Below the pieces are notes generated by a model. That model was not told the origin of the DNA and made no database searches. It saw only the letters and a program-made list of their open reading frames with translations. Below, one piece after another: positions 1 to 64,000 of a DNA stretch of 64,000 nucleotides. Within the stretch, counting starts at the first letter, position 1, and the number at the start of each line of letters is the position of its first letter. Location: contig JAISUH010000047.1 in assembly GCA_031272205.1 (NCBI GenBank), forward strand, positions 1 through 64,000, written 5' to 3'. The translations under genes were made by a program, and so were the position numbers. This DNA comes from Dysgonamonadaceae bacterium. GTDB taxonomy: Bacteria; Bacteroidota; Bacteroidia; Bacteroidales; Dysgonomonadaceae.

Positions 1-857
1 TGGTCGTTATTGTTAGCCCAACCGAACTTCTCGCCTTCCGCCCGCGTCAGTCCGGCGACGTCCTCGTCGGCTATCTGCTTGCCCGGATAGTGTATAGGTC
101 CGCGATAGAGGCGGTTATCCGTCCACGAAGCGCGATAGTGCGTCAGCAGGAAGGGGTTGTAGTAGTGAAACGAGATGATAATATTCGGGTCGTTATCAGG
201 CACTTGCAGGTCTTTGACGGTATTGTACGCCTGCCAGCGGTTCGAGCCGATGACAATGGTGCGGCGCGGTTCGAGTTTGCGCACCGCCGCCACACAGCGG
301 TTGACGATGACGTTCCACTGCTCCGGCGCGTCGGCTACCGGCTCGTTCATCAGTTCATAGGCCACCATCGTAAGCGGGTACTTGCGCAGTTCGCCGCTGA
401 TTTTGCGCCAGCAGTCGTAGAACTGTTCCTGCGCCGACGCCTGCGTGAAAAGCGGCTTCTCTTCGGCGTTGAAGTGATGCGAGCGCAGTATGTGCAGGTC
501 AACGACGGCTTTCAGGCGGAACTCCGCACACCACCGTAAGGCATTGTGCAGCAGCGCGAAAGCCTCTTTCTCCTTATTTCCCTGCTCGTCGAACATCTGC
601 TCTTCATCGACAGGGAAGCGTATATGGTCGAAGCCGAGCGAGGCGATGAACTCCACGTCGTGGCGGGTGAAATACTGTGCCCGCTGTTCGCCGCGTACCG
701 AACTCTGCGACAGCCAGTGGCTGATGTTCACTCCCCGCTTGAGTTCGAAACCGTTTGGCTTGGGCGTCGCGGCGGGTTCAGGAGATGACGAAAAAGCGCT
801 TGAAACGCTTAAAATCCCTGTAAATATGACCGATAGGAAAAAGAGTGTGTTTTGCAT
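1..857 (-). CDS. GH5-family endoglucanase/cellulase-like glycoside hydrolase, 3' end cut by window
   Basis: This frame is open from the ATG at 857 to the window edge (285 codons). It is missing from the ORF track because its stop lies outside. A signal peptide (MQNTLFFLSVIFTGI...) is followed by the typical GH5 opening FELKRGVNISHWL, then DHIRLPVD, LKAVVDLH and the acid/base motif ELMNEP with Glu near residue 172. The nucleophile glutamate should lie beyond the window. Family members hydrolyse beta-1,4-glucans or mannans outside the cytoplasm; the substrate cannot be told from this part. The gene is visibly richer in G+C than its neighbours (40 of 60 bases are G or C at 241-300). The + strand ORFs at 90-867 are shadows of it. 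Confidence 0.88.
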   Translation of the reverse strand, partial: MQNTLFFLSVIFTGILSVSSAFSSSPEPAATPKPNGFELKRGVNISHWLSQSSVRGEQRAQYFTRHDVEFIASLGFDHIRFPVDEEQMFDEQGNKEKEAFALLHNALRWCAEFRLKAVVDLHILRSHHFNAEEKPLFTQASAQEQFYDCWRKISGELRKYPLTMVAYELMNEPVADAPEQWNVIVNRCVAAVRKLEPRRTIVIGSNRWQAYNTVKDLQVPDNDPNIIISFHYYNPFLLTHYRASWTDNRLYRGPIHYPGKQIADEDVAGLTRAEGEKFGWANNND

Positions 858-1187
858 AATACCTTAAATCTGCGAATAATTTTTAAAACAACTATAAAGA
901 TTTGATACACAAAACTTTGTGCTCTCGTTAATTTCACTTATTTTTGTATTGCTCTAAAAAAAACAGGAATATGACGGGCATAAAAGTATTAAAAAATTCG
1001 CAATACATCCCTTCATTTGCGGAATTTTTTCTACGAATACGTTAAAATTCTTTTTTAATTCGAGAATTTTTTTTTGTGGATTTCAGAAAAATACAAAATT
1101 CTTTCGTCCGACGCAAAATCAAATCAATTATTCGGCTTTTTTGCCAATGATTCTCTATCTTTGTGAAAACTAACAATCGCTTCATTT
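858..1187. other. AT-rich divergent intergenic region
   Basis: About 330 bases separate the minus-strand GH5 gene from the plus-strand zinc-ribbon gene. The stretch is strongly AT-rich with several A and T runs and holds no credible ORF. It must contain promoters for both directions. Only a -7 element for the rightward gene was recognised; I could not find a convincing match for the GH5 gene. Confidence 0.6.
1156..1163 (+). promoter_or_regulatory. -7 element (TATCTTTG) of the zinc-ribbon/uvrB unit
   Basis: TATCTTTG fits the Bacteroidota -7 consensus TAnnTTTG and lies 24 bases before the start codon. No TTTG at the proper 19-21 base spacing was found upstream, so the call rests on the -7 box alone. 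Confidence 0.5.
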
Positions 1188-2300
1188 ATGTCCCGACAAT
1201 GTCCGTTATGCGGAAAAGAAAAAAGAGAGAGTGAGTTGTTTTGCAGCGACTGCTCCCGAAAAATAAAAAACGAGTACGAAATCGATGTTTCCGTTTCGCC
1301 GCAGGAAAACGCCGTTCCGGTATCGCTTCCGGCCAAACTTCCGGAAAACGGGACAAATGCGGAATTTGCCGCCGAGAATCCCTTGATGCCGCCGGAAAAG
1401 AAAAATACGGGACGGAAACTGAAAGCGGCCGCGCTCGTGATTTTAATCTGCTCCACCATCGCCGTATCGGGATTTTACGTGTATAAAAACATTGTTTTGG
1501 CAAACAACTTGGAACGCAGCGATTGGGATGTGGCCGTGAAAGAAAACACCGTTGATGCGTATCTTTCTTATATTCAGAAATATCCGGAAGGAAAACATAG
1601 CGATAAAGCCTTGGAAAACCTGAAAACCTTGAAGGATTCCGAAGCGGCCCTTTGGGAACAGATTCGCAATACCGACAATACGTCCGAATTGCAGGATTTT
1701 GTGCGACGGTACCCGCAAAGCGCTTATAATACATTGGTTAGAATACGCTTGGATTCGTTGATGTGGGTCGCGGCTGTAAATACCAACACGGCACAGGCTT
1801 ATGCCGATTACATCGTGATGTCGGAAAACGCTGAGTTTAATGGCGATTACATCATTAACGCGAGACAGCGTTTCGATATGCTCCGGCAGGATTATCCGGT
1901 GAACAGCGAAGCGTTGAACGCTCTGCGATCAACGGTGGACGGATTTTATATTGCCCTGTCCAATGTGGATTACAACAGGCTCAATGAATACCTTGCCCCG
2001 GTTGTTTCCCGATTTTTTGGTTCGGGTACGGCAAGCCGCGAGACAATCATTCGTAAGTTGTTGATTGCCGGAGCAAAAACGCCCGCGCCGACCATAAAAT
2101 TCACCCCCGATATCAATGCCTTGGTATATGAGAAAAATGTGAATGGATCGTTTATCTGCAATGTCCCGCTCTCGAAACGCTTTGTGGACACAGACAGCAT
2201 GGCAAAGGACGTTTCGGGTTATATCGCCCATATCGAAACAGATACCGCTTTCGCTATCACGCAGATTTACGAGGACAAACCCTTTGTTTTAGCGCCGTAA
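1188..2300 (+). CDS. zinc-ribbon, single-pass membrane protein of unknown function
   Basis: The 370-residue product begins with a zinc ribbon (CPLC at 5-8, CSDC at 19-22). A linker of about 55 residues leads to one membrane segment near 78-105 (ALVILICSTIAVSGFYVY). The remainder should be extracytoplasmic. It holds repeats spaced like TPR/Sel1 helices, each with a YIQKYPEGKH- or FVRRYPQSAY-type motif (about 125-185). A C-terminal part from about 245 (DGFYIALSNVDYNRLNEYL) resembles an NTF2-like fold; that is inference. I do not recognise the family. It ends 23 bases before uvrB, so the two may be cotranscribed, though nothing in it suggests DNA repair. Confidence 0.85.
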   Translation: MSRQCPLCGKEKRESELFCSDCSRKIKNEYEIDVSVSPQENAVPVSLPAKLPENGTNAEFAAENPLMPPEKKNTGRKLKAAALVILICSTIAVSGFYVYKNIVLANNLERSDWDVAVKENTVDAYLSYIQKYPEGKHSDKALENLKTLKDSEAALWEQIRNTDNTSELQDFVRRYPQSAYNTLVRIRLDSLMWVAAVNTNTAQAYADYIVMSENAEFNGDYIINARQRFDMLRQDYPVNSEALNALRSTVDGFYIALSNVDYNRLNEYLAPVVSRFFGSGTASRETIIRKLLIAGAKTPAPTIKFTPDINALVYEKNVNGSFICNVPLSKRFVDTDSMAKDVSGYIAHIETDTAFAITQIYEDKPFVLAP

Positions 2301-2323
2301 TATCTAACTTACAAATTTTTGAA

Positions 2324-4351
2324 ATGCAATTCCAACTCACATCGCAATATCAGCCTACCGGCGATCAGCCCGAAGCCATCAAGGCTTTGGTGGAAGGCCT
2401 TCGACGAAAAATGCCTTACCAGACTTTGCTTGGTGTAACCGGGTCGGGGAAGACCTTTACCATTGCGAACGTTATCCGGCAAATCGGGAAACCTGTGCTT
2501 GTGCTAAGCCACAACAAAACGCTTGCGGCGCAGCTTTACAGCGAGTTTAAAGGCTTTTTTCCGCACAACGCGGTGGAATATTTTGTATCATATTACGATT
2601 ATTACCAGCCCGAAGCCTATCTTCCATCCACCGATACCTATATCGAAAAAGATTTGGCGATTAACGACGAGCTCGAAAAACTGCGTTTAGCAGCCACTTC
2701 GTCGTTATTATCCGGTCGGCAGGACGTGATTGTGGTTTCGTCGGTTTCCTGCCTTTACGGCATCGGCAATCCCGAAGATTTCAATAAAACGACGATTGAC
2801 ATCAAAACAGGTCAGTCGTTTGTGCGCGACGCTTTCCTGCGTTCCTTGGTTGAGAGCCTTTATTCGCGGAATGAAACGGTCGAGTTCAACCGCGGCAATT
2901 TCCGCGTGAAAGGCGATACGGTGGATATTTTTTTAGCTTACGACGATATCCTCATCCGCGTGATTTTTTGGGGCGACGAAATTGAAAGCATCGAATCCAT
3001 TGATCCGTTGTCGGGTATAACTATCGAAAATTTAGATAGTTACCGCATTTTTCCTGCCAACCTTTTTGTAACTACACAGGAGCGCATCAACAATGCCATC
3101 GATCGCATCCAAATTGATTTGGGCGAACAGGTCGAATTTTTTCGCTCCATCGGCAAGCAGTATGAAGCAAAGCGTTTGTACGAGCGCGTTACCTACGACA
3201 TCGAGATGATAAAGGAAATCGGATACTGTTCGGGAATCGAAAACTATTCGCGTTATTTTGACGGCCGTGCGCCGGGAACACGCCCCTTCTGCCTGATCGA
3301 TTTCTTCCCGAAAGATTTTCTGACCGTCATCGACGAAAGTCACGTAACGGTGCCGCAAATTCGTGCGATGTACGGCGGCGACCATTCCCGTAAAATCAAT
3401 CTCGTGGAATACGGATTCAGGCTTCCCGCCGCCATCGATAATCGCCCCTTGAAATTTGAGGAGTTCGAGTCGATCGTGCCCGAAATCATCTTTATGAGCG
3501 CCACGCCCGCCGAATACGAATTGGAAAAATCGGAAGGCATTATCGTCGATCAGCTGATTCGGCCGACCGGATTGCTCGACCCGCCTATCGACGTGCGTCC
3601 GAGCCTGAACCAAATCGACGATTTGATGGAGGAGATACAACAGCGCATCGAATGCAACGAACGGGTTTTGGTAACGACCCTTACCAAGCGCATGGCCGAA
3701 GAGCTGACCGATTATCTTTCGCAAAACGGAATCCGTTGCCAATACATCCATTCCGATGTGGAAACGCTGGAGCGCGTGAAAATCATGGACGAACTGCGCT
3801 CCGGAATCATTGATGCGCTTATTGGTGTGAACCTCCTGCGCGAGGGCTTGGATTTGCCCGAAGTATCGTTAGTGGCCGTGTTAGACGCTGATAAGGAGGG
3901 CTTCCTCCGTTCGCACCGCTCGCTTACGCAGACCGCCGGACGCGCCGCGCGTAACGTGAATGGCAAGGTGATTTTCTATGCCGACAAAATCACGGAGAGT
4001 ATGCAGAAAACCATTGACGAGACAAACCGCCGTCGCGAAAAACAGATCAAATACAACGAGGAGCACGGCATCACGCCCGCGCAAATAAACAAGCAGCGCA
4101 TGACTGTCTTGTCGAAACAGACCGCCTTAACGACTCCCGAACCGAAAGCGTATATCGAGCCCGACTATTTCCCCATAGCTTCGGAACCCGAAGAGAAATA
4201 CGATTCGCCCGCCGGTTTGAAAAAAGAAATCGAACGCACCCGCAAGGCAATGACAATGGCCGCCAAGAAATTGGAATTTTTGGAAGCGGCGCAGTTGCGC
4301 GACCGCTTGATAAAATTAGAGGACGAATTGGCGAGGGAAAAGAAGAAATAA
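2324..4351 (+). CDS. uvrB: UvrABC system protein B
   Basis: UvrB is the damage-verifying helicase-like subunit of nucleotide excision repair. It receives DNA from UvrA and recruits UvrC. At 675 residues it has full family length. Walker A is GVTGSGKT (37-44), and the beta-hairpin region YYDYYQPEAYLP that clamps DNA is intact. The DEAD-like box is VIDESH (about 337-342). Helicase motifs V/VI are visible as GVNLLREGLDLPEV and QTAGRAARN. A C-terminal UVR domain (KKLEFLEAAQLRDRLIKLEDEL) contacts UvrC. The start gives MQFQLTSQYQPTGDQPEAI, the usual N-terminus. Confidence 0.98.
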   Translation: MQFQLTSQYQPTGDQPEAIKALVEGLRRKMPYQTLLGVTGSGKTFTIANVIRQIGKPVLVLSHNKTLAAQLYSEFKGFFPHNAVEYFVSYYDYYQPEAYLPSTDTYIEKDLAINDELEKLRLAATSSLLSGRQDVIVVSSVSCLYGIGNPEDFNKTTIDIKTGQSFVRDAFLRSLVESLYSRNETVEFNRGNFRVKGDTVDIFLAYDDILIRVIFWGDEIESIESIDPLSGITIENLDSYRIFPANLFVTTQERINNAIDRIQIDLGEQVEFFRSIGKQYEAKRLYERVTYDIEMIKEIGYCSGIENYSRYFDGRAPGTRPFCLIDFFPKDFLTVIDESHVTVPQIRAMYGGDHSRKINLVEYGFRLPAAIDNRPLKFEEFESIVPEIIFMSATPAEYELEKSEGIIVDQLIRPTGLLDPPIDVRPSLNQIDDLMEEIQQRIECNERVLVTTLTKRMAEELTDYLSQNGIRCQYIHSDVETLERVKIMDELRSGIIDALIGVNLLREGLDLPEVSLVAVLDADKEGFLRSHRSLTQTAGRAARNVNGKVIFYADKITESMQKTIDETNRRREKQIKYNEEHGITPAQINKQRMTVLSKQTALTTPEPKAYIEPDYFPIASEPEEKYDSPAGLKKEIERTRKAMTMAAKKLEFLEAAQLRDRLIKLEDELAREKKK

Positions 4352-4467
4352 TGTGCCTTGTGCTAATCTGCTGCTTCGCCGATGACCTTTTGGGGATTAT
4401 TGTTCCACGATTTTATCAAAAAATGCTTACCTTTACGGCTTAAAGATTGTTTTAAAATCCATAATTT

Positions 4468-6135
4468 ATGAAATCCGATATAGAAATTGCCCGCGAGACA
4501 CCGTTGAAAAAAGTGAAGGATGTAGCCGAAAATATCGGTATTCCGCGCGACGAGGTGCAAAACTACGGCCGCTATATGGCCAAAATCCCGTTGAAACTTA
4601 TCAATCCCGAAAAAGTCAGGCGGAGCAATTTGATTCTTGTTACCGCTATTACGCCCACCAAAACGGGAATTGGCAAAACTACCGTTTCCGTAAGCTTGGC
4701 GATGGGACTGAACAAAATCGGTAAGAAAGCAATCGTCGCCCTTAGAGAGCCATCGCTTGGCCCGGTTTTCGGCATGAAAGGCGGTGCGGCAGGTGGCGGT
4801 TATGCGCAAGTGCTCCCGATGGAAAATATCAATTTGCATTTTACCGGTGATTTTCATGCAGTTACCACGGCGCACAACACCATATCGGCTCTGCTCGACA
4901 ATTACATCTACCGCGTTCGCGGAAGCGAAAAAGAAATCAAAGAGGTGCTGTGGAAGCGCGTTTTGGACGTGAATGACCGCAGCCTGCGCTACGTCGTTAC
5001 CGGACTGAACGGTTCAGCAAACGGTATTCCGCAAGAATCGGGCTTCGACATTACTGCGGCATCGGAACTTATGGCGATTCTTTGCCTTGCCGAGAGCGAG
5101 AGCGATTTGCGCCGTCGCATCGAAAATATTCTGCTCGGCTACACGCTTGACGGTAAATCATTTACAGTGAAGGATCTCGGCGTTGCCGGCGCCATCACTG
5201 TGTTGATGAAAGACGCCATCCTGCCCAATTTAGTGCAGACCACCGACAACGATGCGGCGTTTGTCCACGGAGGCCCCTTTGCCAATATCGCACACGGCTG
5301 CAATTCGGTGTTGGCCACGAAGATGGCCTTGTCGCACAGCGATTATGTGGTAACGGAAGCGGGGTTTGGAGCCGATTTGGGAGCCGAAAAATTTTTCAAT
5401 ATCAAATGCCGGAAAAGCGGATTGCAGCCCAAACTAACCGTAATCGTCGTTACGGCGCAAGGACTGAAAATGCACGGAGGGACATCCGAAAAACTGATTA
5501 AAGAACCCGATTTGAGAGGATTGAAAAACGGCTTGGAGAATTTGGAAAAACACCTCGAAAACCTGTCGGATTTTGGACAGTCGGTTGTGGTGGCCTTCAA
5601 CAAATATGCTTTTGACACGCAGGATGAAATCGAGGCTGTGAAGCAGTTTTGCCAACAGCGCAACGTGCCCTTCGCCATGAACCAAGCTTTCGCCGAAGGC
5701 GCTACCGGAGCGGTTGAACTGGCCGAGCGGGTGGTGGAGGCCATTGAAAAAAACCCTTCGCGACCACTGCAATTTACTTACAACGACGCTGACGGCATAG
5801 AGGAGAAAATGACGAAGATAGCCCTTCGAATTTATGGGGCTAACGATGTGGTTTTGAGTGAAAAAGCTATAAAAAAACTGAAACACATAACGGGTACGCC
5901 ACTCGAAAAATTTCCCATCTGTATTGCTAAAACGCAATATTCGTTTTCGGCTGATCCCAAGGCCTATGGAGTAGCCAAAAATTTTCGTCTCAAAATAAAC
6001 GATTTGGTGATCAATCAGGGGGCCGAATTTATCGTGGCTATCGCCGGCGATATGGTGCGCATGCCCGGACTTCCGGCTGACCCCCAAGCCAAACGAATTG
6101 ATTTGGTGAACGGATTGGTAGAAGGATTGAGTTGA
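4468..6135 (+). CDS. fhs: formate--tetrahydrofolate ligase
   Basis: Fhs makes 10-formyl-THF from formate, THF and ATP, supplying one-carbon units, for example to the PurH step encoded later in the window. The 555-residue product has the P-loop [11 protein letters not shown] (about 61-71) and the conserved blocks [38 protein letters not shown] and [13 protein letters not shown]. It ends in the typical [16 protein letters not shown]. It appears monocistronic: uvrB lies 116 bases upstream and the next gene is convergent. A near-consensus -7 box (TACCTTTA, 4428-4435) lies 32 bases upstream. Confidence 0.97.
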
Positions 6136-6153
6136 GAGAGGGGTAGAATTTCT

Positions 6154-7179
6154 TCACCCAAACTGCGCAATCGCTCTCTGTTTGTATTTTGGAATTTTGA
6201 AAAGGAGCATCCCACCAAGGAAGAGTAGCGATTTCCACCTTCCCCAGCGGATAAGCAAATCGATGAGTTGCCGGTGGCGGTTGTGTTTGCGGATGATTTC
6301 GGGCATTTTTTTTGATTCGTATGTCGGGTCGAGAATTGTTTTTGCCGCTTCCTCACCCGAAATCAATGCCTGATAGATGCCCTCGCCGGTAAAAGACGAA
6401 AGCAATCCCGCTGCGTCACCCGTCAGGAACACATTCCCGAAATGCGAGCCGTAGTAATCGCAATTCATCGGGAATACTTCGTATTTCCCTGCCGAAACAT
6501 CTATTTTATTCTTCTTCAACCAAGTATGAAAATTGCGGTGGAGCTTTTTCAACGACAGGATTTCGGGCGTGCAGCCGCAACCGATGGAAACGTAGCCCCG
6601 GTGCGGGAAAATCCACGAATACCACGCCGAAAAATATTTGGGAATGAAGAAAAATTCAAAATCGCTGTATTTGTCTGTTGGAATAATATACTGAATACCA
6701 ACACCTTGTGCAGGAGTTTTTAATCCCGCAAAACGCTTTACGAGCGAATTTGACCCATCTGCCCCCACAAGATATTTGTAAGCGATGGTTTCGCCGTTTA
6801 CCGTTACGTGATTTTCCGTGATGGCCGATACTCGCGCTTTGGTGCGCACTTCCACATTTTTGAAGGGCGACAGTTTTTTCAACTGCCATTGTCCGAGTTT
6901 CTCGCGGTCGATAGAAAAGGCAAAATCATAATCGGCTTTCACCGTCGATTTAAACCCTTGAACGTGCAGGTGTATTTTGTTGTGCCTGAATTCTATCAGT
7001 TCTTCGGGAAGATTCAGGTAAGCGACATCCTTTCCCGTGAGTCCTCCGGCACAGATTTTCGGGCCTATTTTTTCGTTTTTTTCCAAGAGCAGCACGCGCA
7101 ACGGCGAACCGCCCAAAACTTCGGCGCATTTCAAGCCTGCCGGTCCTGCCCCCACAATAATTACATCATATAAATCCAT
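6154..7179 (-). CDS. geranylgeranyl reductase-like FAD-dependent oxidoreductase
   Basis: The 341-residue flavoprotein starts MDLYDVIIVGAGPAGLKCAE, a Rossmann GxGxxG FAD motif. A second FAD motif is GDAAGLLSSFTGEGI (about 255-270), as in geranylgeranyl reductase-family proteins of the PHBH superfamily. Such enzymes saturate isoprenoid chains or act on related hydrophobic substrates; the substrate here is unknown. The ORF track starts it at 7227, but that extension (MAVKKMPRYF...) runs through the 12 bp-stem hairpin at 7198-7238 that follows pruA, so I choose the internal ATG at 7179. It is convergent with fhs, with only 18 bases between them. Confidence 0.85.
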   Translation of the reverse strand: MDLYDVIIVGAGPAGLKCAEVLGGSPLRVLLLEKNEKIGPKICAGGLTGKDVAYLNLPEELIEFRHNKIHLHVQGFKSTVKADYDFAFSIDREKLGQWQLKKLSPFKNVEVRTKARVSAITENHVTVNGETIAYKYLVGADGSNSLVKRFAGLKTPAQGVGIQYIIPTDKYSDFEFFFIPKYFSAWYSWIFPHRGYVSIGCGCTPEILSLKKLHRNFHTWLKKNKIDVSAGKYEVFPMNCDYYGSHFGNVFLTGDAAGLLSSFTGEGIYQALISGEEAAKTILDPTYESKKMPEIIRKHNRHRQLIDLLIRWGRWKSLLFLGGMLLFKIPKYKQRAIAQFG

Positions 7180-7197
7180 AGTCGAATGTGAATAAGA

Positions 7198-7238
7198 GAA
7201 ATAACGAGGCATTTTTTTTACGGCCACCTCGTTATTTC
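7198..7238 (-). terminator. hairpin terminator candidate after pruA
   Basis: A perfect 12 bp stem (GAAATAACGAGG / CCTCGTTATTTC) encloses a 17-base loop just downstream of the pruA stop on the minus strand. The tract after it is only moderately T-rich on that strand. Confidence 0.6.
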
Positions 7239-7258
7239 TTTTTTATCGGATAGAACGG

Positions 7259-8893
7259 TTATTCTTCTAAAAAGTTGGGATACATATAGTTTGTTGGCGG
7301 AACAAAGGTCTCTTTAATGGTTTGAGGCGATACCCATCGCAACAGGTTGAAAATCGAACCCGCTTTGTCATTCGTCCCCGAAGCGCGTCCGCCGCCGAAA
7401 GGCTGCTGATCCACAACTGCACCGGTCGGCTTGTCATTGATATAAAAATTGCCGGCGCTGTGGGTTAGCCGTTCGGTCAGGTATTCGATTTGCGAGCGGT
7501 CGGAAGAGAATATGGCGCCTGTGAGCGCGTATTTTGATGTGCTGTCCACCAAATCGATTGTTTTTTCAAAGTCTTTCGGGTCATACACATACACCGTGAG
7601 GACAGGGCCGAAAAGTTCCTCTTTCATGGTGATATAATCGGGTTTCTTCGCCCATATCACGGTCGGATAAATGAAATAACCTTTCGATTTGTCGTAAGTT
7701 CCGCCGCAGACAATCTCGGCATCGGGCGATTTTTTTGCTTCGTCAATCGCTTTTGCCAATTTGTCGAATGAATGTTCATCGATAACGGCGTTTACAAAAT
7801 TACTGAAATCCTGAACATCTCCCGTTTTTATTGTAGCCAAATCGTCGGCAACGAATTTTTTTACATCTTCCCAAATATTCGACGGAATATAGGCGCGGGA
7901 AGCCGCCGAGCATTTCTGCCCCTGATATTCAAATGCACCGCGGGTAAGCGCTGTAGCTACTTGTTTGGCCGGGGCGGAAGGCGCGGCGAAAACATAATCT
8001 TTGCCTCCCGTTTCGCCCACAATGCGCGGATAGGATTTGTATTTCGATACATTTTTGGCGATGGTCTCCCACATACCGTTGAAAACCTCCGTTGAGCCGG
8101 TAAAGTGCAATCCGGCAAATTGGGGATGGTTGAAAACCACATCGGCCGTCTCGCTCCCGTTCGCATAAACAAGATTGATGACCCCGTCGGGTAATCCGGC
8201 TTCTTTCAGCACTTTCATAATGAGCCATGCGGAATATACGGCCGTTCGGGAAGGTTTCCACACAACAGTATTGCCCATCAATGCCGGTGCACCGCCAAGG
8301 TTTCCGGCTATGGATGTGAAGTTGAACGGCGTGAGCGCAAAAACAAAGCCTTCGAGCGGACGCCAAACCGTGCGGTTCCATACGCCGGCCGATGAATGGG
8401 GCTGCATGGCGTACAAATCACACATATTGTGGACATTATATCGGTAAAAATCGGCCAATTCGCAGACGCAGTCAATTTCGGCCTGAAAAGCATTTTTCGA
8501 TTGACCGAGCATGGTTGCGGCATTAAATTCGGCACGGTAGGGTCCCGTAATCAAATCGGCGGCTTTCAAAAATATAGCGGCGCGGCTCTCCCAATTCATG
8601 GCTTCCCATGCAGGTTTTGCTTTCAATGCGGCATCGATAGCCATCTGCACTTGCGTTTTATCGCCTTGGTGGTAGTGTCCCAGCAGCTGTTGATGATCGT
8701 GAGGCGGACGGATGTCGAAAAGATTGCCTGTACGCACCTCTTTTCCACCGATCATCATCGGCAAATCGAGGCCGCCTTTGTTCAGTTCGGCAAGTTTAGC
8801 TTTTAATTCTTTTCTTTCGGGCGACCCCGGAGCGTAGCTCTTGACGGGTTCGTTTTTGATTTCCGGTAATTTATAAATTCCTTTTGTTGACAT
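7259..8893 (-). CDS. pruA: L-glutamate gamma-semialdehyde dehydrogenase (1-pyrroline-5-carboxylate dehydrogenase)
   Basis: The enzyme oxidises glutamate semialdehyde to glutamate with NAD+, the second step of proline degradation. The 544-residue length matches the stand-alone bacterial/mitochondrial P5CDH type. The conserved glutamate block is GETGGKDYVF, and the catalytic cysteine lies in YQGQKCSAASR. Further aldehyde dehydrogenase blocks are FTGSTEVFNGMW, KEELFGPVLTVYVY and PTGAVVDQQPFGGGRASGTN. No proline dehydrogenase (putA/prodh) gene lies beside it. A -7 element sits upstream at 8940-8947. Confidence 0.96.
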   Translation of the reverse strand: MSTKGIYKLPEIKNEPVKSYAPGSPERKELKAKLAELNKGGLDLPMMIGGKEVRTGNLFDIRPPHDHQQLLGHYHQGDKTQVQMAIDAALKAKPAWEAMNWESRAAIFLKAADLITGPYRAEFNAATMLGQSKNAFQAEIDCVCELADFYRYNVHNMCDLYAMQPHSSAGVWNRTVWRPLEGFVFALTPFNFTSIAGNLGGAPALMGNTVVWKPSRTAVYSAWLIMKVLKEAGLPDGVINLVYANGSETADVVFNHPQFAGLHFTGSTEVFNGMWETIAKNVSKYKSYPRIVGETGGKDYVFAAPSAPAKQVATALTRGAFEYQGQKCSAASRAYIPSNIWEDVKKFVADDLATIKTGDVQDFSNFVNAVIDEHSFDKLAKAIDEAKKSPDAEIVCGGTYDKSKGYFIYPTVIWAKKPDYITMKEELFGPVLTVYVYDPKDFEKTIDLVDSTSKYALTGAIFSSDRSQIEYLTERLTHSAGNFYINDKPTGAVVDQQPFGGGRASGTNDKAGSIFNLLRWVSPQTIKETFVPPTNYMYPNFLEE

Positions 8894-8939
8894 TGGATGG
8901 ATATTTTAGGTGTTTTGATACGTAAATTTTTTAAGGTTA

Positions 8940-8947
8940 CAAATATA
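8940..8947 (-). promoter_or_regulatory. -7 element of pruA
   Basis: On the minus strand this reads TATATTTG, matching TAnnTTTG, 46 bases before the pruA start. No -33 TTTG at the right distance was found. Confidence 0.45.
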
Positions 8948-9024
8948 ATGAAAAATATTGAACATTTGGGCGGCTTGGCTGTTTCAATTTACATCAAAAC
9001 AGTATTGATTTAAACACATAAAAC

Positions 9025-9702
9025 ATGATTTGGATTTTATTCGGCATCATCGCCCTTGCGAGTTGGGGCGTATCGGCCACGCTTCAAAGCAAGTTTAAGA
9101 ACTATTCGCGCATCCCGCTTCGAAACGGCATGACAGGAAAAGATGTGGCCGAAAAAATGTTGCACGACAACGGCATCTACGATGTGAAAGTGATATCGGT
9201 GGCCGGACAGTTGACGGATCATTACAACCCCGCCAACAAAACGGTTAATTTGAGCGAGCCGGTTTACGCTTCCAACAGCGTTGCCGCCGCAGCTGTTGCC
9301 GCCCACGAATGTGGGCACGCTGTGCAGCATGCTAAGGCCTATTCTCCTTTAAAAATGCGCTCGGCTCTTGTGCCTGCGGTTTCTTTCGCTTCGAAATGGG
9401 TACAATGGGTTATTCTCGCCGGGATTATCTTCTTACAGGTATTCCCGCAATTGCTGTGGATTGGAATCCTCCTATTTGCAGTAACTACGTTGTTTAGTTT
9501 CATTACTTTGCCCGTCGAAATCAATGCTTCGCAACGTGCGCTGGCTTGGTTGAGCCATGCCGGAATTACCGATGTGAGCAACCATCCGCAAGCCAGAGAT
9601 GCGCTGAAATGGGCTGCATACACTTATGTTGTTGCTGCGCTGGGTTCGTTGGCCACCTTGGTTTACTACATAATGATTGCCTTGGGTGGAAATCGGCGTT
9701 AG
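9025..9702 (+). CDS. membrane zinc metallopeptidase (YugP-like, Zn_peptidase_2)
   Basis: The 225-residue protein starts with a membrane anchor (MIWILFGIIALASW). It carries the zinc motif HECGHAVQHA (94-103), followed by hydrophobic segments around 115-165 and 195-220. This matches the small neutral zinc metallopeptidases related to Bacillus YugP (Pfam Zn_peptidase_2). They are integral membrane proteins of unknown substrate. The gene stands alone between pruA (divergent) and the lyase gene (convergent), with a strong bidirectional terminator after it. Confidence 0.88.
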   Translation: MIWILFGIIALASWGVSATLQSKFKNYSRIPLRNGMTGKDVAEKMLHDNGIYDVKVISVAGQLTDHYNPANKTVNLSEPVYASNSVAAAAVAAHECGHAVQHAKAYSPLKMRSALVPAVSFASKWVQWVILAGIIFLQVFPQLLWIGILLFAVTTLFSFITLPVEINASQRALAWLSHAGITDVSNHPQARDALKWAAYTYVVAALGSLATLVYYIMIALGGNRR

Positions 9703-9730
9703 AAACGTTGTCGCATGACAAAACAAAAAG

Positions 9731-9761
9731 AAGGGTCGTCTTTTTTTTTGAGACGACCCTT
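9731..9761. terminator. bidirectional rho-independent terminator
   Basis: A perfect 11 bp stem (AAGGGTCGTCT / AGACGACCCTT) with a T-rich loop lies between two convergent genes. Confidence 0.8.
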
Positions 9762-9784
9762 ATCTGTTTTCCTGCGGGAATTGT

Positions 9785-11233
9785 TTACAAGCTGTCGCCG
9801 AAATCTTCTTTGAACTTGGCGATCAATTTTTCGGGCCAATTGTTGACCGGTTCGAGTCTGCCCATGAAAAACCGAAGCACGGGAGGTTCATATACGAATT
9901 TCAATCCGCCGATGAGTTCGCTGTTGCGGGTAAGCCAATCGAGCCTGTCCACCACGTATTTTATTTGCGAAAGCGTGAATACCCGGCGGGGTACGGCTAA
10001 GCGCAACAACTCCATATCGGCGTAGGTTTCGTTGCCGTATTCGTCCCGTTGATTCGACAGCGAGCCGCGTTCCATTCCCCGCACTCCCGATATAAGGAAG
10101 AAGGCTGCGGCAAATGAACCGGCGATATATTGCGTTCGCGGGATGTGTTTGCAGATTTTTCGGGCATTGACATGCGCCCCAAGCACGCCCGGAGGCGTTA
10201 CCATCGGCACGCCTTTTTCGGTGGCGCTGTTTACCAAGTACTCGATAAAGCGGGGACTTTGGCATATCATGGATTCGTCCAAGGTCTCGTAGAGGCCGAC
10301 GGCAATGGCTTCAATTTCGCGTACCGACATGCCGCCGTAAGTGAGGAAGCCTTCAAACAGCGGGATGAGCGGGGCTAATTCTTTGTATATTTTTTCGTCG
10401 TTGGTGCAAATACCGCCGCCTCGGGACGAACTGAGCTTCCGTGCCGAAAAATAGACAAGGTCGCACAACCCGGTCATTGTCTGGATGATTTCGCCCATCG
10501 AGCTGTTGGCAAACTCGGCTTCCCGCTGTTTTACCAAATAGGCGTTCTCGCCCAAAAGGCTGGCGTCGAGAACGAGGCAGATGCCGTACTTGTCGGCAAT
10601 GGCGCGTACATCGCGCAGGTTTTGAACCGAAAAAGGTTGCCCGCCTATCAGGTTGGTGGACGCTTCCATGCGGATAAACGGAATGTTTGAAGCGCCCTCC
10701 ATTTTGATGACTTCCTCCAGCTTGTCGAGATTCATATTGCCTTTGAACGGGTGCGAAGAGGTTGTTTTGTAGGCCTCGTCGTAAAGTAATTCCACAATGC
10801 GTCCTCCGTATTGCGTGATATGCGCCAGCGTGGTGGTGAAGTGATAGTTCATCGGAACAAGGCTTCCCTTTTTGATGTAAGCGCAAGCGACGATGTTTTC
10901 GGCAGCGCGACCCTGATGTGCCGGAAGCAGGTATTTTTTACCCAAAACGTCCTCCACGGCCTTCTGCATTCGGACAAAACTTTGCGAACCGGCGTAGGCG
11001 TCGTCCGCCCGCATCATGGCCGCAAGCTGGTTATCGCTCATGGCATTGGTGCCGCTGTCGGTGATCATGTCTAAGAAAATGTCGGTCGTTTGCAACCCGA
11101 ATGTGTTGAAACCACCTTCTTTCAGAGCTTCTAAACGACGTTCGATGGGAACTAAATTCAGTTTTTGTACGACACGCACCTTGTGCAACTCGAGCGGGAT
11201 GTTTTCCCCGCTGAAAAATTTAATCTCTTGCAT
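9785..11233 (-). CDS. tryptophanase / tyrosine phenol-lyase family beta-eliminating lyase (divergent)
   Basis: The 482-residue PLP fold-type I protein aligns along its whole length with TnaA and TPL. It keeps DSGTNAMSD, the tyrosine of DDAYAGS (80), HQGRAAENI (R109), N194 of STNLIGGQP, D223, the PLP lysine K266 in SARKL and LLRLAVPRRVFT near the C-terminus. The arginine that normally follows the aspartate (DSARFAENAY in E. coli TnaA, R226) is leucine here (DASLLGENAY), and the usual KKD is RKL. The family splits Trp to indole, Tyr to phenol, or Cys to H2S, each with pyruvate and ammonia. The substrate here is therefore uncertain. No aromatic permease gene is adjacent. Confidence 0.82.
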   Translation of the reverse strand: MQEIKFFSGENIPLELHKVRVVQKLNLVPIERRLEALKEGGFNTFGLQTTDIFLDMITDSGTNAMSDNQLAAMMRADDAYAGSQSFVRMQKAVEDVLGKKYLLPAHQGRAAENIVACAYIKKGSLVPMNYHFTTTLAHITQYGGRIVELLYDEAYKTTSSHPFKGNMNLDKLEEVIKMEGASNIPFIRMEASTNLIGGQPFSVQNLRDVRAIADKYGICLVLDASLLGENAYLVKQREAEFANSSMGEIIQTMTGLCDLVYFSARKLSSSRGGGICTNDEKIYKELAPLIPLFEGFLTYGGMSVREIEAIAVGLYETLDESMICQSPRFIEYLVNSATEKGVPMVTPPGVLGAHVNARKICKHIPRTQYIAGSFAAAFFLISGVRGMERGSLSNQRDEYGNETYADMELLRLAVPRRVFTLSQIKYVVDRLDWLTRNSELIGGLKFVYEPPVLRFFMGRLEPVNNWPEKLIAKFKEDFGDSL

Positions 11234-11342
11234 ATTTTTTGAAAATCGTTCGATGATATAATTTGGTAATATTATGTGTTCGTTTAGTATTAAAAATCCA
11301 ATAATTGCACGTTATAAAACGTACATTTGATATTTTAGGCGA

Positions 11343-11350
11343 CAAAGATA
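11343..11350 (-). promoter_or_regulatory. -7 element of the lyase gene
   Basis: It reads TATCTTTG on the minus strand, a full match to TAnnTTTG. A -33 match at the standard distance is lacking. Confidence 0.5.
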
Positions 11351-11488
11351 TGATAATTTATTATTTTGGAACCAATAAATGCGAAAAAATCGGCCTGTTT
11401 TTTTATCTTGATGCGGAAAAAAACGGGGTAAAACGCAGATCGGTGAAAATATTTGTGGCATAAGGGAGGCCAGATAACGAAAAAATAG

Positions 11489-11496
11489 TATATTTG
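11489..11496 (+). promoter_or_regulatory. -7 element of the ROK kinase gene
   Basis: TATATTTG matches TAnnTTTG and lies 51 bases before the start codon. No correctly spaced TTTG was seen upstream. Confidence 0.5.
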
Positions 11497-11547
11497 TAGC
11501 AACAAAAATCAATTATCATTGACTAACTTTTAAAAATAAAGAAGAAC

Positions 11548-12513
11548 ATGGATCGACCTTATGCGATTGGGATTGATGTCGGCGGGACAAACACCGTTGT
11601 CGGCATCGTAGATAAAAGAGGGCAAATTATACGCAGCGGAAGCATAAAAACAGCACGTCATGCGGAAGTTGGCGATTACTTGGATGAGCTGACAGACCTC
11701 CTTAAACTGATTATGGATGATGCATCCATCGGTAAAGACCAAATAAAAGGCATCGGCGTGGGCGCCCCCAACGGGAATTATTTTTCGGGCAGCATCGAAT
11801 TTGCACCCAATCTCCGTTGGAAAGGAGTAATCCCTTTCGCCAAATTGCTGGAAGAACGCATCGGTATTCCGGTTGCGCTGACCAACGATGCCAACGCTGC
11901 CGCCATCGGCGAAATGACTTACGGCGCTGCGCGGGGAATGAAAGATTTTATCGTCATCACATTGGGTACGGGCGTTGGTAGCGGAATCGTGGTCAACGGA
12001 CAGTTGGTTTACGGACACGACGGTTTTGCCGGAGAGCTTGGCCACGTGATTATGCGCCGCAACAACGGCCGCTTGTGCGGCTGTGGGAGAACCGGCTGCC
12101 TCGAAGCCTACTCATCGGCCACCGGCGTTGCACGCACTGCACGCGAATATTTGGAGTTGAAACCCGAAACCCAAACGCAATTGCGGAGCATCCCTACCGA
12201 AGACATTACATCGAAAGATGTTTTTGATGCGGCAATGAGCGGCGACAAGATGGCGCAGGATATTTTTAAATTCACGGGAGAAATATTGGGCGAGGCTTTT
12301 GCCGATTTCGTGTCGTTTTCGAGCCCCGAAGCCATCATCCTTTTCGGAGGATTGGCCAAGGCCGGTGATTTGATCATGAAACCCATTCACGAAAGCATGG
12401 AACGCAACCTGCTTGCTATTTTCAAAAATAAGGTGAAACTTCTCTTCTCTGAACTCAAAGAAAGCGATGCTGCCGTTTTGGGCGCCAGCGCATTGGGTTG
12501 GGAAGTGAAATAA
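11548..12513 (+). CDS. ROK-family sugar kinase (glucokinase-like)
   Basis: The 321-residue protein begins with the phosphate-binding motif IGIDVGGTNTVVGIVD and contains the catalytic region LTNDANAAAIGE. GTGVGSGIV follows, then the ROK zinc site GELGHVIM...CGCGRTGCLEAY (about 160-190). It has no N-terminal helix-turn-helix, so it is a kinase rather than a ROK repressor. ROK kinases of this length phosphorylate glucose or related hexoses in the cytoplasm. Glucokinase is the likeliest role, but N-acetylhexosamine or mannose cannot be excluded from sequence alone. Confidence 0.9.
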   Translation: MDRPYAIGIDVGGTNTVVGIVDKRGQIIRSGSIKTARHAEVGDYLDELTDLLKLIMDDASIGKDQIKGIGVGAPNGNYFSGSIEFAPNLRWKGVIPFAKLLEERIGIPVALTNDANAAAIGEMTYGAARGMKDFIVITLGTGVGSGIVVNGQLVYGHDGFAGELGHVIMRRNNGRLCGCGRTGCLEAYSSATGVARTAREYLELKPETQTQLRSIPTEDITSKDVFDAAMSGDKMAQDIFKFTGEILGEAFADFVSFSSPEAIILFGGLAKAGDLIMKPIHESMERNLLAIFKNKVKLLFSELKESDAAVLGASALGWEVK

Positions 12514-12541
12514 ATTGTTTTTTTATTTCATTTTATGTAGT

Positions 12542-12587
12542 CTCCTCTACGTGCGCAGTGATTGCGGCACGTGGAGGAGTTTTTTTT
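12542..12587 (+). terminator. rho-independent terminator of the ROK kinase gene
   Basis: A 13 bp stem (CTCCTCTACGTGC / GCACGTGGAGGAG, one G-U pair) is followed by eight T residues, a textbook intrinsic terminator 28 bases after the stop codon. Confidence 0.88.
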
Positions 12588-12637
12588 GTGCCGCCGCTTC
12601 CTTCCCGCTCGCCGACCGCTTTAACAATAGCGACATT

Positions 12638-13366
12638 TCAGCGTTCCATCATCTCCCTCAATACGTTTAACGATTTCAGAAGCGGGAAATCGTAGGTGTG
12701 CAGCCTGTAATACGTCAGCATGATATCGGTAATCGCGTTGCGGTTGTCCCGCGAAAGACGGAACAAGTGCATGTTCTGGTAATTTATCCGGCGGAAAAGA
12801 CAGAGGTATGCGCTCTGTTGTTTCGAAAGATAGTGCGCGTGATGCGGTACCTCAGGGGTAAATTCTCCGTTCAACAAATCGAAATATGCCCCGACGGTAT
12901 AATTCTGCATGTTGGGATAGATGCCGAGGAAACGCGCCAATCCGGCCATGAAAGCCAAATGAAAATTGGACGCCCCTTTGTCGGTCGTTTCCAAAAAAAT
13001 GACGGAATGGCGCAAAAACTCATACAGTTGCCGATTCTCGGTTGTTTCGCGCAACGCTTTCGACAAAAATTCCGAAAGAAACATTGCCGTGGCCACTTTG
13101 CCGACAGACCTGCACAAATCGTGCAGGGGGAAGGACTGCTCACATTCTTTCAAGCGATGAATTTCGCGCAAGGGATGGTGTTCCGTTTCGAGTTCCAATA
13201 GAGAAAGCGGGAAAAAGAGGGCGGCTCTCATCTTCGACCGTTTGCCGGTCGTTTTCGGAAGGAGGTAGGATACCCGTCCGAAATCGCGCGTAAAAATGTG
13301 AACGATGGAATATTTATCGTTGTAACGCGCTATGTTCAATACAATGCCTTGTGTCTTGTGGAACAT
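12638..13366 (-). CDS. recO: DNA repair protein RecO
   Basis: RecO works with RecR to load RecA on SSB-coated single strands in RecF-pathway recombination and anneals DNA. The 242-residue product has the N-terminal OB-fold start MFHKTQGIVLNIARYNDKYSIVHIFTRDFGRVSYL and a helical C-terminal domain. It lacks the four-cysteine zinc site of many RecO proteins. The gene is monocistronic, with a terminator between it and rplS and a -7 element upstream. Confidence 0.93.
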   Translation of the reverse strand: MFHKTQGIVLNIARYNDKYSIVHIFTRDFGRVSYLLPKTTGKRSKMRAALFFPLSLLELETEHHPLREIHRLKECEQSFPLHDLCRSVGKVATAMFLSEFLSKALRETTENRQLYEFLRHSVIFLETTDKGASNFHLAFMAGLARFLGIYPNMQNYTVGAYFDLLNGEFTPEVPHHAHYLSKQQSAYLCLFRRINYQNMHLFRLSRDNRNAITDIMLTYYRLHTYDFPLLKSLNVLREMMER

Positions 13367-13396
13367 TTGAAGACGGGATTAAAAATTTTCATGCTA

Positions 13397-13404
13397 CAAA
13401 GTTA
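13397..13404 (-). promoter_or_regulatory. -7 element of recO
   Basis: It reads TAACTTTG on the minus strand and fits TAnnTTTG. The upstream -33 box is not clear. Confidence 0.45.
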
Positions 13405-13419
13405 AACAAATTTGCACAC

Positions 13420-13453
13420 AAAAAACGCCCCGTCTTTTTTCGGAGCGTTTTTT
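13420..13453 (-). terminator. terminator of rplS
   Basis: A 13 bp stem (AAAAAACGCCCCG / CGGAGCGTTTTTT, one G-U pair) ends in a T run on the minus strand, 33 bases after the rplS stop. Confidence 0.85.
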
Positions 13454-13486
13454 CGCTATACGGTAAGATAACCGGGAAAGTTCCGA

Positions 13487-13840
13487 TTACAGCACTTTCT
13501 TTTTGATGCGGGCCTTCTTGCCACGAAGCGCACGCAGGTAGTACAATTTAGCCCTGCGAACTTTACCTTCGCTGTTCAACGTGATGCTCTCGATGAAAGG
13601 CGAATTCATCGGGAAAATACGTTCGACGCCGATGTTGTCGGATATTTTGCGAACCGTGAAGCGTTTTGCTTCGCCGTGTCCCGAAATACGGATAACAACG
13701 CCGCGATATTGCTGAATGCGTTCTTTGTTCCCTTCCACGATGCGGTAGGCTACCGTGATGGTGTCCCCGCTCTTAAACTGGGGGAAATCTTTTTTTTCTT
13801 CTGCAGCGAAAGCTCCTTCCGCTATTTTGATTAAATCCAT
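13487..13840 (-). CDS. rplS: 50S ribosomal protein L19
   Basis: L19 sits at the 30S-50S interface. The 117-residue product shows the family blocks [55 protein letters not shown] and the basic tail [20 protein letters not shown]. It stands alone, without trmD or rimM. A consensus promoter with an approximately 80-base leader precedes it. Confidence 0.98.
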
Positions 13841-13927
13841 TATTGATAATGCTTTATGTTAATATTTAACTTGTTGATAACGCAATGTAACGGCATCTGC
13901 ACCGACAGAGATTGCGCAAAGCGGTTG

Positions 13928-13958
13928 CAAAGATAGAAATAAATCTTTAATCGACAAA
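13928..13958 (-). promoter_or_regulatory. consensus promoter of rplS (TTTG-N19-TATCTTTG)
   Basis: On the minus strand TTTG is followed after 19 bases by TATCTTTG, a complete match to the Bacteroidota primary-sigma promoter. The predicted transcription start lies near 13921. Confidence 0.85.
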
Positions 13959-14058
13959 AAGTTCTTGAAATAAAAAAGTGAGATTTACGGATTCGATGGA
14001 GAAAAAATTTTTTGTATCCCCCCCCGATCGCCCATCCGGACGCCTATAAAAAAGGAAA

Positions 14059-14131
14059 GGTTGTCTCACGACAACCAATCTTCATTGTTAACCTTAAATC
14101 TAATACCATGAAAAACACGTTACAAATATAG
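14059..14131 (+). other. hairpin plus seven-codon micro-ORF, possible structured leader or small RNA
   Basis: A perfect 7 bp stem (GGTTGTC TCAC GACAACC, 14059-14076) is followed 31 bases later by ATG AAA AAC ACG TTA CAA ATA TAG (14108-14131). The spacing and start context look like a leader peptide unit, but no larger gene follows within 280 bases. I recall similar leader-like stretches in intergenic regions of other Bacteroidales. Function and strand are not established. Confidence 0.4.
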
Positions 14132-14339
14132 AGATGTTCCCGATAAAATCCAAATAATTTGACCTGCAAAATTTGATATTTAAACTAATTTAATTCTTTT
14201 CTAAGCCGAACGGCTTTTGTACGGAGTTGTTTTACATTTGTTTGCAAATAAAAATGCGTTTGGCAAAGCCTCTCCCCAAACGAAAAAACAAGATTGTTTC
14301 CGGAATAATCGAAAAAAATGACGGCCATTCAGCATTATT

Positions 14340-14377
14340 AACTAAATAAATTAGTTGTGCAACTAAAATATTTAGTT
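14340..14377. promoter_or_regulatory. overlapping AACTAA/TTAGTT dyads, putative BlaI-type operator
   Basis: Three interleaved inverted repeats occur in 38 bases. They are AACTAA-N5-TTAGTT (14340-14356), the perfect 16-mer TTAGTTGTGCAACTAA (14351-14366) and AACTAAA-N3-TTTAGTT (14361-14377). They lie 35-72 bases before the BlaI-type start codon, overlapping or abutting the probable promoter (a -7 box TACATTTG lies at 14400-14407). This is the expected position for autorepression by the encoded regulator. Confidence 0.65.
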
Positions 14378-14411
14378 TATTTGCATAACAAAAAACAAAT
14401 ACATTTGTACA

Positions 14412-14777
14412 ATGAGCAATTTATCGCCCAAAGAAGAAGAAGTGATGCGTTATTTTTGGACAAACAAATATTTGTTTGTCAAGCAATTGGTGAATAAATA
14501 TCCCGATCCTAAGCCGCACTTCAACACACTTTCTACCTACGTTCGTTCGTTGGAGAAAAAAGGCTTTCTGTCGCACGACGCATTCGGGGGTACCTACCGC
14601 TATTTTGCCGTCGTTGGCGAGGAAGAGTACCGCAACCGCACCTTGAAAGACGTAGTAAAAAAATATTTCGACAACTCTTATCTGAGCGTCGTTTCGTCGT
14701 TGATAAAAGAACGGGAATTGTCGGTTCGGGACGTGAGAAAATTGCTCAACGAAGTGGAAAAATCAACGAAAAGATGA
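14412..14777 (+). CDS. BlaI/MecI/CopY-family transcriptional repressor
   Basis: The 121-residue winged-helix protein starts MSNLSPKEEEVMRYFW and continues through PHFNTLSTYVRSLEKKGFLSH, the recognition-helix region of the Penicillinase_R family. A C-terminal dimerisation part (YFDNSYLSVVSSLIKERELS) follows. Family members are dimers that block their own operon until cleaved after a signal from an M56 membrane protease. That partner is encoded seven bases downstream. No beta-lactamase gene is nearby, so the regulated target is unknown. Confidence 0.93.
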   Translation: MSNLSPKEEEVMRYFWTNKYLFVKQLVNKYPDPKPHFNTLSTYVRSLEKKGFLSHDAFGGTYRYFAVVGEEEYRNRTLKDVVKKYFDNSYLSVVSSLIKERELSVRDVRKLLNEVEKSTKR

Positions 14778-14784
14778 GCCGATT

Positions 14785-16326
14785 ATGGAAACTTTCCTGT
14801 TTTATTTGCTTAGAGCATCGGTTTGTACAGCGCTTTTTTACGGCTTTTACAAGCTGTGTTTGAGCCGCACCACGTTTCATGCGGCAAACCGCTTGTTGCT
14901 GATGTGTATTTTATTGCTAATCATTGTATTGCCTTTGTTTCGTTACCATTTGTTGCCGCAATCTGAAGCGGAAGGAATCATATTGCTTGTTCAACCCTCG
15001 GAGATCGCTTTGGATAAAGCAATACAGGCTTCTACAGCGCCGGAAATTCCATGGCTGCACTTGCTGACGATTGTTTATTTTGTCGGACTGACCTCCGTTT
15101 TTGTCCGTTACGTTTACGGCGTTTGTCAGATCCGGCGGATTATCGCCTCGTCGGAACGCCGACGGTTACCGGGTAATTTCGATTTGTGCATTTCCGACAA
15201 GATAGTCGCGCCCTTCAGTTGGATGAGGCATATTGTGGTTTCCCGCGCCGATTTCGTGGCGGACAGCGAGAGTATCGTCAATCACGAGAAATCGCATGTC
15301 ATGCAGAAACATTCGAGGGACAGGCTGTTGTTCGACGCTTTCGCCTGTTTCTTTTGGTTCAACCCGTTTTCGTGGTTGTTGCGGCGCGAAATACAGTCGA
15401 TACATGAGTTTCAGGCCGACGCATACGTCCTCAAACAAGGCGTGAACGTCAAACAATACCAGTTTTTATTAATCCGCAAAAGCGCGGGGGAACATACGTT
15501 TGCCTTGGCAAACAATTTCCTGCGGCGCGATTTGCACAAACGAATCAAAATGATGATGAAACACAAAACAAATCCGAAACGGCAAATGACGTATTTCGTC
15601 CTCTTGCCCGTTATTCTGTTGGGAATTACGGTATTGTCGATGCCAAAATTGACTGCCGGAGAAAAAATGGAGGCGAACCGTCCGATTGACAAAGCAAAGA
15701 GCGTTGCTTCCGATACCATTCGTCCGATAAATAGTGATTCGTTGCTTTATTTTATTGACGGGGAAGAGATCGATAGATCGAAGCTCAAAGAACTGTCTCC
15801 TGATCAAATTAAATCGTTAGAGGTACTGAAAGACAAATCTGCAATGGAAATTTTTGGAGAGAGAGGTAAAAACGGAGTTGTTCGGATTTGGTTGAAAAAA
15901 GAGGAGGACAGCGTGTCTGAAAAAGCAGGCAAGCGCATTACAAAAAGAAAAATAATCAATCTCACCCCTGCTTCGGACAGCACCCGCTCAAAAACGAATC
16001 AAAAGGTTATCGGCGATAGCAAAAGACCGGAAAGGAGAATTAAAGGTAAAATCGTTTTAAAAGACAGTGTTGCAGCTCCGAAAGACAAAAAATACGTTAC
16101 GATTGTTGTGCCTCCGAAGAAAAAAGAAGAACCTGTAATCATCCGTTCCGAAGGACAAAAGCCCTTAATCATTTGCGACGGCAAAGAAATTTCGGAAAAG
16201 GAAATGAAGGAACTGTCTCACGGAGATATTGAGTCGATCAGCGTGTTGAAAGATTCCACTGCCACAAAAATTTACGGGGAAAAAGGCAAAAACGGAGTGA
16301 TTGTTTTCGAGATGAAAAAGAAATGA
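14785..16326 (+). CDS. M56-family (BlaR1-like) membrane metalloprotease with two TonB-plug-like repeats
   Basis: The 513-residue protein has an N-terminal bundle of membrane segments (about 1-120). The gluzincin motif HEKSH (168-172) and an extracytoplasmic-side region EIQSIHEFQADAYVL supply zinc ligands. A last membrane segment is LLPVILLGITVLSM (about 273-287). Instead of a penicillin-binding sensor domain, the tail carries two similar copies of a segment: SLEVLKDKSAMEIFGERGKN (about 350) and SISVLKDSTATKIYGEKGKN (about 490). Both resemble the plug motif of the SusC protein in this same window (SFSVLKDASATAIYGSKGAN). It probably senses a periplasmic signal and triggers cleavage of the BlaI-type repressor. 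Confidence 0.88.
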   Translation: METFLFYLLRASVCTALFYGFYKLCLSRTTFHAANRLLLMCILLLIIVLPLFRYHLLPQSEAEGIILLVQPSEIALDKAIQASTAPEIPWLHLLTIVYFVGLTSVFVRYVYGVCQIRRIIASSERRRLPGNFDLCISDKIVAPFSWMRHIVVSRADFVADSESIVNHEKSHVMQKHSRDRLLFDAFACFFWFNPFSWLLRREIQSIHEFQADAYVLKQGVNVKQYQFLLIRKSAGEHTFALANNFLRRDLHKRIKMMMKHKTNPKRQMTYFVLLPVILLGITVLSMPKLTAGEKMEANRPIDKAKSVASDTIRPINSDSLLYFIDGEEIDRSKLKELSPDQIKSLEVLKDKSAMEIFGERGKNGVVRIWLKKEEDSVSEKAGKRITKRKIINLTPASDSTRSKTNQKVIGDSKRPERRIKGKIVLKDSVAAPKDKKYVTIVVPPKKKEEPVIIRSEGQKPLIICDGKEISEKEMKELSHGDIESISVLKDSTATKIYGEKGKNGVIVFEMKKK

Positions 16327-16454
16327 TATTCCTTTACACTTTCGTAATCCAATAGCCGCGAGCGCAAACACGTCCCAAAAACACGTTCTGAAAAACCTTT
16401 TTCAAAATTTTTCAAAATCTTGTTTTTTACCGCTCAAAATCGAGATAGATTTTA

Positions 16455-16462
16455 TACCTTTG
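16455..16462 (+). promoter_or_regulatory. -7 element of purH
   Basis: TACCTTTG fits TAnnTTTG and lies 33 bases before the purH start. The -33 box is not evident. Confidence 0.5.
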
Positions 16463-16495
16463 TATCCCGTAAAATAGTTACAGGGAAAATAAATC

Positions 16496-18019
16496 ATGTC
16501 GAAGAAAATAAATAAAGTTCTTATTTCGGTTTATCACAAAGACGGATTGGACGAAATATTGAGTATCTTGGATAAGCAGGGCGCGTCGTTTATCTCTACG
16601 GGCGGCACGCAAGAGTTTATCCAATCGTTGGGTTACGAGTGTGAAAGCGTAGAGACAATTACAGGTTATCCTTCCATTTTGGGCGGGCGGGTAAAAACAC
16701 TGCATCCCAAAATTTTCGGAGGCATCTTATACCGCCGCGAAAACGAAGGCGACAAAAAGCAAGTGAAAGCATACGACATACCGTCCATCGATTTGGTGAT
16801 TGTCGATTTATATCCGTTTGAAGAAACGGTTGCCGCGGGCAGTTCCGACGAAGAAATCATAGAAAAAATAGATATAGGCGGCATTTCGCTTATCCGTGGG
16901 GCAGCCAAAAATTATGCCGATGTTATCATTGTGGCCTCGAAAAAGCAATATGTCCCGCTGTTGAAGTTGCTGAAAGAGAAAAATGGCGTGTCGGATACGG
17001 AAGACCGCCGTTGGTTTGCCAAAGAGGCTTTCGCCGTTTCGTCGGCTTACGACGCAGCCATTTTCAACTATTTCGACCGGGGGCAGGAATCGGCCTTACG
17101 CCTTGCCGCCGATGATGCCAAACCGCTGCGTTACGGCGAAAATCCGCATCAAAAAGGCACATTCTTCGGAAATTTTGACGAGGTTTTTGAACAGATTCAC
17201 GGCAAGGAAATATCCTACAACAACCTGCTCGATATTGATGCGGCAGTTGCGCTCATCGCCGATTTTGACGACACTTCGCTCGCCATCCTCAAACACAACA
17301 ACGCTTGCGGCATGGCTTCGCGGCCTACCGTGAAAGAAGCGTGGATTGCGGCTTTGGAGGTCGATCCCGTTTCGGCATTCGGAGGCATCGTCGTTACCAA
17401 CCGCAAGATCGATAAAGAGGCGGCAGAACGCATCAATGAGATATTTTTTGAAGTGATCATTGCTCCGGCTTACGATGACGATGCGCTTGAAATCCTCAAG
17501 CAGAAAAAGAATCGCGTCATTCTCATCCAGAAAAAAAACGGACGGGCGCTTCCCAAGGTTCAATGCCGTTCCATCCTCAATGGGATGCTGGTTCAGGATA
17601 AAGACGTCAGTGTGCAGACACAAAGCGATTTGAAGGTCGTAACAAACACAAGGCCATCCAAATCGGAGATCGAAGATTTGCTTTTTGCCAATATTTTGGT
17701 TAAGCATACGAAATCGAACGCCATTGTGCTTGCGAAAGATAAAAGGCTCATAGCCAGCGGAACGGGACAAACATCCCGCGTGGATGCGCTGCATCAGGCC
17801 ATAGAGAAAGCCCGCACTTTCAAAATCGAGTTGGAAGGGGCAGTGATGGCGTCCGACGCCTTTTTCCCTTTCCCCGATTGCGTGGAAATTGCGCACCATG
17901 CGGGCATCAATGCGGTAATACAGCCCGGAGGATCCATCAGGGACAGTGAATCGATCGAATATTGTAACCAAAACGGCGTTTCGATGGTAACTACCGGAGC
18001 ACGCCATTTTAAACATTAA
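16496..18019 (+). CDS. purH: bifunctional AICAR formyltransferase / IMP cyclohydrolase
   Basis: PurH catalyses the last two steps of IMP synthesis. The AICAR transformylase uses 10-formyl-THF, then the cyclohydrolase closes the ring. The N-terminal MGS-like domain (VLISVYHKDGLDEILSILD, FISTGGT, GRVKTLHPKIFGGIL) is followed by the transformylase domain. This has the catalytic KHNNACGMA, DPVSAFGGIVVTN and the C-terminal AHHAGINAVIQPGGSIRD. At 507 residues it is complete. It precedes mreB by 67 bases, an arrangement I believe recurs in Bacteroidales. Confidence 0.97.
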   Translation: MSKKINKVLISVYHKDGLDEILSILDKQGASFISTGGTQEFIQSLGYECESVETITGYPSILGGRVKTLHPKIFGGILYRRENEGDKKQVKAYDIPSIDLVIVDLYPFEETVAAGSSDEEIIEKIDIGGISLIRGAAKNYADVIIVASKKQYVPLLKLLKEKNGVSDTEDRRWFAKEAFAVSSAYDAAIFNYFDRGQESALRLAADDAKPLRYGENPHQKGTFFGNFDEVFEQIHGKEISYNNLLDIDAAVALIADFDDTSLAILKHNNACGMASRPTVKEAWIAALEVDPVSAFGGIVVTNRKIDKEAAERINEIFFEVIIAPAYDDDALEILKQKKNRVILIQKKNGRALPKVQCRSILNGMLVQDKDVSVQTQSDLKVVTNTRPSKSEIEDLLFANILVKHTKSNAIVLAKDKRLIASGTGQTSRVDALHQAIEKARTFKIELEGAVMASDAFFPFPDCVEIAHHAGINAVIQPGGSIRDSESIEYCNQNGVSMVTTGARHFKH

Positions 18020-18086
18020 ATAAACAAAGGTAAGGCGAACCGAAACATTTGCCGTGCTAAATTAAAAAAACTAACATTTAACGAGT

Positions 18087-19112
18087 ATGGGACTATTTTC
18101 ATTCACACAAGAATTAGCGATGGACTTGGGAACCGCCAACTCCATCATCGTAAATAATGCGGGGAAAATCCTCTTGGATGAACCCTCTATTGTTGCGCTC
18201 GATCGGAAAACGGAAAAAATGATAGCGTTAGGCGAGAAAGCCCGCCAAATGCACGGGAAAACCCATGAGAACATCCGGACGGTGCGTCCGCTTCGCGATG
18301 GCGTTATCGCCGATTTTAACGCCGCGGAGCAAATGATCAGAGGTATGATAAAGATGGCGAACAAAAACAAAAGCCGTCTGTTCTCGCCTTCCATCCGCAT
18401 CGTGGTTTGTATCCCTTCGGGAAGTACCGAGGTTGAGATACGCGCCGTGCGCGACTCTGCCGAACATGCCGGAGGACGCGACGTGTATATGATTTTTGAA
18501 CCGATGGCGGCAGCCCTTGGTATCGGTATCGATGTGGAAGCGCCCGAAGGCAACATGATTGTCGATATAGGCGGCGGAACAACCGAAATAGCGGTTATCT
18601 CTCTCGGCGGAATCGTGTCCAACAAGTCCATCAAGATTGCGGGCGACGATTTTACCGAAGATATTCAAGACTATATGGGTCGCCAACACAACATGAAAGT
18701 GGGCGAACGGACAGCCGAACAGATAAAAATCAATGTGGGGTCTGTGCTCACTGAATTGGCCGATCCCCCCGAAGATTTCGTCGTACACGGCCCAAACCGC
18801 ATGACCTCGCTCCCGATGGATGTGCCCGTGTCGTATCAGGAAATTGCGCATGCCGTCGAGAAATCGGTCTCGAAAGTCGATTCGGCCGTGTTGAGCGCAT
18901 TGGAACAGACCCCGCCTGAATTGTATGCCGATATCGTCCGTAACGGAATTTATCTCACGGGCGGGGGCGCCTTGCTTCGCGGCTTGGACAAACGCCTGAC
19001 CGATAAAATCGGTATCCAGTTTAAAGTGGTGGAAGATCCCTTGCACATGGTTGCCAAAGGTACGGGAATAGCGTTGTGCAATATCGATAAATTTAATTTC
19101 CTGATGAGATAA
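18087..19112 (+). CDS. mreB: rod shape-determining protein MreB
   Basis: MreB is the actin homologue that directs lateral wall synthesis under the inner membrane. The 341-residue protein shows MDLGTANSIIV (phosphate 1), CIPSGSTEVEIRAVRDSAEHAGGRDVYMIFEPMAAALGIGI and the phosphate-2 loop MIVDIGGGTTEIAVISL. LTGGGALLRGLDKRL follows. The N-terminal MGLFSFTQELA may serve as an amphipathic membrane anchor. It heads the contiguous elongasome cluster mreB-mreC-mreD-mrdA-rodA. Confidence 0.98.
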   Translation: MGLFSFTQELAMDLGTANSIIVNNAGKILLDEPSIVALDRKTEKMIALGEKARQMHGKTHENIRTVRPLRDGVIADFNAAEQMIRGMIKMANKNKSRLFSPSIRIVVCIPSGSTEVEIRAVRDSAEHAGGRDVYMIFEPMAAALGIGIDVEAPEGNMIVDIGGGTTEIAVISLGGIVSNKSIKIAGDDFTEDIQDYMGRQHNMKVGERTAEQIKINVGSVLTELADPPEDFVVHGPNRMTSLPMDVPVSYQEIAHAVEKSVSKVDSAVLSALEQTPPELYADIVRNGIYLTGGGALLRGLDKRLTDKIGIQFKVVEDPLHMVAKGTGIALCNIDKFNFLMR

Positions 19113-19160
19113 AAGGCATCGGGGTTCATTGTTTGCTAATTGGCGGATGCCGCCCCATGT

Positions 19161-20000
19161 ATGCGAAATCTTCTCAATTTCATCATACGAAGCAGTTCGT
19201 GGCTGTATGCAATCGTTTTGGTAGCATTCGGTTTCTACCTCGTGTTTTCACATAACTCGTACCAGAGAAGCGTTTACCTCACTTCGGCAAACACCATCAC
19301 AGGCTGGCTCTACAATACATCCAGCAGTGTACGCACTTATTTTTATCTGTCTAAGAACAATAAGGAATTGCTGGAGCGCAACGCGAAACTCGAAAGCGAA
19401 TTGTATGCGTTGAAAGCGCTGCTTCATCGCGAAGACTCTCTTGGAACGACCGCTTTTGCGCTCGATAGCGTCAAGCCCGCCCAATTCCGATTCATCCCTG
19501 CCGAAGTATCGAATATGAGTTTTTCGGCGATGAATAACTACATGACGCTCAACAAAGGCTTGGCCGACGGCGTTAAACCCGACATGGGCGTTATCTCCCA
19601 AAGGGGGGTTGTGGGGGTCGTTTTTAAAGCGTCGGAACATTTTTCGGTGGTGATACCCATCATCAATGCAAAATTCAGGCTGAGCGCCAAACTGAAAAAC
19701 TCCGAAAATTACGGCTCTCTATCGTGGGACGGCTCTGATATGTACAAAGCGCAGTTGCAAGAGTTACCCAAACACGAAGTGTATCAGGAGGGCGATACGG
19801 TGCTGACCAGTTTTTCCCGAATTTTCCCAAAAGGTTTGGTCATCGGAGTTGTGAGCGGGCAAGCCAAATCGCAGAACGACAGCTTCAATTCGTTTGACGT
19901 GAAATTGGCTACCAATTTCTACACCATACAGGATGTTTTGGTTATCGATGATTCGTATTATTCCGAGCAAAACCAACTCGAACAATCTACTCGCCAATGA
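19161..20000 (+). CDS. mreC: rod shape-determining protein MreC
   Basis: MreC is a bitopic periplasmic scaffold of the elongasome. It links MreB to PBP2 and activates it. One membrane segment (SSWLYAIVLVAFGFYLVF, about 10-30) is followed by a coiled coil (LLERNAKLESELYALKALL, about 72-95) and the beta-barrel domain (NMSFSAMNNYMTLNKGLADG, GVVGVVFKASEHFSVVIPI). The ORF track begins at a TTG at 19140. The ATG at 19161 (MRNLLNFIIRSSSW) gives the usual short cytoplasmic tail and is preferred. Its stop overlaps the mreD start by four bases. Confidence 0.95.
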   Translation: MRNLLNFIIRSSSWLYAIVLVAFGFYLVFSHNSYQRSVYLTSANTITGWLYNTSSSVRTYFYLSKNNKELLERNAKLESELYALKALLHREDSLGTTAFALDSVKPAQFRFIPAEVSNMSFSAMNNYMTLNKGLADGVKPDMGVISQRGVVGVVFKASEHFSVVIPIINAKFRLSAKLKNSENYGSLSWDGSDMYKAQLQELPKHEVYQEGDTVLTSFSRIFPKGLVIGVVSGQAKSQNDSFNSFDVKLATNFYTIQDVLVIDDSYYSEQNQLEQSTRQ

Positions 20001-20515
20001 AAGCAAGTGTCATATACGAAATCATTTTGTCGGCCGTTTTGATTTTGCTGCAAGTGTTGCTCCTGAATCAAATCAGCATATTTGGGATAGGAACGCCCAT
20101 CCTGTACATCTATTTTCTGGTCAAACTACCCATGGGCAGCAACCGTTTCTACGTGATCACCCTGAGTTTTATCGTGGGTTTCGTTATCGATATATTTTTA
20201 AACACGCCCGGCATGAATGCCACCGCTACCACCATCGTAGCAGCTTTTCGCAAACCCTTGATGAACCTGTTTTTTTCGAAGGACGACGAGTTCGAAAATT
20301 TTGTTCCGGGAATTTATCGATCATCGGGGGCATTCGTCCGATTTGCCGTTACAATGGTCTTGCTGCACCAATCCCTGTTGTTTTTCATAGGGTCTTTCAC
20401 CTTCTTCAACTTGACGAACACGCTGACCCGCATCGGCGCATCGGCGCTAATCACGCTTGTGCTGATATTCGCCATAGACAGTTTAATGTATAAAAAAGCC
20501 GCAAGTGAGTCGTAG
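19997..20515 (+). CDS. mreD: rod shape-determining protein MreD
   Basis: The 172-residue product is almost entirely hydrophobic, with about five membrane helices (IILSAVLILLQVLLLNQISI, ILYIYFLVKLP, VITLSFIVGFVIDIFL and two C-terminal ones). This is the size and topology of MreD. Position between mreC and the PBP2 gene and overlap with both (ATGA at the mreC junction; 11 bases with mrdA) suggest translational coupling. Confidence 0.93.
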   Translation: MKASVIYEIILSAVLILLQVLLLNQISIFGIGTPILYIYFLVKLPMGSNRFYVITLSFIVGFVIDIFLNTPGMNATATTIVAAFRKPLMNLFFSKDDEFENFVPGIYRSSGAFVRFAVTMVLLHQSLLFFIGSFTFFNLTNTLTRIGASALITLVLIFAIDSLMYKKAASES

Positions 20516-22394
20516 TAATCCCAATAACAAACGAAAATACGTTATTGCCGGCATCGTTGTCGCTGTTGCCTTGGTTTATATCCTGCAATTATTTAATTTG
20601 CAGATATTGACCCCCCAATACAGAGATTTTGCCGACAGCAACGCTTTTTTGCGCAAAACGCTTTATCCGGCGCGTGGAACCATCTACGACCGCAACGGCG
20701 AACTGTTGGTTTACAATCAGCCGACTTATGACATTATGATGGTCGTCCGCGAGATGCGGAACAATTTTGATACGACCGATTTTTGCAATACGCTGAAAAT
20801 AGACAGAGAACGTTTCCTGCAACTCAACCGCGATATGCGCGACAAACAAAAAAATCCCGGATATTCCCCATATACGCCGCAAATCTTTATGACCCAATTG
20901 GACATAGAAGAATACGGCCTGTTGCAGGAAAAATTGTATAAATTTCCGGGTATTTACATTCAGGGGCGAACCGAAAGACGCTATAAATACCCCAATATGG
21001 GCTTGATTTTGGGCTATGTTGCCGAGGTTGATAAGAACAAAATAGAGTCCGACCCTTATTATGTCCGCGGGGACTATGCCGGAAAATCGGGTGTCGAACT
21101 GTCGCACGAAGAGGATTTGCGCGGAGAGAAGGGCGTCGAAATTTTGTTGCGCGATGCGCATGGCCGCGTTCAGGGGCGCTACGAAAATGGGGAACACGAC
21201 AAAGCTCCCGTATCGGGACGCGACCTGACTTTGAGTATCGATGTTAAATTGCAGGCTCTCGGCGAATACCTGATGCGGAACAAAGTCGGCAGCATTGTGA
21301 TGATTGACCCGCGAACCGGAGAGATCCTGTGTATGGTTTCCGCCCCGACCTACAACCCATCGATGCTCACGGGTAAAGATTTCATCAACAATTATTTGCA
21401 ACTCGAACAGAATCCATATAAACCCCTTATCAACAGGGCTATCGCCGGCACTTATCCTCCGGGCTCGACCTTCAAACCGTCGCAGGGACTGATTTTCTTG
21501 CAGGAGGGAATCATTACGCCCGAAACCCGATTCAGTTGCTATCACGGTTATCCGCCCTTGGGAGGCCGCCCCGCATGTCACGGACACGATTCGCCGTTGT
21601 CGATACAGCCGGCCATTGCCACATCCTGCAATGCATTTTTTTGTTACGGATTAAACTGGATGCTGAGCAACCGGACAAAATACGACAATGTAGCCGAGGC
21701 CTTCGACAAGTGGAAAGACTATATGGTGAGCATGGGATACGGGTATAAACTGGGGGTTGACCTTCCTTCGGAAAAACGAGGGTTTATCCCAAACAGCAAA
21801 TTCTACACGAACGTAAAAAAAACAGATAAATGGAATGCGCACAGCATTATATCGATAGCCATCGGACAGGGCGAAGTTTTGGCAACGCCCTTGCAGATCG
21901 CCAATTTTGCGGCCTTGGTCGCTAACCGAGGCTATTTTTATACGCCGCATGTAGTGAAAGAGCGAAAAGGCTTGCCCTTGGATACGGTATTCACCAATCG
22001 GCGCAGCCCGAAAATCGACCGGCAGTATTTCGACTTAATCGCCAATGGGATGGGAGATGCTGTTTTGCGTGGAACGGCTCATGCCATTAATTTAAATCCC
22101 GATGTGCAGGTCTGCGGAAAAACGGGAACCGCCCAAAATCCGCACGGCGAAGACCATTCGCTGTTTATGGGCTTTGCGCCGAAAGACAACCCCGAAGTGG
22201 CCATTGCCGTTATCGTGGAAAATGGCCGTTTTGGAGCGACCAACGCCGTACCCGTTGCGCGGCTGATGCTCCAGCAGTATTTCAATGATTCCATTCCTCC
22301 ATCGGAGAAAGGTCTCGAACAGGTCATAGCAAACAGGGAAATCCTTCCGTATATTTACAAAAAGAATGTTCCCAAAATTCCCAAAGAGTATTAA
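20505..22394 (+). CDS. mrdA: penicillin-binding protein 2 (elongasome transpeptidase)
   Basis: This class B PBP cross-links new lateral-wall peptidoglycan together with RodA. The 629-residue product has an N-terminal membrane anchor (KYVIAGIVVAVALVYILQLF) and a PBP dimerisation domain (ARGTIYDRNGELLVYNQPTYDI). The transpeptidase domain has the active-site tetrad STFK in GTYPPGSTFKP (about 322), the SxN motif in ATSCNAFF and the KTG motif in VCGKTGTAQ. Translation begins at a GTG that overlaps the end of mreD by 11 bases; no ATG fits before the membrane anchor. Confidence 0.96.
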   Translation: MSRSNPNNKRKYVIAGIVVAVALVYILQLFNLQILTPQYRDFADSNAFLRKTLYPARGTIYDRNGELLVYNQPTYDIMMVVREMRNNFDTTDFCNTLKIDRERFLQLNRDMRDKQKNPGYSPYTPQIFMTQLDIEEYGLLQEKLYKFPGIYIQGRTERRYKYPNMGLILGYVAEVDKNKIESDPYYVRGDYAGKSGVELSHEEDLRGEKGVEILLRDAHGRVQGRYENGEHDKAPVSGRDLTLSIDVKLQALGEYLMRNKVGSIVMIDPRTGEILCMVSAPTYNPSMLTGKDFINNYLQLEQNPYKPLINRAIAGTYPPGSTFKPSQGLIFLQEGIITPETRFSCYHGYPPLGGRPACHGHDSPLSIQPAIATSCNAFFCYGLNWMLSNRTKYDNVAEAFDKWKDYMVSMGYGYKLGVDLPSEKRGFIPNSKFYTNVKKTDKWNAHSIISIAIGQGEVLATPLQIANFAALVANRGYFYTPHVVKERKGLPLDTVFTNRRSPKIDRQYFDLIANGMGDAVLRGTAHAINLNPDVQVCGKTGTAQNPHGEDHSLFMGFAPKDNPEVAIAVIVENGRFGATNAVPVARLMLQQYFNDSIPPSEKGLEQVIANREILPYIYKKNVPKIPKEY

Positions 22395-22407
22395 TTGAAA
22401 GTCAGCC

Positions 22408-23868
22408 ATGTTGTATCAAGCAAACAGAGAAAGAATGGACAAAGGACGGGTCGATTGGTTTACAGTCGTCCTCTATCTCGCGTTTATCCTGTTGGGATGG
22501 TTGAACATCTATGCGGCGAGTTACGATTTGGAAAACGCATCCAGCCTCTTTGATTTGTCGGGCAGGGCAGGGATGCAACTGGTATGGATTGGCACCTCGT
22601 TGTTGCTCGCGTTTTCTTTATTGAAAATCGATGTCGGTTTCTACGAGACATATACCTTTGTTTTTTACTTTGTGGGAATATTTCTGCTTGTCGTTACGCT
22701 TGCTGTCGCGCCCAATATCAACGGGTCGCGTTCGTGGCTCGTGATGGGACCTGTGCGTCTGCAGCCCGCCGAATTTATGAAATTCATTATCGCGCTGGCA
22801 TTGGCTAAGGTGCTCAATACCTATGGGTTCAAGATCATGTCGCGGAACAATTTGCTATTGGTGTCGGCCATCATTCTGTTGCCGGCCTTGTTGGTTGTTA
22901 TGCAGAGCGAAACGGGCACTGCTTTGGTTTACATCAGTTTCGTTCTGGTTCTTTATCGCGAAGGTTTGCCCGGCGGCGTATTGTTTATGGGTTTTGCCGC
23001 CGTCGTTTATTTTGTCCTCGGCGTGAGGTATTCCGAAGTACAGATGGGCATGCTTTCGGTGGGCGAGTTTGCTACCGTCCTGCTGATTATTGTCTTCACG
23101 GCGGGTATGGTTTGGAATTACGTAAAAAAACGAAATGTTGTCGTAACGATAATTATTTTGGCAGCCGCGGTATTTGGCGCCGGATATATAGCTTCGTATT
23201 TCGGATTGAAGTTCAATTACGGATTGTTGGCCATAATCGCTTTGGGAACAGTTTGCATTTACCTGCTGTTTTTGGCGCTTCGTTTTTGGAAGTGGATTTA
23301 TCTGCTCATCGTGTTATTTGCCGTCGTTTCGTTTGCTTTTGTCGAATCGGCCGAATATGTTTTTTACGACGTGTTGCAGCCGCACCAGCAAATGCGCATT
23401 AAGGTAACGTTGGGTATGGAACAGGATTTGCGGGGGTCGGGTTATCACGTAGGGCAATCGAAAATAGCCATTGGGTCGGGTGGATTAACCGGCAAGGGCT
23501 TTTTGAACGGTACGCAAACAAAATTGAAATACGTCCCCGAACAGGACACCGATTTCATTTTTTGCACCATAGGCGAGGAACAGGGTTTTGTCGGAGCTTC
23601 AGCCCTTTTGATTTTGTATGTGGTTTTTATTCTCCGACTGATACATCTTGCCGAACGGCAAACGAGCATCTTTGGGCGCGTATATGGCTATGGCGTGGTG
23701 AGTGTTTTTTTGTTCCACGTGCTGGTGAATATCGGGATGGTTATTGGCATCATGCCCGTGATTGGCATACCGCTGCCGCTGTTCAGTTACGGCGGTTCAT
23801 CGTTGTGGGGATTCACGATACTGCTCTTTATCTTTCTGCGAATCGATAAATCGAGAAGGCCTTTTTAA
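22408..23868 (+). CDS. rodA: peptidoglycan glycosyltransferase RodA
   Basis: RodA is the SEDS-family glycan polymerase that works with PBP2. The 486-residue product has about ten membrane segments and family blocks NINGSRSWLVMGPVRLQPAEFMK, LLVVMQSETGTALVY and GSGGLTGKGFLNGTQTKLKYVPEQDTDFIF. The last is ...MPVIGIPLPLFSYGGSSLWG. The length exceeds E. coli RodA (about 370). The extra residues form a hydrophobic insertion around 200-310 (TVLLIIVFTAGMVWNYVKKRN...), as is usual for Bacteroidota RodA in my recollection. The start could be the internal ATG at 22435 (MDKGRVDWFTVV). Confidence 0.95.
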   Translation: MLYQANRERMDKGRVDWFTVVLYLAFILLGWLNIYAASYDLENASSLFDLSGRAGMQLVWIGTSLLLAFSLLKIDVGFYETYTFVFYFVGIFLLVVTLAVAPNINGSRSWLVMGPVRLQPAEFMKFIIALALAKVLNTYGFKIMSRNNLLLVSAIILLPALLVVMQSETGTALVYISFVLVLYREGLPGGVLFMGFAAVVYFVLGVRYSEVQMGMLSVGEFATVLLIIVFTAGMVWNYVKKRNVVVTIIILAAAVFGAGYIASYFGLKFNYGLLAIIALGTVCIYLLFLALRFWKWIYLLIVLFAVVSFAFVESAEYVFYDVLQPHQQMRIKVTLGMEQDLRGSGYHVGQSKIAIGSGGLTGKGFLNGTQTKLKYVPEQDTDFIFCTIGEEQGFVGASALLILYVVFILRLIHLAERQTSIFGRVYGYGVVSVFLFHVLVNIGMVIGIMPVIGIPLPLFSYGGSSLWGFTILLFIFLRIDKSRRPF

Positions 23869-24074
23869 TTTTAATGTCGGAAAGTTCGACCTTCGCGCCT
23901 TCACACATCTCCACTGTCAAATTCCTTTCCATAGAAAAATCGGAGAAAAAAAATGGAAAAACAAAGTGCAGGTTAAAACTTATTTCTAATTTTGTTGTTA
24001 AAATAATAACGGAATTGAAAATCGGTTCCGGAGACAAAAAAGGCTTAATAAGTTGAATTTAAAACCGACAGAGT

Positions 24075-24407
24075 ATGAGTGAAGAGAGTAAAGACAAACA
24101 AATAATGGAATACGACGAAGACGATTCTGTGAAATTCATACGGAACCATTTGTCGGAAGACATGCAGAACGCTTTGAGCGACGACGAAATAAACTATATC
24201 GTCGATCTGATTTATGAATTTTACGAAGAACGCGGTTTTTTGAACGAGGATGACGACAGCGACGTGGAGATAGACGAAGAAGAAGTTCTGTCTTTTGTTT
24301 TGAGCAATGCCCGCAAAGACGGTATCCGTAATTTCACGGAGGATGAAATCGCTTCGATTGTGGCCGGAGAGTTCGCCTACTGTGATTCGTTAAATATTTT
24401 TGATTGA
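24075..24407 (+). CDS. small highly acidic conserved-looking protein of unknown function
   Basis: The 110-residue product is very rich in Asp and Glu (YDEDDSVKF, LNEDDDSDVEIDEEEVL) and has no signal peptide or membrane segment. Two similar helix-like repeats, LSDDEINYIVDLIYEFYEE and FTEDEIASIVAGEFAYCD, hint at a duplicated helical unit. I do not recognise a named family. It follows rodA after about 200 bases that hold no further gene. Coding potential is supported by the biased composition and the clear ATG start. Confidence 0.75.
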   Translation: MSEESKDKQIMEYDEDDSVKFIRNHLSEDMQNALSDDEINYIVDLIYEFYEERGFLNEDDDSDVEIDEEEVLSFVLSNARKDGIRNFTEDEIASIVAGEFAYCDSLNIFD

Positions 24408-24501
24408 CGGATTAAACTAAAAGCGGAAAAAATCATCAAAAGAGAGTAAAGAATTAGGTATTACAATAATAAATTTAAACAAAAAAAATCAACATTTGAC
24501 T

Positions 24502-25182
24502 ATGAAGCATTTATCTATGGTTTTGGCCATCGTTATTTTGGGTGGCTCGTTGGTATTTTCGGGTTGCGGAGCAAGCAACACCGTTAAGGGTACCGGTATT
24601 GGCGCAGGTGCAGGAGCAGCAGTGGGCGCAGGTTTGGGAGCAATTCTCGGCGGCGGCAAAGGCGCTGCTTGGGGCGCAGGAATCGGCGCGGTAGTTGGCG
24701 GCGGAGCCGGAGCTATCATCGGTAACAAGATGGATAAGCAGGCGGCTGAATTAGCACAGATCGAAGGAGCGCAGGTTGAAAAAATTAACGACGGAGAAGC
24801 AATCAAAGTTACGTTCGAATCGGGCATCCTGTTTGCCACCAATTCGAGCACATTGAGTACCGCCTCCCGTGCGTCTTTGGATCTGTTTGCAACTTCTCTG
24901 AAAAACAATCCCGATACCGATGTGAAGATTTTCGGGCATACCGACAGCACGGGCAGCGATGCCATCAACAACCCCCTGTCGGAACGCCGCGCAGAATCCG
25001 TGTATAATTATTTGCTGTTGAAAGGTATTTCGGGAAACCGCATGGTTTCTCAAGGATTCGGCTCAACCGAACCCGTTGCGGATAACAGTACGGTTGCCGG
25101 CCGCGCTCAAAACCGCCGCGTGGAAGTCTATATCCTTCCGAATGAAAAGATGATTCAGGAAGCTCAACAACAGGCAAAGTAA
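24502..25182 (+). CDS. OmpA-family lipoprotein with glycine-zipper segment
   Basis: The 226-residue product has a lipobox (SLVFSGCG) and then a glycine-zipper stretch (TGIGAGAGAAVGAGLGAILGG... GAVVGGGAGAIIGNKMD, about 32-78). It ends with an OmpA-like peptidoglycan-binding domain (FESGILFATNSSTLS, IFGHTDSTGSD, NNPLSERRAESVYNYLL, GFGSTEPVADN, AQNRRVEVYI). It should sit in the outer membrane and bind the cell wall. The ORF track starts at a TTG (24496); the ATG six bases later begins a proper signal peptide (MKHLSMVLAIV). A terminator follows. Confidence 0.93.
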   Translation: MKHLSMVLAIVILGGSLVFSGCGASNTVKGTGIGAGAGAAVGAGLGAILGGGKGAAWGAGIGAVVGGGAGAIIGNKMDKQAAELAQIEGAQVEKINDGEAIKVTFESGILFATNSSTLSTASRASLDLFATSLKNNPDTDVKIFGHTDSTGSDAINNPLSERRAESVYNYLLLKGISGNRMVSQGFGSTEPVADNSTVAGRAQNRRVEVYILPNEKMIQEAQQQAK

Positions 25183-25210
25183 ACACGAACACAACGATAA
25201 ACAAAATTTT

Positions 25211-25254
25211 AAAAGATCGCATCACCGGTAATAAACTGATGATGCGATTTTTTA
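25211..25254 (+). terminator. terminator of the OmpA-like lipoprotein gene
   Basis: ATCGCATCA pairs with TGATGCGAT around a 15-base loop and is followed by six T residues; flanking A and T runs extend the stem. It lies between the lipoprotein stop and the msrC-like start. Confidence 0.8.
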
Positions 25255-25267
25255 TCGATAAAAAGCA

Positions 25268-25744
25268 ATGGCCGAAGAAATAAAAGTGGCACAAGACCTT
25301 TCGCGGGAATCAAAATACGAAGAATTGATACCGCAATTGCGTTCGTTGATCGCCGGTGAGCCCGACCTTACCGCCAATATGGCGAATGTTGCAGCCGCCC
25401 TGAAAGAAGTTTTTGGATTCTTCTGGGTCGGCTTTTACGTGGTGAAAAACGGGCAGTTGGTGCTGGCTCCTTTTCAAGGCCCCGTTGCGTGTACCCGCAT
25501 CGATTTCGGAAAAGGCGTATGCGGCGCCGCGTGGAAAGAAGGGCGGACGATTATGGTCCCTGATGTCGATGATTTTCCCGGCCATATCGCATGCAGCCCG
25601 CTCTCCCGCTCGGAGATTGTTGTCCCGATATTCGCGGGCGAAGAAGTTATCGGCGTACTGGATATCGACAGCTCCCGACGGGATGATTTTGACAAGATCG
25701 ATGCCCTCTATTTAAAAAAAATTGCCGCAATTCTTAAAATTTGA
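25268..25744 (+). CDS. free methionine-(R)-sulfoxide reductase (GAF domain)
   Basis: The 158-residue single-GAF-domain protein contains cysteines in PVAC, GVCG and HIAC spaced 10 and 24 residues apart. These are exactly the spacings of Cys84, Cys94 and Cys118 of E. coli fRMsr. Other family features are FFWVGFYVVKNGQLVLAPFQG and SRSEIVVPIFAGEEVIGVLDIDS. The enzyme reduces free methionine-R-sulfoxide with thioredoxin in the cytoplasm and protects against oxidative damage. Confidence 0.93.
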   Translation: MAEEIKVAQDLSRESKYEELIPQLRSLIAGEPDLTANMANVAAALKEVFGFFWVGFYVVKNGQLVLAPFQGPVACTRIDFGKGVCGAAWKEGRTIMVPDVDDFPGHIACSPLSRSEIVVPIFAGEEVIGVLDIDSSRRDDFDKIDALYLKKIAAILKI

Positions 25745-25754
25745 GGCGGAATAT

Positions 25755-25786
25755 TTTGCAGGAAACGAAACTTCGTTATATCTTTG
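25755..25786 (+). promoter_or_regulatory. consensus promoter of tRNA-Gly (TTTG-N20-TATCTTTG)
   Basis: TTTG at 25755-25758 and TATCTTTG at 25779-25786 are separated by 20 bases, a complete match to the Bacteroidota primary-sigma promoter. The predicted start is about 37 bases before the mature tRNA. Confidence 0.85.
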
Positions 25787-25829
25787 CATCCGAAATCGAA
25801 AAACAAGGCTTGCGAATCGGTTTCTTTAT

Positions 25830-25902
<73 letters not shown>

Positions 25903-25911
25903 CATCAGACA

Positions 25912-25944
25912 AACGTTCCGGATTTTTTCGGGGCGTTTTTTTTC
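25912..25944 (+). terminator. terminator of tRNA-Gly
   Basis: AACGTTCCGG pairs with TCGGGGCGTT (including G-U pairs) around a T-rich loop and runs into eight T residues. Confidence 0.8.
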
Positions 25945-26337
25945 TGGGTCGGGCTTGGTTCGGGATAAATCAAACCTGTTAGGTTTAAAAAAACTAACAG
26001 GTTTAATAACAGGTTGTTGGCGTGTTGCCTGCGGCGCTGCGAAATTGCTAAACAATTGCCCGAACGGGCAAATTTCTTTTATCGCTTGCGGGCTTTCAGG
26101 GCTGGGTGTGAAGTCTCTATATGTGCCGTCAGGCACATTATGTTGGTAAAATTGAGACGCCCCCGCAATCCCAGTGTGCCGTTAGGTACGTGATATGTAT
26201 ATGTTTTTTCATATTCCGTCCCTGACGGGACGGTGAGGCGATTATTCGCCTGTCTTCTACCAACATTTCGTCCCTGCGGGACAAGAATGCCTCCGTTCAA
26301 AAAGGCTGAGAGCCATACAGATACGGCATTTGGCGAC

Positions 26338-26367
26338 TGTAAAGACGTGGCATGCCACGTCTCTACA
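26338..26367. repeat. 30 bp near-perfect palindrome
   Basis: The left half TGTAAAGACGTGGCA and right half TGCCACGTCTCTACA are reverse complements with one mismatch. The inner 20 bases are perfectly palindromic. It lies among other hairpins and no gene is adjacent. Confidence 0.8.
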
Positions 26368-26384
26368 AAAATACCATGTCCTAT

Positions 26385-26485
26385 CCCTTAGTAGCCATGA
26401 ATTTGTCCCCCATTTTCTCCATTATTCCATTATTTATCAGGAAAATAAGGGAGAGCGGTGGTATGTAGCCTTGGGCTACTAAGGG
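26385..26485. repeat. 101 bp element with 12 bp terminal inverted repeats, copy 1
   Basis: The element begins CCCTTAGTAGCC and ends GGCTACTAAGGG, exact reverse complements. The right end can alternatively form a small hairpin (GTAGCC TTG GGCTAC). It is identical over all 101 bases to copy 2. It is too short to encode a transposase and shows no clear target-site duplication. Confidence 0.85.
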
Positions 26486-26744
26486 AATTTTGAGGAAGGT
26501 TCTTGGCCGCAGGCCATCCATATCAATAGAAAACAAGGATCTAAATGCCGTTCAACCCTGTACGGGGTTACATTGGCGGGGCGCCTCTCAATTCTATTGA
26601 TATGTATCCCCGAACGGGGATATTCAGGCAGCCAACCCCTGCAAGGGACACCACTTTATTAACCGTATGCTTCAGCTTACGGACAGAACATCCCTCTCCA
26701 CCCAAAGTCCCGCCGAGGGACGACAATCACCTCTTTTTGCCTAC

Positions 26745-26845
26745 CCCTTAGTAGCCATGAATTTGTCCCCCATTTTCTCCATTATTCCATTATTTATCAG
26801 GAAAATAAGGGAGAGCGGTGGTATGTAGCCTTGGGCTACTAAGGG
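26745..26845. repeat. 101 bp element with 12 bp terminal inverted repeats, copy 2
   Basis: Identical to copy 1 and in the same orientation, starting exactly 360 bases further on. The intervening 259 bases carry other short palindromes and are not themselves repeated. Confidence 0.85.
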
Positions 26846-27258
26846 TGATTTTGATAGATAAGGGTCTAAATCTATCGATTTCTTTGTGTCTTTGTGTCAA
26901 AAAAGCGAACTATGAACCACAAAGGCAACAAAGGCGTGAAAGGAAAAATCTCATTTTTTTTTCGGATTGCTTCACCCCGAAGAACTATAAACTATAAACT
27001 ATAAACTCTTAATTCTCAATTCTTAACTCCTCCCTCTTTCGTGCCTTCTAACTTCTAATTTCTACTCTTTTTCTTTGTTTTTATATGAACAACCTGAATT
27101 TCAACACTATATCGACTTTTCTTGTGTTGGTAATTTGTACCGAAATCTGAAAATAAATGGAATTTTGATTGATTTGTGTTATTTTTTGATAGAGAATTTT
27201 CATTCATTTTGCAAATAAAACACTTATTTTGATGCCGAAATGAATAGAATACCGTGAT

Positions 27259-27279
27259 TATAAATTATCGTAATTTATA
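27259..27279. promoter_or_regulatory. 21 bp inverted repeat before the PUL, possible operator
   Basis: TATAAATTA and TAATTTATA are perfect 9 bp arms around TCG. The site lies 49 bases before the first gene of the PUL. It could be bound by the PUL's hybrid regulator or another dimeric protein; this is inference from position and symmetry. Confidence 0.45.
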
Positions 27280-27327
27280 TCATGAATTTTAGAGAGTACC
27301 AATCATCAATCAAAATGTTTATTTTTT

Positions 27328-28836
27328 ATGGATATGAAAAACTGTAAAACCATTAAACGGCTGCCCCTTTTTTGGGGAACACTGATTCTTTTATCAGCGG
27401 TGTTTTGCTTTTACGGCTGTAAGGATGACAACGATTCCGATACTTCGGAAATCGCGGCTTACGATCCTTCCAAGCCTGTTGTGATTTCTGATTTCACCCC
27501 CAAAGACGGTGGCGCTTATCAGAAAATTGTGATTTACGGCGATAATTTTGGTAATGACTCATCGCTGGTAACGGTTACTATTGGAGGTAAAGAGGCGACC
27601 CTCATCAGCGTGAAGGGAAACGCCCTCTATTGCTTTGTCCCTTCGGGAGCCTATTCGGGTGTGATAGAAATCAGCGTGGGCAAGGATGGAAGCCAAAAAA
27701 CAGTTACCGCAACCGATATTTTCGAATATCAGAAGAAGATGGTTGTGGGAACCTTGTGCGGCTATCGCAACGAATACGACAATCAGGGCTGGTCGGACGG
27801 TTCATTCGCAACCTGTTCAGGATTCCGCAACGACGGAACGATGAAGGTTGACCCGCGGGATCCCAATCACGTCTATGTGGTGTATGACAATGGCGTCGGC
27901 ATACAGTTGCTGGATCTGGAAAAGCAGGAACTTTCCACGCCCATCCACACATCCTCGTTTGTTACCGGCCGCTTGCGCAGTATCGACTTTACGCAGGACG
28001 GCGAATATATGGTTGTTACGACCGACTACGACGGCTGGGGCACGGGACGGAGTCCGAGTGTGTATCTGTTAAAGAGGAACAGCGACGGCTCGTTTACCGA
28101 TTCGAGCAATCCCCAGATAGTGGCTTCCTACAAACAGTGCAACGGCGCCGCCATACATCCGGTGAACGGAGATGAATTGTATTTCAACAGCTACGAGCGC
28201 GGGCAGGTATTCCGAATGGATATATCGAATTATTTTGCCACGATTGCAAGCGGCGGGAACTGGAATCCGGAAAAGGACGGCGGAAACTATACCGAGCTGT
28301 TCACTGTTCAGGATACCGGTTGGGAATTTCAGATTAACATTCATCCGAGCGGCAATTATGCGTATATTGTGGTCATTAACCAACATTACATCCTGCGCAC
28401 CGATTACAACTGGGCCGAAAGCCGCTTTGCCCCGCCTTATGTTGTGGCCGGCCAAGTCCGCAGTGGGGGATGGGTGGACGGCGCAGGCGTCAGCGCCCGT
28501 TTAAACAGGCCTTATCAGGGCGTATTTGTGAAAAATCAGGAATATGTGGATGAAGGACGAAGCGATATCTATGATTTCTATTTCTGCGACAATCAAAATC
28601 ACGCCATTCGCAAACTGTCTCAGGAAGGCGTTGTAACCACTTATGCCGGGCGCGGACGTTCGGGACAGGCCATGGATAACAACGTTTGGGGCACCGAGGA
28701 CGGCGATTTGCGCGAAGTGGCGCGTTTTCGCGACCCGACAGGCCTTGCTTACGACGAAAGAAGCAATACCTTCTATATCTTGGATACGGTAGGTCGCAAG
28801 ATCCGTACGATTTCGATGGAAAAAGAAGAGCCATAG
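27328..28836 (+). CDS. IPT/TIG-domain and NHL-repeat surface lipoprotein
   Basis: The 502-residue product has a lipobox ending in Cys31 (FCFYGC). It is followed by an IPT/TIG immunoglobulin-like domain (VVISDFTPKDGGAYQKIVIYGDNFGND..., about 48-130). A six-bladed propeller of NHL type fills the rest (VDPRDPNHVYVV, RLNRPYQGVFV, ICDNQNHAIRKLS-like, FRDPTGLAYDERSNTFYILD). No catalytic motif is visible. Such proteins accompany SusC/SusD pairs and may bind glycan or protein at the cell surface. It lies 50 bases before susC with no terminator, so it is probably the first gene of the PUL operon. Confidence 0.88.
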   Translation: MDMKNCKTIKRLPLFWGTLILLSAVFCFYGCKDDNDSDTSEIAAYDPSKPVVISDFTPKDGGAYQKIVIYGDNFGNDSSLVTVTIGGKEATLISVKGNALYCFVPSGAYSGVIEISVGKDGSQKTVTATDIFEYQKKMVVGTLCGYRNEYDNQGWSDGSFATCSGFRNDGTMKVDPRDPNHVYVVYDNGVGIQLLDLEKQELSTPIHTSSFVTGRLRSIDFTQDGEYMVVTTDYDGWGTGRSPSVYLLKRNSDGSFTDSSNPQIVASYKQCNGAAIHPVNGDELYFNSYERGQVFRMDISNYFATIASGGNWNPEKDGGNYTELFTVQDTGWEFQINIHPSGNYAYIVVINQHYILRTDYNWAESRFAPPYVVAGQVRSGGWVDGAGVSARLNRPYQGVFVKNQEYVDEGRSDIYDFYFCDNQNHAIRKLSQEGVVTTYAGRGRSGQAMDNNVWGTEDGDLREVARFRDPTGLAYDERSNTFYILDTVGRKIRTISMEKEEP

Positions 28837-28886
28837 ACACAGGAGAGCGAAAGAGAATCTAACGAATAAACACAATATTAATATAT

Positions 28887-31800
28887 ATGAAAAAGTATTT
28901 AATGATAGTTGTTACGCTCTTGTTGAGCTTCTCGGCGTTTGCTCAACAAACCGTAACGGTAAAAGGGACTGTTACCGACGAGAATGGCGAGCCCATGATC
29001 GGTGTGAATGTTATCGTGAAAGATGTGCCGGGTCTGGGGGCCGTTACCGACCTCGACGGCCGTTACAGCTTGAAAATGGAACCCTATCACCAGTTGACCT
29101 TTTCTTACATTGGTTACAAACCCGTGGTGGTATTGGTCAAGGACGAATACACGATAAATGTGAAGATGGAAGAGACGGAATCCAGTGTTTTGGATGAAGT
29201 GGTGGTAACCGGTATGGGTACGCAGAAGAAACTGACGGTTACCGGAGCGATTACCAACGTGAATGTGGAAGAACTGAAGCACGTGCCTTCATCCAACCTG
29301 TCGAACGTGCTGGCGGGGAATGTGCCGGGTATTCTTGCGATGCAAACATCGGGGCAGCCGGGTAAAAACACCTCGGAATTTTGGGTGCGCGGTATCTCGA
29401 CTTTTGGAGCCAGCAACAGCGCTTACATCCTTGTCGATGGTTTTGAACGCAACAACCTGAACGAAATCAATATCGAAGATATCGAATCTTTCAGCGTGTT
29501 GAAAGATGCTTCGGCAACGGCTATTTACGGGTCGAAAGGCGCCAACGGCGTAATCTTGATTACCACGAAACACGGTAAAGCCGGTAAGGTGAATATCAGC
29601 GGCAAGGTGGAAACCTCCTACAATACCCGCACGATAACGCCGCAATTTGTGGATGGCAATACCTACGCCAATCTTGCAAACGAAGCCCGCATTACGCGCA
29701 ACATGAGTGTGCTCTATCAGCCTGAAGAATTGGAAATCCTCCGTTTGGGATTAGACCCCGACATGTATCCGAATGTGGATTGGATGGACGTTCTGCTGAA
29801 AGACGGCGCATACAGCTACCGCGCCAATGTGAATGTGAACGGCGGCGGTTCCACCGCGCGTTATTACGTGTCGGCCAGTTATGTGGAAGACGAAGGGATG
29901 TATTATACCGACGATACGTTGAAAAAAGATTACGATACCAACGCCAATTACAAACGCTATACTTACCGTTTGAATACCGACGTCGATATCACGAAAACCT
30001 CCCTGGTGAAAATCGGGATTTCCGGCTCTTTGGCCAAGCGCAACAGCCCGGGTTTGGGAGATAACGATGTGTGGGGCGAGCTTTTCGGGTACAACGCCAT
30101 CAGCACCCCGATCCTCTATTCCAACGGGCGTATTCCCGCCGTGGGAACCGGAAACAAAACCAACCCGTGGGTAGCGGCTACCCAAACCGGATACAACGAA
30201 AACTGGGACAATAACATCCAGACGAACATCACTTTGGAGCAGAATTTAGAGGGCATCACCAAAGGCTTGCGCTTTGTCGGCCGTTTCGGGTACGACACCA
30301 ACAACAGCAACTGGATCAACCGCCGCCGCTGGCCGGATCAGTGGAAGGCTTTGAGCCGCGACACGGAAACCGGCGAAATCGTTTGGGATCATGTGTCCAC
30401 GGCAACCGATATGTATCAGGAGAGCGGGTCGGGCGGAGACCGGCGCGAGTTTTTGGACTTGTTGTTAAGCTGGGAACGCGCTTACAAAGAACAGCATCAT
30501 ATAGGCGCTACGCTCCGATATACGCAGGATTCTAAAAAACAGACGGTTGATATAGGCGGCGATATTAAAAACGGAGTAGCCCGCCGCAATCAAGGTTTGG
30601 CAGGTCGCGTTACTTATAACTGGAAATACCGCTATTTTGTCGATTTCAACTTTGGTTATACCGGTTCCGAGAATTTTGCGGTAGGACACCAGTACGGTTT
30701 CTTCCCCGCCTATTCGTTTGCATGGAACGTAGCCGAAGAACCCCTTGTCAAGAAGAATGCGAGCTGGTTGGAAATGTTCAAGATCCGCTATTCGCACGGT
30801 AAAGTGGGGAACGACAATATGGGCGATGAACGCTTCCCGTTTTTATATACAATCTCAGGTACCAATACCGGCTACAACTGGGGAACAGCCTCGTATAACA
30901 ATTCGGATTCGGGATTGCACTATACACAGATAGCCTCGCCCAACGTTACCTGGGAAATCGCTACCAAAGACGACCTTGGGATCGACTTATCGCTGTTGCA
31001 TAACAAGGTTTCGGCTACGGTGGATTATTTTCACGAAGAACGTACCGGCATCTATATGACACGTAATTACTTGCCCTTGATTACCGGTTTGGAAAGCAGC
31101 CCGAAAGCCAATGTGGGAGCGGTTCGTTCGAGAGGTTTCGACGGTAATTTTTCTCTCCGAGAAAAAGTGGGTAATGTGGATATTACCGTTCGCGGGAACA
31201 TGACTTTCAGTAAGAACGAAGTCTTGGAAAAAGACGAAGAAAACAATGTTTACAGCTATCAATACGAAAGGGGATACCGCGTCGATCAACAAAAAGGCTT
31301 GATAGCCTTGGGATTGTTCAAGGATTACGACGATATCCGCACAAGCCCGAAGCAGGAATACGGCGTTGTGCAGCCGGGAGACATCAAATACAAAGATGTG
31401 AACGGCGACGGCGTGGTTAACGACGGCGACAAAGTGGCCATTGGCGCCACTACACGTCCCAATTTGATTTACGGGCTTGGCGCTTCGTTTGCATGGAAGG
31501 GGTTCGACGTGAACGTCCATTTTCAAGGAGCGGGCAAATCGACTTTCCCCATTTACGGCAAAAACGTGTTTGCATTTAGTGAGAACGATTGGGGGAACAT
31601 CATCATAGGCATGCTCGAAGATCGTTGGGTGGACAGCGAAACAGCGGCGATACTCGGTATTGCGGCCAACGAAGACCCCAACGCTTCCTATCCGCGTTTG
31701 AGTTACGGCGGGAATAGCAACAACCAGCAATATTCGTCTTTCTGGTTGCGTGACGGCCGTTATCTTCGTTTGAAGAATTTGGATGTGGGATACACCTTGC

Positions 31801-31973
31801 CTAAGAATCTGATTAACCGCTTCCATATTAACGAAATTCGTCTCTTTCTGACGGGTTCAAACTTGATTACGTGGTCGAGTTTCAAACTCTGGGATCCGGA
31901 ATCGGCACAACCCCGCGGGGAAGAATATCCCTTGACGAAATCGATAACGATGGGCTTAAGTATCAACTTATAA
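28887..31973 (+). CDS. SusC-like TonB-dependent outer-membrane glycan transporter
   Basis: The 1028-residue product has a signal peptide (MKKYLMIVVTLLLSFSAFAQ) and a carboxypeptidase-regulatory-like domain (VKGTVTDENGEPMIGVNVIVKD). A TonB box-like region (LDEVVVTGMGTQKK) precedes the plug (VSSNLSNVL-type, WVRGISTFG, YILVDGFER, FSVLKDASATAIYGSKGANGVIL), then a 22-strand barrel follows, ending SITMGLSINL. It imports oligosaccharides released at the surface, driven by TonB/ExbBD. The susD gene follows 13 bases downstream. Confidence 0.97.
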   Translation: MKKYLMIVVTLLLSFSAFAQQTVTVKGTVTDENGEPMIGVNVIVKDVPGLGAVTDLDGRYSLKMEPYHQLTFSYIGYKPVVVLVKDEYTINVKMEETESSVLDEVVVTGMGTQKKLTVTGAITNVNVEELKHVPSSNLSNVLAGNVPGILAMQTSGQPGKNTSEFWVRGISTFGASNSAYILVDGFERNNLNEINIEDIESFSVLKDASATAIYGSKGANGVILITTKHGKAGKVNISGKVETSYNTRTITPQFVDGNTYANLANEARITRNMSVLYQPEELEILRLGLDPDMYPNVDWMDVLLKDGAYSYRANVNVNGGGSTARYYVSASYVEDEGMYYTDDTLKKDYDTNANYKRYTYRLNTDVDITKTSLVKIGISGSLAKRNSPGLGDNDVWGELFGYNAISTPILYSNGRIPAVGTGNKTNPWVAATQTGYNENWDNNIQTNITLEQNLEGITKGLRFVGRFGYDTNNSNWINRRRWPDQWKALSRDTETGEIVWDHVSTATDMYQESGSGGDRREFLDLLLSWERAYKEQHHIGATLRYTQDSKKQTVDIGGDIKNGVARRNQGLAGRVTYNWKYRYFVDFNFGYTGSENFAVGHQYGFFPAYSFAWNVAEEPLVKKNASWLEMFKIRYSHGKVGNDNMGDERFPFLYTISGTNTGYNWGTASYNNSDSGLHYTQIASPNVTWEIATKDDLGIDLSLLHNKVSATVDYFHEERTGIYMTRNYLPLITGLESSPKANVGAVRSRGFDGNFSLREKVGNVDITVRGNMTFSKNEVLEKDEENNVYSYQYERGYRVDQQKGLIALGLFKDYDDIRTSPKQEYGVVQPGDIKYKDVNGDGVVNDGDKVAIGATTRPNLIYGLGASFAWKGFDVNVHFQGAGKSTFPIYGKNVFAFSENDWGNIIIGMLEDRWVDSETAAILGIAANEDPNASYPRLSYGGNSNNQQYSSFWLRDGRYLRLKNLDVGYTLPKNLINRFHINEIRLFLTGSNLITWSSFKLWDPESAQPRGEEYPLTKSITMGLSINL

Positions 31974-31986
31974 AATAAAGAAAGTT

Positions 31987-34026
31987 ATGACAAAGAAAAT
32001 ATATCAATTACTGTTAGTCGTGTCGGCTATGGGATTTGCATCGTCCTGTTCCGATTATTTGGACTCAGACAAATATTTTAAAGACCGCACGACCATCGAG
32101 TCGATATTCACCGACCGTGATCGCACCGAACAATGGTTGGCTTATGCCTATTCCTTCCTCACGGGCGCTTGTGCGGATATTATATCCAAGGCCGGCGAGG
32201 GCAGTCCCCATTGCTACGACGATGCGATGTACTTCGGCGACCGCGATGTTACCTACGACCCGAAAGATGCGAACGACCTTTCCTACAACAAATACCGGTC
32301 GGGAGAGTACAGCGAGAACGAATTTAACGAGGTGTGGCCCCGTTGCTATAAAGGGATTTATCAGGCATCGGTTTTTATCCACAATATCGATATGAACCAG
32401 ACGATGACGGATGTGGAACGCACGGATTACAAAGGGCAGGCACGTTTTGTCCGCGCCTATTTCTATTGGCTCTTGCTCCGCAAATACGGCCCCATACCTT
32501 TGATGCCCGATGAAGGGGTGGATTACACCCAGAGTTACGACGACATTGCCACTCCGCGCAGCTCCTACGAGGAAGTCGCCGACTTTATCAGCAGCGAGAT
32601 GGTTCAAGCCGCTAAGGAATTGCAATATACCAAGCGCATCGATAACGAAAACATCTCACGTCCGACCAAAGGAGCAGCCTTGGCAACCCGCGCTTACGCG
32701 CTGATTTTTGCGGCCAGCCCCTTGGCAAACGGAAACGACGACGAGTTTGCTCAGGCTTTGGTTGACGATCAGGGACGCCGTTTGCTCTCCCAAGAATACA
32801 GCGAAGAGAAATGGGCGAAAGCGGCGGCCGCCTGCAAAGACGTGATAGAGCTGGGTGTGTATGACTTGTATCATGCAGCCTTCTCTACAAACGATAACGG
32901 GCTTCACGACCGGCCGACAATCGTTCCTCCGGCCGACGGCAATTTTTCGAATAACGACTGGCCGAAAGGATGGCGGAATATCGACCCCTTTAAATCCTAC
33001 CGGAACCTGTTCGACGGAAATATGCCGGCCGATAACACGGAATTGATTTTCTCGCGGGTAAACAATACCTCTCAAGTAGCGTCCATGGTGATCCACCAAA
33101 TGCCGCGCGACTTTGGCGGATGGAACACGCACGGATTGACCCAGAAGATGGTGGACGCCTATTACATGAACGACGGCAGCGACGTTCCGGGGAAAGATAA
33201 GGAGATAGGCCGTGGCAACGGTTCCGAGCGGCCGACCGGTTTTACGACGCAGGACGATGTGGATGCCGGTCTTTATAAACCCCTGCTCGCGAATGTTTCC
33301 CTGCAATATGCAAACCGCGAACCGCGATTTTATGCTTCGGTGTCCTATAACGGAGCGGTATGGCATTACCTGAGCCGCACCGAACCCAACGACCGCAACC
33401 GTCAGACCTTCTATTACAGGGGCGGCGGCAACGGATTTATGAATACGCCTTTCCATTTGCGCACGGGCATAGGCGTTATGAAATTTGTCAGTCCCGAAGA
33501 TAACCCCAGTAATATCCGTGCTAAATTGGAGCCGGCCATACGTTATGCCGATATCCTGTTGCTCTATGCCGAAGCCCTGAATGAACTCGACGGCAGTTAC
33601 AGCATTGACTCTTGGGACGGCTCGACAACTTATACCATCAACCGCGATAAAGCGGAGATGCAGAAAGGGATTCATCCGGTACGCATCCGCGCCGGTTTGC
33701 CGGACTACTCTTCTTCGGTATATGGAAATAAAGATGAATTGCGGAAAGCCTTGAAACGCGAACGAATGATTGAATTGCTGGGAGAAGGCAAACGTTACTT
33801 CGATCTCCGTCGCTGGAAAGACGCTCCGGTGGAAGAAGCCATGCAGATTTACGGTTGCAACGTGATTATGACTGCGGCACAGCGGGAAGAGTTCCATCAA
33901 CCGGTGGCCATTTTTAATCTGTCTTCGACTTTTTCTCCCAAATTGTATTTCTGGCCGATCAGGCACGACGAGTTGAAACACAACAAACGTTTGACTCAAA
34001 CTCCGGGCTGGAAATCTTATGATTAA
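31987..34026 (+). CDS. SusD-like glycan-binding surface lipoprotein (RagB/SusD family)
   Basis: The 679-residue product has a lipobox with Cys21 (GFASSC) and the SusD N-terminal pattern SDYLDSDKYFKDRTTIESIF. TPR-type helices contain QARFVRAYFYWLLLRKYGPIPLMPD, and the conserved C-terminal RKALKRERMIELLGEGKRYFDLRRWKDA is present. It forms the lid on the SusC barrel. At about 680 residues it is longer than starch SusD (551), which is common in PULs for larger glycans. Confidence 0.97.
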   Translation: MTKKIYQLLLVVSAMGFASSCSDYLDSDKYFKDRTTIESIFTDRDRTEQWLAYAYSFLTGACADIISKAGEGSPHCYDDAMYFGDRDVTYDPKDANDLSYNKYRSGEYSENEFNEVWPRCYKGIYQASVFIHNIDMNQTMTDVERTDYKGQARFVRAYFYWLLLRKYGPIPLMPDEGVDYTQSYDDIATPRSSYEEVADFISSEMVQAAKELQYTKRIDNENISRPTKGAALATRAYALIFAASPLANGNDDEFAQALVDDQGRRLLSQEYSEEKWAKAAAACKDVIELGVYDLYHAAFSTNDNGLHDRPTIVPPADGNFSNNDWPKGWRNIDPFKSYRNLFDGNMPADNTELIFSRVNNTSQVASMVIHQMPRDFGGWNTHGLTQKMVDAYYMNDGSDVPGKDKEIGRGNGSERPTGFTTQDDVDAGLYKPLLANVSLQYANREPRFYASVSYNGAVWHYLSRTEPNDRNRQTFYYRGGGNGFMNTPFHLRTGIGVMKFVSPEDNPSNIRAKLEPAIRYADILLLYAEALNELDGSYSIDSWDGSTTYTINRDKAEMQKGIHPVRIRAGLPDYSSSVYGNKDELRKALKRERMIELLGEGKRYFDLRRWKDAPVEEAMQIYGCNVIMTAAQREEFHQPVAIFNLSSTFSPKLYFWPIRHDELKHNKRLTQTPGWKSYD

Positions 34027-34064
34027 AATTCATGTATGACCTAAGCGTAAAAAAATTATATTGT

Positions 34065-35093
34065 ATGAAAAAAATATATACTTCAATAGTATTGGCTCTG
34101 ATGGCCATGCTTATATGCACTTCCTGCAACGATGAATGGACGGAAGAACAGTTTGAGCATTACATCGCTTTCAGTTCGCCCTTGGATTCGAAAGGGGTAA
34201 CCGTGCTTTACGTTCCTTACAGCCGTAAGGATAGCGACGGGAATTTCCGCATAGGAGAAGGACGGTCGAACTACGAACTGCCGATGATCGTCAGCGGTTC
34301 GACGACTAACGAGCAGAAAATCACCGTACATGTTGCTCACGATCCCGATACGCTGAACGTGCTGAACGTGGAACGTTACCAAAGTCGTACCGACTTGTTT
34401 TATCAGGATATGGGACAGGGTAGTTATGTGTCTTTCCCCGAAACGACGGTTATCGAGTCCGGAGAAGATGTCGGGTTGCTGGATATCAGTTTCGATTTCC
34501 GCGGCATCGATATGTCGAAAAAATGGGTGCTTCCGTTGACGATTGTCGATAATCCTTCTTACAACTATCAATCGAATCCGCGTAAAAACTACGCCAAAGC
34601 TCTGTTGCGGGTTATGCCCTTCAACAGCTATTCGGGCAACTATTCCGGAACGGCTTTGCTGAACTACATTAAGGGCGATGAAGGGAACGGAGCCATTTTG
34701 GCGAACACCATCACGGGATATGTAGTGGACGAGAATACCATATTCTTTTATGCAGGCACCATCAACGAAGATCGTACCGACCGGGCGAATTACAAAATCT
34801 ATGCCGAATTTTCGGGAGGTACGACCGGGGGCGTTATCCGGTTTTACGCGGATAATGCCAATTTGGCCTTTGTGAACAACAAAGAGGCTTCGTACCGTAT
34901 TATCGAAGAGATGGATGCCGTCCGCCCGTATTTGATGCGGCGTTATATCATCATCAATAATATCGATTACGAATACACGGACTATACCTCTGTACCCGGT
35001 TCGAGTATCGTATATTCGGTAAAAGGTTCTCTGACCTTAGAACGGGATATCAATACTCAAATTCCGGACGAAGATCAGGCCATAGAATGGTAA
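34065..35093 (+). CDS. DUF1735/DUF4973-like surface lipoprotein of the PUL
   Basis: The 342-residue lipoprotein (Cys21 in LICTSC) has an N-terminal beta domain (EHYIAFSSPLDSKGVTVLYVPYSR) like DUF1735/BT_3987-type modules. A C-terminal beta domain (SGNYSGTALLNYIKG..., SIVYSVKGSLTLERDI) resembles DUF4973. These proteins occur directly after susCD and are thought to be surface glycan-binding proteins. The ORF track begins at 34032; the ATG at 34065 starts the signal peptide MKKIYTSIVLALMAM and is preferred. A strong hairpin follows. Confidence 0.82.
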   Translation: MKKIYTSIVLALMAMLICTSCNDEWTEEQFEHYIAFSSPLDSKGVTVLYVPYSRKDSDGNFRIGEGRSNYELPMIVSGSTTNEQKITVHVAHDPDTLNVLNVERYQSRTDLFYQDMGQGSYVSFPETTVIESGEDVGLLDISFDFRGIDMSKKWVLPLTIVDNPSYNYQSNPRKNYAKALLRVMPFNSYSGNYSGTALLNYIKGDEGNGAILANTITGYVVDENTIFFYAGTINEDRTDRANYKIYAEFSGGTTGGVIRFYADNANLAFVNNKEASYRIIEEMDAVRPYLMRRYIIINNIDYEYTDYTSVPGSSIVYSVKGSLTLERDINTQIPDEDQAIEW

Positions 35094-35106
35094 TTTTACT
35101 GTTTTT

Positions 35107-35139
35107 GACATAGAAATGCTGTTAAAGCATTTCTATGTC
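35107..35139 (+). terminator. 14 bp-stem hairpin after the SusCD group
   Basis: GACATAGAAATGCT pairs perfectly with AGCATTTCTATGTC around a 5-base loop. The T tract after it is short (GTTTT), so it may attenuate rather than fully end transcription into the enzyme genes. Confidence 0.7.
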
Positions 35140-35164
35140 TGTTTTAACTATTAAATAAATCAAG

Positions 35165-37726
35165 ATGAATAAAAAAATGTTGAGCTTGCTCTTTTTTCCG
35201 ATTTCGGTTTTAAGTGCATGTCAGGAAAGCGCTCCGCAAAACTATATCATTACCACCGGTCTGTATAGTCAGCTTCGCGCACCGGCCTATCCTTTGGTAA
35301 CGTCCGACCCGTATTTCAGCGGATGGTCTTATACGAACAACCTCTACGACGACCAGACGCGGCATTGGACGGGAAAAGAACTTCCTTTGCTGGGGGCGGT
35401 AAGGGTCGATGGCGAAAGCTATCGTTTCATGGGGAAGGAGAACCTGCCCTTGCGTCCGATTCTCGAAACGGCCAAAACGGATAAATGGACGGGGCAATAC
35501 ACTTTTGACAAGCCCAAAAACGACAGTTGGACCTCTCCCGATTTTGACGATGCTTCGTGGAAAACGGGCGCATCGGCTTTCGGCACAAAAGGTGAACCCA
35601 ACCTCTCGACGCTCTGGAAAACTCCCGATATTTGGGTGCGGCGTTCGTTTGAACTGAGTGAAGATTTATCGGGAAAAAGTATTTTCCTGAATTATTCGCA
35701 CGACGATATTTTTGAACTGTATATCAACGGCAAAAAAGTTGTCGATACCGGCTATTCGTGGCGATACGACGTAACGCAGGAATTGTCGGACGAGGTGAAA
35801 GCCCTGCTCAAAAAGGGCAAAAACGTGATAGCGGCGCATTGCCATAACGTAACGGGCGGCGCATACGTTGATTTTGGCCTCTTCGAAAAGGAGGAAAACA
35901 AAGAGTCCTTCACCCGGACGGCCGTCCAAAAATCGGCCAGCGTTTTGCCTACGCAAACCTTTTATACCTTCGAGTGCGGGCCGATAGAGCTTCAGGTTAT
36001 TTTCACAGCCCCGCTCTTGATCGACGATTTGGAATTGGTTTCCCGTCCGGTAAATTACCTGTCGTATCAGGTGAAATCGCTCGACGGCCAAGCTCACGAT
36101 ATACAAATCTATTTGGAAGCTACGCCTCAATGGGCGGTTAACGAAAACAGCCAAATCGTTGATTTCGATAAAATTGAGAAAAACGGATTCACCTTCCTGA
36201 AAACGGGAACCGTAGAACAGCCCGTTTTGCAAAAGAAAGGCGACGATTTGCGCATCGACTGGGGCTATTTTTATGTCGCCGCGAAATCGGATCCATCGGC
36301 AACGGTGAATTTTGGCGATTACTGGACTGCGAAAAAAGAATTTCAAACATCGGGGCAAATTTCTGCTGATCAACCCGCCTCGTTGTCCGGAGATATGGTC
36401 AAGAGCATGACCGTTTTGGCTTACAGCCGCGATTTGGGCAAGGTGGCGTCCGATTTCAAAACCGGCCACATCTTGTTGGGATACGACGACATATATTCCA
36501 TTCAATATTTCGGAAAAAATCTGAAAGGTTACTGGACGAACGACGGTAAGACGGATATTTTAGCGGCATTTGATAGCGCCGAGAAAGATTACGTTTCCAT
36601 CATGGAAGGTTGCAAAAAATTCGACGAGAAAATGATGGCCGACGCAAAACAATCGGGAGGCGAAAAATACGCCGAACTCTGCGCTTTGGCTTACCGCCAA
36701 TCCATCTCTGCGCATAAGTTGGTGAAAGACGAAGACGGCACACTGCTGTTTTTATCGAAAGAAAACAACAGCAACGGATGCATCAATACGGTGGACGTTA
36801 CTTATCCGTCGGCGCCCCTCTACTTGCTCTATAACACCGAATTGGCAAAGGGGCTGCTCAGCGGCATCTTTTACTATTGCGAAAGCGGCAAGTGGAAATA
36901 TCCCTTCGCACCCCACGACCTCGGCACATACCCCTTGGCCAACGGTCAGGTTTACGGCATGGAAAACGACGATTACGGCAACAAGATGCCGGTCGAGGAA
37001 TCGGGCAATGTGCTCATCCTGACGGCAGCTATCGCTCAAATGGATGGCAATGCCGATTATGCGGCGAAACACTGGCAAACGCTTACTACATGGACGGAAT
37101 TCCTCGTTCAATACGGTGTTGATCCTGAAAATCAACTCTGTACGGACGATTTTGCCGGACATCTTGCCCACAATGCCAACCTTTCCATCAAAGCCGTCAT
37201 GGGGATCGCTTCTTACGGCAAATTGGCTGCAATGCAGGGGAAGAACGACATTGCCGAAAAATACTTGAACATTGCAAAAGGCATGGCTGCCGAATGGCAA
37301 AAAATGGCGGACGACGGCGACCATTACCGCCTCGCGTTCGACCGTCCGGGTTCGTGGAGTCAAAAATACAATTTAGTTTGGGATAAATTGTTAGGATTTA
37401 GTATCTTTGACCCGCAGATCGCAAAGACGGAAATTGCCTATTATTTGAGCCATCAAAATGCCTTTGGTTTGCCTTTGGATAGCCGGAAAACCTATACGAA
37501 ATCGGATTGGATCATCTGGACGGCTACCATGGCTGACAATGCAAACGATTTTGAGGCCTTTATCGATGTGCTCTATAAATACGCCAATGAAACGTCATCG
37601 CGTGTCCCGTTGAGCGATTGGCACGAGACGACGGATGGCCGTCAAGTGGGCTTCAAAGCCCGTTCGGTGGTGGGCGGTTATTTTATGAAAATGTTGAGCG
37701 ATAAAATTCTGGCGGAGACTAAATAA
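35165..37726 (+). CDS. glutaminase A-like protein (DUF4964/DUF5127/DUF4965/DUF1793 type) with inserted jelly-roll
   Basis: The 853-residue lipoprotein (Cys19, VLSAC) shows LRAPAYPLVTSDPYFSGWSYTNNLYDDQTRHWTGKE and later FSKENNSNGCINTVDVTYPSAPLYLLYN. APHDLGTYPLANGQVYG and CTDDFAGHLAHNANLSIKAVMGI are also present. All are typical of the glutaminase A group common in Bacteroidota PULs. Residues about 108-240 (WTSPDFDDASWKTGASAFG, DIFELYINGKKVVDTGYSW) form an inserted beta-galactosidase-type carbohydrate-binding jelly-roll. Glutaminase activity is a database name; the (alpha/alpha)6-like C-terminal half could equally act on a sugar. A hairpin precedes and another follows the gene. Confidence 0.85.
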   Translation: MNKKMLSLLFFPISVLSACQESAPQNYIITTGLYSQLRAPAYPLVTSDPYFSGWSYTNNLYDDQTRHWTGKELPLLGAVRVDGESYRFMGKENLPLRPILETAKTDKWTGQYTFDKPKNDSWTSPDFDDASWKTGASAFGTKGEPNLSTLWKTPDIWVRRSFELSEDLSGKSIFLNYSHDDIFELYINGKKVVDTGYSWRYDVTQELSDEVKALLKKGKNVIAAHCHNVTGGAYVDFGLFEKEENKESFTRTAVQKSASVLPTQTFYTFECGPIELQVIFTAPLLIDDLELVSRPVNYLSYQVKSLDGQAHDIQIYLEATPQWAVNENSQIVDFDKIEKNGFTFLKTGTVEQPVLQKKGDDLRIDWGYFYVAAKSDPSATVNFGDYWTAKKEFQTSGQISADQPASLSGDMVKSMTVLAYSRDLGKVASDFKTGHILLGYDDIYSIQYFGKNLKGYWTNDGKTDILAAFDSAEKDYVSIMEGCKKFDEKMMADAKQSGGEKYAELCALAYRQSISAHKLVKDEDGTLLFLSKENNSNGCINTVDVTYPSAPLYLLYNTELAKGLLSGIFYYCESGKWKYPFAPHDLGTYPLANGQVYGMENDDYGNKMPVEESGNVLILTAAIAQMDGNADYAAKHWQTLTTWTEFLVQYGVDPENQLCTDDFAGHLAHNANLSIKAVMGIASYGKLAAMQGKNDIAEKYLNIAKGMAAEWQKMADDGDHYRLAFDRPGSWSQKYNLVWDKLLGFSIFDPQIAKTEIAYYLSHQNAFGLPLDSRKTYTKSDWIIWTATMADNANDFEAFIDVLYKYANETSSRVPLSDWHETTDGRQVGFKARSVVGGYFMKMLSDKILAETK

Positions 37727-37771
37727 AATTTATTTATACGCCTCATTTTCTTGCTTTTAATACAAATAGAC

Positions 37772-37809
37772 GATGTATTCACGGATGCTGTTTTCTCCGT
37801 GAATACATC
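37772..37809 (+). terminator. 14 bp-stem hairpin between the glutaminase-like and GH127 genes
   Basis: GATGTATTCACGGA pairs perfectly with TCCGTGAATACATC around a 10-base loop. Only a weak T tract follows (CTGTTTTCG). Confidence 0.65.
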
Positions 37810-37855
37810 ATCTGTTTTCGTTCGTTTGATTGTTGTCCTTTAAAATAAAGTCCTT

Positions 37856-39916
37856 ATGCGAATAAATTATGGTAAGTTTTGTGTAGTCCTCTTTTTCCTG
37901 TTTGTTTCATCTTTTGCCTTTTCTTCGGGAAAAGAGAAAATAGCTGTGGTTGAAAGACCTTATACTCAGTCGATTAATTTGAATTATTGGCACAACAGAA
38001 CGCCTCTGTTGCCGCTGAATTTCATAAAATTGCCCGTTGGCGCCGTAAAACCGGAAGGTTGGCTGCTCCGTATGCTCGAACTCCAAAAAGACGGTTTGAA
38101 CGGCCATTTGGGAGAGATAAGCGCGTGGTTGGAAAAAGACAACAACGCATGGCTCGGAACGGGAAACGATTACGGCTGGGAGGAAGTGCCGTATTGGCTG
38201 AAAGGATACGGCAACATGGGCTATATATTGGGCGATAAGGGCATCATCGACGAAACCAAGCAGTGGCTCGAAGCGGTTTTCAAGAGCCAGCGCGAAGACG
38301 GCTACTTTGGCCCTTACATCGAGAAAAACGGCAAACCCGATCTTTGGGGGAATATGATCATGCTCTGGTGCCTGCAATCGTATTACGAATATTCGGACGA
38401 CAGGCGCGTGATCGCTTTGATGACAAAATATTTCCGCTGGCAGTTGAACCTTCCCGACGACAAATTTCTTGAAGATTATTGGGAAAACAGCAGGGGAGGA
38501 GATAACCTGCTCAGCGTGTATTGGTTGTATAACATCACTGGCGATGAGTTTCTGCTGGAACTGGCGGAAAAAATACACCGCAATACGGCCGATTGGCGAC
38601 AACGCTCAAGGCTCCCCAACTGGCACAATGTGAACATTGCTCAATGTTTCCGTGAACCGGCTACCTATTACATGCTCTCGAAAGATTCCGCCGATTTGCG
38701 GGCGACTTACAACGTGCACCATCTGATTCGAAATACCTTCGGGCAGGTTCCGGGCGGAATGTTTGGCGCCGACGAGAATGCGCGGATGGGATATATCGAC
38801 CCGCGGCAAGGTACGGAAACCTGCGGTTTCGTGGAGCAGATGGCTTCCGATGAACTGTTGTTGTCGATGACGGGTGACCCTTTTTGGGCGGAACATTGTG
38901 AGGATGTTGCCTTCAATTCGTATCCCGCCGCGTTGATGCCCGATTTGAAATCGCTCCGATACATCACCTCGCCCAACCATACCGTTAGCGATTCCAAGAA
39001 CCACCACCCCGGAATCGACAACAGCGGACCCTTTTTGGCGATGAACCCTTTCAGCAGCCGTTGCTGCCAGCACAATCACGGTCAGGGTTGGCCTTATTTC
39101 ATCGAACGCCTTATTATGGCGACGCCCGATAACGGGCTTGCCGCGGTTATTTACGGAGCTTGCCGCGCAACGGCATTCGTGGCGGAGGACGGAAGAGCAG
39201 TGGAACTGATCGAAGATACCAATTATCCTTTTGAGGATGTCATCCGTTTTACCATTAATCCCTCGCGGAAAACGGTATTTCCGCTCTATCTGAGGATTCC
39301 CTCGTGGAGCGATAACCCTTCGGTTTCGATAAACGGAAAACGTATTGACGCGGAACTGCAAAACGGAAAATACCTCCGCATTGAGAGGGAATGGAAAAAA
39401 GGCGACAATGTGGAGCTTAAAGTTCCCATGAAACTTTACGAAACGGTCTGGGCGGTAAATCAGGATAGCCGGAGCGTGAATTACGGACCTTTGACTTTTT
39501 CCCTGAAAATAAAAGAGGATTACCGAACCGTAGCGAGCGACAAGACGGCTATCGGCGATTCTAAGTGGCAAAAAAACGCTGATACGGGCAAATGGCCGAG
39601 TTATGAGATTTATCCCGCGAGCGACTGGAATTACGCGCTCGTACTCGACGAATCGCTTCCTTTTGAACAGAATTTCAAAATTGAAAAGCGAAAATGGCCG
39701 ACAGACCATTATCCCTTTACGGTGGAAAACGCGCCGCTGATCCTGAAAACAAAGGGACGAAAACTTATCGGGTGGGAGATCGATCAATATGGTTTGACCG
39801 GAGAGTTGCCTATCAAAGAAAATCGTAACTTTGGAAGTTCGATCGACGAAATCGCGCTGATCCCGATGGGCGCCGCGCGTTTGAGAATATCGGCCTTTCC
39901 CGTCTGTGAAAAATAA
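37856..39916 (+). CDS. GH127-type beta-L-arabinofuranosidase (DUF1680)
   Basis: The 686-residue exported protein (MRINYGKFCVVLFFLFVSSFAFS) is an (alpha/alpha)6 barrel followed by beta domains. GTETCGF and SSRCCQHNHGQGW match the Glu-Thr-Cys and adjacent Cys-Cys that form the zinc site of HypBA1, in which one cysteine acts as nucleophile. Other family blocks are PVGAVKPEGWLLRMLELQKDGLNGHL, VPYWLKG and FPLYLRIPSWSD. The family releases beta-L-arabinofuranose; related DUF1680 families act on other beta-furanosides. Its presence beside mannosidases suggests a mixed glycan. It ends 11 bases before the regulator gene. Confidence 0.9.
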   Translation: MRINYGKFCVVLFFLFVSSFAFSSGKEKIAVVERPYTQSINLNYWHNRTPLLPLNFIKLPVGAVKPEGWLLRMLELQKDGLNGHLGEISAWLEKDNNAWLGTGNDYGWEEVPYWLKGYGNMGYILGDKGIIDETKQWLEAVFKSQREDGYFGPYIEKNGKPDLWGNMIMLWCLQSYYEYSDDRRVIALMTKYFRWQLNLPDDKFLEDYWENSRGGDNLLSVYWLYNITGDEFLLELAEKIHRNTADWRQRSRLPNWHNVNIAQCFREPATYYMLSKDSADLRATYNVHHLIRNTFGQVPGGMFGADENARMGYIDPRQGTETCGFVEQMASDELLLSMTGDPFWAEHCEDVAFNSYPAALMPDLKSLRYITSPNHTVSDSKNHHPGIDNSGPFLAMNPFSSRCCQHNHGQGWPYFIERLIMATPDNGLAAVIYGACRATAFVAEDGRAVELIEDTNYPFEDVIRFTINPSRKTVFPLYLRIPSWSDNPSVSINGKRIDAELQNGKYLRIEREWKKGDNVELKVPMKLYETVWAVNQDSRSVNYGPLTFSLKIKEDYRTVASDKTAIGDSKWQKNADTGKWPSYEIYPASDWNYALVLDESLPFEQNFKIEKRKWPTDHYPFTVENAPLILKTKGRKLIGWEIDQYGLTGELPIKENRNFGSSIDEIALIPMGAARLRISAFPVCEK

Positions 39917-39927
39917 TTGAAAAAAAA

Positions 39928-42900
39928 ATGAGGAAGTCGCTCCGCTTTTTCCTGTCCCTGTTCTTCCTGCTTGAAGCAGAAAGCGCTTCCTTATTTTGTC
40001 AGTCTCCCGATATTTCTTTCAGGCATCACAACATCAACAACGGCCTTTCGCAGAATACGGTCAGGTCTATTTTCCAAGACAATCAGGGCTTTATGTGGTT
40101 TGGGACGAAAGACGGACTGAATCGGTTTGACGGGAGCTCGTTCAAGATATTCAAATTTTCGCCCGACAGCAAATTAAAAGACAATGTGTTCACCCGTATC
40201 GTACAGGATAAGAACGGGAATCTCTGGCTGGGAACCGACGACGGCGTTTATATTTATGATCCCCGGAAAGACCAATTTGAACAGTTTGGGCAGACAGCTA
40301 CCGGAGGTATATCTCTGAACGGAATTGTTAGCGACTTGCTCTTGGACGATGACGGCGATGTGTGGATTGCGGTGGAAGAAAAAGGCGTTTTCCTGTATGA
40401 TTTTGATACGGACAGACTGACAAATTATGCCATCCCCTCAATTCCCGAAGGGATGAAAATGATTACTTTGTGCGCCGAAAAAGACGGCGTATGGGTTTTC
40501 CCTTACGACATCCCTTTCATGCGAATTAATAAGGAAACGGGAAACATATCGCAATTTCAGTTGAACGACGACCCCGATTTGCTGTACAAACTTGGGGAAG
40601 TGGGGAAAGTTAAAAACGACGAATACAACCAATTGCTGATTAGCTCCTCAACGCAAGGGCTTATCAGCATCAATACGGTGAGTAAAACACATCACGTGCT
40701 GTTGAATAAAGATTCATCTGGGAATCAGATATTTGTGCGTTGTCTCGAAAAAGTCGATCCCCATACTGTCTGGGTCGGGAGCGAATCGGGTTTGTACATA
40801 TACGATACGCAAACCGGCCATGCAATAAATTTGAGGCACAACGCGCTCGTTACTTCATCCATATCGGACAATGCCATCTATTCGATTTATAAGGACAAGA
40901 ACTGCGGTATTTGGGTGGGGACTTTTTTCGGCGGGATAGACTATTATTCCACTCCATACAATAATTTCGAATTGTTTTATCCCATAGCGGGAGCCAATGC
41001 GATGAAGGGATTTCGTATTCGTGAATTTTATCCCGATCCCAATGGCACTATATGGATTGGCTCGGAGGATGAGGGGTTGAATTTGTTTGATCCGGCAAGC
41101 GGAAAATTCTTACCTTTGCCAAAAGCCTTGTCTTCGATACACACCAATATCCATGCTTTGGAGATCGACGGCGATTATTTGTGGATTGGAACTTTTTCGA
41201 GAGGCCTCAACCGGTATAACAGAAAAACGGGAGCGTTGGTAACCTACCGCCATTCCGAAAACAACCCGAAATCCATTTCCAGCAACAGCACTTTCGTCAT
41301 TCATCGAGATCGGCAAAATACCCTGTGGATCGGGAATTTGTCGGGTTTGGACATTTATAATTACGAGGATGACGCTTTCTCTCCGGTTAAACGTTTCGAC
41401 CAGACCTATATACAGGATATTTTCGAAGACACACAGGGTAACATTTGGATTTCGACCTTCAAAAAAGGACTTCATCGTTACGACCCCCTGACCAATAAAT
41501 GGTCGGTTTTCCTTTATGATGCTTCTCGTCCGAGAAACTCCCCGTACAATAAGCTGACCGGCGTGTTTGAAGACAGCCGCAAGCGTCTGTGGGTTACGAC
41601 CGATGGGGGAGGTTTTTATCTTTTCGACAGGGAAACGGAAGTATTTAAGATCTTCAACAGCAGTTCGTCGGGATTGACCAATGATGTGATTTACAGCATG
41701 GAAGAAGACGATGAGGGCTATTTTTGGTTATCGACCAATAAAGGATTGGTGCAATTTGACCCGGAAAAGCAGGTTTTTAAAAATTATACGGTGGAAAACG
41801 GATTGAAAACCAATCAATTCAATTACAGGTCGAGTTGCACGACGCCCGACGGGAATATTTATTTTGGCTCTATTGACGGCTTTGTGCGCTTCGATCCTTC
41901 GAAATTTAAAGACAATTCAAAATTATGCGCCCCCATTGTTTTCACGGATTTTTACATCAATGACAAGCCTGTTAGTCCTCAAACAGACCATTCACCCTTG
42001 AAGCAAAGCATGCTTTATGCCGACGAAATTGTGTTGCCCTACAAGCAAAACTCGTTCAGTATCCGGTATTCTGTGCTGGATTATTCTGCGATGCTGACCG
42101 ATAAAATATCCTACAAACTTGAAGGATTTGACAAAGAGTGGATTAAAGCCGAAAATAAGCAGCCGATTGTTTATTCGAATTTGCGCCCCGGAAGATACCG
42201 CCTCACGGTCAGATTGAATGGCGATGCACAGACCGATCCGGCAATAACCGCAAAAGATTTGGATATTTACATCCGCCCTCCTTTCTGGATGAGCGCTTGG
42301 GCTTATTTGATATACGGTCTTGCATCAATTTCCATATTGGCTTTGCTGATTTACTTTTTGAATTTCAGGGAAAAACAACGGCACCGATTGAAAATGAGTG
42401 AATACAAACAACAGAAAGAAAGGGAGTTATACCAGTCGAAAATCGATTTTTTCACCAATGTGGCTCATGAAATCCGAACGCCGTTGTCGTTGATAAAAGG
42501 CCCGCTCGATTATGTGTTGCTATCGAATAACGTACCCGACAACGTACGGGATAATCTGCAAATCATGAGTAAAAATACCGATCGATTGTTAGACCTCACC
42601 AACCAGTTGCTCGATTTCCGCAAGACCGAATCGGATGTTTACTTGCTGAATCCCAAACTGCAAAACGCATCGGAACTCATTCGGGAAACTTTCTTGCGTT
42701 TTACGCCGATGGCAAAATCGCGGAGATTGAGCTTCAATCTCGATTTGCCCGATCAGGAAATGTTTGTGCGTCTCGATAAAGATGCTTTTCTGAAAATTAT
42801 AAGCAATTTGTTGAATAATGCCGTAAAATATTGCGACAGATACATTGATGTAAAATCCTGTTTGTCGAAGACAAACGACGATGAAACGGATCTTCATTTT

Positions 42901-43959
42901 ATCGTAGAGAACGATGGAGAGCTTATCCCTCCCGATTATAAGGATGAAATATTTAAACCCTTTGTTGCCATCAGTAAGGAAAAGAAAAACGAGAAAATAC
43001 CGGGAACGGGCATCGGGTTGGCGCTGGCGCGTTCGTTAGCCGAACTGCATGCCGGGACCTTATCGCTTGAACCCGACCCGCATTACAATCGTTTCCATTT
43101 AGTGATTCCCTCCAAGAAACCCAAAGCTGATAACGTTGGGGCAATGGATATTTCGGGAGAGAACGAACCTGTGGTTGTAGAGGTTCAAAAGTCCAAAAAG
43201 AAGGAAAAAGAATATCCCTGCACCATCTTGCTTGTGGAAGACGACGCCGAATTGTTGGCTTTCGAAAAACAAATTTTAGCCGCGCAGTATCGGGTGCTGA
43301 TTGCGGAAAATGCGCTTGTAGCGCTCGATCTGTTGAAAACCGAACCGGTGCATCTTATCGTGAGCGACGTTATGATGCCCAAAATGGACGGCTTTGAATT
43401 TACGCGCCGCGTGAAATCGGACATTAATTTCAGCCATATCCCGATTATTTTGCTGACGGCAAAAACCAATGTCCAATCCAAAGTGGAAGGCTTGGGAACG
43501 GGCGCCGACGCTTATATCGAGAAGCCTTTTTCGGTGGAGGTGCTGACAGCGCAGGTCTCTAATTTGATAGAAAGCCGCGAAAAGTTGCGCGAGACCTACC
43601 TGAATTATCCCTTTGTGGGTGTTAATAGCTTGTCGCTTACCGAATTGGAAGATGAGTTTATCCGTAAATTGCAGGCTATTGTTCAATATAATATTGCTGA
43701 CCCCAATTTTGATGCCGGAATTATGGCCGAGAAGTTTAATATGAGTTCGGCCAGCTTATACCGCAAGCTTAAAGGGGTTATGGATTTATCTCCGAACGAA
43801 TACATTCGTATCGAACGCTTAAAAAAAGCAGCCCGATTGCTCAAAGAAAAAACGTACAAAGTGAACGAAATATGTTTTATGGTTGGATTTAATTCCCCCT
43901 CGTATTTCGCGAAATGTTTCTATAAGCAATTCGGCGTTCTGCCCAAAGATTTTGAGTAG
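39928..43959 (+). CDS. hybrid two-component system sensor/regulator (Reg_prop, Y_Y_Y, HisKA, REC, AraC)
   Basis: The 1343-residue protein has a signal peptide, then two seven-bladed Reg_prop propellers (about 30-690: NGLSQNTVRSIFQDNQGFMW, GLTNDVIYSMEEDDEGYFW) and a Y_Y_Y domain (about 715-785). One membrane span follows (WMSAWAYLIYGLASISILALL, about 788-810). Then come a histidine kinase (HEIRTPLSLIKG, His near 848; IPGTGIGLALARSL), a receiver (VSDVMMPKMDGF, Asp near 1147) and an AraC helix-turn-helix (YIRIERLKKAARLLKE... VGFNSPSYFAKCFYKQFG). It senses a breakdown oligosaccharide in the periplasm and activates the PUL. It is unusual in lying inside the operon-like run. Confidence 0.97.
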   Translation: MRKSLRFFLSLFFLLEAESASLFCQSPDISFRHHNINNGLSQNTVRSIFQDNQGFMWFGTKDGLNRFDGSSFKIFKFSPDSKLKDNVFTRIVQDKNGNLWLGTDDGVYIYDPRKDQFEQFGQTATGGISLNGIVSDLLLDDDGDVWIAVEEKGVFLYDFDTDRLTNYAIPSIPEGMKMITLCAEKDGVWVFPYDIPFMRINKETGNISQFQLNDDPDLLYKLGEVGKVKNDEYNQLLISSSTQGLISINTVSKTHHVLLNKDSSGNQIFVRCLEKVDPHTVWVGSESGLYIYDTQTGHAINLRHNALVTSSISDNAIYSIYKDKNCGIWVGTFFGGIDYYSTPYNNFELFYPIAGANAMKGFRIREFYPDPNGTIWIGSEDEGLNLFDPASGKFLPLPKALSSIHTNIHALEIDGDYLWIGTFSRGLNRYNRKTGALVTYRHSENNPKSISSNSTFVIHRDRQNTLWIGNLSGLDIYNYEDDAFSPVKRFDQTYIQDIFEDTQGNIWISTFKKGLHRYDPLTNKWSVFLYDASRPRNSPYNKLTGVFEDSRKRLWVTTDGGGFYLFDRETEVFKIFNSSSSGLTNDVIYSMEEDDEGYFWLSTNKGLVQFDPEKQVFKNYTVENGLKTNQFNYRSSCTTPDGNIYFGSIDGFVRFDPSKFKDNSKLCAPIVFTDFYINDKPVSPQTDHSPLKQSMLYADEIVLPYKQNSFSIRYSVLDYSAMLTDKISYKLEGFDKEWIKAENKQPIVYSNLRPGRYRLTVRLNGDAQTDPAITAKDLDIYIRPPFWMSAWAYLIYGLASISILALLIYFLNFREKQRHRLKMSEYKQQKERELYQSKIDFFTNVAHEIRTPLSLIKGPLDYVLLSNNVPDNVRDNLQIMSKNTDRLLDLTNQLLDFRKTESDVYLLNPKLQNASELIRETFLRFTPMAKSRRLSFNLDLPDQEMFVRLDKDAFLKIISNLLNNAVKYCDRYIDVKSCLSKTNDDETDLHFIVENDGELIPPDYKDEIFKPFVAISKEKKNEKIPGTGIGLALARSLAELHAGTLSLEPDPHYNRFHLVIPSKKPKADNVGAMDISGENEPVVVEVQKSKKKEKEYPCTILLVEDDAELLAFEKQILAAQYRVLIAENALVALDLLKTEPVHLIVSDVMMPKMDGFEFTRRVKSDINFSHIPIILLTAKTNVQSKVEGLGTGADAYIEKPFSVEVLTAQVSNLIESREKLRETYLNYPFVGVNSLSLTELEDEFIRKLQAIVQYNIADPNFDAGIMAEKFNMSSASLYRKLKGVMDLSPNEYIRIERLKKAARLLKEKTYKVNEICFMVGFNSPSYFAKCFYKQFGVLPKDFE

Positions 43960-43985
43960 TCGAATTTTTTTTAAAATATAACGTC

Positions 43986-46208
43986 ATGTCAGGGTATAAA
44001 ACATTCATTGTTTGTTTCTTTTTCGCGGTTTCTTTGTTGGGTGTGGCGAGCTGCTTGCTCAAAGCGCAGGACAAGAATCCGAAAGAAGGACAAGAAAAAA
44101 CGGTATTTCAAACCGCCCAGCAATGGAAACCATCCACCGATAACAGGGCTGATGTCGCTATTGTGTATGGAGTAGGGGGGAATCCTTCGGAAAAAATCAA
44201 GGGAAAAACCTTCGAAGAACGTGTCCGGTCTTGGAGAGAGCGCGGGTATATAACTCATTTTATGACAGGGATTGCCTGGGGTGAATATCAGGATTATTTT
44301 ACCGGAGAATGGGATGGGAAATGGCATCTTGATGAGGGTCAGGTGCAACGAAACGGAGACACAATATGGCACGGTCGTTTAGTACCGTATATCGTGCCGA
44401 CCGATAATTACTTGAAATACATCAAAGAAGCGCATGTCAAAAGAGTTATCGATGCAGGAATCGATGCCATTTACATGGAGGAGCCGGAGTTTTGGGCGCG
44501 TGCGGGATATAGCGAAGCCTTCAAAAGGGAATGGAAAAAGTATTACAATTCCGATTGGCAGCCCCAGCATGAATCCCCCGAAAACACCTATCTGTCAAAC
44601 AAATTGAAGTACCATTTGTATTATAAAGCGCTCAACGAGGTATTTACTTATGCAAAAGAATACGGCAAAAGCAAGGGGCTAAACCTGCGGTGTTATGTAC
44701 CTACCCATTCATTAGTCAATTATTCGCAATGGCAGATTGTAAGCCCCGAAGCAAGTTTGGCTTCCTTGCCTTGCGTCGATGGATATATTGCCCAAGTGTG
44801 GACGGGAACAGCCCGCGAACCGAATTATTTTGACGGTTTGGCCAAAGAGCGCGTTTTTGAAACGGCTTTTTTAGAATACGGCTCTATGCAGTCGATGGTA
44901 GCGCCTACGGGGCGTAAGATGTTTTTCCTGACCGACCCTATTGAAGACCGGACGCGGGACTGGGCTGACTACAAAAAAAATTACGAAGCCACATTTACGG
45001 CTCAACTGCTCTATCCCGATATCGCCAATTACGAAGTAATGCCGTGGCCCGACCGGATATACGAAGGTTTATACAAAACAAGCGCCGACAGCGATAAAAG
45101 GGAGAGGATTCCCCGTCATTACTCCACGCAAATGCAGATAATGATCAATGCTTTGAATCGGATGCCCCTTTCTTCGGATTTGATTACCGGCTCGAAGGGA
45201 ATAAGCATATTGATGGCAAATTCGTTGATGTTCCAGCGTTTTCCTGTTCACGACGGCTACGAAGACCCCCAATTGTCCAATTTCTATGGCTTGGCTTTGC
45301 CCTTCTTAAAGCGCGGAGTACCGGTTTCTATTGTACATTTGGAAAACGTGTCGAACAAAGAATCCCTCAAGAATACCAAGGTTTTATTGATGACCTATTC
45401 CAATATGAAGCCCTTATCGCCTTCAGCGCATGATTCTTTGGCCGATTGGGTTAAAACGGGCGGGGTATTGGTGTATAGCGGCAGGGACAACGATCCGTAT
45501 CAGACGGTGCGGGAATGGTGGAACAGCGGTACAAATAATTATCTGTCGCCTTCCGACCATCTGTTTGAAAAAATGGGAATCGAGACATCTCCCAAAGAAG
45601 GTGTTTATCCATACGGAAAGGGTACGGTTTACATATTGCGTTCCGATCCCAAAGAATTTGTTTTGAAAAAAGACGGCGACTGGGAGTTTATCAAGGTTGT
45701 CAAGCAGATGTATGAGCTGAAAGCAAAGGCCGGAAAATTGCTGTTTAAAAACAGTTTTTATCTGAAAAGAGGGAATTATGATCTGATTTCCGTTTTGGAT
45801 GAAAGCGTGAGTACCCTCCCCTACATCGTAAAAGGAGTATTCATTGATCTTTTCGACCCTCAGTTGTCCGTATTATCGGAGAAAATTGTAAAACCGGATG
45901 AGCAGGCATTCTTGTACAATGTGGATCGCGTTGTGGATAAGAAGAAGCCTCAAACGCTGGCTTCCGCATGTCGGGTTTACGATGAAAAAACCCTGAGACG
46001 GACGTATTCATTTGTGGCTAAAAGTCCCGCAAACACGACCAATGTCATGCGGATTTTACTGCCATCCAAGCCGCTGAACTGTTCGCTGAACAACGAAAAA
46101 GGCGAAACGCTGCAAGGTATGGAACAGTCGTGGGACGAACGGAGTAAAACGTGCCTGCTGATTTTCGAAAACAGCCCCGAAGGGGTATTTGTAGAAATTA
46201 AATATTGA
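43986..46208 (+). CDS. unassigned exported protein, putative TIM-barrel glycoside hydrolase with GATase-like domain
   Basis: The 740-residue product has a lipobox with Cys23 (LLGVASC). The first half reads like a clan-A-type barrel: ADVAIVYGVGG, GYITHFMTGIAWGEYQ, AGIDAIYMEEPEFWARAG (acidic cluster after a strand, as at an acid/base position) and VDGYIAQVWTGTARE. The middle region (ISILMANSLMFQRFP, VPVSIVHLEN, KVLLMTYSNMKPLSP, LADWVKTGGVLVYSGRDND) resembles the class I glutamine amidotransferase-like domain of GH42 trimerisation modules. The tail is beta-rich. I cannot place it in a numbered GH family. It follows the regulator by 26 bases and precedes GH125. Confidence 0.7.
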   Translation: MSGYKTFIVCFFFAVSLLGVASCLLKAQDKNPKEGQEKTVFQTAQQWKPSTDNRADVAIVYGVGGNPSEKIKGKTFEERVRSWRERGYITHFMTGIAWGEYQDYFTGEWDGKWHLDEGQVQRNGDTIWHGRLVPYIVPTDNYLKYIKEAHVKRVIDAGIDAIYMEEPEFWARAGYSEAFKREWKKYYNSDWQPQHESPENTYLSNKLKYHLYYKALNEVFTYAKEYGKSKGLNLRCYVPTHSLVNYSQWQIVSPEASLASLPCVDGYIAQVWTGTAREPNYFDGLAKERVFETAFLEYGSMQSMVAPTGRKMFFLTDPIEDRTRDWADYKKNYEATFTAQLLYPDIANYEVMPWPDRIYEGLYKTSADSDKRERIPRHYSTQMQIMINALNRMPLSSDLITGSKGISILMANSLMFQRFPVHDGYEDPQLSNFYGLALPFLKRGVPVSIVHLENVSNKESLKNTKVLLMTYSNMKPLSPSAHDSLADWVKTGGVLVYSGRDNDPYQTVREWWNSGTNNYLSPSDHLFEKMGIETSPKEGVYPYGKGTVYILRSDPKEFVLKKDGDWEFIKVVKQMYELKAKAGKLLFKNSFYLKRGNYDLISVLDESVSTLPYIVKGVFIDLFDPQLSVLSEKIVKPDEQAFLYNVDRVVDKKKPQTLASACRVYDEKTLRRTYSFVAKSPANTTNVMRILLPSKPLNCSLNNEKGETLQGMEQSWDERSKTCLLIFENSPEGVFVEIKY

Positions 46209-46238
46209 GGAAGAATGTGTAAGCACCGAAGAATCATT

Positions 46239-46269
46239 TTGAATCGTAACGTATTATTCTTATCTTTGT
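46239..46269 (+). promoter_or_regulatory. consensus promoter of the GH125-GH92 pair (TTTG-N19-TATCTTTG)
   Basis: TTTG at 46239-46242 and TATCTTTG at 46262-46269 are spaced 19 bases apart, a full match to the Bacteroidota promoter. The predicted start lies about 30 bases before the GH125 ATG. It suggests independent transcription of the two mannosidase genes within the PUL. Confidence 0.8.
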
Positions 46270-46305
46270 TAGGAAATAAAATTCAACATAATCATTAAAA
46301 AATTT

Positions 46306-47751
46306 ATGACAACACGACGAGATTTCATCAAAAAAGGCGGTATTGGTCTTGCGGCCATCGCCATCAATCCCTCAACCGTTTTTTCGTCAACGCCAAGCGT
46401 TGAACAAAAAGGAGGATACATATCCAACCGCCCGCCGGTGGCTGACAGGCATTTCACTTCGAAGGCGGTGGAAGAAACCATTCGCCGGATAAAGCCGAAA
46501 ATCAAAGACCCTAAGTTGGCGTGGATGTTCGAAAATTGTTTCCCCAATACCTTGGATACGACGGTCAATTATAAAAAGACCAACGGCAAACCCGATACGT
46601 TTGTTATCACCGGCGACATCGACGCCATGTGGCTTCGTGATTCGTCGGCGCAAGTTTGGCCTTACGTGCAGCTGACCAAATCGGACAAAGAATTGAAGCA
46701 ATTGGTTGCGGGTGTAATCAACCGTCAAACGCAATGTATCCTTATCGACCCGTATGCAAACGCATTCAACCACGATCCCATCCCCGACGGGGAATGGATG
46801 AAAGACAAGACTGCGATGAAGCCCATGTTGCACGAACGCAAGTGGGAGATCGATTCGCTGTGCTATCCCATCCGTTTGGCGTATCATTATTGGAAAACAA
46901 CGGGCGATGCTTCGGTTTTCGACACCGATTGGAAGAAAGCCATGGCTTTGGTATTGCAAACTTTTAAGGAACAGCAGCGCAAAGACGGACTGGGACCCTA
47001 CAGTTTCCTGCGCGTTACCGATCGTGCTTTGGATACCGTTCCCAATGATGGTTACGGACATCCCGTGAACCCTGTGGGGTTGATTGTTTCCGCCTTCCGT
47101 CCTTCCGACGATGCCACCACTTTCGGTTTCCTTGTTCCGTCGAACTTGTTTGCTGTTACGTCCTTGCGCGAAGTGGCCGAAATCTCCGAAAAGATCACCA
47201 AAGACGCCCTTTTTGCAAACGAATGTAAGGCTTTGGCCGACGAAGTGGAGACCGCTCTTCGGAAATACGCCCTGACTACTCACCCGAAATACGGAACAAT
47301 TTATGCTTTCGAAGTAGATGGTTTCGGCAATACCTATTTCATGGACGACGCTAATGTGCCGAGCCTCTTGGCTTTGCCCTATCTGGGCGCCCTCGACAAG
47401 AACGACCCGGTGTATCAGAATACGCGCAAATTTGTGTTGAGCAGCGATAATCCGTATTTCTTTAAAGGATCTGCAGGTGAAGGAATCGGCGGGCCGCATA
47501 TCGGATACGATATGATCTGGCCGATGAGCATCGTTATGCGAGCCATGACCAGTACGAGCGACGATGAAATCAAGATGTGCATGAAAATGCTCCGCGATAC
47601 CGATGCCGAAACGGGTTTCATGCACGAATCCTTCAATATCAACAATCCCGAAAAATTTACCCGCAAATGGTTTGCATGGGCAAATACTTTGTTCGGAGAA
47701 TTGGTTGTAAAACTCGACTCGGAACATAAAATCCACTTGCTGAATGTATAA
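46306..47751 (+). CDS. GH125 exo-alpha-1,6-mannosidase
   Basis: The 481-residue product starts with a Tat signal (TTRRDFIKKGGIGLAAIAIN) and so is folded before export. The family blocks ITGDIDAMWLRDSSAQVWPYV, LIDPYANAFNHDP, ERKWEIDSLCYPIRLAYHYWK and FRPSDDATTFGFLVPSNLFA are intact. GEGIGGPHIGYDMIWPMSI follows. The family is metal-independent and inverting, and removes terminal alpha-1,6-mannose. The GH92 gene follows 20 bases downstream. Confidence 0.95.
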   Translation: MTTRRDFIKKGGIGLAAIAINPSTVFSSTPSVEQKGGYISNRPPVADRHFTSKAVEETIRRIKPKIKDPKLAWMFENCFPNTLDTTVNYKKTNGKPDTFVITGDIDAMWLRDSSAQVWPYVQLTKSDKELKQLVAGVINRQTQCILIDPYANAFNHDPIPDGEWMKDKTAMKPMLHERKWEIDSLCYPIRLAYHYWKTTGDASVFDTDWKKAMALVLQTFKEQQRKDGLGPYSFLRVTDRALDTVPNDGYGHPVNPVGLIVSAFRPSDDATTFGFLVPSNLFAVTSLREVAEISEKITKDALFANECKALADEVETALRKYALTTHPKYGTIYAFEVDGFGNTYFMDDANVPSLLALPYLGALDKNDPVYQNTRKFVLSSDNPYFFKGSAGEGIGGPHIGYDMIWPMSIVMRAMTSTSDDEIKMCMKMLRDTDAETGFMHESFNINNPEKFTRKWFAWANTLFGELVVKLDSEHKIHLLNV

Positions 47752-47771
47752 TATCCATTTTTTTTTGATTC

Positions 47772-50054
47772 ATGAATATAAAAAAACTCCTTTTACTTTT
47801 CGCTCTCACCTGCGGTACGACTATGGCGCAGGTGGAGTATGAACCGGTGGACTATGTAAGTACGCTGGTGGGAACGCTCTCCAAATTTGAGCTCTCTACC
47901 GGAAACACGTATCCCGTGGTAGCTTTGCCTTGGGGAATGAATTTTTGGACGCCCCAAACCGGAAAAATGGGCGACGGGTGGCAATATCGTTACGATGCCG
48001 ATAAAATCAGGGGGTTCAAACAAACCCACCAACCCAGTCCGTGGATAAACGATTACGGACAGTTTTCCATCTTTCCGATGACCGGAAGTCCCGTTTTCGA
48101 CCAAGATAAACGTGCCAGCTGGTTTTCGCATAAGGCCGAAATTTCCAAACCCTATCATTACAGCGTTTATTTGGCTGATTATGATGTAACTACCGAAATC
48201 GTCCCAACCCAACGTGCGGCTGTTTTTCGCATGACCTTCCCCGAAACCGACAGCGCTTTTGTGCTGGTGGACGCTTTCGACAGAGGGTCGTCTGTTGAGA
48301 TTATTCCCTCCAAAAATGCGATTGTCGGTTACACGACCCGCAATAGCGGCGGTGTCCCCGAAAATTTCAAAAACTATTTCGTCATGGTTTTTGATAAACC
48401 TTTTTCGTTGAAGTATGGCGTGAAAAACGGCAAGATTTTGGCGAATGTGGACAAGGTAACAGACAATCATGCCGGCGCTTTTGTGGGTTTTAAAACCAAG
48501 CGGGGCGACAAAATTACGATTCGCACGGCTTCATCCTTCATCAGTTACGAACAGGCATGGCAAAATCTGAAAGAGGTGGAAGACAAAACCTTCGAAAGAG
48601 TGATGGCCGACGGCCGCGCCGCGTGGAACGATGTATTGGGAAAAATTCAAATAGAGGGAGGCTCTTTCGACCAAAAACGCACGTTTTATTCCACGTTGTA
48701 TCGCTCAACGCTTTTTCCTCGAAAATTGTATGAAATCGACGCGGACGGGAAAGTGTTGCATTACAGTCCGTATAACGGAAAAATCCTCCCCGGTTACATA
48801 TATACCGATACCGGTTTTTGGGATACCTTCCGTTGTCTGTTCCCGTTGCTCAATTTGGTGTATCCTTCCGTTAATACTGAAATTCAGGAAGGATTGTTGA
48901 ATACCTACAAAGAGAGCGGTTTCCTGCCCGAATGGGCCAGCCCGGGACATCGCGGCTGTATGGTAGGCAACAATTCTGCTTCGGTGGTGGCGGACGCTTA
49001 TCTGAAAGGTTTGCGCGGATACGACATCGAAGCGCTCTACGAAGCCCTTTTGCATGGAGCGAATCATGTTCATCCCTCGGTTTCGTCAACCGGCCGTCTC
49101 GGATACCAGTATTACAATACGCTCGGTTATGTGCCGTATAATGTTGGTATCAACGAAAATGCAGCTCGTACTTTGGAATACGCTTACGACGACTGGACGA
49201 TTTACAAGCTGGGAAAAGCATTGAACCGTCCGATAAGCGAAACCGCTCTGTATGCGAAACGCAGTCAAAATTACCGCAACCTTTATTCGTCGGAATACAA
49301 ACTGATGCGGGGCAAAAACGAGGATGGCTCTTTCCAAACGCCGTTCAGCCCCTTCAAGTGGGGCGACGCTTTTACCGAAGGCAACAGCTGGCATTACACG
49401 TGGTCGGTTTTCCACGACCCGCAGGGATTGATTGATTTGATGGGCGGGAAAAAAGAATTTGTCGCTATGCTGGATTCCATTTTCATCCTCCCCCCCGTTT
49501 TCGATGACTCTTATTACGGCGGTGTAATTCATGAAATCCGTGAGATGCAAATAATGAATATGGGGCAGTATGCCCATGGGAATCAGCCCATTCAACACGT
49601 GGTTTACCTTTACAATTACGCCGGTGAACCGTGGAAAACCCAATATTGGGTGCGTGAAGTGATGGATAAGCTTTATACGCCCGGCCCCGACGGTTATTGC
49701 GGCGATGAGGATAACGGCCAGACTTCGGCCTGGTATGTGTTTTCGGCAATGGGTTTTTATCCCGTTTGTCCGGGAAGCAACGAATATGTGATTGGTTCGC
49801 CTCTGTTCGATAAAATAAGCCTTCATCTCGAAAACGGGAAAAAGATAGAGATTGAGGCCGACAACAATGTTCCGTCGAAGCGCTATATATCCTCGTTGAA
49901 GGTGAACGGAAAACCGTATTCGAAGAATTATTTCAAGCACGAAGATTTATTGAAAGGTGCAAAAATCGATTTTTCGATGTCCGGCGTTCCCAATAAATCG
50001 CGAGGCGTTGCCCCCTCCGATTTCCCGTATTCGTTCTCCAATAACAATCAATGA
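47772..50054 (+). CDS. GH92 exo-alpha-mannosidase
   Basis: The 760-residue exported protein (signal MNIKKLLLLFALTCGTTMAQ) begins with the beta-sandwich pattern VDYVSTLVGTLSKFELSTGNTYP. The (alpha/alpha)6 domain has DTFRCLFPLLNLVYPS, TEGNSWHYTWSVFHD, MGQYAHGNQPIQHVVYLYNYAG and the catalytic-base loop GDEDNGQTSAWYVFSAMGFYP. GH92 enzymes are calcium-dependent inverting alpha-mannosidases of varied linkage. The linkage (1,2; 1,3; 1,4; 1,6) cannot be read from sequence here. With GH125 it would trim side chains and backbone of alpha-mannan or high-mannose glycan. Confidence 0.95.
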   Translation: MNIKKLLLLFALTCGTTMAQVEYEPVDYVSTLVGTLSKFELSTGNTYPVVALPWGMNFWTPQTGKMGDGWQYRYDADKIRGFKQTHQPSPWINDYGQFSIFPMTGSPVFDQDKRASWFSHKAEISKPYHYSVYLADYDVTTEIVPTQRAAVFRMTFPETDSAFVLVDAFDRGSSVEIIPSKNAIVGYTTRNSGGVPENFKNYFVMVFDKPFSLKYGVKNGKILANVDKVTDNHAGAFVGFKTKRGDKITIRTASSFISYEQAWQNLKEVEDKTFERVMADGRAAWNDVLGKIQIEGGSFDQKRTFYSTLYRSTLFPRKLYEIDADGKVLHYSPYNGKILPGYIYTDTGFWDTFRCLFPLLNLVYPSVNTEIQEGLLNTYKESGFLPEWASPGHRGCMVGNNSASVVADAYLKGLRGYDIEALYEALLHGANHVHPSVSSTGRLGYQYYNTLGYVPYNVGINENAARTLEYAYDDWTIYKLGKALNRPISETALYAKRSQNYRNLYSSEYKLMRGKNEDGSFQTPFSPFKWGDAFTEGNSWHYTWSVFHDPQGLIDLMGGKKEFVAMLDSIFILPPVFDDSYYGGVIHEIREMQIMNMGQYAHGNQPIQHVVYLYNYAGEPWKTQYWVREVMDKLYTPGPDGYCGDEDNGQTSAWYVFSAMGFYPVCPGSNEYVIGSPLFDKISLHLENGKKIEIEADNNVPSKRYISSLKVNGKPYSKNYFKHEDLLKGAKIDFSMSGVPNKSRGVAPSDFPYSFSNNNQ

Positions 50055-50075
50055 CATGCTTTTGCGGCAATAAAT

Positions 50076-50119
50076 ATCCCGCTTCGTCAAATGCTTTCCG
50101 AGCATTTACGAAGCGGGAT
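50076..50119. terminator. bidirectional terminator closing the PUL
   Basis: A 19 bp stem with one bulged base (ATCCCGCTTCGTcAAATGCT / AGCATTTACGAAGCGGGAT) and a 4-base loop separates the convergent GH92 and isomerase-like genes. Confidence 0.8.
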
Positions 50120-50178
50120 TAACTGAAAATCGTCCGGATTAACATCCTGACACCGTTTTTCAATCGATTGCAATTGGT

Positions 50179-51066
50179 TTATTTATTCAGATCTTCTCCT
50201 TTCACAAAGGGGCTGTCGATTAAATAATCGTAGCTCAGTTTAACGCTCTCAACGGGAGTGTAGCTGTATCGTTCTACTTCTACAACGGCATATTCCGTTC
50301 CGGCAGTTGCGAGGTTTCTGAAAATGGCGTCGAATCCAACCATTCCGCTCTGACCGAGTTCTTTTTCATCCTTGATGTGGAGTAATTTGAACCGTCCCGG
50401 GTAAGTTTCGAAATATTCAACGGGAGCTGCCCCGCCGCGGATAGCCCAATAAACATCCATCTGGAAAAACACTTTCGAGGGGTCGGTGTTTTTCAGCATG
50501 TAATCGTACATGCGCTGTCCTTCAATATCTTGAAACTCAAAATTATGGTTGTGATAGCCGAAACTGATACCGGCAGCGTTGCATTTCTCCCCGATTTGAT
50601 TGAAATAATCGCAATACGATTGCAGATCGGTCAATGTTTTGGGTGTAGGTATCCAAGCCGTTACGATATATTTCATACCGGCAGCTTTGTGAGCGGCGAT
50701 GGCCTGATCCCACCATTTCCATACTTCTTCCCAATTGGTTTTCGATACTTCTTGATCCAATGGTCTTCCCGTGTGAGAAGAAAGAACGGTCATTCCGGTA
50801 GCTTCGATTTCTTTTTTGAACGCTTCGGGTTCGAGACCGTAAAATTTACCGTCGGCGTAACCGGCCGCTTCCACTCCTGTATAGCCTATTTCAGCCACTT
50901 TTTGTATGGTTCCTTTGAAATCGGCATTGATGTCGTCGCGCACCGAATAGAGCTGCAAATAGATTTTTTTGTTCTGTTTTTCGGCATCGCTTTTACTTCC
51001 TTGCGAGCAGCAGGATGAAGAGGCCAATGCGAACACTGCCATTAAGAATAAAAATTGTTTTCTCAT
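50179..51066 (-). CDS. exported sugar phosphate isomerase/epimerase-like (TIM barrel) lipoprotein
   Basis: The 295-residue lipoprotein (Cys19 in LASSSC) carries an AP-endonuclease-2-type TIM barrel: IYLQLYSVRDDINADFKGTIQKVAEIGYTGVEA, YHNHNFEFQ, VFFQMDVYWAIRGGA and FKLLHIKDEK. The His/Glu/Asp residues would bind a divalent metal. Being exported, it cannot work on cytoplasmic sugar phosphates. In the 3-keto-glycoside pathway described in Bacteroides thetaiotaomicron, proteins of this type hydrate the 3-keto-2-hydroxyglucal product. It is third in a minus-strand run after the oxidoreductase and DUF1080 genes. Confidence 0.88.
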   Translation of the reverse strand: MRKQFLFLMAVFALASSSCCSQGSKSDAEKQNKKIYLQLYSVRDDINADFKGTIQKVAEIGYTGVEAAGYADGKFYGLEPEAFKKEIEATGMTVLSSHTGRPLDQEVSKTNWEEVWKWWDQAIAAHKAAGMKYIVTAWIPTPKTLTDLQSYCDYFNQIGEKCNAAGISFGYHNHNFEFQDIEGQRMYDYMLKNTDPSKVFFQMDVYWAIRGGAAPVEYFETYPGRFKLLHIKDEKELGQSGMVGFDAIFRNLATAGTEYAVVEVERYSYTPVESVKLSYDYLIDSPFVKGEDLNK

Positions 51067-51082
51067 TGATTTTTAGATTAAA

Positions 51083-51120
51083 AAAAGAATTTTCCCTTTT
51101 TTGAAAGGGAAAATTCTTTT
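51083..51120 (-). terminator. 17 bp-stem hairpin between DUF1080 and isomerase-like genes
   Basis: AAAAGAATTTTCCCTTT pairs perfectly with AAAGGGAAAATTCTTTT around a 4-base loop. The stem is AT-rich and ends in T residues on the minus strand, so the isomerase-like gene would be reached only by read-through or have its own promoter. Confidence 0.7.
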
Positions 51121-51134
51121 ATCGTTTAAAAATA

Positions 51135-52010
51135 TTAGTCTAAAATTTTAACGCGGATGTTTTTGTACCAAACGTCATTTCCGTGGTCTTGCAGACCGAT
51201 ATAGCCTTCGTGATTTTCACCGCCGCAGTTGTTGAGCAGTTCAAAAGCGAGAGGCCATGCTTCCTGACTGAACTTGCTGGCTTGCAGCATTTCGGTCCAT
51301 TTCGGAGTCCAGAGGTGATATTCGAGTACATTTTCACCATTCTGACCGTGAACAACCGTTCCTTGGTAAACCATGATTTTGGCAGTATTCCATTCGCCAT
51401 AAGGTTTCTGATTTTGAGGAACAGCCGGAATCATGTCGTACAGTGAAGCCGATTGACGGTTGTTGTCTTTACCCAATTGGGCGTCGGGATGGTTAGCGTT
51501 GTCCAAGACCTGATATTCGGGAGCCGAGATATAGATGGGTTCCAACACTTCGTTTCCTTCCTTGTTTTTCGTCTGAACTTCCTGTGCCAAATAGAAAATA
51601 CCTGAATTTCCGCCTTTCGAAATCTTCCAATCCAATTGGAGTTCAAAATTTTTGAATTTGTGGGCGAAAATAAGGTCTCCGCCATCGGCATTTTGAGCTT
51701 CACCGCCTCCCGAACCATTGAATTTGATGGCTCCGTCTTCGATGATCCAGCGTCCCGGCACGTTTTCTTTTCCATAACCGCGCCATCCGTCGAATGTTTT
51801 TCCATCGAACAATACAATGTAACCGTCTTTATCGGTTTTTAAAGTGGACAAATCTACTTGGGGATTGTCTAACACCGTGTATTCGGGTGCGGCTTTTTCT
51901 GTTGATTCCGCACTATTTTCGGCAGGCGCCGATTTTTTTGCGCCACTGCCACAAGCAGCCATTGTTCCAGCTAACATACAACAAGTTAATCCGTAAATAA
52001 TTTTTTTCAT
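51135..52010 (-). CDS. DUF1080 (3-keto-disaccharide hydrolase/lyase domain) lipoprotein
   Basis: The 291-residue lipoprotein (MKKIIYGLTCCMLAGTMAACGSG) has a short linker and a DUF1080 concanavalin-like jelly-roll: YIVLFDGKTFDGWRGYGKEN, GGDLIFAHKFKNFELQLDWKISKGGNSGIFYLAQE, YQVLDNANHPDAQ and YIGLQDHGNDVWYKNIRVKIL. Members cleave 3-keto-glycosides made by a partner oxidoreductase. The ORF track start at 52064 would overlap the end of the oxidoreductase gene; the ATG at 52010 starts the signal peptide and leaves a 26-base gap. Confidence 0.9.
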   Translation of the reverse strand: MKKIIYGLTCCMLAGTMAACGSGAKKSAPAENSAESTEKAAPEYTVLDNPQVDLSTLKTDKDGYIVLFDGKTFDGWRGYGKENVPGRWIIEDGAIKFNGSGGGEAQNADGGDLIFAHKFKNFELQLDWKISKGGNSGIFYLAQEVQTKNKEGNEVLEPIYISAPEYQVLDNANHPDAQLGKDNNRQSASLYDMIPAVPQNQKPYGEWNTAKIMVYQGTVVHGQNGENVLEYHLWTPKWTEMLQASKFSQEAWPLAFELLNNCGGENHEGYIGLQDHGNDVWYKNIRVKILD

Positions 52011-52036
52011 TTTTTTATATTTAAAATTAGACATTT

Positions 52037-53509
52037 TTATTTGGGCATATCGGGTAATTTCCAACCGTCGCGATAGTTATGTTTGATCAGTTCGGCTGCA
52101 AATTCTTTGGCGTTGATGTCCTGCTCGTCCTTGTTGAAGGTCGGGTGACCGTTAACGATTTTGAAGTTGTCGGCTTTCGTGATTTTGAATTTATCGGTGT
52201 CGGAAATGTTGGTGAACTGCATGTTGGGGCCGTCCCATTCGAGCTCTTTGTTGAGGCCTTGCAGACGAACGCCGAGCACACCCATAACCACCATTTCGTT
52301 GAACGGACCGGCTTCGCTGAAGTCCGATGCGAGTTTGCGGCGGTTTTCATACGATTCCTTGCAAGCGCCTACCCAGTCCATTTCGTGGCTGACGGTAATT
52401 TCGCGTTGCGTTTTGGGGGAGTCGGGTTTGCGTCCTGAGAGCAACCACGGGTTCACGCCATAGCAACCGCAGATGAGCGTATCTTTGGTGCCGTAGAAGA
52501 TAGCGGCTCCACCCGAATCGTTCATATTGCGTCCGGCAGGCCAGCCTTCGGGCATGGTCGGTTTGATACCGCCGTCGTACCAGTTAACTTTGACTTCGGG
52601 GAAGGAAACGTGCGGAAGGTTGGGGCGTGCGGGGAAGGTGTATTGCACCGTTTGAGCGGTCGGGGCGCAGTCGGTGAGTAGCAACGACGAACTGCCCTGT
52701 ACCTTTGTCGGGTAGCCGAGTTGCAGCGCTTTAAAGATCGGATGCATGATGTGGCAAGCCATGTCGCCGAGAGCGCCGGTGCCGTAACGCCACCATCCGC
52801 GCCAGTTCCATGGGTGATAGATGTGGTTGAAGGGAATGAGTTCGGCCGGGCCGGTGAACAGATCCCAATTCAGTGTCTTGGGCACTTTATCGATCTGGGT
52901 CGGGGCATTAAGTCCCTGCGGCCAGATGGGGCGGTCGGTGAACGTATCAACATGCTTTACTTCGCCGATTTCTCCGGCCCAAATCCAATCGCATACCTGA
53001 CGGACGCCGGGAGCCGAAGAACCTTGGTTACCCATTTGGGTGGCCACTTTGTGTTTGGCGGCGAGTTTTGTCAGCAAACGAGACTCATAAACCGTGTGGG
53101 TCAGAGGTTTCTGTACATATACGTGTTTGCCCAGCGTCATGGCCGTAGCGGCGATGATGGCGTGGGTGTGGTCGGCCGTTGCGACGATAACGGCATCGAT
53201 TTCCTTGGCCTGTTTGTCGAGCATTTCGCGCCAATCCCAATACTTTTTCGCTTTAGGATATTCGGCAAAGACTTCTTTTGCGTAATCCCAATCCACGTCG
53301 CAGAGGGCGACAATGTTTTCCGTTGCTTTTACGGCGTTGAGATTGCTGTGTCCCATCCCGCCCGGACCAACGCAGGCGATATTCAGTTTATCGCTGGGGG
53401 CTGTGTATCCAAAACTTTTTCCCAATACCGTTGACGGTACGACGGTCAGTCCGGCAGCCGCAGTAACACTGGTTCTTAAGAACCTTCTTCTTGACATTTC
53501 TGAAGACAT
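52037..53509 (-). CDS. Tat-exported Gfo/Idh/MocA-family oxidoreductase
   Basis: The 490-residue protein has a Tat signal (SRRRFLRTSVTAAAGLTVV) and then a Rossmann domain (LNIACVGPGGMGHSNL, VALCDVDWDYA, AVIVATADHTHAIIAATAMTLGKHVYVQKPLTH). The C-terminal alpha/beta domain carries WNWRGWWRYGTGALGDMACHIMHP, a block frequent in the exported members. The nucleotide is probably loaded before folding and export. With the DUF1080 and isomerase-like neighbours it fits the first step (oxidation at C3 of a glycoside) of the oxidative deglycosylation pathway. Start choice between 53509 and the internal ATG at 53497 is open. Confidence 0.93.
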   Translation of the reverse strand: MSSEMSRRRFLRTSVTAAAGLTVVPSTVLGKSFGYTAPSDKLNIACVGPGGMGHSNLNAVKATENIVALCDVDWDYAKEVFAEYPKAKKYWDWREMLDKQAKEIDAVIVATADHTHAIIAATAMTLGKHVYVQKPLTHTVYESRLLTKLAAKHKVATQMGNQGSSAPGVRQVCDWIWAGEIGEVKHVDTFTDRPIWPQGLNAPTQIDKVPKTLNWDLFTGPAELIPFNHIYHPWNWRGWWRYGTGALGDMACHIMHPIFKALQLGYPTKVQGSSSLLLTDCAPTAQTVQYTFPARPNLPHVSFPEVKVNWYDGGIKPTMPEGWPAGRNMNDSGGAAIFYGTKDTLICGCYGVNPWLLSGRKPDSPKTQREITVSHEMDWVGACKESYENRRKLASDFSEAGPFNEMVVMGVLGVRLQGLNKELEWDGPNMQFTNISDTDKFKITKADNFKIVNGHPTFNKDEQDINAKEFAAELIKHNYRDGWKLPDMPK

Positions 53510-53714
53510 AAACTTTCTGTTTTTTTAATTAGATTAAACTTCGAACAATACTATAAATTTATACATTTTTCTTGTATATTCAAAAAATTCGGATAAAGGT
53601 AAGAAAAAGCAAATGTTCTTCAAACGTAAATATGTTAATAATTACAAACCTGTAAGGAATAACCATGTCGGAGGCTTTCGGATGGCTGTTGAAATCCTTT
53701 TTCGACCATTTTTT

Positions 53715-54779
53715 TCAGTGTGCCTTCGACAGGAGATAATAGTCTAAAACAGTCATTGCAGCCATGGCTTCCACAATGGGTACAGCTCTCGGTAAAACGC
53801 AGGCGTCGTGGCGGCCTTGAGCTTTCACGGTTGCATTTTCGCCCTCGATATTCACGGTTTGCTGTTCCTTAAGAATGGTGGACACGGGTTTGAACGCGAC
53901 CCTGAAATAAATGTCCTGTCCGTTGGAAATTCCGGCTTGGATTCCGCCCGAATGATTGCTGCGCGTATTTGTTTTCCCGTTGTCGTTGAAGAAAGAGTCG
54001 TTGACCTCCGAACCCCGACGGTTCACGTCGAATCCGTCGCCGTATTCAAAACCTTTTGCCGCATTAATGGAAAGCATGGCAGCGCCCAAAGCGGCGTGCA
54101 ATTTTCCGAAAACCGGTTCGCCGAGGCCTGTGGGGACGCCTTGCACCACGCAGGTAATTGCACCGCCAATGGTGTCGCCTTTCGATTGAAGCTCTTGAAT
54201 CAGCTCCGTCATCTGTTCGGCTTTTCGTAAATCGGGCGTGCGCACCGGCGTTGATTCGATGACGGATAAATCGTATTGCGTGTAATCCTTGTCGAGTTTT
54301 ATCCCGCCAACCTGCGAGGTGTATGCGGTAACGGAGATACCAAGCTGCTTCAAATACAGTTTTGCGATGGCGCCGCCCACTACGCGGGCAATGGTTTCGC
54401 GTGCCGACGAGCGTCCGCCTCCCCGGTGATCCCGGATGCCGTACTTTTGATGGTAGGTGTAATCGGCATGTGAGGGTCGATAAATATCTTTCAGATTATC
54501 GTAGTCGCTTGAATGTTGATTTTCGTTCTGCACCATGAATCCGATGGGTGTGCCTGTGGTCTTTCCCTCGAAGATGCCCGAAAGAAAAATTACGGTGTCC
54601 GACTCTTTGCGCGGCGTGGTGAGGTGCGACTGACCGGGACGCCTTCGATCGAGCTCGTTTTGGATGAAATCCATATCCAGCTCAATGCCCGAAGGGCAAC
54701 CGTCGATAACCCCACCCACGGCTTTGCCGTGCGATTCGCCGAACGATGTTAACCTGAAGATATTTCCGAATGTATTCAT
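53715..54779 (-). CDS. aroC: chorismate synthase
   Basis: AroC converts 5-enolpyruvylshikimate-3-phosphate to chorismate with reduced FMN. The 354-residue product shows the signature [18 protein letters not shown], then [57 protein letters not shown] and the tail [18 protein letters not shown]. It is the last gene of a minus-strand string that begins with the topoisomerase gene and follows the FKBP gene by 42 bases. Confidence 0.98.
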
Positions 54780-54821
54780 GTTGTATGTTGCAAAAAACTT
54801 TCTTTTTTTCGAGGGTTTACC

Positions 54822-55373
54822 TCAACACGAACAGCCCGAAGCGCAGTCGCAGCCGTTTTCGGCATGGTCGCAGCCGCAGCTGCATTGTTGTGAAAACAAG
54901 GCGGCAATTTCTTCGGCTGACGCTTCGCGAACGCCGACCACCGAGCCTGTAAAATGCAGAACCTCTCCCGCAAGCGGGTGGTTGAAATCCATAGAGACTG
55001 TATTGTCGGAAATCGAAACGATAGAACCCATCAGGCGGTTGCCCGATGCATCCATCATCGGAAGGGTGTTGCCTTCGAAAAGCATCGCTTCATCTATTTT
55101 CCCGTCAATTTCGAAAATATTTTTCGCTAAATCGATGATTTTAGAATCGTCGTAGTCGCCGTAAGCCTGATCGGGGGTAAGTACGAAGCTGAATTTATCG
55201 CCTTCGGCAAGACCTTCGATATTGTTTTCGAAAGCTTCGAGCATGCAGTTCGTGCCGAAGATAAATTCCAAGGGTTTCTCGGTCGTAGCCTGTTCCATTA
55301 ATTCGAGATCGCCCTCTTCGCCCACGCTCAAATCGTAGGCCAACGAAACGTATTTATTGGGTGAAATTTTCAT
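54822..55373 (-). CDS. SlyD-like FKBP-type peptidyl-prolyl cis-trans isomerase
   Basis: The 183-residue cytoplasmic protein has the FKBP/IF (insert-in-flap) organisation: VSLAYDLSVGEEGDLELMEQ, PLEFIFGTNCMLEAFENNIEGLAEGDKFSFVLTPDQAYGDYDD, then the flap domain and VSMDFNHPLAGEVLHFTGSVVGVREAS. The tail SQQCSCGCDHAENGCDCASGCSC is rich in cysteine and histidine, like the metal-binding tail of E. coli SlyD. It probably assists folding and may bind nickel or other metals. Confidence 0.93.
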   Translation of the reverse strand: MKISPNKYVSLAYDLSVGEEGDLELMEQATTEKPLEFIFGTNCMLEAFENNIEGLAEGDKFSFVLTPDQAYGDYDDSKIIDLAKNIFEIDGKIDEAMLFEGNTLPMMDASGNRLMGSIVSISDNTVSMDFNHPLAGEVLHFTGSVVGVREASAEEIAALFSQQCSCGCDHAENGCDCASGCSC

Positions 55374-55458
55374 GTATTCTTTATTTTTGTTTTATGGGTG
55401 AATTATTCTGTTATTTTCCTGTATAAACTAATATAACAACAATTGCTCCGGAGTAGTT

Positions 55459-56631
55459 TTATCCGGCGATTGCTTTTTTTAGATTTTTAAGCGCTTTTTC
55501 GAGAATGGAACGGGGCGACCCCACGTTCAGACGCATGAATCCTTCGCCTCCGGGTCCGAACATTGTGCCGTTGTTTAATGCCAATCCGGCTTTGTCGATA
55601 AACAATTTCACCAATGACGCTTGCGGAAGGTTCAGTTCGCGGCAGTCCAACCAAACGAGAAACGAGGCTTCCGGTATCATTGCTTTAATTTGGGGGATAT
55701 GTTGTTTCAGATAGTTATCCACAAACTCAATATTTCCTTGGATGTACGCCAATAATTGGTCGAGCCATTCTTCGCCGCCCTCGTAGGCGGCGACGGTGGC
55801 GGTGTATGAAAAAATACTTCCTTGGTCCAACTCCCTCGGTGCAAGAAAATTGAGGTATTTCGCCCTCAGTTTTTCGTTAGACACGACAGCAAACGAGCTG
55901 ACGATACCGGCAATGTTGAACGTTTTGCTGGGCGCCATGAGCGTGATGCAATTGTCGGCCGCCTGTTGCGATACGGAAGCAAACGGGAGGTGCTTATGGC
56001 CGTACAGGGTAAGGTCGGAATGAATTTCGTCGGAAACGACCAATACGTTGTTTTCGGCGCAGATTTCGGACAGGCGCTTCAATTCGTCGCGTGTCCAGAC
56101 ACGTCCTCCGGGATTGTGCGGATTGGAAAAGATAAACAGCTTGCAGTTGTTTTCCCGAACGGCTTTTTCAAAAGCCTCGAAATCGATTCGGTACTGCCCG
56201 TTTTCCAAAATCAATGGATTGTTTACCACCACGCGCCCCAGCGCTTCGGTAACTAACCTGAATGGGTGATAAACAGGAGGTTGTATAATGATGCAGTCTC
56301 TTTTTTCGGTGAACGCATCAATGACGAAGGCAAAACCTTTTACCACCCCCGGCACGTATGTAATCCAGTCTTTTTCTACCGCCCATTGGTGGCGGTTTTT
56401 CAGCCAATGGACGATGGCGTCGTAATATTCATTTCCCGGACGGGTATATCCAAAAACGCCGTGCTGAACCCGTGCTTCAAGAGCTTTTATGATGCAGGGC
56501 GGCGATTTGAAATCCATGTCGGCCACCCAAAGAGCTATCAAATCCTTATTCCCAAACGAAGTTTCCAATCCGCCGAATTTGACGGTGTTGGTTGCGCTCC
56601 TGTCGATTATTTCATCAAAATTGTACTTCAT
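55459..56631 (-). CDS. MalY/PatB-family PLP-dependent C-S beta-lyase (cystathionine beta-lyase type)
   Basis: The 390-residue fold-type I enzyme starts KYNFDEIIDRSATNTVKFGG, with WVADMDFKSPP, IIQPPVYHPF, FIFSNPHNPGGRVWT, VVSDEIHSDL and the PLP lysine in MAPSKTFNIAG. The C-terminal RLNVGSPRSILEKAL is present. Such enzymes cleave cystathionine or cysteine S-conjugates to a thiol, pyruvate and ammonia. It is named MalY/PatB from the sequence pattern; the physiological substrate is unknown. It sits 85 bases upstream of the FKBP gene in the same direction. Confidence 0.94.
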   Translation of the reverse strand: MKYNFDEIIDRSATNTVKFGGLETSFGNKDLIALWVADMDFKSPPCIIKALEARVQHGVFGYTRPGNEYYDAIVHWLKNRHQWAVEKDWITYVPGVVKGFAFVIDAFTEKRDCIIIQPPVYHPFRLVTEALGRVVVNNPLILENGQYRIDFEAFEKAVRENNCKLFIFSNPHNPGGRVWTRDELKRLSEICAENNVLVVSDEIHSDLTLYGHKHLPFASVSQQAADNCITLMAPSKTFNIAGIVSSFAVVSNEKLRAKYLNFLAPRELDQGSIFSYTATVAAYEGGEEWLDQLLAYIQGNIEFVDNYLKQHIPQIKAMIPEASFLVWLDCRELNLPQASLVKLFIDKAGLALNNGTMFGPGGEGFMRLNVGSPRSILEKALKNLKKAIAG

Positions 56632-56654
56632 ATTTTAGTTCCTCAAATTTTTTA

Positions 56655-57500
56655 TCAATAATAAACGCTTTTCAGCCAACTATGTTCTTTTATTTTTTTT
56701 CCGCCAAAATTCAGCGATTCCATGGCGAAACCCAGCATCAATTGATGGGAAACGGTTTTTGAGGTCAGGTTGTTTACGTTTGTGCGGTAATAATTACCGA
56801 GGTATCCGGTGCGAATCGTGAAATCGCCAACGGGATAATCGACTGTGAAATAATTTCTTAGACCGAGTTGGTTGTGAAACGAACCCCAAACTACCGTTCC
56901 GTCGTCGTTGCCCAACGAGAAGATTTCGTAATACGATTGCCCGTAATCCGGTGAAAAAAACAAGCCTGCAAAAGGAGTTTCCAGCTGCCAGCGGAACGTA
57001 AATTTTTTCCAGTTGTAGAGGGCTAATGCCGACAGGTTCAGGTTGGTGGACAGCTTGAGCGAACCGGGATTATTGCTGTTGCGTATGTTATAGATGCCGC
57101 CGATGCCGATATCCCAGCCCGGACCGCCGAAAACTTTCAATTTTGACGTTTGGGTGATGGGATAAAATCCGGTTATCCCGTAAGAGATCATCCCCGAATA
57201 TTCCGACGAGGTCTCTGCAGGATTGCGCGTAGAGGCTATATCAACCTGAAAGCGGTGTTGGGACAGGAGTTTTCCATTGAAGAATCGACTTCCGTTCAAC
57301 TGGTCGTAAAGCAAAGACCACACCATGCCGTTGTACTCTAAGGGCGAAAGGTAGGTGTCGGTCAGCGATGCATGGCCTATCCCCAGCAAAATTGCGCGGT
57401 TTACGGGTTTCACGCACAGGGAATCGGGTTCCTGCTGCGAAAAAACAACAGTCGAAAAAAGAAACCAAACAAAAAACGCTGCACGCCATTTTTTTTGCAT
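56655..57500 (-). CDS. exported DUF3316-like, probable outer-membrane beta-barrel protein
   Basis: The 281-residue product has a signal peptide (AAFFVWFLFSTVVFSQ). Alternating hydrophobic strands end in tyrosine and phenylalanine residues (YGITGFYPITQTSKLKVFGGPGWDIGIGGIYNI, ALYNWKKFTFRWQLETPFAGLFF, GDFTIRTGYLGNYYRTNVNNL). The composition fits a small outer-membrane barrel, and the N-terminal ILLGIGHASLTDTYLSPLEYNG resembles DUF3316 proteins of Bacteroidales. The function is unknown. It lies between the topoisomerase gene (36 bases) and the C-S lyase gene (23 bases) and is probably cotranscribed. Confidence 0.75.
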   Translation of the reverse strand: MQKKWRAAFFVWFLFSTVVFSQQEPDSLCVKPVNRAILLGIGHASLTDTYLSPLEYNGMVWSLLYDQLNGSRFFNGKLLSQHRFQVDIASTRNPAETSSEYSGMISYGITGFYPITQTSKLKVFGGPGWDIGIGGIYNIRNSNNPGSLKLSTNLNLSALALYNWKKFTFRWQLETPFAGLFFSPDYGQSYYEIFSLGNDDGTVVWGSFHNQLGLRNYFTVDYPVGDFTIRTGYLGNYYRTNVNNLTSKTVSHQLMLGFAMESLNFGGKKIKEHSWLKSVYY

Positions 57501-57536
57501 AAGCGTATATTTTGGGTTATCAAAACGGAGTATTCA

Positions 57537-60242
57537 TTATTCATCAAACAACTTCATCTGCCCCGTAATTTCATCGATTATATCGGATTCTGATTTGGGG
57601 GTTTCGTCGTCGTCTTCGATTTCAACCTTCATCGATGATTCGGGCTCCGGATCCGGTTCGGGGAAACGTGTCGGCTCCAATTCTTCCACTTTCTTGATTT
57701 CGTAATTGGCAATGCGTTTTCCTTTGGCCTTGAAACTTTTCACGGCGATAAATTCTTCGGCTTCCACTTCTATAGGTTCCCTGAAATCGTCGTGGCCTCC
57801 AAAACTTGCTTTTATACGCGGATAAACCGTGTCGGTCAGCAAATATAAGGCCGAGGCCGGGTTATCGCCAAGGAAATTCTGCACTTTTTCGGTGGCATCG
57901 AAGGTGAAACGTTTCAGGTAGGTATATCCCTGATCGGCGTCGAAAAGGGCGGCTGTCCATATTTTGTGCTCGTCATATTTCTCGATGCGGAGGATATTGG
58001 GATCGAAATGGTTTGTCAGGTCGAAATTCGACACATAAAAATCGCCGTTTTTCAGCACGACAAGTATCTTGTCTTCGCCGAGAAACTCGCCGATGAAAGT
58101 TCCGCGGCCATCGTAATTGAGGCGCAGCACATCGCTGTCGAACCACACTTCGCGGCCTCCAAGCGTAGAAACGCCTTTTTGTTTGAGCACGATTTTATGC
58201 ACTTCGGCTTTTGTGAGCATGTTGCCTCTTGCCTGACGGCCTTTGATTTCCATTTCGCTGAAATCTTTCTCGAATTGCAGAATGCGCAGGCGCGGTTTCG
58301 GCTTCAGGAAGATTTTTACCGTTTCGGCTTCGCCGTTGGGATTGACGCTGAAATAGGCAATGCGGGAGCCGGGCTTCCCTTGGGTCAGGTCGTATTCTTT
58401 GTCGCGAGTGATGCCCGTTACCGAAAAGCGTTTGATGTAATGGGGCGAAACTTTCCCGTCGCGATAAATAGCGTTGTAAATGGTGCGTTTGTCGTTCTTT
58501 TTGAATACGCCTGCGTATAGAATATTTTTACCGACAAACATTTTATCGCTCACTTTCACTATTTTATATTTTCCGTCCTTGAAAAAAATGATGATATCGT
58601 CGAGATCGGAGCAGTTTGTAACAAACTCGTCTTTCTTCAATCCTGTACCGATAAAGCCTTCTTCGCGGTTGATGTAGAGCTTTTCGTTGGCCTCCACCAC
58701 CTTGACGGCTTCAATGTTCTCGAAACTGCGAACGGTAGTCTTGCGGGGAAATGCTTTCCCGTATTTTTCTTTCAGCATGATGAACCACGAAATGGTGTAA
58801 TCGGTCAGGTTGTCGAGGTTGTGGTCAATTTCCTCAATATCTTCCCTGTACTTCGCGATAAGTTCATCCGCTTTATCGGAATTGAATTTGAGGATACGCG
58901 CCATTTTTATTTCCATCAAGCGCAGTATGTCGTCTGATGTGATTTCGCGGATAAACGCCGGTTTGAATGGCTCCAAGCGTTTGTCGATGTGCGCCACGGC
59001 AATGTCCATACTTTTTGCCGTTTCAAATTCTTTGTCTTTGTAGATGCGCTCTTCGATGAATATTTTTTCGAGCGAGGCAAAAAGCAGTGATTCCTGTTTT
59101 TCTCCTTTCTCGATTTCCAATTCGCGCCGCAACAGTTCGCGCGTGCCGTCCACCGATGAACGCAATACTTCTCCCACAGTGATGAACCGAGGCTTGTCGT
59201 CTTCGATGATACAGCAGTTGGGAGAGATGCTGATTTCGCAATCGGTAAAGGCGTAAAGAGCGTCAATGGTTTTATCGGACGACACACCGGGCGCTAATTG
59301 AATCTGTATTTCAACGTTCTCGGCCGTGATGTCGTCCACCTTTTTTATTTTGATTTTCCCCTTATCGTTTGCTTTTAAGATGGATTCGACCACTGATGTG
59401 GTGGTGCGTCCGAAAGGTACATCTTTGATGATGAGCGTCTTATTGTCTAATTTGCTTATTGTAGCCCGAACTTTTATGGAGCCGCCGCGTTCGCCGTCGT
59501 TGTACCGCTCTACGTCGATATACCCGCCCGTTTGAAAATCGGGATACAGGGTAAATGCTTCTTCTTGGAGATAAGCGACGGCTGCATCGCAAATCTCGTT
59601 GAAGTTGTGCGGAAGGATTTTGGACGAAAGTCCCACGGCGATCCCTTCGGCGCCTTGCGCCAAAAGCAAGGGGAATTTTACGGGGAGCGTTATCGGTTCT
59701 TTGTTGCGCCCGTCATACGAGGGTTTCCACTCCGTAGTTTTGGGGTTGAACAGCACTTCGAGGGCAAATTTGGAGAGGCGTGCTTCGATGTATCGAGGAG
59801 CTGCGGCTCCGTCGCCCGTGAGCACATTACCCCAGTTACCCTGGCAATCGATAAGCAGATCTTTTTGTCCGAGCTGCACCAGCGCGTCGCCGATAGAAGC
59901 GTCGCCGTGCGGGTGAAACTGCATGGTATTGCCGATGATGTTGGCCACTTTGTTGTATCGTCCGTCGTCCATACGTTTCATGGAGTGGAGGATGCGTCGT
60001 TGCACGGGTTTCAATCCGTCGGAGATATGTGGTACGGCACGTTCCAAAATGACATACGAAGCATAATCCAGAAACCAGTCCTGGTACATTTTCGTGAGGT
60101 TGAGCCGGACATCGGCGCCCAAGCGCACGGGCGTTTTGGAATTGGCGGAGGAAGGGATTTCGTTCAAAATCTCTCCTCCGTCCAAGAAATCATCATCCTG
60201 ATTCGGCTCGTTATTGTTATTATCGTTTTCTTCAAAGGACAT
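57537..60242 (-). CDS. parC: DNA topoisomerase IV subunit A
   Basis: The 901-residue type IIA topoisomerase subunit contains DYASYVILERAVPHISDGLKPVQRRIL, QFHPHGDASIGDALVQLGQ and the catalytic tyrosine (151) in AAAPRYIEARLSKFA. The C-terminal region is a degenerate DNA-wrapping propeller. A very acidic tail (VEIEDDDETPKSESDI) ends the protein. The absence of a clear GyrA box and the overall form point to ParC rather than GyrA. The ORF track starts at 60302, but a consensus promoter lies at 60300-60331, so that start is upstream of the transcript; the ATG at 60242 is preferred. No parE gene adjoins it. Confidence 0.92.
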   Translation of the reverse strand: MSFEENDNNNNEPNQDDDFLDGGEILNEIPSSANSKTPVRLGADVRLNLTKMYQDWFLDYASYVILERAVPHISDGLKPVQRRILHSMKRMDDGRYNKVANIIGNTMQFHPHGDASIGDALVQLGQKDLLIDCQGNWGNVLTGDGAAAPRYIEARLSKFALEVLFNPKTTEWKPSYDGRNKEPITLPVKFPLLLAQGAEGIAVGLSSKILPHNFNEICDAAVAYLQEEAFTLYPDFQTGGYIDVERYNDGERGGSIKVRATISKLDNKTLIIKDVPFGRTTTSVVESILKANDKGKIKIKKVDDITAENVEIQIQLAPGVSSDKTIDALYAFTDCEISISPNCCIIEDDKPRFITVGEVLRSSVDGTRELLRRELEIEKGEKQESLLFASLEKIFIEERIYKDKEFETAKSMDIAVAHIDKRLEPFKPAFIREITSDDILRLMEIKMARILKFNSDKADELIAKYREDIEEIDHNLDNLTDYTISWFIMLKEKYGKAFPRKTTVRSFENIEAVKVVEANEKLYINREEGFIGTGLKKDEFVTNCSDLDDIIIFFKDGKYKIVKVSDKMFVGKNILYAGVFKKNDKRTIYNAIYRDGKVSPHYIKRFSVTGITRDKEYDLTQGKPGSRIAYFSVNPNGEAETVKIFLKPKPRLRILQFEKDFSEMEIKGRQARGNMLTKAEVHKIVLKQKGVSTLGGREVWFDSDVLRLNYDGRGTFIGEFLGEDKILVVLKNGDFYVSNFDLTNHFDPNILRIEKYDEHKIWTAALFDADQGYTYLKRFTFDATEKVQNFLGDNPASALYLLTDTVYPRIKASFGGHDDFREPIEVEAEEFIAVKSFKAKGKRIANYEIKKVEELEPTRFPEPDPEPESSMKVEIEDDDETPKSESDIIDEITGQMKLFDE

Positions 60243-60299
60243 ACGCCTGATAGGGTTAAAATTTTGAATGTATTTTCCGCAAGGAGGGAAAAAATCGCC

Positions 60300-60331
60300 C
60301 AAAGATACTTTTTTTTCGTGTGATTTCCAAA
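60300..60331 (-). promoter_or_regulatory. consensus promoter of the parC operon (TTTG-N20-TATCTTTG)
   Basis: On the minus strand TTTG is followed after 20 bases by TATCTTTG. The predicted transcription start near 60293 leaves a leader of about 50 bases before the ATG at 60242. Confidence 0.85.
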
Positions 60332-60477
60332 CGATGATTTTTTTTTGGGCAAATGATAAAAAATAAAAATACGTTCAAAAAACGGATATTATTTTGTATT
60401 TTTGCAACTTAAACATTCGCTATCAAAGCGGGAAACGTCTGTTTTGATGAAAAACCGAAATTAATATTACTGAAATT

Positions 60478-61374
60478 ATGAAGAAAAAAAGCATCTTGTT
60501 TCAATGGATTTACCCGACAGTTTTTGTTTTATTGGCAGCTTTTTTCTTGCAAACATGCGGGACAGTTCCCATCACGGGAAGAAGACAATTGTTGCTCGTC
60601 TCCGATCAGGAGGTGCTGGGATTGAGTGAAACGCAGTACAAAGACTTTATTACCACGGCATCCATCGAAAAAAACACCACAAACGCCGCATTGGTGGAAA
60701 AAGTGGGGAAGCGCATCGCTTCGGCTGTAGAAACGTATTTGCGGAGCAACGGATTGGAGTCGGAGATACAAAGCTTGGCCTGGGAATTTAATCTCGTGAA
60801 TAGCAGCGAGGTGAACGCCTTTTGTATGCCGGGCGGGAAAATAGTGGTTTACACGGGTATCTTGCCCATCACGCAGGATGAATCAGGATTGGCTACCGTC
60901 CTCGGACATGAGGTGGCGCATGCCATAGCCAAACATTCCAACGAGCGGATGAGCCAGCAGGTGGCGGTGCAATATGGAGGAGAAATTGCCGGCGGATTGC
61001 TGGGTAATTCGACGAAGGCGCAACAACTTGGAAACGCTGTTTTCGGCCTTGGCGCACAATATGGTATTATGCTGCCTTATGCACGCACGCAAGAACTCGA
61101 AGCCGACAAACTTGGCCTGATTTTCATGTCGATGGCCGGATACGACCCCAATACGGCCGTGTCGTTTTGGCAACGCATGGCGCAAAGTTCGAGCGGCGGT
61201 ACGCCCGAATTTATGAGTACGCACCCTTCCGATGCGAACCGAATCGAGAAAATAAAAGCGGCATTGCCTGAGGCCTTGCAGTATTACAAAGGGGCGGGCG
61301 TCCAAAATAGCGGAACGGTATCTTCGTCTCTGAAATCGAGCGTTGCAAAAACATCGGAAGAATGGAAATTTTGA
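60478..61374 (+). CDS. M48-family metalloprotease lipoprotein
   Basis: The 298-residue product has a lipobox with Cys27 (FFLQTC), then CGTVPITGRRQLLLVSDQEVLGLSETQYKDF. This opening is typical of BepA/LoiP-like periplasmic M48 proteases. The zinc motif is HEVAHAIAKH (144-153) with the third ligand in ELEADKLGLIFM (about 205). MSTHPSDANRIEKI follows. It likely takes part in quality control of outer-membrane proteins. The -7-like TATTTTTG at 60397-60404 lies about 75 bases upstream. Confidence 0.94.
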   Translation: MKKKSILFQWIYPTVFVLLAAFFLQTCGTVPITGRRQLLLVSDQEVLGLSETQYKDFITTASIEKNTTNAALVEKVGKRIASAVETYLRSNGLESEIQSLAWEFNLVNSSEVNAFCMPGGKIVVYTGILPITQDESGLATVLGHEVAHAIAKHSNERMSQQVAVQYGGEIAGGLLGNSTKAQQLGNAVFGLGAQYGIMLPYARTQELEADKLGLIFMSMAGYDPNTAVSFWQRMAQSSSGGTPEFMSTHPSDANRIEKIKAALPEALQYYKGAGVQNSGTVSSSLKSSVAKTSEEWKF

Positions 61375-61407
61375 AATAGCTGTTTTCCTTGGTTGCAACC
61401 CCCCCCC

Positions 61408-61449
61408 AAAAAAAATTCCCTGTTCCATGCAAGAGCGGGGAATTTTTTT
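61408..61449. terminator. bidirectional terminator between M48 protease and FtsE-like genes
   Basis: AAAAAAATTCCC pairs perfectly with GGGAATTTTTTT around an 18-base loop, giving a T run on both strands. A run of nine C residues (61399-61407) adjoins it. Confidence 0.8.
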
Positions 61450-61474
61450 GTATCTGCAAGCCCCTGTTTACCAA

Positions 61475-62170
61475 TTAATTTGCTGTCGCGTTTTCTTGCG
61501 GCACCTCGATTAACTGCATGTTTTCGCAGCGGATAATCCGTCCGGGAAAGGCCTGTACCACGGAATAATTGTGTGTGGACATAATGACCGCCGTCCCTTT
61601 TTCGGCGATGGATTTCAGCAGGGCTACAATCTGACTTCCCGTTTCGGGATCGAGGTTCCCCGTAGGTTCATCGGCAAGGATGAGCGGAGGCGAGTTGAGA
61701 AGCGCCCGCGCTATGACGATACGCTGCTGTTCGCCGCCCGACAATTCGTGCGGCATCTTGTAAGCTTTGTTTTGCATGCCCACTTGCACCAGCACCTCGT
61801 GAATACGGTCTTTGATAGCGATTTTGTTTTTCCAGCCCGTTGCACGCAGCACAAATTCGAGGTTTTTCTCCACCGTGCGGTCGATAAGCAATTGGAAATC
61901 CTGAAAAACAATGCCGATTTTTCGACGGAGGTAGGGAATCTGCTTGCGTTTTATTGCGGGCAGTTCGTTATTGAAAACCAAGGCTTCGCCCGACTCAATC
62001 GGTATTTCACAATACATGCTTTTCAGCAGCGTGCTTTTTCCGGAACCCACTTTCCCGATGATATACAGAAATTCTCCCCGATTTATTTCCAAATGAACCC
62101 CGCGGAGAATGATGTTTTCCTCACGGTTCAATTGCACATCGGTGTATTTTACCAATAGTTCGTTATCCAT
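61475..62170 (-). CDS. ftsE: FtsE-like ABC transporter ATP-binding protein
   Basis: The 231-residue ATPase has Walker [10 protein letters not shown] (about 39-47), signature [16 protein letters not shown], Walker [13 protein letters not shown] and H-loop MSTHNY. This layout and the [15 protein letters not shown] block match FtsE, which with FtsX controls septal and lateral wall hydrolases. No ftsX gene is adjacent. It begins two bases after the DUF4870 gene. LolD-type ATPases are the main alternative. Confidence 0.85.
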
Positions 62171-62172
62171 GT

Positions 62173-62616
62173 TTATTTTATAAATTCAATCGACAACGGA
62201 TATTTCCATGTTTCTCCATTTGCGGCTTTTATGGCGGCAATGATGATGGATACGGTCATGACCACACCCAATGCGATTAGCAACACAATGCCAATCACCA
62301 AAAGGCAGAGGATGGTTGCTGCAATGGAATATAAAAAGTAGCTGATGATGAAATTCAGGATGTTTTTCCCGTTCGCATCCACGTTTTTGTTGTCCTTGTT
62401 GGCCAACCACATAAAAAGCGGGATAATAAATATGCAGAGAAATTGCGAAAGGTGCATCAGCACGATATACGTCTTCTCATCCATGCCCCATAATGTTGTG
62501 TGGGGAGGCCGGGGCGTTTCGTTCAACAAACGTGTTTTCTCGCGCTGGTATTCCTCTTCCGTGAGGCTGCCTTTGGCTCTCAAATCGTCTAAAATCTTTA
62601 AATCTTCGTAGTTCAT
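62173..62616 (-). CDS. DUF4870 membrane protein with N-terminal SHOCT-like segment
   Basis: The 147-residue protein begins with LKILDDLRAKGSLTEEEYQREKTRLL, a SHOCT-type short helical motif. It continues with the DUF4870 pattern MHLSQFLCIFIIPLFMWLANKDNKNVDANGKNILNF and further membrane segments (FIISYFLYSIAATILCLLVIGIVLLIALGVVMTVSIIIAAI). Function is unknown. It is probably in one transcript with the FtsE-like gene. Confidence 0.85.
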   Translation of the reverse strand: MNYEDLKILDDLRAKGSLTEEEYQREKTRLLNETPRPPHTTLWGMDEKTYIVLMHLSQFLCIFIIPLFMWLANKDNKNVDANGKNILNFIISYFLYSIAATILCLLVIGIVLLIALGVVMTVSIIIAAIKAANGETWKYPLSIEFIK

Positions 62617-62661
62617 GATTTCTTTAATTTTAAGTCATAAAAAAACAAAACTGATTTAGTT

Positions 62662-63069
62662 TCACAAAGATATATTTTTTTTCGATTTCCGCTTCTTTGT
62701 GAGATAAATAAATGCAATGACGGTAGCAACTAACGAGCCTAAGGTATCGGCATAAAAATCGAAGCGGTCGCCGCTGCGCGTCGGAAAATAATTATCCTGC
62801 AACCATTCCACCACGGCGCCGTATATCATGGGCAACAAAAAGCACCAGAAGATCCATCTCCATTTATTGGGATTTCCGTTGTGCATCTGATAATAATCGA
62901 AATAACACACAGCCGAGAGGGTGAAAAACATGCCGAAATGCACCACTTTGTCCCAAGGAATTCCCGAAGGCATATTGGGAATGGAATTGCCGTTCCAAAG
63001 GCATGTTGCCGCAAAAATAAGAAAGACGACAAGGAGGGGGAGCAATATGTGGCGAAAAATTTTTTTCAT
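62662..63069 (-). CDS. VanZ-family membrane protein
   Basis: The 135-residue product has four probable membrane segments. It carries the VanZ-like pattern SGIPWDKVVHFGMFFTLSAVCYFD and LLPMIYGAVVEWLQDNYFPTRSGDRFDFYADTLGSLVATVIAFIYL. The ORF track starts at 63138, but a -7 box at 63104-63111 lies inside that extension, and the ATG at 63069 (MKKIFRHILLPLLVVF) gives a natural membrane-protein start. VanZ-like proteins have no settled function in this phylum. Confidence 0.88.
   Translation of the reverse strand: MKKIFRHILLPLLVVFLIFAATCLWNGNSIPNMPSGIPWDKVVHFGMFFTLSAVCYFDYYQMHNGNPNKWRWIFWCFLLPMIYGAVVEWLQDNYFPTRSGDRFDFYADTLGSLVATVIAFIYLTKKRKSKKNISL
62665..62672 (-). promoter_or_regulatory. -7 element of the DUF4870-ftsE unit
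   Basis: It reads TATCTTTG on the minus strand, 48 bases before the DUF4870 start and overlapping the 3' end of the VanZ gene. No -33 match was found. Confidence 0.45.
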
Positions 63070-63103
63070 TGAAAACGATGTTTTAGTAACGGATTTTTTG
63101 CTA

Positions 63104-63111
63104 CAAAGGTA
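63104..63111 (-). promoter_or_regulatory. -7 element of the VanZ gene
   Basis: It reads TACCTTTG on the minus strand and lies 34 bases before the preferred start at 63069. It argues against the longer ORF. No -33 box at proper spacing was seen. Confidence 0.5.
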
Positions 63112-63239
63112 ATAATTATTCGGTTTAAGCGCGTTCAATTAAAAACATATAACTAAAAGCGCTGCGTATTTTCATAAAAATTTCGTTTCTTTGCCCGAAA
63201 ATTAAACGATCGTAATGGATGAAAACCGATAAAATTTGT

Positions 63240-64000
63240 ATGAAAAAAATATGCTGCGTGGCTTTGGCCTCTCTTTCTTTTTTTGCAATTGAGGCTCAAG
63301 ACTCCCTCTCGAATAAAAATAAACGCTATTTCGATATCGATAAAAATATCGATATTTTCAATTCCGTTCTTCGGAATTTGGATATGTTTTATGTGGATAA
63401 AATAGAACCAAACAGTCTTGTGCAACGAACCATCGCCAATATGCTGGCCGGATTGGATCCATATACCGAGTATTATCCCGAAGAGAACGTCAGCGATTTG
63501 CGTTTTCTCACCACGGGCGAATATGCCGGAATAGGAGCCATTATCTCTTACAACGACAAGCGGGTGATCATCAATGAACCCTACGAAGGTCTTCCCGCTG
63601 CCAAAGCCGGATTGAAAGCGGGTGACCAAATACTCGAAATCGACGGACAAGATATGCGAAAATCGACAGTGAAAGAGGTGAGCAATAAATTGAAAGGCAC
63701 GCCCGGCACAACTTTAATCATCGAGATACAACGTCCGGGCGAACAGAAAAGTCGCAAAATCACCGTTCTCCGTGAAAAAATAGCCATCCCTGCGGTTACG
63801 TACTCCACCGTTGCCGACGGAAATATTGGTTATCTCCATTTTGCCGGATTTACCGACAAAAGTTCGGAGGAGTTTAAGCGGACAGTGGTTGATTTGAAAT
63901 CGAAGGGTGCAACTTCCTTAGTGATCGACCTGCGTGGAAATGGCGGCGGCATCCTCGATGAGGCGGTGAATATCGTTAACCTGTTTGTGCCGAAAGGAAC
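63240..64000 (+). CDS. S41-family carboxy-terminal processing protease (CtpA-like), 3' end cut by window
   Basis: The frame is open from ATG 63240 to the window end (253 codons) and is absent from the ORF track because no stop is reached. A signal peptide (MKKICCVALASLSFFAIEA) is followed by an N-terminal helix region (FNSVLRNLDMFYVDKI...MLAGLDPYTEYYP). A PDZ domain (PAAKAGLKAGDQILEIDGQ) and the beginning of the protease core (NIGYLHFAGFTD, LVIDLRGNGGGILDEAV) come next. The catalytic Ser/Lys lie beyond the window. These proteases trim proteins in the periplasm. Confidence 0.94.
   Translation, partial: MKKICCVALASLSFFAIEAQDSLSNKNKRYFDIDKNIDIFNSVLRNLDMFYVDKIEPNSLVQRTIANMLAGLDPYTEYYPEENVSDLRFLTTGEYAGIGAIISYNDKRVIINEPYEGLPAAKAGLKAGDQILEIDGQDMRKSTVKEVSNKLKGTPGTTLIIEIQRPGEQKSRKITVLREKIAIPAVTYSTVADGNIGYLHFAGFTDKSSEEFKRTVVDLKSKGATSLVIDLRGNGGGILDEAVNIVNLFVPKG

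Follow-up and report, generated by a model that had tools for sequence, protein, structure and literature searches.

A conserved protein of Bacteroidota alpha-mannan loci: a candidate new family of glycoside hydrolases

Introduction

The enzymes that most resemble the protein described here do so in setting or in shape. By setting, they are the families GH76, GH92 and GH125, whose catalytic domains have (alpha/alpha)6-type folds, and GH99, a TIM barrel with a glutamate pair (Glu333/Glu336). By the shape of the barrel, they include GH168, GH191, GH36 and GH66, several of which use a carboxylate on strand beta-6. GH195 is a new alpha-mannanase family, described as GH99-related (PMC13063451). GH42 and GH164 enzymes form trimers via their middle domain; the GH164 enzyme Bs164 acts on beta-mannosides and carries Glu160 on beta-4 and Glu297 on beta-7 (PMC7105311). 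Ignavibacterium IaSGT is a GH35 protein (PMC8861115). GtaA-like proteins are annotated as glutaminases; a study that found no glutaminase activity suggested glycosidase activity (PMC9668830).

Here we describe a 740-residue exported protein encoded by a Dysgonamonadaceae bacterium, within a window of 64,000 nucleotides (the whole stretch of DNA that was analysed). Our literature searches turned up no description of this protein. That GH92/GH76/GH125 have so strongly conserved and uncharacterised a partner in many Bacteroidota genera suggests that a step of alpha-mannan breakdown is still missing. Once its activity is named, a gap in the annotation of polysaccharide utilization loci (PULs) would be filled, a new CAZyme would become available for glycan dissection, and the contrast between these loci and the studied yeast-mannan loci could be explained.

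The gene and its locus

The reading frame begins with ATG and has no internal stops. It belongs to an operon-like series of genes on one strand, in the order SusC, SusD, binding lipoprotein, GtaA-like protein, GH127, regulator, the present gene, GH125 and GH92 (Table 1), the last four being separated by gaps of 26, 97 and 20 bases. Its position between regulator and GH125 is thus as given in the preliminary description. The GtaA-like protein probably serves this pathway as a glycosidase and is not a glutaminase.

Table 1. Features of the gene, its locus and the encoded protein, in window positions (the fusion: positions in locus L187)
Feature	Position	Strand	Basis or remark
SusC-like transporter	28887..31973	+	
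SusD-like binding protein	31987..34026	+	
Surface glycan-binding lipoprotein (DUF4973/BT_3044-like)	34032..35093	+	
GtaA-like protein (DUF4964/DUF5127/GtaA hairpin), probably glycosidase	35165..37726	+	PMC9668830
GH127-like enzyme	37856..39916	+	
Hybrid two-component regulator (HTCS)	39928..43959	+	
Exported protein of unnamed family, 740 aa	43986..46208	+	no Pfam/NCBIfam/PDB match
Signal peptide, lipobox-like VAS-C (residues 1-25)	43986..44060	+	by eye; predicted helix 5-25
(beta/alpha)8 barrel (residues 36-398)	44091..45179	+	predicted structure, full-length and barrel alone
E165 E166 P167 E168, end of beta-4	44478..44489	+	each Glu unchanged in all 49 members, Paenibacillus among them
D317 P318 I319 E320 D321, end of beta-7	44934..44948	+	D317, E320 and D321 invariant
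E350 in strand beta-8	45033..45035	+	invariant
GATase/Rossmann-like middle domain (residues about 399-580)	45180..45725	+	predicted structure; weak Pfam hits
Beta-rich C-terminal domain (residues 590-740)	45753..46205	+	predicted structure
GH125 exo-alpha-1,6-mannosidase family	46306..47751	+	
GH92 exo-alpha-mannosidase family	47772..50054	+	
Fusion ORF of GH92 and the present family, 1472 aa	L187 9312-13730	-	

Further genes of the window and its genome were noted in passing. Immediately upstream of SusC (27328-28836) lies the gene for a 502-residue TIG-domain protein, in the place that GH76 occupies in other loci. Just past GH92, on the minus strand (50179-53509), a xylose-isomerase-like barrel, a 3-keto-disaccharide hydrolase domain and a Gfo/Idh/MocA oxidoreductase form a trio resembling a set for the 3-keto glycoside cleavage pathway; the latter two also adjoin the family member at locus L025. 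Elsewhere in this genome (G000) there are several GH106 rhamnosidase-type genes (9 matches on contigs C10, C45, C50 and C100, some of them pieces of one gene).

Distribution and conservation

Relatives of the protein are encoded at 295 candidate loci in a scan of GTDB contigs. The 80 that were kept are all from Bacteroidota (Dysgonomonas, Parabacteroides, Bacteroides, Sphingobacterium, Alistipes and others) and are 64-82% identical in their best segment. Within the same order, 18 of 295 genomes gave a match (one a fragment only), as did 19 of 150 genomes from a further family of the same class, the match being weak and partial in two. A more distant relative, 40% identical, is encoded on a Paenibacillus plasmid, directly downstream of the genes for a carbohydrate ABC transporter and the associated binding protein, and has no evident signal peptide.

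In the barrel region, some 50 positions keep the same charged, amide or aromatic residue in all of 49 members, and the barrel is the best conserved part of the protein (mean column identity 78% versus 58% for the whole). A chance match is hard to reconcile with relatives of 40-82% identity in many genera and with these invariant residues; the protein belongs to a real, widespread and well-conserved bacterial family.

The same pattern bears on whether the protein is an enzyme at all. It could be a glycan-binding or degenerate protein with a glycosidase fold, or perform other chemistry (e.g. as an epimerase, lyase or esterase). Marine mannan loci do hold GH99-related proteins without catalytic machinery, going by a title cited in PMC13063451, and the carboxylates discussed below match no textbook pair. 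On the other hand, conservation that peaks in the barrel, with many invariant acidic and aromatic residues, is what an active site would show, and the Paenibacillus protein, lacking an evident signal peptide and encoded behind a transporter, looks more like an intracellular enzyme than a surface binder. We consider a non-hydrolytic role very unlikely.

Association with alpha-mannan loci

Among 81 loci, the neighbours counted were SusC (52), a DUF3823 protein (53), GH92 (43), the GH76 family (41), GtaA-like proteins (34) and GH125 (7). Of the 53 loci with both flanks complete, 45 have GH92, GH76 or GH125 no more than 10 kb away; the mannosidase locus of the preliminary description is a setting seen across the family. 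GH92 is present at 33 of these 53 loci, whereas chance alone would place it in about 0.7 of the 53 if each is taken as a 22-kb window. This expectation uses the background in 60 genomes of the order (about 120 matches, roughly 0.6 per Mb) and rises to about 3 of 53 when the richest genome is taken instead. A plausible YDDQMW motif, read by eye, is present in the GH76-like neighbours.

The link is closest in genome G401 (L187/L096), where a GH92 domain and a family protein form one natural fusion in a single open frame, next to a second GH92 gene and two GtaA-like genes. Together with the 45 loci, this fusion argues for a role in alpha-mannan breakdown. Against it stand the other 8 of the 53 loci, which gave no GH92, GH76 or GH125 match at the threshold used, and the members at L191 and L194, which lie outside any recognisable PUL. 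The Paenibacillus gene, which follows a carbohydrate transporter and binding protein, also counts in favour of the proposed role.

Two single loci add detail. The L194 member (8287-10746, minus strand), near SecDF, ends in a sub-threshold T9SS sorting tail. At L193 (7960-17800), the family member sits beside GH32, an aldose epimerase, GH92 and two GH76 genes.

Sequence and profile searches

The absence of a nameable family, claimed from the first reading of the sequence, was borne out in the databases searched here. Pfam and NCBIfam gave no match for the protein, and no relative was found among PDB sequences with either the single sequence or a 51-member profile; Ras and endolysin matches from the profile search were chance matches. 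When 49 diverse members were scanned singly against Pfam, the middle domain gave weak hits to DUF4350 (10/49) and GLMA_2nd (5/49) and, in one member, a weak sub-cut-off hit to Glyco_hydro_42M (PF08532). Any other hits were scattered and single, and neither GH42 (PF02449) nor GH99 (PF16317) was hit by any of the 49. The weak matches at L119/L120 were also set aside: these frames of 700+ residues read by eye as zinc carboxypeptidases, and only their GATase-like stretch aligns.

Profile-profile alignment (hhalign) against GH42, a second GH42-like set, GHL6, GH66, GH106 and a weak GH99-like set reached a probability of at most 6.5%, in an alignment that spans the GATase region, with the test limited by the low diversity of our family alignment (Neff 2.2). 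For GH42 the value was 0.7% and for the GH99-like set 2.3%; the controls behaved as they should (GH42 versus GHL6, 96%; GH42 versus the second GH42 set, 99.9%). Relative to Pfam, NCBIfam, the PDB and these profile sets, it is reasonable to regard the protein as representing a candidate new glycoside hydrolase family, which may coincide with a recent CAZy family.

Predicted fold

The structure was predicted with AlphaFold from an alignment with 48 family members (the Paenibacillus row excluded). The full-length model has a pLDDT of 90.9 and a pTM of 0.90; the barrel folded alone has a pLDDT of 83. Most of the layout expected in the preliminary description is seen in the model: a barrel with strands at 57-61, 89-95, 133-136, 161-165, 235-241, 266-271, 311-316 and 348-352, then a Rossmann/GATase-like domain (about 400-580) and an all-beta tail (590-739), which is the domain order of GH42. 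The acidic cluster YMEEPEF (163-169), said to follow a strand, sits at the end of predicted strand beta-4. The label of lipoprotein fared less clearly: the signal is hydrophobic and is followed by the lipobox-like VAS-C at residue 23, but relatives show a mixture of lipobox and ordinary signal peptides (by eye and regular expression only), so that a lipoprotein is plausible rather than proved.

Against the PDB, the full-length model is closest to GH42 beta-galactosidases (4uzs, E 3e-15, TM 0.51), with Ignavibacterium IaSGT and a GH164 beta-mannosidase among the other top matches. TM values are about 0.5 and rmsd values 7-8 A, and so the likeness to GH42/GH164 is one of plan rather than detail. 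The barrel alone did not rank GH42, GH5 or GH39, the folds first proposed for comparison, among its best matches; these were GH168, Cwp19, GH191, GH36 and GH66 (E about 1e-7 to 1e-5). GH99 does not appear in the first 50 barrel-only matches. Nor does GH42, so that the likeness to GH42 is largely owed to the arrangement of the domains.

Candidate active site

The conserved residues suggest that, on the predicted model, the active site would sit on the C-terminal face of the barrel. We infer as candidate catalytic residues E165/E166/E168 after strand 4 and D317/E320/E350 at strands 7 and 8. None of these carboxylates varies among 49 diverse members, the most distant of them 42% identical, and the same is true of D321 after strand 7, of H241 (which ends strand 5) and of Q270 (close to where strand 6 ends). 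At or directly after the end of beta-4, the three glutamates lie where clan GH-A (GH42, GH164, GH5, GH35) has its acid/base. At beta-7, the strand gives way directly to D317, and E320 follows four residues past the strand; no glutamate is in the canonical place. The beta-6 carboxylate of the GH-D type (GH27/GH31/GH36) and of GH66 is missing, beta-6 ending in Q270-V-W-T273.

The protein might instead be a retaining, GH-A-like glycosidase of the same locus whose target is a beta-linkage or a decoration other than mannose (e.g. galactosyl, arabinosyl or beta-mannosyl), E166 serving as acid/base and D317 or E320 as nucleophile. Two of the best full-length matches, GH42 and GH164, are retaining beta-glycosidases (PMC7105311), 'EEP' resembles the 'NEP' motif of clan GH-A, and GH127 at 6 loci and GH43 or GH2 at others hint at decorated mannans. 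This reading is possible but unlikely: barrel-only structure searches do not favour GH-A, the Asn that precedes the acid/base is replaced by Glu, beta-7 has an Asp, and the partners common to most loci are alpha-mannosidases.

Proposed role

The family is probably a hydrolytic, unclassified family of alpha-mannan loci. For the protein itself, we think it fairly likely that it is a glycoside hydrolase, of a family outside those tested, acting on alpha-mannan-derived glycans in the periplasm or at the outer membrane. A hydrolase is suggested by the three-domain fold matching GH42, GH164 and GH35-type enzymes, by a barrel matching many glycosidase barrels, and by invariant carboxylates at the C-terminal ends of strands. 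What argues against it is the lack of any sequence or profile relation to known glycoside hydrolases, the full-length TM of about 0.5, and the place of Q270 on beta-6 and of a non-glutamate on beta-7.

We infer activity, substrate and oligomeric state as follows. SusC/SusD and the binding proteins would import oligosaccharides, GH76 or GH125 would cut alpha-1,6-mannose linkages and GH92 would trim alpha-mannosyl ends. The protein would probably remove a linkage left by the others, the likeliest target being an alpha-linked side residue, alpha-mannosyl or other, and its GATase-like domain would probably form an oligomer, as in GH42. A bolder version, which we offer tentatively and hold to be rather doubtful, makes it the founder of a new type of alpha-mannan-active glycosidase: an oligomeric GH42-like plan with an active site of its own (EEPE plus Asp/Glu at beta-7/8), possibly the neighbouring-group (epoxide) mechanism of GH99, and a need for it at some linkage of fungal or environmental alpha-mannans that GH92/GH76/GH125 cannot cut. 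On the predicted structure and the locus context, we consider that the protein may well represent a new family of glycoside hydrolases.

Comparison with known systems

GH42 enzymes (e.g. PDB 4uzs, 5e9a) share with the protein the order of barrel, GATase-like domain and beta tail and a conserved Glu after beta-4, but have their Glu nucleophile where its beta-7 ends in T316-D317. Bs164 of GH164 (6t7g) shares the three-domain plan, comes from Bacteroides and uses a manno-configured substrate; it differs in acting on beta-mannosides, whereas the present loci are alpha-mannan loci, and identity in the structural alignment is 12-14%. The barrels of GH168, GH191, GH36 and GH66, several of them from alpha-acting enzymes, are the best matches for the barrel, although the likeness is weak (TM about 0.43-0.52 to the query) and GH66 gave no profile match. 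The endo-alpha-mannanases of GH99/GH195 share the alpha-mannan setting, and E165/E168 have the i and i+3 spacing of the GH99 pair, though perhaps not its place in the barrel. Finally, GH76, GH92 and GH125 are not homologous to the protein (no Pfam hit), yet they share its loci, probably its pathway and, in the case of GH92, one natural fusion.
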